Below the pieces are notes generated by a model. The model did no database searches, had not been told where the DNA came from, and was given only the letters and a program-made list of their open reading frames with translations. Source: Thraustochytrium sp. TN22 (taxonomy: Eukaryota; Sar; Bigyra; Thraustochytrida; Thraustochytriidae). Taken from it: 26,061 nt of DNA. The stretch is taken from the NCBI GenBank assembly GCA_013306675.1, contig JABLUY010000367.1:1-26061 (forward strand). The letters are read 5' to 3'. Shown one piece after another: positions 1 to 26,061 of the stretch. Position numbers and translations under genes: made by a program. How positions within the stretch are numbered: position 1 is the first letter of the stretch; each line of letters begins with the position of its first letter.

Positions 1-217
1 AGGCTCTCACGGCACAGATCTGTGCCGGAAGGCTCTCACGGCACAGATCTGTGCCGGAAGGCTCTCACGGCACAGATCTGTGCCGGAAGGCTCTCACGGC
101 ACAGATCTGTGCCTTAAGGCTCGCTGCACAGACCTTACGGCACAGTTCTTACGGCACAGACAAGGCTTACGGCACAAATTCCTGTGCCGTAAGGCTTACG
201 GCACAGATCTATGCCCC
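1..217. repeat. 29-bp tandem repeat with embedded 16-bp palindrome
   Basis: Four head-to-tail 29-bp units start at 1, 30, 59 and 88. The first three are identical and the fourth diverges only at its end. Each contains the perfect 16-bp palindrome GGCACAGATCTGTGCC. From about 117 to 217 the array decays into variants of cttacggcaca, partly inverted. The units abut directly with no unique spacers. The array touches the window edge, so its full length is unknown. It lies about 90 bp beyond the stop of the minus-strand gene ending at 306 and could fall in that gene's 3' flank. Its function is unknown. Confidence 0.9.
162..197. repeat. Inverted repeat at the decayed end of the array
   Basis: Two 15-nt arms (162-176 and 183-197) flank the 6-nt spacer aattcc and pair with one mismatch; the inner 8 bp (ACGGCACA / TGTGCCGT) are perfect. 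It could form a cruciform in DNA or a hairpin in a read-through transcript of the minus-strand gene. It is probably a rearranged relative of the palindromic 29-bp unit. Confidence 0.7.
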
Positions 218-305
218 AAGTTGAAATCTGAGGGTTAGAAAAAAGTGACTTCGTTGCTTTTGAGCGCGGCGCGTGATTGTGCCGCAGCGATACTCTTTCG
301 AATAT

Positions 306-3300
306 TTAAATGTCGTCGTAGTCGACGCGCGCGTAGCACCAGGCGCGCTTCGAGGGCTTGTAGGACGTCATGGGCGCCTTGAAGAGCTCGCAGCGACCGT
401 AGCGATCGTCCCACTTTTCGGTCGAGGGGTACTCGACCTCGTGCTTGGTCCAGTCGATGTACTGGAACTCGTAGGCTTCGCAGCCGTAGGACTTCTTGCA
501 CTTGGCCTGGCATTCCTCCTTCATGCACGGCATGCTCGCGTCGCAGACGGCCTCGTAGTCACCCGTGCCACCGGGCATGTGGTACGTGCTGGGCAGGCGG
601 CAGTATCCCGGACCCACCAGTTGGAAGTAGTCGCCCTTGGCAGGCTTCGGGTTGGACGGCGTCATGCCGCCGCCCGAGTAGCGGTAGCACTTGTTGTAGT
701 TGTGAGTGGTGAGCATCCTCCAGCAGGACACGTCGTCGTACGGCGCGGTGTACCTCATGACCTTTTTGTGCAGCTCGCACTTGTACGTCTTCTCCTGGTA
801 CTCGACACCCTTGCACCAGTCTTCGTTGTCGTAGCAAAGCTTCTTGCAGTCGTCCAGGTGGTAGATGCCGGGGTACGTCTCGTAATCGCCGTTGCCCATG
901 ACGCCGCCGTCCTGGGGACGGTCCGAACGGCACGCGCCATCGCCGGTCTTCTTGAACCACGGGCACGTGTGGTACCAGCCGCGCGTCGATGCCTCCTGCT
1001 GGACGAAGGAGTCCGGGCCCTCGTCATCGGGGTCCTCCTGCGCGAGGTTCTTTTGCAGGGGCATCTTGTCGTCGACGATGATGGGATAGAAGCACTTGTG
1101 GAGCTTCTTGGTGTTGTAGACATCGTAGCACGAGACACCCGGCTTGTACTTGTAGGCCTTCATCTCGGTCTTGTGCAGCTCGCACTTGTGCTGCTTGTAG
1201 TCATACTCGATGCCTTGGCACCAAGAGGAGTACTGGCCGACGCAGAGGTCCTTGCACTCGTAAATAGAATGGATGCCGTACTTGACCTCGTAGTGTCCGG
1301 TGCCATAGGGCTCGCCATACCAGTACCTTTCGCGACAGTAGCCCGAGCCGACCTTCTTGAAGGCCTTGCACGTGACGTCGTGGTAGCCCTTGTAGCCCAG
1401 CGGGTACTCTGTCTCCTTTTTGTTCTGGGCCAGCTCCTCCTCGAACCTCTCCGCCACCTCCGCGACAGTCTCCGCTTCAGCATCCTGCTGGTCGAGCAGC
1501 TTCGGCTGGCGCTTCGGCTTGGGCGCCGCTCCTTCGGCCGCGGTCTGGATGAAGTAGTCCGGGCGCTCCGCCTCATCCTGGACCAGCGACATGATGTGGT
1601 AGTAGCACTTGGACTCGTCCCGGGTCTTGTAGAGGTCGTAGCACACAACCCCCTTCTTGTACTTGTAGGCTTTCATGTTCTTTTTGTGCAGCTCGCACTT
1701 GTAGGCCTTCTTGTTGTACTCAAAGCCCGTGCACCACGAATACGTGAGGGCACACAGGTACTTGCAGTCCTCGAGCGTGTACACCGGGTACGAGGTCTCG
1801 TACTCGCCGGTGCCGTATGGCTCGCCATATTGGTAGGTCTCGCGGCAGTAGCCATCGCCGACCTTGCGGTAGGCCTTGCACTTGCTGTAGGAGGAGCTCT
1901 TTGCTGTCTCCGCCACCTCCGCGACAGTCTCCGCTTCAGCATCCTGCTGGTCGAGCAGCTTCGGCTGGCGCTTCGGCTTGGGCGCCGCTCCTTCGGCCGC
2001 GGTCTGGATGAAGTAGTCCGGGCGCTCCGCCTCATCCTGGACCAGCGACATGATGTGGTAGTAGCACTTGGACTCGTCCCGGGTCTTGTAGAGGTCGTAG
2101 CACACAACCCCCTTCTTGTACTTGTAGGCTTTCATGTTCTTTTTGTGCAGCTCGCACTTGTAGGCCTTCTTGTTGTACTCAAAGCCCGTGCACCACGAAT
2201 ACGTGAGGGCACACAGGTACTTGCAGTCCTCGAGCGTGTACACCGGGTACGAGGTCTCGTACTCGCCGGTGCCGTATGGCTCGCCATATTGGTAGGTCTC
2301 GCGGCAGTAGCCATCGCCGACCTTGCGGTAGGCCTTGCACTTGCTGTAGGAGGAGCTCTTTGCTGTCTCCGCCACCTCCGCGACAGTCTCCGCTTCAGCA
2401 TCCTGCTGGACGAGCAGCGTCGGCTTGCGCTTCGGCTTGGGCGCCGCTCCTTCGGCCGCGGTCTGGATGAAGTAGTCCGGGCGCTCCGCCTCATCCTGGA
2501 CCAGCGACATGATGTGGTAGTAGCACTTGGACTCGTCCCGGGTCTTGTAGAGGTCGTAGCACACAACCCCTTTCTTGTACTTGTAGGCTTTCATGTTCTT
2601 TTTGTGCAGCTCGCACTTGTAGGCCTTCTTGTTGTACTCAAAGCCCGTGCACCACGAATACGTGAGGGCACACAGGTACTTGCAGTCCTCGAGCGTGTAC
2701 ACCGGGTACGAGGTCTCGTACTCGCCGGTGCCGTATGGCTCGCCATATTGGTAGGTCTCGCGGCAGTAGCCATCGCCGACCTTGCGGTAGGCCTTGCACT
2801 TGCTGTAGGAGGAGCTCTGTTCTGTCTGCATGAAGTCCTCTGCCTGGATGAGCAGCTTGGGCAGGGGCGGCGGGCTCGGGTCTTCATCTTCTTCCTCCTC
2901 CTCCTCCGGCAGCGGCGGCGTGTTGGGCGCCAGGGGCGACGGGCCCAGGTCTTCCTCCTCGTCTTCCTCGTCCTCCTCCGGCGTGTTGGGCGGTAGGGGC
3001 GGCGGGCCCTGGTCTTCCTCCTCGTCTTCCTCCTCCTCCTCCTCCGGCGTGTTGGGCGGCAGGGGCGACGGGCCCAGGTCTTCATCCTCGTCTTCCTTGT
3101 CCTCCTCCGGCGTGTTGGGCGGCAGGGGCGGCGGGCCCGGGTCTTCCTCCTCGTCTTCCTCCTCCTCCTCCTCCTCCGGCGTGTTGGGCGGCAGGGGCGA
3201 CGGGCCCAGGTCTTCATCCTCGTCTTCCTCGTCCTCCTCCGGCAGCGGCGGCGGCGTGTTGGGCGGCAGGGGCGGCGGGCCCGGGCCTTCCTCCTCCGGC

Positions 3301-3893
3301 AGCGGCGGCGGCGTGTTGGGCGGCAGGGGCGGCGGGCCCGGGCCCAGCTCCGGCCGCGGGGGAAGGGGGGGAGGCGGCGGAGGCGGAGGCGGCAGCGGTG
3401 GCGTGCCTACGCACTTGGTGTAGTCCTTGGTCATGTAGACGTCGTAGCAACCGACACCGTATGCGGGCTTGTACGCCTTCATCTCCGTCCAGTGCAGCTC
3501 GCACTTCTTCTTCATCCAGTCATACTCGATGCCCTTGCAACGCATCTTGCTCACGCAGAGCTCCTTGCACTCTTGGAGCGAATCGACGTACACCAAGTCG
3601 TACTCTCCAGTCCCGTACGGGTATCCGTACGAGGTGTAACCCATGCGGCAGTACCCCTTGCCCACCTGCTTGAACGCCTTGCACTTGAGGCTTATCTCCG
3701 GCAGCTCCTCGTCCTCGCCCTCGTCCTCGTCATCCGTGTCCGTCGCCTGCGCCATGCTCTCCTCCGCGTCCGCCTCCGCAATGGAGGCCTTGAGCTGGTT
3801 AAGCGTCGCCGTGCGCAGGCTGGTCGCCTCGCCCTGCGCCGCCAGCAGCGCCAGCAGCACCACCGCGAAGCACGCCTGCGCCTTCATCGCCAT
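306..3893 (-). CDS. Secreted seven-module Cys-rich (Apple/PAN-like) repeat protein, gene 1
   Basis: Predicted secreted protein of 1195 residues from the Met at 3893. The frame stays open to a Met at 3971, but 3893 puts a signal peptide (core CFAVVLLALLAAQGEA) at the N-terminus; a Met at 3887 is also possible. Cys-rich modules lie at about residues 71-161, 366-457, 519-610, 672-763, 842-934, 977-1069 and 1098-1195. The first five share CKA[FY]K/R.VG.GYCR, YGTG, a C...C pair, C.G.EY, CELH or KCELH, MKAYK and CYD. The sixth (WYHTC start) and seventh (GPGYCR start, RCELF) are variants that recur at the end of gene 3. Modules 2-4 are nearly identical. Residues about 162-360 are a Pro and Asp/Glu linker; other linkers carry PDYFIQ. 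The Cys spacing recalls Apple/PAN adhesion domains, but that is my inference. A role in surface coat, adhesion or carbohydrate binding is plausible but not shown. No catalytic motif or transmembrane anchor is seen. Confidence 0.88.
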   Translation of the reverse strand: MAMKAQACFAVVLLALLAAQGEATSLRTATLNQLKASIAEADAEESMAQATDTDDEDEGEDEELPEISLKCKAFKQVGKGYCRMGYTSYGYPYGTGEYDLVYVDSLQECKELCVSKMRCKGIEYDWMKKKCELHWTEMKAYKPAYGVGCYDVYMTKDYTKCVGTPPLPPPPPPPPPLPPRPELGPGPPPLPPNTPPPLPEEEGPGPPPLPPNTPPPLPEEDEEDEDEDLGPSPLPPNTPEEEEEEEDEEEDPGPPPLPPNTPEEDKEDEDEDLGPSPLPPNTPEEEEEEDEEEDQGPPPLPPNTPEEDEEDEEEDLGPSPLAPNTPPLPEEEEEEDEDPSPPPLPKLLIQAEDFMQTEQSSSYSKCKAYRKVGDGYCRETYQYGEPYGTGEYETSYPVYTLEDCKYLCALTYSWCTGFEYNKKAYKCELHKKNMKAYKYKKGVVCYDLYKTRDESKCYYHIMSLVQDEAERPDYFIQTAAEGAAPKPKRKPTLLVQQDAEAETVAEVAETAKSSSYSKCKAYRKVGDGYCRETYQYGEPYGTGEYETSYPVYTLEDCKYLCALTYSWCTGFEYNKKAYKCELHKKNMKAYKYKKGVVCYDLYKTRDESKCYYHIMSLVQDEAERPDYFIQTAAEGAAPKPKRQPKLLDQQDAEAETVAEVAETAKSSSYSKCKAYRKVGDGYCRETYQYGEPYGTGEYETSYPVYTLEDCKYLCALTYSWCTGFEYNKKAYKCELHKKNMKAYKYKKGVVCYDLYKTRDESKCYYHIMSLVQDEAERPDYFIQTAAEGAAPKPKRQPKLLDQQDAEAETVAEVAERFEEELAQNKKETEYPLGYKGYHDVTCKAFKKVGSGYCRERYWYGEPYGTGHYEVKYGIHSIYECKDLCVGQYSSWCQGIEYDYKQHKCELHKTEMKAYKYKPGVSCYDVYNTKKLHKCFYPIIVDDKMPLQKNLAQEDPDDEGPDSFVQQEASTRGWYHTCPWFKKTGDGACRSDRPQDGGVMGNGDYETYPGIYHLDDCKKLCYDNEDWCKGVEYQEKTYKCELHKKVMRYTAPYDDVSCWRMLTTHNYNKCYRYSGGGMTPSNPKPAKGDYFQLVGPGYCRLPSTYHMPGGTGDYEAVCDASMPCMKEECQAKCKKSYGCEAYEFQYIDWTKHEVEYPSTEKWDDRYGRCELFKAPMTSYKPSKRAWCYARVDYDDI
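1451..2818 (-). repeat. 459-bp in-frame tandem triplication inside gene 1
   Basis: Three consecutive copies have a period of exactly 459 bp (153 codons), each encoding one Cys module plus its PDYFIQ and Ala/Glu linker. The copies differ by only a few bases. The clearest differences are near 2410-2430 in the copy closest to the 5' end of the gene (aggacgagcagcgtcggcttgc-type changes against its sisters) and one base near 2572. Synonymous sites are also almost unchanged, so the copies are either young or kept alike by gene conversion. Confidence 0.92.
2861..3405 (-). repeat. Coding minisatellite for Pro-rich/acidic linker of gene 1
   Basis: About eight imperfect units of roughly 57-76 bp each encode G-P-[PS]-P-L-P-P-N-T-P followed by a run of Asp/Glu. 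The anchor gtgttgggcggcaggggc recurs at irregular intervals while the gag/gac-rich part varies in length. The array stays in frame, giving an extended, highly negative spacer of about 200 residues between module 1 and the triplicated modules. Confidence 0.88.
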
Positions 3894-3898
3894 GATTT

Positions 3899-3920
3899 CT
3901 CCAGCGCAAGAGCGCTGGAG
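3899..3920 (-). promoter_or_regulatory. 9-bp hairpin just upstream of gene 1 start codon
   Basis: Perfect 9-bp GC-rich arms CTCCAGCGC and GCGCTGGAG flank a 4-nt loop. On the minus strand the stem ends five bases before the ATG at 3893. If it lies in the mRNA leader it could slow scanning or start selection. It also lies within the in-frame extension from the Met at 3971. The structure is visible; any regulatory role is inference. Confidence 0.45.
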
Positions 3921-3947
3921 GACGACTGCGTTGATCGATTCGGGTTT

Positions 3948-3983
3948 GCAGTGCAGTGCAGTGCAGTGCATGCAGTGCAGTGC
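3948..3983. repeat. GCAGT pentanucleotide microsatellite
   Basis: About seven copies of gcagt, interrupted once by gcatgc, lie about 55 bp upstream of the gene 1 start codon in its promoter or 5' leader. Such a tract is prone to length change. Confidence 0.85.
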
Positions 3984-5018
3984 GTTGCTGTGCCGCGCGC
4001 CGGCCGCGGCCCGGGGACTCGCTCGGCCCAGCGTCGAAGCCGCCCGCAGCAGCCCGTCCAGCGTGGATCTTGATCTTGTTCGGTCCTCCGGCTTGCTCGC
4101 TGCAGCTTCACGCGCGTCGCCGCCTCAGGCTCCTCGTCGCCCGGCTGCATTTTCCCGTCGGGCTCCGCGTCCGACTCGCGCGTCCGCGTCTGAGCGAGAG
4201 CGCAGGGCCCACGAGCGCGAGCGTGACGAGCGCGAGCGCTCGAGGAGACGGAGATGTAGGCCGGCGCCGGCGTGCGTGCATGTACAGGCCATGCAAGCAG
4301 CACAGGCGTGGCACGGCGCCCGCGCGTGGTCACGTTCCGGAATGCAAGGGTGGCGGGACGACGGCGCCAGGCCGCGAGGACCCGGCGAAAGCACCAGCTT
4401 CAGTGGTACTGGTATTACTCACAGTCAGAGCAAGAGGAGCCAAGAGGAGCAGAATCTCAGCAGAGCAGCGAGAGCTCGATCGCGATGAGGTACGAAGCAA
4501 CTTACGGCGCAGCTGCCGGCCGGCACAAGTCGAAAGTAGCGCGTGGCTGCAAAAGAGTCTCTTCGATCGCCGCGCGACCCGGACGTCAAGCGCCCGGCAC
4601 AAGTCCCGGCCCGAACGGGCCGCAAGCAGTCCGCGTCGAGACCGGTTCGCGCAGGATCCTGCGGTGTGCGTTGCTTCTGTGTGGCACGTGAGCAGCTTGC
4701 TCGGCTGGCCTCGGCTGGCCTCGGCTACGGCCAGATGCAGTGGGCGGTAGAGCAGGCGATGGCCGGCCCGCGGGCCGACGCGGAGGCCATGCCTGGCAAC
4801 GCGCAGGTGACGCCTGGCGACGCGAAAGGGGGACCCGGTGGAGCTGGCGGCTGCCAGTGGAGCGAGCCTGACGCGGAAGGGTATCGCATGTAGAGCGCGC
4901 TGCAATGTCAACACAGGATCTTTGCTCGTTGCTCAAGGTGCACAAGGCTGACGCGATCAGCCGCATCCGCCGCATCTTGCATAGCCTTATGTTTGTTTCC
5001 TAAGGTTGTTCGTCACGC
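3984..5018. other. Gene-poor spacer upstream of gene 1
   Basis: About 1 kb of GC-rich sequence should include the gene 1 promoter (minus strand). Open frames here encode low-complexity Arg/Ala/Ser-rich translations with no recognisable domain, and several overlap on both strands, as expected from GC bias. I see no TATA box, tRNA or rRNA. Confidence 0.6.
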
Positions 5019-5029
5019 GCTAGCCTTGC

Positions 5030-5445
5030 GCCAGCCGCGGTCCGAGGGCTTGGAGGCGGCCATGGGCATCTTGAAAAGATCGCCGCGGCCGCAGCGATTC
5101 CTCTTGGGTCTGCTCCTGCACGAAGTAATCATTGCGGGCCTCGTCGGCTTTTTAAAATGCACAAGGCACTTTGCTCTGGCTGGCGAACTCGTTGGACTTC
5201 AGGAGCGGGTCGACCGGAACGGTGCACCTGAGCGCCCTCTTGATGCGGTAAACGTCATAGCACAAAACGTCATCTCTGGACGCCTTCATCTCCTTTGTGT
5301 GCAGCCTGCACTGACATTTCACTTTGTGGAACTCGACGCTCTTGCAGCCTGGCCTCTCACACCACTGCACGTTGAGGTGCCAAGGTGATTCAATGATGGG
5401 ACCAGCACATAGGTACCCCATTGGTACCCGTACCTGGTTCCACCA
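5030..5445 (-). pseudogene. Decayed copy of the secreted Cys-rich module family
   Basis: Read on the minus strand, three pieces match the family but lie in different frames or behind stops. First, from about 5440, RYGYQWGTYVLVPSL resembles the module 1 segment YGYPYGTGEYDLV. A one-base frame change follows near 5374. Then WCERPGCKSVEF, RLHTKEMKAS and LCYDVY match the WC.GIEY, CELH, MKAYK and CYDVY landmarks. After an in-frame stop at 5152-5154, NDYFVQEQ matches the gene 3 linker PDYFVQEQ. A second frame change then gives GDLFKMPMAASKPSDRGW, which matches the gene 3 C-terminus (CELFKKPMTAYKPSDRAW). The WYHTC module between them is missing. No signal peptide or intact start is visible. This is best read as a fourth family member lost by deletion and frameshifts. 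Confidence 0.8.
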
Positions 5446-5460
5446 CCCGACCACCACCAC

Positions 5461-6015
5461 CCTTTGATGCGCAGCAACATCCCGGGGTCAAGGGAGTTGC
5501 GGTGGCGCGCCCAGAAGCGCGCAGGAGCAAGGAGCGTGGAATCGGCGAGGGATCCGCATCGCGCCTGCGTTTGCCTGTTTGCCTGCTCGCGTCGAGCGTG
5601 TACGATACGCACAGCTCGCGTGTGAGTGCTGCAGCGCTGCCGCAGCCAAGCCCTCGGCGCACTGCGGAAAAGTGCCGGCGGGCGGGATTCTTAAGCCGAT
5701 TCGGCTCGAGCCAACTCGAGTCGCCGGAACAAGCGTGCATGTGGCCGACCAGCTTGACTGCCAGTTTTGAGTAGAATAGAAATGACGTTGGAAATGAATT
5801 CTTCGGATCTTCTACTGGAGAAGTCCTCTTGCAGGCCTCAGGATGCAGGCCTCAGGATGCAGGCCTCAGGATGCAGGGCTCAGGATGCAGGGCTCAGGAT
5901 GGAGGCCTCAGATGTCGGTGGAATGCGCACGCAGCATGGGCGCTCTTGTTGCACGATGCTCACCTACACCTCCGTCCTCGTTGGCCTTGTCCTGGAGGGG
6001 GAGAGTCCGACCATT
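5461..6015. other. Spacer between decayed copy and gene 2
   Basis: This interval holds the 3' flank of gene 2 and what would have been the upstream region of the decayed copy. Apart from the 14-bp minisatellite at 5831-5913 I see no gene, RNA or conserved motif. The open frames are Arg/Ser-rich and unconvincing. Confidence 0.6.
5831..5913. repeat. 14-bp minisatellite (gcaggcctcaggat)
   Basis: Six head-to-tail units of 14 bp: three identical, two with one shared substitution (gcagggctcaggat) and a final diverged unit. It lies about 100 bp past the stop codon of gene 2, probably in its 3' flank. Confidence 0.92.
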
Positions 6016-7266
6016 CTAAGAAAAGTCCTCCTCCTTTGCCTCCTCCTGGAAAAAGGAAGTGTGGCCGGGTTGAAAGAAGCACTTGTACGGCTTCCTGGTG
6101 TATTTGACATCGTAGCACGAGACGCCCGGCTGGTGCTTGTAGGCCTTCATCTCCGTCCGATGCAGCTCGCACTTGTTCTGCTTGTAGTCATACTCAATGC
6201 CCTTGCACCATGACGAATACTTGCCCAGGCACATTTCCTTGCACTCGTTCATGGCGTGGACGCCATGCTTGACGACGGGGTGCCCCTTACCGTACGGTTC
6301 GCCGTGTACAAACTTCTCACGGCAGTAGCCCGAGCCGATGCGCTTGAAGGTCTTGCACCGGGGGCTGCTGTAGCCGCTGCCGCCATGGCTGCCGCCATGG
6401 CTGCCACCGTCATAGCCTCCATTGTGGCCGCCATGGCTGCCGTGACGCTGAAGGAGCTCCGCATCGCCCTCATCGTCGTCGTCCATGTCTTCTTCGTCGT
6501 CCTCATCCTCCACTTCCTCCTCCGCTTCGTCCTGCTGCTGCTGCTGCTGCCACATCTCGTTCGTCGCCTGCGCCATGTCACTCTCCGCCTCCATTACCTC
6601 CTCCTGCAAGAAGGAAGAGTGGCTGGGTTGAAAGAAGCACTTGTGCGGCTTCCTGGTGTATTTGACATCGTAGCACGAGACGCCCGGCTGGTGCTTGTAG
6701 GCCTTCATCTCCGTCCGATGCAGCTCGCACTTGTTCTGCTTGTAGTCATACTCAATGCCCTTGCACCATGACGAATACTTGCCCAGGCACATTTCCTTGC
6801 ACTCGTTCATGGAGTGGACGCCATGCTTGACGACGGGGTGCCCCTTACCGTACGGTTCGCCGTGTACAAACTTCTCACGGCAGTAGCCCGAGCCGATGCG
6901 CTTGAAGGTCTTGCACCGGGGGCTGCTGTAGCCGCTGCCGCCATGGCTGCCACCGTCATAGCCTCCATTGTGGCCGCCATGGCTGCCGTGACGCTGAAGG
7001 AGCTCCGCATCGCCCTCATCGTCATCGTCCATGTCTTCGTCCTCGTCCTCGTCCTCGTCCTCCTCCGCTTCGTCCTGCTGCTGCTGCTGCTGCCACATCT
7101 CGTTCGTCGCCTGCGCCATGTCACTCTCCGCGTCCGCCTGTTCGATGGACGCCTTGAGCTCCTGGAGCATCTCACTCCGCAGGCTGTTCGCCTCGCCCTG
7201 CGCCGCCAGGACAGCCACCAGCACCGCCGCGAGCCACACCCGGGTCTTGCCCTTCATCATCATCAT
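6016..7266 (-). CDS. Secreted two-module Cys-rich (Apple/PAN-like) repeat protein, gene 2
   Basis: Predicted secreted protein of 416 residues from the first of four consecutive ATG codons (7255-7266). The frame is open upstream to 7431, but that stretch looks non-coding. A signal peptide (WLAAVLVAVLAAQGEA) is followed by NSLR and the same post-signal segment as genes 1 and 3. Two nearly identical halves follow, each with AESDMAQATNEMW, a poly-Gln run, a long Asp/Glu run, a Gly/His-rich stretch (HGSHGGHNGGYDGGSHGGS) and a Cys module (about residues 118-210 and 304-396) with CKTFKRIGSGYCR, KCELHRTEMKAYK and CYD. Unlike genes 1 and 3 it has YGKG for YGTG and lacks the two C-terminal variant modules, ending soon after module 2. 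It may be a truncated relative or a distinct short form. The His/Gly and acidic runs could bind cations, but this is speculation. Confidence 0.87.
   Translation of the reverse strand: MMMMKGKTRVWLAAVLVAVLAAQGEANSLRSEMLQELKASIEQADAESDMAQATNEMWQQQQQQDEAEEDEDEDEDEDMDDDDEGDAELLQRHGSHGGHNGGYDGGSHGGSGYSSPRCKTFKRIGSGYCREKFVHGEPYGKGHPVVKHGVHSMNECKEMCLGKYSSWCKGIEYDYKQNKCELHRTEMKAYKHQPGVSCYDVKYTRKPHKCFFQPSHSSFLQEEVMEAESDMAQATNEMWQQQQQQDEAEEEVEDEDDEEDMDDDDEGDAELLQRHGSHGGHNGGYDGGSHGGSHGGSGYSSPRCKTFKRIGSGYCREKFVHGEPYGKGHPVVKHGVHAMNECKEMCLGKYSSWCKGIEYDYKQNKCELHRTEMKAYKHQPGVSCYDVKYTRKPYKCFFQPGHTSFFQEEAKEEDFS
6028..7134 (-). repeat. 558-bp in-frame duplication forming the body of gene 2
   Basis: Two copies have a 558-bp (186-codon) period, seen for example at the matching sites 6256 and 6814. 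Most differences are small in-frame length changes in the acidic run and one extra SHGG block in the downstream copy. The poly-Gln tracts (ctg runs near 6532-6552 and 7076-7096) are kept in both. The unit differs from the gene 1 unit in including the acidic and Gly/His linker. Confidence 0.9.
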
Positions 7267-8291
7267 CACCACCACCTCCGTCACCGTTCGGCGCTGCACG
7301 TTCGCGATTTGCGGAGCCCGCTGCAAGGCGAGACGATCCCGGTCTGCTGCTGCAGCTGCTCGCTCGCCGCGCCTCGCCGCCGGGGTACGCGCCGCCGCGT
7401 CGCCTCGACAGCCAATGCACGGCCACTGCACGATCTTGCATCCGCGCGATCGCCGATCCGCGGCAATCTTCAGGCTGCTCTGGCTTGCTTTGAGCCTGCG
7501 TCTCGCTCATGACAGTGGCCCGCTCCGAGCCCGGCTGGCCGCCCTCGACCATGGCGGTGGCCGCGGCGGGCGGCCCAGGCGCGAGCTCTGCGGCGCGGAG
7601 TGGAGTTGGGCGAGACGACTTGGAGGGAGCCTGAGGGCTCGAAGCGAGCGGGCTTGCAGTGGGAGACGAGCGAGCTTGAGAGGCACGCGACCGCCCTGGG
7701 CTGTAATTAGGCTCAGGCGGAGCCCGGCCGAGGACCCGAGCGGAGAGCCGCAGAAGCGCGAAGAGCCGCAGATGCGCGGAGAGCCGCAGAAGCGCGAAGA
7801 GGCCTGGCCCGCAAGCCGGGTAGGTACGCGATGAAGGCTCTGACAGCTTGCGACGTGGGCGGCGCAACGGGGCTGCGGCGTTCAAGACGCAGAGACGACG
7901 AGGGCAGCGAGAGGGTGCAAAAGAGTGGTTCGCGCCGGGCTCTCTCGACAGGAAAGATACAAGTCGGCACCTGAGGGCGGGTGCCAGATCGTCCGCGAAA
8001 GAGGGCGTGTCGCGACGCACGCAGTGAGACGGGCTGCCAGTGCAAAGCGAGCGACGCGAATGAAGCCGGGTAGCCTGAGCTGGCGCAGGTTCCGTCCGTC
8101 AAGAGTCTCGCTCGCTCATCACTCAATCATGCAAATTCACTCACTTCGTCGCTCGCTCGCTCGCTCGTGGCACCTCTCGCTCTGTCAGCCATCAGGGCTT
8201 GACGAAGGCAAACAAACAAAAAACGTGAAAGAATGTGAATCGAATTTGAAGCCCGGCAGGCTTTTCGCGTTATGGCTCGCCTCGTCCTCCA
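7267..8291. other. Spacer between genes 2 and 3
   Basis: About 1 kb of GC-rich DNA should hold the gene 2 promoter and the gene 3 3' flank. It includes three 18-bp units (gagccgcagaagcgcgaa type) at 7745-7798 and a short CGCT run near 8150-8168. Open frames on both strands are Arg/Ala/Ser-rich with no recognisable domain. I see no RNA gene. Confidence 0.6.
7745..7798. repeat. Three-copy 18-bp tandem repeat
   Basis: Units at 7745, 7763 and 7781 read gagccgcagaagcgcgaa; the first and third are identical and the middle one has two substitutions. It lies about 480 bp upstream of the gene 2 start codon. No function is evident. Confidence 0.85.
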
Positions 8292-9617
8292 TCAAATCTC
8301 GTCGTAGTCGACGCGCACGTAGCACCATGCGCGATCCGAAGGCTTGTAGGCGGTCATGGGCTTCTTGAAGAGCTCGCAGCGGCCGTAGCGATAGTCCCTC
8401 TTTTCGGTCGAGGGGTACTCGTCCTCGTGCTTGGACCAATCGATGTACTGGAACTCGAAGGCGTCGCAGCTGCTGGACTTCTCGCACTTGGCCTGGCACT
8501 CCTCCTTCATGCACGGGCCGCTTGCGTCGCAGACGGCATCGTAGTCTCCCGTACCAACGGGAATGCCAAGGTTAGAGTACTCGCGGCAATAGCCCGGGCC
8601 GAGCAGTTGGAAATAGTCGCCCTTGGCAGGCTTCGGGTTGGACGGCAACGGGCCATACGAGTGGTGGAAGCACTTGTTGTAGTTGTGGGTAGTGAGCATC
8701 CTCCAGCAGGACACGTCGTCGTACGGCGTGGTGTACTTCATCACCTTCTTGTGCAGCTCGCACTTGTAGGTCTTCTCCTGGTACTCGACGCCCTTGCACC
8801 AGTCCTCGTTGTCGTAGCAAAGCTGCTTGCAGTCGTCCAGGCGGTAGATCTTCTTGTACGTCTTGAAATCGCCGCTACCCATGGCGCCGCCATCCTGCGG
8901 CTGATCCGATCGGCACGCGCCGTCACCCATCTTCTTGAACCACTGGCACGTGTGGTACCAGCCCTCGGCCTCCGCCTCCTCCTGCACGAGCTCCTCCTCC
9001 TGAACCTGCTCCTGCACGAAGTAATCCGGGCGCTCCTCCGTGGCCTGCTCCTGCACAAGCCTGGGGCGATCGTAGCACTTGCTGTACTTGGTGGTTTCGT
9101 ACATGTTGTAGCACGAGACGCCGTCCTTGGACTTGTACGCCTTCATCTTCGTCTTGTGGAGCTCGCACTTGTTCTGCTTGTAGTCGTACTCGATGCCCTT
9201 GCACCACGCGGAGTATTTGCCGGCGCACATGTCCTTGCACTCGTAAATGGAGTGGACGCCCCGCTTGAGGACGTAGTCGCCCGTGCCGTACGGTTCGCCA
9301 TACACGTACTTCTCGCGGCAGTAGCCCTTGCCCACCTTCTTGAAGGCCTTGCACAGGACCGTCGTAGTGATGCCCTGCACGAGCTCGGCCTCCTCCTCCT
9401 CGTCGTCGTCGAGGTCGGCCTCCTCCTCCTCCTCACCCTCCTCGTCGTCCTGCACGAGCAGCTTGGGCAGGGGCGGCGGCTTGGGGGCGCCGGCCTGCGC
9501 CAGCGACGCCTGCAGCTCCTGCAGCGTCGCGGCCCGCAGGCTGTTCGCCTCGCTTTGCGCCGCCAGCAGCGACAGCACCAGCACCGCGGCCCACGCCTGC
9601 ACCTTGGCGGCCACCAT
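8292..9617 (-). CDS. Secreted three-module Cys-rich (Apple/PAN-like) protein, gene 3
   Basis: Predicted secreted protein of 441 residues. The ATG at 9617 starts directly on a signal peptide (WAAVLVLSLLAAQSEA), followed by NSLRAATLQELQASLAQA and an acidic linker with PKLLVQ and LVQ motifs. Module 1 (about residues 89-181) is the standard type: CKAFKKVGKGYCR, YGEPYGTGDY, WCKGIEYDYKQNKCELH, CYN. Module 2 (224-316) starts WYHTCQWFKKMGDGACR. Module 3 (from about 344) contains GPGYCRE, GTGDYDAVC, RCELFKKPM and ends RVDYDEI. Modules 2 and 3 closely match the last two modules of gene 1, so this is the compact form of gene 1 without the repeated middle. The linker PDYFVQEQ also survives in the decayed copy near 5100. 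It looks like the simplest full-length template of the family. No enzyme motif or membrane anchor is seen, and the biological role is unknown. Confidence 0.88.
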   Translation of the reverse strand: MVAAKVQAWAAVLVLSLLAAQSEANSLRAATLQELQASLAQAGAPKPPPLPKLLVQDDEEGEEEEEADLDDDEEEEAELVQGITTTVLCKAFKKVGKGYCREKYVYGEPYGTGDYVLKRGVHSIYECKDMCAGKYSAWCKGIEYDYKQNKCELHKTKMKAYKSKDGVSCYNMYETTKYSKCYDRPRLVQEQATEERPDYFVQEQVQEEELVQEEAEAEGWYHTCQWFKKMGDGACRSDQPQDGGAMGSGDFKTYKKIYRLDDCKQLCYDNEDWCKGVEYQEKTYKCELHKKVMKYTTPYDDVSCWRMLTTHNYNKCFHHSYGPLPSNPKPAKGDYFQLLGPGYCREYSNLGIPVGTGDYDAVCDASGPCMKEECQAKCEKSSSCDAFEFQYIDWSKHEDEYPSTEKRDYRYGRCELFKKPMTAYKPSDRAWCYVRVDYDEI

Positions 9618-11220
9618 CTTGCCGGCCGGCTCGCGCTCGACCTCGCTCGCCGCGCTTCAACCTTGCAGACCTCGCCCTGCAGGCCGCTCTCGATTCAGGT
9701 TTGCATTGCCAAGATCCACGCCACGATCCAGGCGCGCCCGAGTACCCCGGATACGCGCCGGTGGCGGTCGTGGGCTCGTCACGTTGCGCGCGCCGCAGTC
9801 CAGAGGCTCGCCGGAGCAGCTGTCTGCTCTGCTGCCGTGGACGCTGGAGTCCTGCGCCGCAATGCAGCTAGGACGGCTGGCTGCCCTGCAGCACGCCGCC
9901 GCTGCCGAGCGCCGCGGGCGCGACGGCGCGGCGAGCCCCGCGGGCGACTCGCGCGCCCGAGCCCGGCGGCGGCCGGACATGCTGACACGAGAGGGCGAGG
10001 ACCCAGCCCGCAGAACGGAGGACCCGGAGGTATGTATCCGGAGGCCGGACGGTCGGTATCTAAGGTTTCTATCCAGCCTCGAGTCGCGTTCGTAGCCCGC
10101 GGCCCTGTGCAGGATCTTGGCCGAAGCTCCAAGGGCGCCAAGATCGCGGATCATCCCGCGCAGCCTGGCGCCCTCGCCTCACGCCGGGGCCCAGGCGACG
10201 AGGACGGGCCGGGAGGGACCCGAAGCCTCCGCTGAGGCAGGCCGAGCCTGCCAGGTCTTTGGTGGCGAGCCCGAGCTCAAGCGCCGACTTCGCCCAGGGG
10301 CGCGCCGCCGCTCGTGGCCTGCACGATCGCCAGGCCGGGGCTGCCGCGGCGGCCAGCGAGCCAGCCAGCCGGCCGGGCCTGGGGCGGCCCCGCGGCCCGC
10401 GAGGCGCAGTGGAGCGGGTTGGAGCCCGGGCGAGCGGGCTCGCGCCGCGTCGCGCCGCGTCGCTTCGCGTCGTGCCGGGCCTCCGGGTCGTGCATGGGGC
10501 AGCCATGGGGCGGGCATCGAGGGGCATCGCGCATCATCAACGCGTGCAGCCAGCCACCAGCTAGCTACTAGCGAGCGAGCCGAGCCGCCCACTGGAAGCG
10601 GTCGGGGACGCGGGCGCGGCCTCGGGTGCAGCCTGAGGCCAGCCCGCCGCCCGCTCGCTCGCGTCCGGGCGAGTGCGGCGAGTGTCGCGCTGGTCTTGGG
10701 CGAGGACCCCGCGCGTGTCCCGGCGCAAAACGAGGCGAGGTCCACTGCGCGCAGGGCACTAGCACATTCGATATCCCAATCACACCTCTATGCTTACTCG
10801 TATCCGCCTACCACGCGGGGGTCCCTCGGTGACGCCCGGCACAGGGGGCACTAAAGCGTATTAAGAGGGTACTTTACTCCCGATTTGCTCCAAAAAAGTG
10901 GCCTAGAGTCTGGCGAAGTTAGTTCCGCATTCGATCAAAAACGCAGCGATGGGGCCGAGCTTGAAGAGGCCCACTCGAAGCGACCCAAGGCTCCTGCCCC
11001 CTATTCATTTTGGCCGAAGGCGTGGTGGTTAGGATGAGATGAGCTCGGCAGTTCGCCCAGAGCGGCTTTGGGGGGAGCTCGCGCGCGACTTCGTCGCGGA
11101 GCGCGCTGGAGCCGCAGGCGCTGCGGCGCGCGGCTGCAGGCGGCCCTGGCGGGTGCCTTGTGCCTGCTCTCAGCTCGCACGCCCCTGCCGCAGCGCTTGG
11201 ACGTGGAGTCGGGCCCGCAC
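9618..11220. other. Gene-poor spacer upstream of gene 3
   Basis: About 1.6 kb of very GC-rich DNA covers the gene 3 promoter side and the left flank of the broken mobile-element-like gene. It contains runs of cgcgccgcgtcg (about 10440-10470). Open frames on both strands are Arg/Ala/Pro-rich and overlap heavily, with no recognisable domain. From about 10850 the sequence becomes less GC-rich, with a TTAA at 10861-10864. I found no tRNA or rRNA. Confidence 0.55.
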
Positions 11221-11228
11221 TGCGACAT

Positions 11229-12905
11229 CATGGCATCGGCGAGGCCTAACCACCGCGTGGAGGACGACAGCGACAGCGACAGCGACAGCGAGTTCGTGCC
11301 CCTGGACAAGCGGGACACAGGGGACGAAGACGAAGAAGGAGAGGAGCTTGGCGACGAGGATGCTCGTGCTGAGGCCGCTGCGCAGCAAGACTTCGAAGAC
11401 ATACTTGCGTTGGTCGACGAACCGACGCGTGGTGCGAGTGCATGTTCGAGGTCGGCCTCATTCAGCACAAGACCGTTCCGGGGCTCGCAGTCTCGCCGGA
11501 TGGAGTCGCTCGCGTCCGGCTTCCAGGCGCGGAGTGCGACGCATCGTCAGTACTATGCAGCGTCGAGATCAAGACGCGCGTCGCGCCTGGAGGCGCGGTA
11601 GACGCACGTATCGTGAGCACCCAGATGAACACGTGGGGGACGAGACTTGGTGGAAGGCCATACCTGCCGAGCACCGCGCGCAAGTCTTGCACCAAGCTGT
11701 GGTCCTCCAAATCGATCACGTGCTCTACGTTGCTGCCAGCACGAGTTCGTGTTTGTACGCCTGCCTCGTTGAAGTGCCTCCGGACGCCCGGCTCGCCATG
11801 GAGCGCGCTCTGAAACCGTGGGCGGACAAGCTCACGACATGGGCGCACCAGAGCATCGACAGCGGGTGCGCCGCCCAAGCCACCTGCCATCTTCGGCGAG
11901 GAGGAGGGGGCGGTGCTGAGCTCGCACTTCCGGCTGTGGCGCGCCATGCGCAAGCTTGTCGCTCTGAAGGGGCCCATGCGGCCCGTGCATGTCATCAAGT
12001 GCTTACCGCAGGAGCTATACAACGTCGCAAAGGGCGGCGTCGACGGAAGCACACAGTACGTGGAGCAGATCACCAACACGCAGTGCATGAATCTGAGCTG
12101 CGACCAGAACATCGCGTTGCGCACGTACAAGCAGCTCGTTGTCAACGCCATCGTGGTCTACCGCTACTTACAGGCTGCGAGGAAGAGCAACCTCGAAGAC
12201 AGCGACGGGCTAAAGGCCCTCCGCGACAAGGTGAACCGCTCTGAAGCGCTCAGCACTGTCTCGTTCCGCCTCACTGTCGACATGGTCCGTCACGTCTACA
12301 GGAGCAGGCAGCTCGATACGGCGCAGGTGGAGTTCAACATGCAGCCAAGCATGCCCAAGCCCACTGGGCTCACCAGGGAAGCGGCGAGGGACCTCGTGAC
12401 CGCCGGTAAGCGCAAGCGAACCCCCGAGTTGCAGAAGTTCTTCAACCACGGCCAAGCCCGCGACATCCGCCTCGATGCCGCACTGCAACATGACTCAGAG
12501 GCAGCGGGAAAGGCATCCTTCAACGCCAACAACAAGAGGATTCCCGCCAAGCGGCTCTGCGTCATCTGCGGCAAGCAAACGCACCGTCGTTGCACCATCT
12601 GCGGTGTGCCTCTGCACGTGTTCATGAGAAAGAATGAACGCACAACCTGCTTTTCCAAGTGGCACACGCGCGTGCGCGTCGAGCCTCACGAAGGCTTCAA
12701 GAAGCGCAAGACAAACGTCAACGGAACACCTTCGCCCATTTGCCTCGATCATGTCGATTCGAGCAGCGCCAGTGCCTCGTCCGGTACCCCTACAGCGCAG
12801 AGCAGGAACGACCACGTAGCCCAAGCCAGCTACACCGACACCCCATCAAGCCATAGTTCAAGATCCTCTCGCAGCAGCCTCAGCACGAGTCCATCGTGCC
12901 CTTGA
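11229..12905 (+). pseudogene. Broken mobile-element-like gene: YqaJ-type nuclease plus piggyBac-like C-terminal Cys/His cluster
   Basis: Recognisable coding pieces lie in order but in different frames. Frame 1 (about 11230-11420) encodes an acidic leader (DSDSDSDSEFVPLDKRD). Frame 3 (about 11409-11610) encodes WCECMFEVGLIQHKTVPGLA, then VSPDGVA and SVEIKTRV, the Asp and Glu-x-Lys pattern of the YqaJ/lambda-exonuclease fold. Frame 2 (about 11620-11870) encodes HRAQVLHQAVVLQIDHVLYV, which fits the downstream Gln motif of YqaJ. Frame 3 resumes at about 11870 and stays open to 12905 with LPQELYNVAKGGVD and CVICGKQTHRRCTICGVPLH...CFSKWH, a Cys/His cluster like the piggyBac transposase C-terminus. 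At least three frame changes and a stop at 11811-11813 break it, so no full protein can be made without introns, and I see no convincing ones. It may be a dead element or debris of a host nuclease; the nuclease call is firmer than the piggyBac link. Confidence 0.62.
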
Positions 12906-14021
12906 TGCAGCCCAAGTTGGCCTCAGCATCCGCACAGGCCAGTCGGAAGTGACCAACACTTTACGCTTCCATACAAACCCAGTAGTTGAAAGTTCCAAAA
13001 ATGATTAGAATCATGATAGCAACAGGTCAGTCGAGCGCAAGCAGGAGAGCCGATTTACTAGGGATAATATGGCTATCCTGATTAAACTCCGTCTAGGGCG
13101 ATGGGATTGGGATATGGCCGCTGCATCCAAGCCCGCGGGCTCAGTGACAATTATGATGAACTGCCGGCGTGCAGTGCATTCATTGGCCTGGCAGCCATGA
13201 AGAGACGACAGTCTGCGCGCAGGAGCAACGGATGTCCTGGAGGGTCAACAACTGCGGCCCGAGGGGTGCTAGTGGGCGACATGACGTTTGCGCACATAGT
13301 TACTACGCGAGAAGAATACGCTCAAGCTTCTTGTGGCAGGGACGACGATCTCTTCTTCCGAGTCGTTGCGGCGCGCAAGCATGCCAATGAGCCAAGAGAG
13401 TCACACCGAAATCGTGCGCACCACCGGCACTCGGCACCCATCACACGCGTCACGGTCCTTGTTCTCTCTGCCAGTGGTGGCTTCCAACGTTTTCTTTCTT
13501 GCATCACGCATGGGCCATGGCGCTCGGCCATGACTTGGTCCGCCGAGCAGCGCAAAAATATGCTCGAGTGCGTGGATGCCGGCGTCCCCAACACGGCCTT
13601 TCCCATATCGTTCGATTCGCCCGGATTTAAGTTGAGCATGATAACGCGGAGGCTCCCAAACCTAACTCCATGCGCGACTCCTGCGCGACTCCGTCCGAGT
13701 CTTGGACTCTCCATTGGGTCTCACTGTCAAGGCCCGGCCGTCGTTGCTCGCAGAGAGTGCCTCCACGAGTGGGGCGCAGGCGCGCCCCTCCAGCCAGGAG
13801 CACGTTGCGTTCACTGTCAAATCGAAGTCCGGCACACGCGCGGCCGCGCTCGGCGGCGGCGGCGGCAGCGGCTGCGCGCGGCGGCAGGCGGCGGCTGCGC
13901 CCGGCCTGTGCTCGCGGCGGTGGCCCGCAGAGCGCGCCTGCCAGCGCGTGCGGTGCAGAGCTGTCGCGGCAGCGGCGGCAGGGCGGTTACCCAGGGCACA
14001 TCCAGGGACCTCGAGGACCTG

Positions 14022-14052
<31 letters not shown>

Positions 14053-14234
14053 CAGGGCCTGGGGCTCGCGCTCAGGCTCGGAGCCTCGGGCTAGGACTCA
14101 GACCCGGACACCGACTCCGACTTCCGACTCCCGGCTCCATCTCAGACGCGAACGTGCAAGCGCTAGCGCTTGCACTAGCGGACGACTCGACGCTTTCTTG
14201 CAGTTATTAAGAAGGAGCCCGAGCGCGCGGAGCC
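12906..14234. other. Spacer between broken element and LRR-RhoGEF gene
   Basis: The first 200 bp (about 12940-13110) form the most AT-rich patch nearby, with a TTAA at 13082-13085, and may be the right flank of the element. From about 13820 the DNA is strongly GC-rich and includes a (gacgag)n-like run near 14020-14055; the last few hundred bases should carry the promoter of the plus-strand gene at 14235. A plus frame covers 13101-14210, but its translation has no recognisable domain and dissolves into Arg/Ala-rich sequence, so I do not call it a gene. Confidence 0.5.
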
Positions 14235-17200
14235 ATGGAGCGCGTGCTGGACGAGGTGATCGGCGGCAGGGACCCGCGACGCGTGCGGTGGCTAAGCTTG
14301 GGCCGCGCCGTGGAGACCTTTGGCGTGGAGGAGCGACTCACGGACGTGCGCGGGCTAGAGGCCTGTGAGGCGCTCGTGAGCCTGGACCTGAGCGGGCATG
14401 CGCTGTCCAACGCCGACCGGCTGCGCGGCCTGCGGCAGCTGCAGGAGCTCGACCTTTCTCGCAACCGACTGCGGCACCTGGAGGGCCTGGGCCGCCTGCA
14501 GAACCTGCGCGTGCTGGACCTGAGCGGCAACCTGGTGGAGCACCTGCCGGAGCAGATGGGCCTGCTCCAGCAGCTGCAGTGGCTGGACCTGCGCGGCAAC
14601 AAGCTGGGCGACCCGGAGGAGCTCGCAAACCTCGCGCCCTGCGGCCGCCTGTTCCGCCTCTTCCTCAAGGGCAACCCGCTCTGTGGGCTGCCCACGGTCG
14701 GCGATCTGGTGCTCAAGCACTGCCGCAGCCTCACCTTTTTGGACGATGCTGAGGTGGTGCGCAGCACAAACGGTAGCGGCGGTGGCGGCAGCGGGCGCGG
14801 GGCGCGCGCGCTGCCTGCCAGCGCCACGGCCACGCCGGCAGACCAGGAGGCCAAGGAGCGTATCTCGCGCCTCGAGCGCCAGGTGGCGGCCGAGCGAGGC
14901 ACCGTGCAGTCGCTGCAGACGCAGAATCAGGACCTCAAGAACGAACTGGAGGCAACAGCGCAGCTACTCGCGCGCAAGACCTCCGAGTGGGCCGTCGCTG
15001 AGGAACAGGCCAGCCGCCTGCAGCAGGAGCTCGCCTTCTTGCGCATCGACGGGAGATCTGGCGCCGCTGCCGCATCGGCTGCGCCGCCCGCTTCGCCTGG
15101 GCAAGAGTCCTTGTCTCCGCCGCCGCCGCCGCCGCCATCGTCGTCGTCGTCCTCGCACAGCGCGACGGACGCTGTTGCGGAACTCTGGGGCCTGGTGAGC
15201 CGGTCGCCGCTGAGCGGGCCCGTGCTGCCGCGCGGCGAGCTGGCCGAGGCGCTGCGCGAGGTGGAGGGCGCCATCGCCGACAACGCCAAGCGCGCCACGG
15301 CGCGACTGCGCGCGCTCAACCTCGAATTCGCCGATGCCAAGGCCGAGCTGGCGCGCCTCCAGGACGAGCTGGACGGCGCCGTGGGCAGCCAGGACCGCCA
15401 GCGCATGGAGGCCGCGCAGCTGGCCGCCGCCAGCATCGACGCCCGCGGCGACGCGGCCGCCACCACGGCGGCGCGCATCGATGCCAAGGAGCGCGAGCTG
15501 CGCGTGGTCACAGCGCTGCGGCGCCATATGGACGCGGTCCGCGACGCGCTCGCCACGCTGCTGGAGCGCGCGCAGGAGCTCCTAGTGCGCCACACGGAGC
15601 GCGTTGTCACTGAGCACGACGCCGGCGACAAGCAGTCCAGCGGCGACAAGTACACCGCCGCACGCGCCGCGCACGAAGACCGCATCGCGCACGCCAAGAC
15701 CGAAATGCGCGACGCCGCCGTGCATGCCTCGCTCGTGTGGGCAGAGCTGCGCGACGCGCTAGCCGCCTGCGAGCCGGCTGTGGCGCAGCACTTTGGCGAC
15801 CTGCTCGCGCTCGACGCGCTGGAGGACCTCGTGGTCGAACAGGACGAGGCCGAGACCAAGGTCTTCCAGGCGGATTCAGGCTTCCAGCGCACCACGGTCT
15901 TCGACACCACCATGGCAGTCTTCTCAGACCAGGCCATGCGCGTCAAGCGTATGCAGGCCACGGTGGCGGCCGGCCTCGAGGCCTGCGAGGTGCGCTCCGG
16001 TCAGCTGCGCCGCGATGCGGACGCTCTCGCGTCCGCGACGCCCACCAGCATCTTTTCGCCGCAGGAGCCCGCCTCGGCTGCCGCGGAGCGCGAGGCCGCC
16101 GCCGACGCCCTCGTGGACGACCTGCATGAGGACGTGCACGCTGCGCAGTCGCGCATCCGTGACCTGCAGGCCACCATCCTGCAGCTCAAGTGCGAGGCGT
16201 GGCGCGTGGAGGCCACGCTGCGCACCAAGCAGTGCTCCATCATGTGCGCTGCCGTCGACGAAAAGGACGCCGCCGTCAAGGCCTGCAGTGAGGTCATTCG
16301 ACGCCTGCGCGAGAGCGGCGCCACCGAGTCAGCGGCGACGGCGACGGCCAGCGCCGTTGCCGCCTTCGACCTCGACAGCCTCGCCGGCAGCGAGCGCTCC
16401 GCAGCCCTCTCCCTGCGCGACCTGGGTCCCGGTCGCCCCGGCGCCGGCGCCGGCGCCACGGCCGCGCCGCCACGCCAGGACGCCGCGAGGCGGCGCCGCG
16501 GCGGCGGAAACGACGGCAGCGAGAGCGGTGCCGCTCAGGAGGACGCCAGCGCCACGCGCTCGTCGTCCGCGGCGGCCGCGCTCATGGCGGTGTCGGAGCA
16601 AAAGGCGCGCGAGGTCCGCCGTCAGGTGCTGGACGACCTGGTCGAGCGCGAGGCGCAGTACCTGGACGACCTCCACCTGCTGGTCAACAGCTTCCTGGTG
16701 CCCATGCGCCGCCGCTGCCTGCTGCCCCCGCGCGACTTGCAGGCCATTTGCCTCAACGCCGAGGACATTTGCCGGCTGCACGAGTCGCTCGGCCAGGCGC
16801 TCGGCCGCAGCGCCGGCCGCATGGACGCCAGCGATATCGTCGCAGCCTACCTGAAGCGCGCCGAACGCCTTGAGGCATACGTAAACTTTGGCGTCAACTG
16901 CTCGCTCGCCATGGCTGTGGCGGCCGTTCGCCGCCGCGAGGTAGCCGGTTTCGCCAGCTTCCTGCGCGCCACGCCGCAGGGTGAGGACGGCGGCGACATG
17001 CTGCGCCGCCTGCTGCAGCGCCCGCTGCAGCAGCTCTGCATGTACGAGCAGGCCTTCTTCCGTCTGCTTGACCTCAACAAAGCGGGCGGCAACGCCGCCA
17101 TGGAGGAGCGCCTCGAGGCGCTCGCTTCGGCCGTCACTCAGGTGCTCAATCGGATCGACTGCAATGTGGAGGACGCCAAGCGCCGCGCCGAGGCGCTCGC

Positions 17201-18707
17201 ACACGTCACCGAAATGGTCCCGGCGCACCCGGCCATGGACAAGCGACTCGTCACCTGGCTCACCAGCCCGAATCTGCGCGCGCGCAAGCGCACTTTCCTG
17301 CTCGAGGAGCGCTGCAGCGAGGTTCTTCTGCTCGTCCCAGGCCGCAACGCGCTCTGCGTGCGCCGTTGCGTGCTCGTTGCGCTCTCGGACTGCGTCCTCG
17401 TCGCGGCCGCCGCGCCGCCCTCCGCCAAATGGCGCCCCACCTTTGCCGAGGAGCGCCCGCGGCGCCGCGCGCTCTGGGTCTTCCGTGCGCAGGACGGGCT
17501 CGCCTGCAGCCGGCCCTTCCTCGCCACGGGTGGCAGCGACAGCGCGCGCTACCAGCAGGCGCGCGACGAGGCGGACGCTCAGGGCGACCACGACGCCGAC
17601 CAGCACCCGCTGCGCATGGCTGTGCGCCTCTGCGCCAACGGGCCTCGCTCCGCTGCTGCCGGCGAGGAGCTCCCCATCGTAGAGGCTGTCATCACGCTCG
17701 CCGCCGAAGGTGCCGCAGACCGCGTCTACAATGCCGTGGACGCCATCCTGCGCGAGCAGCAGGAGTCCCCGCAGGTCGTCTCTGCGTCGCGCGGCCGGGC
17801 CAGCCGCGTGCCGGCCGCCGCATCGGTGCCCGTCGAGGAGCAGCGCGCCGTCGCGGACGTGCTCTCCTGGCGCGATGCTCGCTCGCTCGAGTCGCCCAGG
17901 TCCTCCTCCAGCCGCGCGCGCCAGGCCGTCAAGGCGACGCCTGCCGCGTCGGCGCATCAGGACGACCGCGTCGCCAGCATGGCCGACGTTGATGCCAGCG
18001 ACGACGCCTCGCTCTCCTATGTGCCCAAGTACCCAGGCACCGATATGAAGAAGCGCCGCGAGCTCGCACGCCGCCGCCAGGAGGCGCGCTCGCGCTGGAA
18101 GCCGCCCGAGCTCGAGAATGTCAACGCGGTCGTGGCCCAGGAGCGCATCCGCAAGCGCGACGGCATGCCGCTCGCCGACGACCAGCTCATCACGCCGGTG
18201 GTCGCCGCGCAGCCTCAGCAGCTCCGCGTCTACCCGCGGCCGGCGCGCGACCCCTCTGCGCAGGCCCCGCAGTCAGACGTCTTCATGACGCCCATCAAGG
18301 CCGACGCCGCTAGCTCCTCGACGCGCAGCCGAGCTCGCAAGTCCAGCCTCGGCTTTGGCAGCGCCGCGAGGCTCGAGCGCAACGAGCCGCTGCCCTTTCG
18401 CAAGAACATCATGCGCGCCGGCAGCCCGAGTCCCAGCCCACGAGCGCGCCGCGCGCCGCCCTCGCAAGAGGCGCCTGAGGTCAACTTCGACGCCTCCAGC
18501 CCCTACTTTGAGCGGCATGAGCGGCCCCAGCCTGACCTCTCCATCTTCAAGGCGCCCCAGCGCGCCCCCGCGGTCCGCGATGCCCCGGACGTCGGCTACC
18601 GCGCCAAGCGCCTCATCGGCCTCCCTGCCAACACCTCCGACGTTGTAAAGGAGTTCCATGGCTCCGAGCACAAGTACTACAAGTCCGGCACTGAGGGCTC
18701 GAGCTAA
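14235..18707 (+). CDS. LRR, coiled-coil, DH-PH protein (putative Rho-family GEF)
   Basis: Protein of 1490 residues. The ATG sits in a good context (gccATGG) directly before conserved sequence. Residues about 45-175 hold SDS22-like leucine-rich repeats (LVSLDLSGHAL, LQELDLSRNRL, LRVLDLSGNLV, LQWLDLRGNKL) capped by LFLKGNPLCGLP and LTFLDDAEV. Residues about 206-272 and several later stretches up to about 700 are predicted coiled coil, broken by a Pro/Ser run near 295-310. A DH (RhoGEF) domain at about 790-985 begins VRRQVLDDLVEREAQYLDDL and includes the helix LLQRPLQQLCMYEQAFFRLL. A PH-like region follows at about 1008-1170 (KRTFLLEE, VLVALSDCVLVAA, LWVFRAQDG), with a low-complexity insert. The tail is basic and Ser/Pro-rich with SPSPRARR, possibly phosphorylated. 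By family knowledge it would load GTP onto a Rho/Rac-type GTPase and link that to cytoskeleton or basal-body structures. The exact partner is unknown. The fusion of SDS22-type LRRs to DH-PH is unusual. Confidence 0.88.
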   Translation: MERVLDEVIGGRDPRRVRWLSLGRAVETFGVEERLTDVRGLEACEALVSLDLSGHALSNADRLRGLRQLQELDLSRNRLRHLEGLGRLQNLRVLDLSGNLVEHLPEQMGLLQQLQWLDLRGNKLGDPEELANLAPCGRLFRLFLKGNPLCGLPTVGDLVLKHCRSLTFLDDAEVVRSTNGSGGGGSGRGARALPASATATPADQEAKERISRLERQVAAERGTVQSLQTQNQDLKNELEATAQLLARKTSEWAVAEEQASRLQQELAFLRIDGRSGAAAASAAPPASPGQESLSPPPPPPPSSSSSSHSATDAVAELWGLVSRSPLSGPVLPRGELAEALREVEGAIADNAKRATARLRALNLEFADAKAELARLQDELDGAVGSQDRQRMEAAQLAAASIDARGDAAATTAARIDAKERELRVVTALRRHMDAVRDALATLLERAQELLVRHTERVVTEHDAGDKQSSGDKYTAARAAHEDRIAHAKTEMRDAAVHASLVWAELRDALAACEPAVAQHFGDLLALDALEDLVVEQDEAETKVFQADSGFQRTTVFDTTMAVFSDQAMRVKRMQATVAAGLEACEVRSGQLRRDADALASATPTSIFSPQEPASAAAEREAAADALVDDLHEDVHAAQSRIRDLQATILQLKCEAWRVEATLRTKQCSIMCAAVDEKDAAVKACSEVIRRLRESGATESAATATASAVAAFDLDSLAGSERSAALSLRDLGPGRPGAGAGATAAPPRQDAARRRRGGGNDGSESGAAQEDASATRSSSAAAALMAVSEQKAREVRRQVLDDLVEREAQYLDDLHLLVNSFLVPMRRRCLLPPRDLQAICLNAEDICRLHESLGQALGRSAGRMDASDIVAAYLKRAERLEAYVNFGVNCSLAMAVAAVRRREVAGFASFLRATPQGEDGGDMLRRLLQRPLQQLCMYEQAFFRLLDLNKAGGNAAMEERLEALASAVTQVLNRIDCNVEDAKRRAEALAHVTEMVPAHPAMDKRLVTWLTSPNLRARKRTFLLEERCSEVLLLVPGRNALCVRRCVLVALSDCVLVAAAAPPSAKWRPTFAEERPRRRALWVFRAQDGLACSRPFLATGGSDSARYQQARDEADAQGDHDADQHPLRMAVRLCANGPRSAAAGEELPIVEAVITLAAEGAADRVYNAVDAILREQQESPQVVSASRGRASRVPAAASVPVEEQRAVADVLSWRDARSLESPRSSSSRARQAVKATPAASAHQDDRVASMADVDASDDASLSYVPKYPGTDMKKRRELARRRQEARSRWKPPELENVNAVVAQERIRKRDGMPLADDQLITPVVAAQPQQLRVYPRPARDPSAQAPQSDVFMTPIKADAASSSTRSRARKSSLGFGSAARLERNEPLPFRKNIMRAGSPSPSPRARRAPPSQEAPEVNFDASSPYFERHERPQPDLSIFKAPQRAPAVRDAPDVGYRAKRLIGLPANTSDVVKEFHGSEHKYYKSGTEGSS

Positions 18708-18734
18708 ATCGCCTTTACGGTCAAAGCACGCAAT

Positions 18735-18760
18735 CTTGTCGCAACCATGTCTGCGACAAG
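18735..18760 (+). other. Stem-loop just past the LRR-RhoGEF stop codon
   Basis: Perfect 9-bp arms CTTGTCGCA and TGCGACAAG enclose an 8-nt loop, starting 27 bases after the stop codon. It would form in the 3' UTR. A second small inverted repeat (ttgcat...atgcaa) follows directly. It could mark mRNA 3' processing or stability, but no known family was recognised. Confidence 0.45.
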
Positions 18761-18792
18761 TTTGCATTGGCATGCAACGAACGAGACTGCTC

Positions 18793-18865
18793 TGCATGGG
18801 CAACAAGCCTTGCACGGCATTGGCAGCAACGCCTGCACGGCATTGGCAACAATTCTCGCATGGCA
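18793..18865. repeat. Imperfect 22-23-bp tandem repeat
   Basis: Around three diverged units built on tgcacggcattggcagcaacgcc. The middle two are clear and the flanking units partial. It lies in the 3' flank of the RhoGEF gene. Confidence 0.7.
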
Positions 18866-18895
18866 TGGGTACCAACAACGCTTGCCGAAATCCTC

Positions 18896-18931
<36 letters not shown>

Positions 18932-18932
18932 G
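18896..18932. repeat. CAG/CAA trinucleotide repeat
   Basis: About twelve near-perfect cag/caa triplets lie between two genes in a non-coding position. One plus frame reads as poly-Gln but has no supporting context. Confidence 0.9.
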
Positions 18933-19348
18933 TAACCTAACAAACTCAAGAGAAAGAAAACAAGAGGCATGAATGAACAAGATAGACACACAAGGCTTGA
19001 CGGCCCCGGGCGCAGTCCCGACCCGGTCGCGAGCTCACTGTCAGTCAGACTCGAGATGTCAAAACAGAAGACTGGAAAAAAGGTCAAGGGAATGCCCATG
19101 TCGCATAGTCGTTCATGCATTGCCGCTTGTCAAGGAATCAGTGCCTTCATGTCGCCTCCTAGCAAAGGCACGAAGGTGGAGGGGGCAGGGAGCGTGGTGT
19201 ACCGCAAGGGGACTCCCACAGCAGCAAGCGAGCACGGAACCGAAGAGCGCCGAGACGTCCATCGTGCCCGGGCCCGCAATGGTGGAGCTGCTCGCGCTGC
19301 GCCACAGGCAAAAGTACTCGGCGAGAGCGCGTCCAAGCGGCGGGCAGC

Positions 19349-19942
19349 ATGGCGGAGGCGGGCGCGGAGGACGGCTCGGCGGCCGCAGCGGCGCGCAAGG
19401 TGTGCGAGCAGCACCGCGACGCGGCGCTCAAGAGCGACAAGGTGCGCATTCTGCGGGAGGGCATGGACAAGCTGGGCTGCGAGGTGCCGCTGGAGACCTT
19501 CTTCAAGTGCGAGCCGTGCAACAACGAGGGCATCATTGGCGGCTTCGTGCCGCCCAAGGACGGGGAGGAGCCGCACGTGCAGCTGTGCTCGGATAACATC
19601 GACAAGTTCAAGATCTCGGCCAAGCACGTGGAGAGGACCGCGGCGCACGAGCTCGTGCACGCGTACGACACCTGCCGCGCCAAGGTGGACTGGCACAACT
19701 GCCTGCACGTGGCGTGCACCGAGGTGCGTGCCGCCAACTTGTCGGGCGACTGCACCATGAATGCGGAGATGAGCAGAGGCCAGTTCTCCATCAAGGGCCA
19801 GGGCGAGCGCTGCGTGCGGCGGCGCGCCGAGCTGTCTGTGGGCGCGCACGAGCACTGCAAGGACATTGCCAAGGCGGCGGTGGAGAAGGTGTTTTCTAGC
19901 TGCATGGAGGATCGCGCGCCCTTCATCGGCAAGTTTTACTGA
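19349..19942 (+). CDS. ATP23: Mitochondrial inner membrane protease ATP23 (M76 metalloprotease)
   Basis: Protein of 197 residues, close to the usual ATP23 length. The zinc-protease motif HELVH (H100, E101, H104) sits in TAAHELVHAYDTCR, a hallmark of peptidase family M76. Upstream, CEVPLETFFKCEPC and the later DWHNCLHVACTEVRAANLSG and C-terminal MEDRAPF are also typical. Twelve cysteines are spread along the chain. In yeast the protein folds in the intermembrane space through Mia40-driven disulfides, which fits this Cys content and the lack of a classic cleavable presequence. By family knowledge it processes mitochondrial Atp6 and assists F0 assembly, and degrades some intermembrane-space proteins; whether Atp6 is processed here cannot be seen. 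It converges on the DNA ligase gene with about 230 bp between stops. Confidence 0.95.
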   Translation: MAEAGAEDGSAAAAARKVCEQHRDAALKSDKVRILREGMDKLGCEVPLETFFKCEPCNNEGIIGGFVPPKDGEEPHVQLCSDNIDKFKISAKHVERTAAHELVHAYDTCRAKVDWHNCLHVACTEVRAANLSGDCTMNAEMSRGQFSIKGQGERCVRRRAELSVGAHEHCKDIAKAAVEKVFSSCMEDRAPFIGKFY

Positions 19943-20174
19943 TGACTCGGAGAGTTGGGGGCGGCACTCTCGAGTCCAGGACTCGACATGCTGCACCTCA
20001 CTTCGCCGAGGAGGTAGTAGCGAGAGAACGCGTGTGTGTGGCTTGCGCCTCGGGCTGGCTGCATTTTGGATTTGCGAACTCCTTTCCTCTCGTGGCCATG
20101 TACCTGTCTGTACTTTGCTGGCAAGTTAGTTAGACAACCAAATTTGTGATTTCTCAAGCGTTACTTTGAAAGTC
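19943..20174. other. Short convergent intergenic region (ATP23/LIG1)
   Basis: About 230 bp separate two tail-to-tail genes and must hold both 3' ends. No clear polyadenylation signal or hairpin stands out. Overlapping 3' UTRs are likely. Confidence 0.6.
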
Positions 20175-22255
20175 TCAGAAGAAGTCCTCGGCGTTGGTCT
20201 TGTCGGCGCCGCCGCCCGTGAGACTCTGGCTGTTATACATCTCGGCGACCTGGGTGGCCGAGGTGGCGTCCTCGCAGGCCTTGTCGTCGCGAATGCGCAA
20301 GAAACGCGGGAAGCGCAGCGCGATGCCCTTGGCCGGGTCGACCTTGCCAACGGCAGCGCGATGCAGCGGCGAGATGGAGAGGTCGGCGGCGCGCACCTCC
20401 CAGACCTGCGTAGGGTGGAACCAAACATCAGCGGCGAGCGGGCAGTCATAGGCAGAGGGCATCTCCTCGGCCGTGGACTGTTTGAGGTTCTCGGTGAACT
20501 CCTTGAGCACCTCGTCCGAGAAGCCCGTGCCGATCTTGGTGACGCTCTGGTACTGCTCGAGGTCGGCGTCGTAGCAGGCCAGGATATAGGCGCCGTAGAC
20601 GCCCGTGCGCTTGCCCCTGCCATGAAAGGCGCCAATGGGCACGAGGTCGAGCGAGTCCGCCAGGTTGTTGAGGTAGTCCTTCTTGAGCTTGAGCCAGTTG
20701 AGACTGCGGCGCGCGGGCTGGTAGTACGACTCGGGGCCCTGCAGCGCCTTGACCATGAGGCCCTCGCAGCGGTCCTCCACGGCCTTGTTGAGGAAGGCCT
20801 CGATCTCCTCCGTGTCGGAGGCGTCCATGGACTCAGCGAAGCAGAACTTGTGCTGCACCGGCGAAAAGTGTGCGCGCAGCAGCGCGCGGCGCTCCTCAAG
20901 CGGGCGCTCCAGCAGGGACTCGCCGTTCAGGTAGAGCAGGTCGAAGGCGCACACAATTACCTTGACCTTGACGCTGTCGACGCTGACGTCCTTGCGCGCG
21001 CGCGTGCTGAGCACCTGGAACGGGAGCAGAACGGACTTCTCCACATCGTACGCGACGGCCTCGGCGTCCAGGATGAAGCTGGACACGGCATGCTCGCCTT
21101 CGGTCGAGAAGGCTGCCACGATGTCCTGCACGATGTCCGGGTACTTGGCCGTGTTATCCTCCGAGTTGCGGCTGTACACCTTGACTTCGGCCGCCATACC
21201 CTCGGCCGCCGTGGTCATGTGGATCTGCGCGCGCTCGCCGTCGTACTTGTACTCGCACGAGAAGGCGCGGTCCGCGAAGCGGTCAAGCACTACGCTCACG
21301 CCGTTGGTCGGCTTGGCCAGCATCGGCTTGAGTGGGACGCCGGCGCGGATGTGGCACTCGCGCCGCAGCACGTCGAACCACATCTCGTTCACCTTGGTTG
21401 GCTTGAGGCAGGCCGCCAGGATCTCCTCGTACACCGGCAGCTCGCACTGCACCTGCTTGAGCGTGTTGACCGCCTTCTCGCGCACCGCCGTGTCCGAGGC
21501 CTTCCACTTGAGCCGCTTGTTGTCCTCCGAGGAGGAGCCTCCCTCCTTCGCCACATCCTCTGCCTCTTCGCCGTCGTCCATCTTTTCGTCACCACTCTCC
21601 TCCTCGTCGCTGCCCTCCGCCTCGGCGCCGGCGTCAGCGGCGCCCACGAGCGCCTTTTGCTGCGCGTAGTGGAACTCGCACAGCGCGTGTGCGAGCGAGA
21701 TGACCACCGTCTGCTCGGCGAGGCCAATGCGCAGCTTGCCCTGCAAGAAGCGCACCAGGTACTTGGCCTCTGTGCCGGCACCCGACACCAGCAGCTTGTG
21801 GATGAGCTTCTCCTTGGCGTCCTGTGCGCCAATGTCGGCGATCTTGCGCATCTGCGTGAACACCTGGTCCACGGAGAGCGGCTTGGGCTTGGCGCCAAAG
21901 ATGGTGTTCTGCGCCTTCTTGCACGAGAGGGCCACGGTGCCCAGGTCACCCAGCTCCTCATACTTGCTGCCGATGGACGCCTTGGTGCGCCCAGTCGAGT
22001 TCGCGATGGCCTTCATGAGCAGCGCATCGCCCACGCCGATTTCCACGCCATGGAACGCCGGCGCCACCTGACCGCAGCACAGGTACACGCACGGCAGCAG
22101 CGCGCTCTGCGAGGACGCCAGCACGCGCCCGAAGAGCGCGCACAGGATGCGCTGGATCTCAAGCCGCTTCGTTGTAGCCTCAATCTCATCAAAGGCCTCC
22201 GCAACCCACTGGTACGGCACGCTGCCGTCCGGCAGTGTTTCCGCCTTACCCGCCG

Positions 22256-22292
<37 letters not shown>

Positions 22293-23033
22293 ACTTGCCG
22301 CCTTGGAGTCGCCCTTTGAGCCCCCCTTGGCCGCCTTTTTCGCCTTGGGCGACCCCGCCTTCTTCGCCTTGGGCGAACCCTCCTTCTTCGCCGCGGGTTG
22401 CGCAGCCACTGACTCCTCCGCGGCCTGCACCTGCACGCGTTTGCTGCCGGCGCTATCCTCCTTGATCAGCACCTTGCGGCCGCGCGCCTCGCCCTCCTTG
22501 GTCGCGCTGCTCACGCTGCTCGCGCGGCCGCGCTTCTTCTTCTCCGCAGACGCCGTGGACCGCGCCGACGCAGGCGAGGCCGGCGGCGACGCGGAGGAGA
22601 CCGACGCCTCGTCCTCGTTGCCCTTGCGCAGCGTCTTCTTCTTCTTGGTCGTCGACGTCGTCTTGGCCGGCGCCTTGGCGGGCGCCTTGGCGCCCGCCTC
22701 CGTGCCGTTCTTGGCGGCCTTGGCGCCGCCCTTGGCAAAGAAGCTCCGGATGTCCATGGTCGCCGCCGCTGGCGGCCGCGCCGGCCCCGCTCGCGCCCAG
22801 GCGCCGCCCGCCGTCAGCGCCGGTGCCCGCCGCGAAGCGACCGCCGCCGACCCGCACCGCAGGCCCGCCCCGCGCAGCGCGCCCAGCATACGGCTCTGCC
22901 CGACCCCAACCACCGCCGCCCTGATCCGACAGCGAGTGCGTCGTTGAGCGAGGGTCCGGATTTGGTTGCGCTCCAGCAACCTAACCACCGCCTCGGCCAC
23001 GGCAACCACTGGCAGTCTGGCACCAGAACCCAT
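20175..23033 (-). CDS. LIG1: DNA ligase I (ATP-dependent), with possible mitochondrial long form
   Basis: ATP-dependent DNA ligase that seals Okazaki fragments and repair nicks. The frame gives 952 residues from 23033. The Met at 22757 (residue 93) starts MDIRSFF, a PCNA-interacting box at the position expected for DNA ligase I, in an excellent context (gcgaccATGG), and gives an 860-residue nuclear form. Numbering from that Met: residues 10-175 are disordered, Lys/Ala/Ser-rich with nuclear-signal-like basic runs and a poly-Ser run near 155-167; the DNA-binding domain starts near VPYQWVAEAF (about 181) and carries an acidic insert near 381-420. The adenylation domain starts near LKPMLAKP (about 476), with KYDGER giving catalytic Lys504. 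The motif LKLKKDYL is near 690, followed by the OB domain with KGIALRFPRFLRIRDDK near 809. The in-frame extension (residues 1-92 of the long form) has 16 Arg, no Lys or Asp and only two Glu, as in mitochondrial presequences; Mets at 23033 and 22889 could start it. The start choice is the main uncertainty. Confidence 0.95.
22258..22293 (-). repeat. Coding GCT/AGC repeat (poly-Ser) in the ligase gene
   Basis: About eleven gctgct triplets on the plus strand encode a poly-Ser run in the disordered N-terminal arm of the ligase, between the basic region and the DNA-binding domain. Length change here should be tolerated. Confidence 0.88.
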
Positions 23034-24318
23034 TGCACCGTGACCATGGCATGCAGGCGCGCGCGCGTTCTGGAGGATGCCCGGGCTTGACTCAAAGCCG
23101 CAGGCTCCGAGTCGCCCGGATGCGTTGTGCTGGGGCTACCACGGCTGCGGCTGCGTTTGCTTGGGGGTGTCGGCCTCCGCTCTCCAAGGGCACAGGTGCG
23201 GAGCTCTGGAAACTTGAAGCCGCGGCTGCAACGCTCGCCGCGTTGCGTAAGAAAGACCCACGACACAGGCTATTTGCAGTGTATGGCGATGCGGCCCTGC
23301 ACGACGTCGTCGTGAATTGCATCCATCGACCGAGAGCGGGCGACGACGCAAAGGAAACGGAGGTGAGCAAGCTCCAGAGGCCTTCGGGTCCTTTGTCCCA
23401 CGCGAGGACTACGCCTTGGAGCTGAGTACGAGGAGAAGCCCGATACCTTCGACCTCGTCCTTGGCCGACTTGCACTCAAGTGCGACAAGCCGCTGACTTG
23501 TTACATGGAAACTAACTTGAAAACGAGGCTCTTCTAACTCGAGCAACCTGTTGGGTCAGCGAGAAGGCGGAGATTGAGTGTCATTGCGAGCGCGAGCGCA
23601 CTTCGTGAACGAGAACGGGGGCGACGCTGCTTCGATGCTTCGATGATGCCATCCTGTGATAGGCATGGATTGGCGCCGCGAGAGCGAGTCGCTCTGAGTA
23701 TAGACAAAGGGGGCGCGCAGCTCGCAGGATCCCAATGCCAATGTGCGAGAGGATGTGGTCCCCGTGGGGCCGCTCGCTGATGCCGCTGGCGGCCACATGC
23801 GGCATCATCGATCGCTAGGCGATGCGAGCACGTCGCGGAAGAGAAGTTTGGGCACGTCGAGCGGCCTCAGCGTGGGCTCAGCCCAGCTTGCCCTCGGCGG
23901 TATAGTACTTGACGGCGGCGTTGTGCTGGTGAGAGGAATCTCCTCACGAGGTCGACTCATCCTTCCCGCTGGTGAAGACGCTTCATCGCGACCCTGGGAG
24001 TGCCTGAGCATGCCGGCGAGAATGGTCGTGGACTCTGGTCCCCTTGGCACCAGGTACGACCAGTAAGAGGCGCTCGAAGTCAGATGATGATACCGATGAA
24101 TCCAATGATGCCAATGAAGCCCGAGTGATCGACTTGTGCGGCGCGCAGGGCAACAAAGCACCACAGCAAAGTCCTTGGTGAGCGCGAGCGCCGCTCGTGT
24201 GGCTGGGTCGGCGGCACCGTCGATCATCACATGAATGCGGGCGCGGGCGAGGGGCTCCCGTCCATCGTCCGTGGTCCAGGCCTTCGGCTACGTAGTTGCA
24301 CTTGAGCAGCGTGCGCTC
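23034..24318. other. Spacer upstream of ligase, with possible gene debris
   Basis: About 1.3 kb lies between the 5' end of the ligase gene and the 3' end of the VOC gene. It should include the ligase promoter. Scattered short plausible coding fragments on the plus strand change frame often, and only the Nudix-like stretch at about 23880-23975 is worth naming. No RNA gene is seen. Confidence 0.5.
23880..24060 (+). pseudogene. Possible Nudix hydrolase remnant
   Basis: In frame 1, LALGGIVLDGGVVLVRG followed by SSRGRLILPAGEDAS resembles the start of a Nudix domain, where G.iv..g..vLLVR and GRW.LP.G..E precede the Nudix box. The box itself (GX5EX7REUXEEXGU) is not readable in frame; in another frame ACRREW appears at about the right place, so a frameshift may have destroyed it. 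No start codon or flanking domain is convincing. It could be chance similarity over about 30 residues. Confidence 0.3.
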
Positions 24319-25764
24319 TCATGGGTCATGCTTGCCGGCAGGGTCGATAATTCGGTCCATGCGAGGCGGAAAGACTCGCGAGGAACGGCCAGGAGCAGGA
24401 TCGCGCGCGGCGTCTTGGCGCTGGCGGCGCGACTCCAGCTCGCGATAGCGTTCAAGGTCGGGCGCGCCAGCGCCGGCGCGGGAGGCAAAGGGCTGCTCCT
24501 TGGGCTGCTCGATGAGCAAGGCCGAGCGGGCGTCGACAAGCTGCACGAGGACACCGTGCTCGTCGACGAAGGAAGAGACACGGCCGATGGCCTCCTGATG
24601 GTGCGCGTCGTCGATGAACTTGACCGGGAAGCGAGTGTGGCGCTCAAGCCGGGCGCGCTCGGTGTCAAGATCGGAGACGAGCATGCCGAGGCCCAGCAAG
24701 GGGTCGATTTCCTCGGCAGATTTGGTCTCCATGAGGAACTGAAATGCCTTCTTGGCCGTGTCGGCATTGCCAGCAGAAGCAGCAGCGGGGGCATTGACCA
24801 GCCTGGATCGCCCGGAGCCTTCTGCGGCGGGGGCGCCGACCTGCGGCCCTAATAAGCCCAGTCCGGGCGTCTGATTCTGCTCGGCCTGCGCCTGGGCCTG
24901 GAAGAGCTTGTTGCCGGCCCAGAGGCGAGGCACGGTGACGCCGCTGCGGTCGACCTTGTGCGAAAAGCAAACGGTGCTGGCCTGCGAGCGCGGGCCGGGG
25001 CCGAGCCAGACGTAGGTAGCGAGCTGGCCGGGGAAGTCCTCCTTGTCGACGATGGCAAGGCCCTCGGACTTGGGCACAGCGGAGAAGCGGCCGCGCGGCA
25101 ACTTGCCGGCCTTGCGAAGGTCGGTGCGGGGGCGAAAGAGGGCTTCGTAGAAGCGCGCGTGCTCAAGCGCCATAGGCGACTGTAAGCTGGCGTAGCCGAA
25201 GCGCACGGGCACGCTGCTGATGGCTTCGGTGCGCGCTCGGGCCGGGCCATCGGTCTGCGGCAGCATGTGCGTGGGTACCTTGAGCATGGCGTCGGCCATC
25301 TCCACGAGCACCACCATGATGCCGTTGGGGTCTACGAGAATGCCAATAAGGACGTTGGCGTGGCGCTGCGGCAAGCTAAAGACCCAGGCGCCCGTGGCGC
25401 TGCGTTCGACCGCGTGCAGCACGGAGCGCATGTCGCGCACGTAAAAGACGAGCTTGACGCGGCTGCGCGTGCACATGGGCACCTTGACGGCCTTGCTAAA
25501 CTTGAGCTGCTTGTAGCGCTCGCACTCGAAGCGCAGGTCAATCGGGCTTGCCTCCTCGTTCGCCGGCGTGAGCAGCACGAGCGTGAGCGCGCCCTCGTCC
25601 AGCTCGCTCTTGCGCCGCAGCGAGAACCCCAGGCACGTCGTGTAGAACCTAATCGTGCGCGCCACGTTGAAGCACCTCAGCCTGACGAAGCCCAGCCTGC
25701 ACCCGTCCTCGAGCGCGCGCTGCCTCGGCGCGCCGTGGCCGGGCGCCGCCAGTGCCGTTGTCAT
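24319..25764 (-). CDS. VOC/glyoxalase-fold protein, probably without the glyoxalase metal site
   Basis: Protein of 481 residues. The N-terminal module (about residues 24-160) has a typical VOC half, VRLRCFNVARTIRFYTTCLG, and a second half (VKLVFYVRDMRSVLHAVE ... VDPNGIMVVLVE). A second, longer module starts FGYASLQSPMALEHARFYEAL (about 190) and appears to close with LGMLVSDLDTERARLERH and FVDEHGVLVQLVD near 420, separated by an Ala/Gln-rich linker. VOC proteins include glyoxalase I, dioxygenases and binding proteins. Aligned by eye to glyoxalase I, the metal-binding Gln/His and the Glu after DP.G are replaced (DPNGIMVVLVE has Val), so glyoxalase I activity looks unlikely. The C-terminal 60 residues are Arg-rich and disordered. 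The ATG at 25764 begins a plausible short leader; mitochondrial targeting is not clear. The specific substrate is unknown. Confidence 0.78.
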   Translation of the reverse strand: MTTALAAPGHGAPRQRALEDGCRLGFVRLRCFNVARTIRFYTTCLGFSLRRKSELDEGALTLVLLTPANEEASPIDLRFECERYKQLKFSKAVKVPMCTRSRVKLVFYVRDMRSVLHAVERSATGAWVFSLPQRHANVLIGILVDPNGIMVVLVEMADAMLKVPTHMLPQTDGPARARTEAISSVPVRFGYASLQSPMALEHARFYEALFRPRTDLRKAGKLPRGRFSAVPKSEGLAIVDKEDFPGQLATYVWLGPGPRSQASTVCFSHKVDRSGVTVPRLWAGNKLFQAQAQAEQNQTPGLGLLGPQVGAPAAEGSGRSRLVNAPAAASAGNADTAKKAFQFLMETKSAEEIDPLLGLGMLVSDLDTERARLERHTRFPVKFIDDAHHQEAIGRVSSFVDEHGVLVQLVDARSALLIEQPKEQPFASRAGAGAPDLERYRELESRRQRQDAARDPAPGRSSRVFPPRMDRIIDPAGKHDP

Positions 25765-26061
25765 CCCTCCCCGAGGCGGCCCTGCTGCCTTCGCCCGGGC
25801 CCGCCGCGCTCGCAGTCAACCTCGCGGCCCGGCCCGGCGCTGCGCTGCGCAGGCCGCCACCGCCGGGCGCTCCTGCTCCGCTCGCGACGCAGCGCGCCGC
25901 GCCGATGCGCGCATGCGCGCCAATCAAGCGCAGCTAGCGCAGCGTGGTGGGACGCATTCGTCCCAGCCTGAGCCGGCACGAGGCGGCGCGCGCGCGCGTT
26001 GCGCGGGCCGCGGCGCGCGTTGCGCGCGCCGCGGCGAGGCCCGGCGCGCATGCAGACGCAG
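25765..26061. other. GC-rich upstream region of the VOC gene
   Basis: About 300 bp are almost entirely G and C from 25840 onward, probably the VOC promoter and perhaps that of a divergent gene beyond the edge. Two 21-bp units (gcgcgcgttgcgcgggccgcg type) sit at 25992-26033 and differ by one base. No gene is called. Confidence 0.55.
25992..26033. repeat. Two-copy 21-bp GC-only tandem repeat
   Basis: Units at 25992-26012 and 26013-26033 are identical except for one G/C change. Both are rich in CpG and self-complementary. Confidence 0.8.

Follow-up and report, generated by a model that had tools for sequence, protein, structure and literature searches.

Three intact reading frames, all on the minus strand, were found in the window, i.e., the whole 26,061-nucleotide stretch of Thraustochytrium sp. 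TN22 DNA analyzed here: gene A (306..3893; 1195 aa), gene B (6016..7266; 416 aa), and gene C (8292..9617; 441 aa). These carry seven, two, and three PAN/Apple modules, respectively, and gene B is without the cap module. Translation and module counts bore out the 12 modules in three genes that an earlier note on this DNA had proposed, and its picture of Cys-rich, modular, secreted-looking proteins agreed with the Cys pattern, the module counts, and the signal-like N-termini. A decayed remnant, located by tblastn and blastn with genes A, B, and C, occupies about 5015..5415 on the same strand. It reads in two frames, with a stop, and retains a linker flanked by the C-terminal half of one type I module and the last part of a cap module. 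When the intact proteins were compared with it by tblastn, the best match had an E-value of 1.9e-12, and a weak piece (E = 0.20) extended to 5444. The note had counted one decayed copy here; the remnant is real, but a whole copy is doubtful, because the family N-terminal region had three matches in the genome, all at intact genes, and none at the remnant. It may instead be a detached 3' end, e.g., of gene B.

The module signal was well above chance, with PAN_1 (Pfam PF00024) E-values per protein of 9.7e-33 for gene A (seven stretches, each at E ≤ 10), 5e-13 for gene B, and 1.3e-13 for gene C, corresponding to scores of 112.3, 49.1, and 51.0 bits, all above the Pfam curated cut-off of 21.4. Taken singly, 10 of the 12 modules, all on the minus strand, exceeded this cut-off. 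In gene A, the type I modules A1 (3402..3692), A2 (2505..2807), and A5 (1077..1379) matched alone at 1.3e-08, 8.8e-06, and 5.2e-06; A3 (2046..2348) and A4 (1587..1889), whose protein sequences are identical to each other and to that of A2, also passed; and the type II module A6 (672..974), which is 83% identical to module C2, matched at 5.4e-07. Gene B contains the type I modules B1 (6622..6924; 6.6e-08) and B2 (6064..6366; 2.7e-07), which are 97% identical, and gene C contains the type I module C1 (9063..9362; 1.2e-05) and the type II module C2 (8652..8957; 3.3e-06). The exceptions were the type III C-terminal caps A7 (309..641; 0.17, 12.2 bits) and C3 (8295..8624; 0.027, 14.7 bits), which share 78% identity, fell under the cut-off, and are homologous to the other modules by alignment. 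These matches identify the modules of all three genes as PAN/Apple domains. The note's hint at Apple/PAN in the Cys pattern was therefore correct, and its description of an apparently uncharacterised family was wrong. The outcome it had itself named as contrary, a match of every module to a described family with known function, was nearly reached as regards the family, the function of genes A, B, and C being putative.

Of the 28 family modules, 19 entered the cysteine alignment; the nine left out were copies identical or nearly so to others. The four core cysteines (columns 47, 51, 59, and 89) were Cys in all 19, as was the extra pair of the Apple subset (columns 16 and 110), whose pairing itself is predicted. 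The family profile searched against the PDB gave as its best match a Toxoplasma MIC4 chain (E = 1.6e-6, a sum over two domains that are each weak singly, at 0.016 and 0.25), followed by a fungal PAN-Kelch oxidase (0.0024) and factor XI (0.019), and lower down by Eimeria MIC5 (0.043) and the Sarcocystis L2 antigen (0.21). Judging from the published PAN pattern and from which cysteines are present or lost jointly, each module would hold the core disulfides C3-C6 and C4-C5 as well as C2-C7, which is the N-to-C clasp of Apple domains, and the subfamily would add a second outer clasp, C1-C8.

We found 136 PAN_1 matches in the genome (37.9 Mb). The subfamily consists of genes A, B, and C and eight others, i.e., 11 genes with 28 modules, and these 28 domains together with three others form one clade (support 0.96). 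Cysteines C1 and C8, which lie before and after the usual six, were both present in 26 of the 28 modules; the other two lack both, and this joint absence was counted as one event because the two are each other's paralogues. Of 127 PAN domains sampled elsewhere in the genome, 5 had a C1/C8-like pair within loose windows, a contrast that is partly circular because the profile scores by which the family was delimited are sensitive to the Cys columns. As far as sequence goes, an Apple domain with an additional outer Cys pair is the distinctive trait of the subfamily. The landmark motifs listed in the note are present, except that A7 and C3 have no first and last Cys and carry a loop pair instead; for A7, both the absence of C1 and C8 and the additional loop pair were seen in the alignment. 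The genome's six-Cys PAN domains have six Cys positions in common with the family, and several of 10 other PAN frames scanned additionally bear VWA, CEMIP, or PT parts. At C44 and C22, two giant frames (4888 and 2398 aa) seemed to bear modules but proved to be runs of N read open; intact frames at these places measure 244-245 aa. No family relatives were confirmed among viral contigs (0 of 20 pattern stretches) or prokaryote genomes (0 of 1).

Could the modules be a wholly new domain family, PAN-like through convergent Cys spacing? The stretch that the Pfam model matches does not reach the outer C1/C8 pair, and the caps stay under the model's cut-off. However, the other 10 modules clear that curated cut-off, profile iteration links the family to the genome's six-Cys PAN domains, and the MIC4 chain is matched, which leaves convergence very improbable. 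Even less credible is that these are WSC domains, which as described in PMC9024836 share the PAN fold and have four disulfides from eight Cys, at positions other than those here. WSC (PF01822) had no match in whole proteins A, B, and C, and singly it matched 1 of 19 modules (E = 0.0063) vs. 18 of 19 for PAN_1 at E ≤ 1; moreover, by eye in the alignment, the modules space their cysteines differently and lack the CGG motif of the WSC description.

Module number appears to change by duplication within the genes. Modules A2 to A4 and their linkers form three tandem 459-bp units (1448..2827, minus strand) with 99% matches, although the copy number of such near-identical units is uncertain in an assembly. 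A2/A3 and A2/A4 differ by one synonymous change each and nothing else, and A3/A4 by none. The C-terminal cap is retained in 6 of the 11 family genes, A and C among them, and the cap and second-last module types hold their positions. Free module shuffling, as the note had suggested, was rejected on these grounds; inner modules duplicate. Among 14 module pairs computed over whole modules, dN/dS was 0.24-0.47 in the 10 diverged pairs, and on this basis the diverged modules are under constraint overall. B1 and B2, in turn, differ by three nonsynonymous and zero synonymous changes, which could fit secreted proteins acting on prey, hosts, or competitors and diversifying in an arms race. The tandem gene cluster, its recent duplications, and the decayed remnant would also fit, and PAN proteins have been discussed among oomycete secreted proteins; yet the constraint seen over whole modules speaks against such diversification, which we consider improbable.

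The proteins, presumably expressed from these frames, are probably secreted. Signal-like N-termini, each with a conserved next segment, are encoded on the minus strand at 3771..3893 in gene A and 7135..7260 in gene B, with 61 and 52% identity, respectively, to that of gene C (9489..9617), which served as the query. The note had assigned signal peptides to all three; by eye all the N-termini are signal-like, but a 19-residue hydropathy window of at least 1.6 was reached in A and C and missed in B, where hydropathy is weaker. Past residue 40, no hydrophobic segment was found in A, B, or C (no 19-residue window above 0.65). The acidic, Pro-rich, poly-Gln, and Gly/His-rich linkers reported earlier were recovered: residues 165-363 of gene A include 68 acidic residues and 68 Pro among 199, the acidic, Pro-rich linker repeats of this gene lie at 2860..3400 (minus strand) with 63- and 132-bp periods among others, and gene B contains the poly-Gln and Gly/His stretches. 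N-glycosylation sequons numbered 0 in A, B, and C, compared to a shuffle mean of 3.6, with 38 of 2000 shuffles likewise giving 0; a scarcity beyond chance is suggestive only.

In the flanking DNA, a 16-base motif common to genes A and C was noticed upstream of A (3935..3950) and C (9690..9705), both on the minus strand; it forms part of a 20-base stretch over which the sequences upstream of both genes match (E = 4.6e-4). Since the motif was picked by eye and then located, its two exact matches exist by construction; with up to three mismatches, 6 of 100 shuffles equally gave at least two matches, and a shared promoter was rejected. Downstream, nothing better than E = 0.35 linked the three genes.

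Apple/PAN is a known sticky module, and thraustochytrids attach to surfaces and feed via an ectoplasmic network whose components are little known. To our knowledge, this network occurs solely in labyrinthulomycetes. We consider it fairly likely that the cluster encodes soluble, multivalent Apple-domain adhesins or lectins of the cell wall or ectoplasmic network. MIC4, the best solved match of the family profile, and the related micronemal adhesins MIC5 and SML-2 have tandem Apple domains as in genes A, B, and C, with six in MIC4 (PMC8247436). Here, 7, 2, and 3 such modules in tandem belong to proteins whose secretion is predicted from the N-termini, least strongly for B. In contrast to MIC4, the family here has an extra outer Cys pair and long linkers that are acidic or rich in Pro, Gln, or Gly/His, and it belongs to another lineage; its sugar binding is putative. 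Counted against the adhesin or lectin reading were the weaker N-terminus of B, the B1/B2 changes, and the caps under the Pfam cut-off.

PAN proteins of thraustochytrids are already in print. A 2025 proteome study names 18 ectoplasmic-network candidates, one of them secreted and MIC4-like (PMC12221091). In that study, Aurantiochytrium limacinum A0A6S8AHQ2 is described as predicted to be secreted, matching MIC4 and SML-2, having no close relatives beyond labyrinthulomycetes, and increasing upon settlement, and it is proposed as a candidate ectoplasmic-network adhesin (PMC12221091). It has predicted secretion, a thraustochytrid origin, and deep MIC4 homology in common with the family here, a likeness by description and not by sequence. 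Also likened by description is A. limacinum g1125, a thraustochytrid PAN_1 protein that is, however, predicted to be transmembrane (PMC8534400). Among stramenopiles, CBEL-type oomycete proteins are PAN/Apple proteins described with wall and adhesion roles; CBEL binds via Gal/GalNAc, and its authors suppose the PAN part responsible (PMC3532174). In fungi, a PAN protein is reported as a wall protein required for cell integrity (PMC3338822). As described there, CBEL joins PAN domains with four conserved Cys to CBM1, whereas the family here has eight Cys; CBM1 had no match in genes A, B, and C at E ≤ 10 (for gene B, among the 25 families listed).

An alternative that we think possible, if rather doubtful, is that the modules bind other proteins and, instead of acting as lectins, are cross-linked into the wall or scales as structural units. 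PAN modules are described as binding both protein and carbohydrate receptors (PMC3338822, PMC9024836), and many PAN domains bind proteins instead of glycans, which counts against a lectin. Cys-rich tandem modules along long linkers, with no membrane anchor seen by hydropathy in A, B, and C, would suit such a structural protein; these findings fit a lectin equally well, however, and MIC4, the nearest solved relative, is described with terminal-galactose affinity (PMC8247436).

In genes A, B, and C, the modules are strung along linkers that are acidic or rich in Pro, Gln, or Gly/His, so that one chain would offer two to seven putative binding sites. If the proteins are adhesins or lectins, several weak sites per chain could hold glycans or glycoproteins, whether these belong to the galactose-containing wall or the ectoplasmic network of the cell itself or to the surface where it settles. 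Valency would shift through inner-module duplication inside a gene, with the C-terminal cap retained in A and C. Thraustochytrid walls are reported to contain sulfated polysaccharides with galactose and xylose; the same source describes at least one strain without an ectoplasmic net, which counts against a network role (PMC11642839). We would suggest only tentatively, and would not expect it to hold in full, that the subfamily is confined to labyrinthulomycetes and acts as a multivalent lectin in building or anchoring their ectoplasmic network or galactose-rich wall, its valency tuned by rapid inner-module duplication behind a fixed cap. If true, this would give a molecular handle on the ectoplasmic network.

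The genome also encodes a PUFA synthase subunit, in the form of a PfaA frame scoring 2539.7 bits, which points indirectly to a stramenopile and probably to a thraustochytrid. With its PAN_1 matches and the 11-gene eight-Cys subfamily among them, the genome is a source of testable candidates.

Three reading frames on the minus strand of the window, each uninterrupted from ATG to stop, carried the 12 modules that the earlier note had placed there: seven in gene A (306-3893, 1195 aa), two in gene B (6016-7266, 416 aa) and three in gene C (8292-9617, 441 aa). The description of the family as apparently uncharacterised did not hold, as all three genes matched Pfam PAN_1 (112.3, 49.1 and 51.0 bits for A, B and C, respectively; cut-off 21.4), with 10/12 modules singly above the cut-off; this single-module scoring covered ten distinct modules, because A3 and A4 repeat the protein sequence of A2, and each place was scored genome-wide. 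The C-terminal modules A7 and C3 reached 12.2 and 14.7 bits, below the cut-off, and were linked to the others by alignment. Judged from these profile matches, the modules are PAN/Apple domains. When the PDB was searched with a profile built from 19 family modules, the remaining nine of the 28 being left out as identical or near-identical copies, the best match was Toxoplasma MIC4 (chain 4a5v, E=1.6e-6, a value that adds up two Apple domains singly weak at 0.016 and 0.25), followed by a fungal PAN-Kelch oxidase (0.0024), a second MIC4 chain (0.005), factor XI (0.019), Eimeria MIC5 (0.043) and Sarcocystis antigen L2 (0.21). A profile of window modules only gave weaker matches (fungal oxidase, 0.0061; hepatocyte growth factor, 0.068), and MIC4 was absent among those listed for it.

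We delimited the family with the window profile, which scored eight outside frames on contigs C44, C22, C49, C412 and C300 at 74-151 bits, the next best being 41.5. With genes A, B and C, these made up 11 genes and 28 modules, the bounds being set by profiles that see Cys. The C44 and C22 genes, with two modules each, form two nearly identical pairs beside long N runs, and all four could represent haplotypes. The final alignment held 155 domains, some of its rows being fragments; 98 of them had exactly the six Cys columns of the Apple pattern (Cys C2-C7, numbered within a module) without Cys C1; the C1 column was filled in 26 domains, all from the family. In 26/28 family modules, one Cys preceded C2 by exactly 11 residues and a further one followed C7 by 8-12 residues, the remaining two, the paralogues A7 and C3, having neither. 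Among the 127 other domains, drawn from 20 chosen regions, a Cys occurred 8-14 residues before C2 in 19, 8-18 residues after C7 in 30 and at both places in 5, and exactly 11 residues before C2 in one; 15 lacked C2 and 14 lacked C7. A tree of 147 domains (8 short rows removed) placed all 28 family modules and three others in one clade (support 0.96); these three, one in stretch L050 and two in L049, were among the five with loosely placed pairs. Together, the Cys counts, alignment and tree of the family versus other PAN domains suggest an additional outer C1-C8 disulfide above the Apple C2-C7 clasp. WSC domains likewise carry eight Cys on a PAN fold, but at other positions (PMC9024836). PAN proteins of thraustochytrids are already in print (PMC8534400), including a MIC4-like one (PMC12221091); the eight-Cys Apple form is a variant.

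Module shuffling, as proposed earlier, was not borne out: module types hold their position, and the change is duplication of inner (type I) units. The type II module (A6, C2) is second last in both A and C, and a type III cap closes A, C and each of the C49, C412 and C300 genes (four genes with two modules each); it is missing from gene B and from all four genes of C44 and C22. A loop Cys pair occurs in these six C-terminal modules and is absent from the other 13/19; the tree does not group the window caps with the other four, while the common loop pair unites them. At 1448-2827, three 459-bp units match at 99%, with one synonymous difference inside modules (one change in A2/A3 and in A2/A4, zero in A3/A4). 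Gene B has a 558-bp step from one module to the next, B1 and B2 differing by three nonsynonymous and no synonymous changes. Assembly error is possible in both near-identical repeats. Of 14 module pairs computed, which are non-independent, 10 diverged pairs gave dN/dS of 0.24-0.47. A decayed copy had also been reported, and a decayed piece does lie at ~5015-5415, with matches to one half of a type I module, to a linker and to the end of a cap module, spread over two frames and including a stop. Since it is downstream of the capless gene B and has no start region, it may be the detached 3' end of B instead of a fourth gene. The contig has the same length as the window, exactly 26,061 bases; gene A therefore ends 305 bases from the contig edge, and the cluster may continue beyond it.

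As to secretion, the N-termini of A, B and C are all signal-like by eye, but a 19-residue hydropathy window of at least 1.6 backed this claim in A and C and not in B. Past residue 40, all windows of the three proteins were at or below 0.65, and there is therefore no apparent membrane anchor. The N-terminal region, including the post-signal stretch, is common to all three (identity to C, 61% for A and 52% for B), and a genome search with that of C (E<=10) returned 3 matches, none outside A, B and C. N-glycosylation sequons numbered zero in the 2052 residues of the three proteins (shuffles: mean 3.6, zero in 38/2000). Chains carrying between 2 and 7 Apple modules, each rich in predicted disulfides, on long linkers would be suited to multivalent binding, and the family is probably, though by no means certainly, an adhesin or lectin of the wall or network. 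CBEL binds via Gal/GalNAc, its PAN part being responsible as its authors suppose (PMC3532174), and thraustochytrid walls are reported to contain galactose- and xylose-containing sulfated polysaccharides (PMC11642839). A MIC4-like, predicted secreted protein of A. limacinum is up at settlement and was proposed as a candidate ectoplasmic-network adhesin (PMC12221091). Two points count against this reading: proteins too are described as ligands of PAN modules (PMC3338822), and one thraustochytrid strain is said to be without a net (PMC11642839). The main rival, a structural role through protein binding, seems to us a rather unlikely alternative.

Across the genome (37.9 Mb, 453 contigs), we found at least 136 PAN_1 matches at E<=0.01, at least 134 of them above the cut-off, three of these only with neighbours; the counts are lower bounds because 150/159 candidates were scored. 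Iterating the profile over 26 stretches (L025-L050) together with A, B and C gathered 150 domains, spread over 45 frames. Of the arrays in these stretches, the longest (L046:3-9998, minus strand, at least 3332 aa) held 17 tandem PAN domains, and 10 other PAN frames scanned included some with VWA, CEMIP or PT-repeat parts. PAN and VWA domains were combined in L031, L033 (C413) and L047 (C51), with PT repeats too in 3/4 frames and an adhesin-like composition, and CEMIP parts were joined to PAN domains in two frames of L039 and L040 (C406). Four two-Apple-module genes (L028:2563-3486 and L028:4393-5559, both minus; L029:775-1713, plus; L030:2940-3977, minus) had a C.VW[FY]DGCN[TS]C segment in common between their modules; of two peptides compared with Pfam, one gave a weak Pacifastin_I match (E=0.034, below cut-off) and the other none.

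PUFA synthase is not known to be usual in eukaryotes other than thraustochytrids. On contig C124, a 3044-aa frame matched PUFA synthase PfaA at 2539.7 bits with in-frame neighbours (cut-off 1010.1, reached in 0/14 control genomes), and an adjoining 2083-aa frame on the opposite strand matched parts of the PfaA profile. In thraustochytrids, PfaA and PfaB have been reported to share a conserved neighbourhood among the PUFA synthase genes (PMC11951076). A thraustochytrid is accordingly the most probable source of the genome, in which a pattern scan for 18S gave no match. Elsewhere in the window, a 29-bp tandem repeat of 4.2 copies lies at the contig edge (1-122), and overlapping frames for which Pfam gave no clear match (11033-12905; weak zf-RING_16, E=0.33) look, by eye, like a decayed mobile element. 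Pfam also identified a protein of 1490 aa that combines LRRs with a RhoGEF domain (14235-18707, plus), a Peptidase M76 (19166-19939, plus), an ATP-dependent DNA ligase (20178-22760, minus) and a glyoxalase-family protein (24322-25776, minus).
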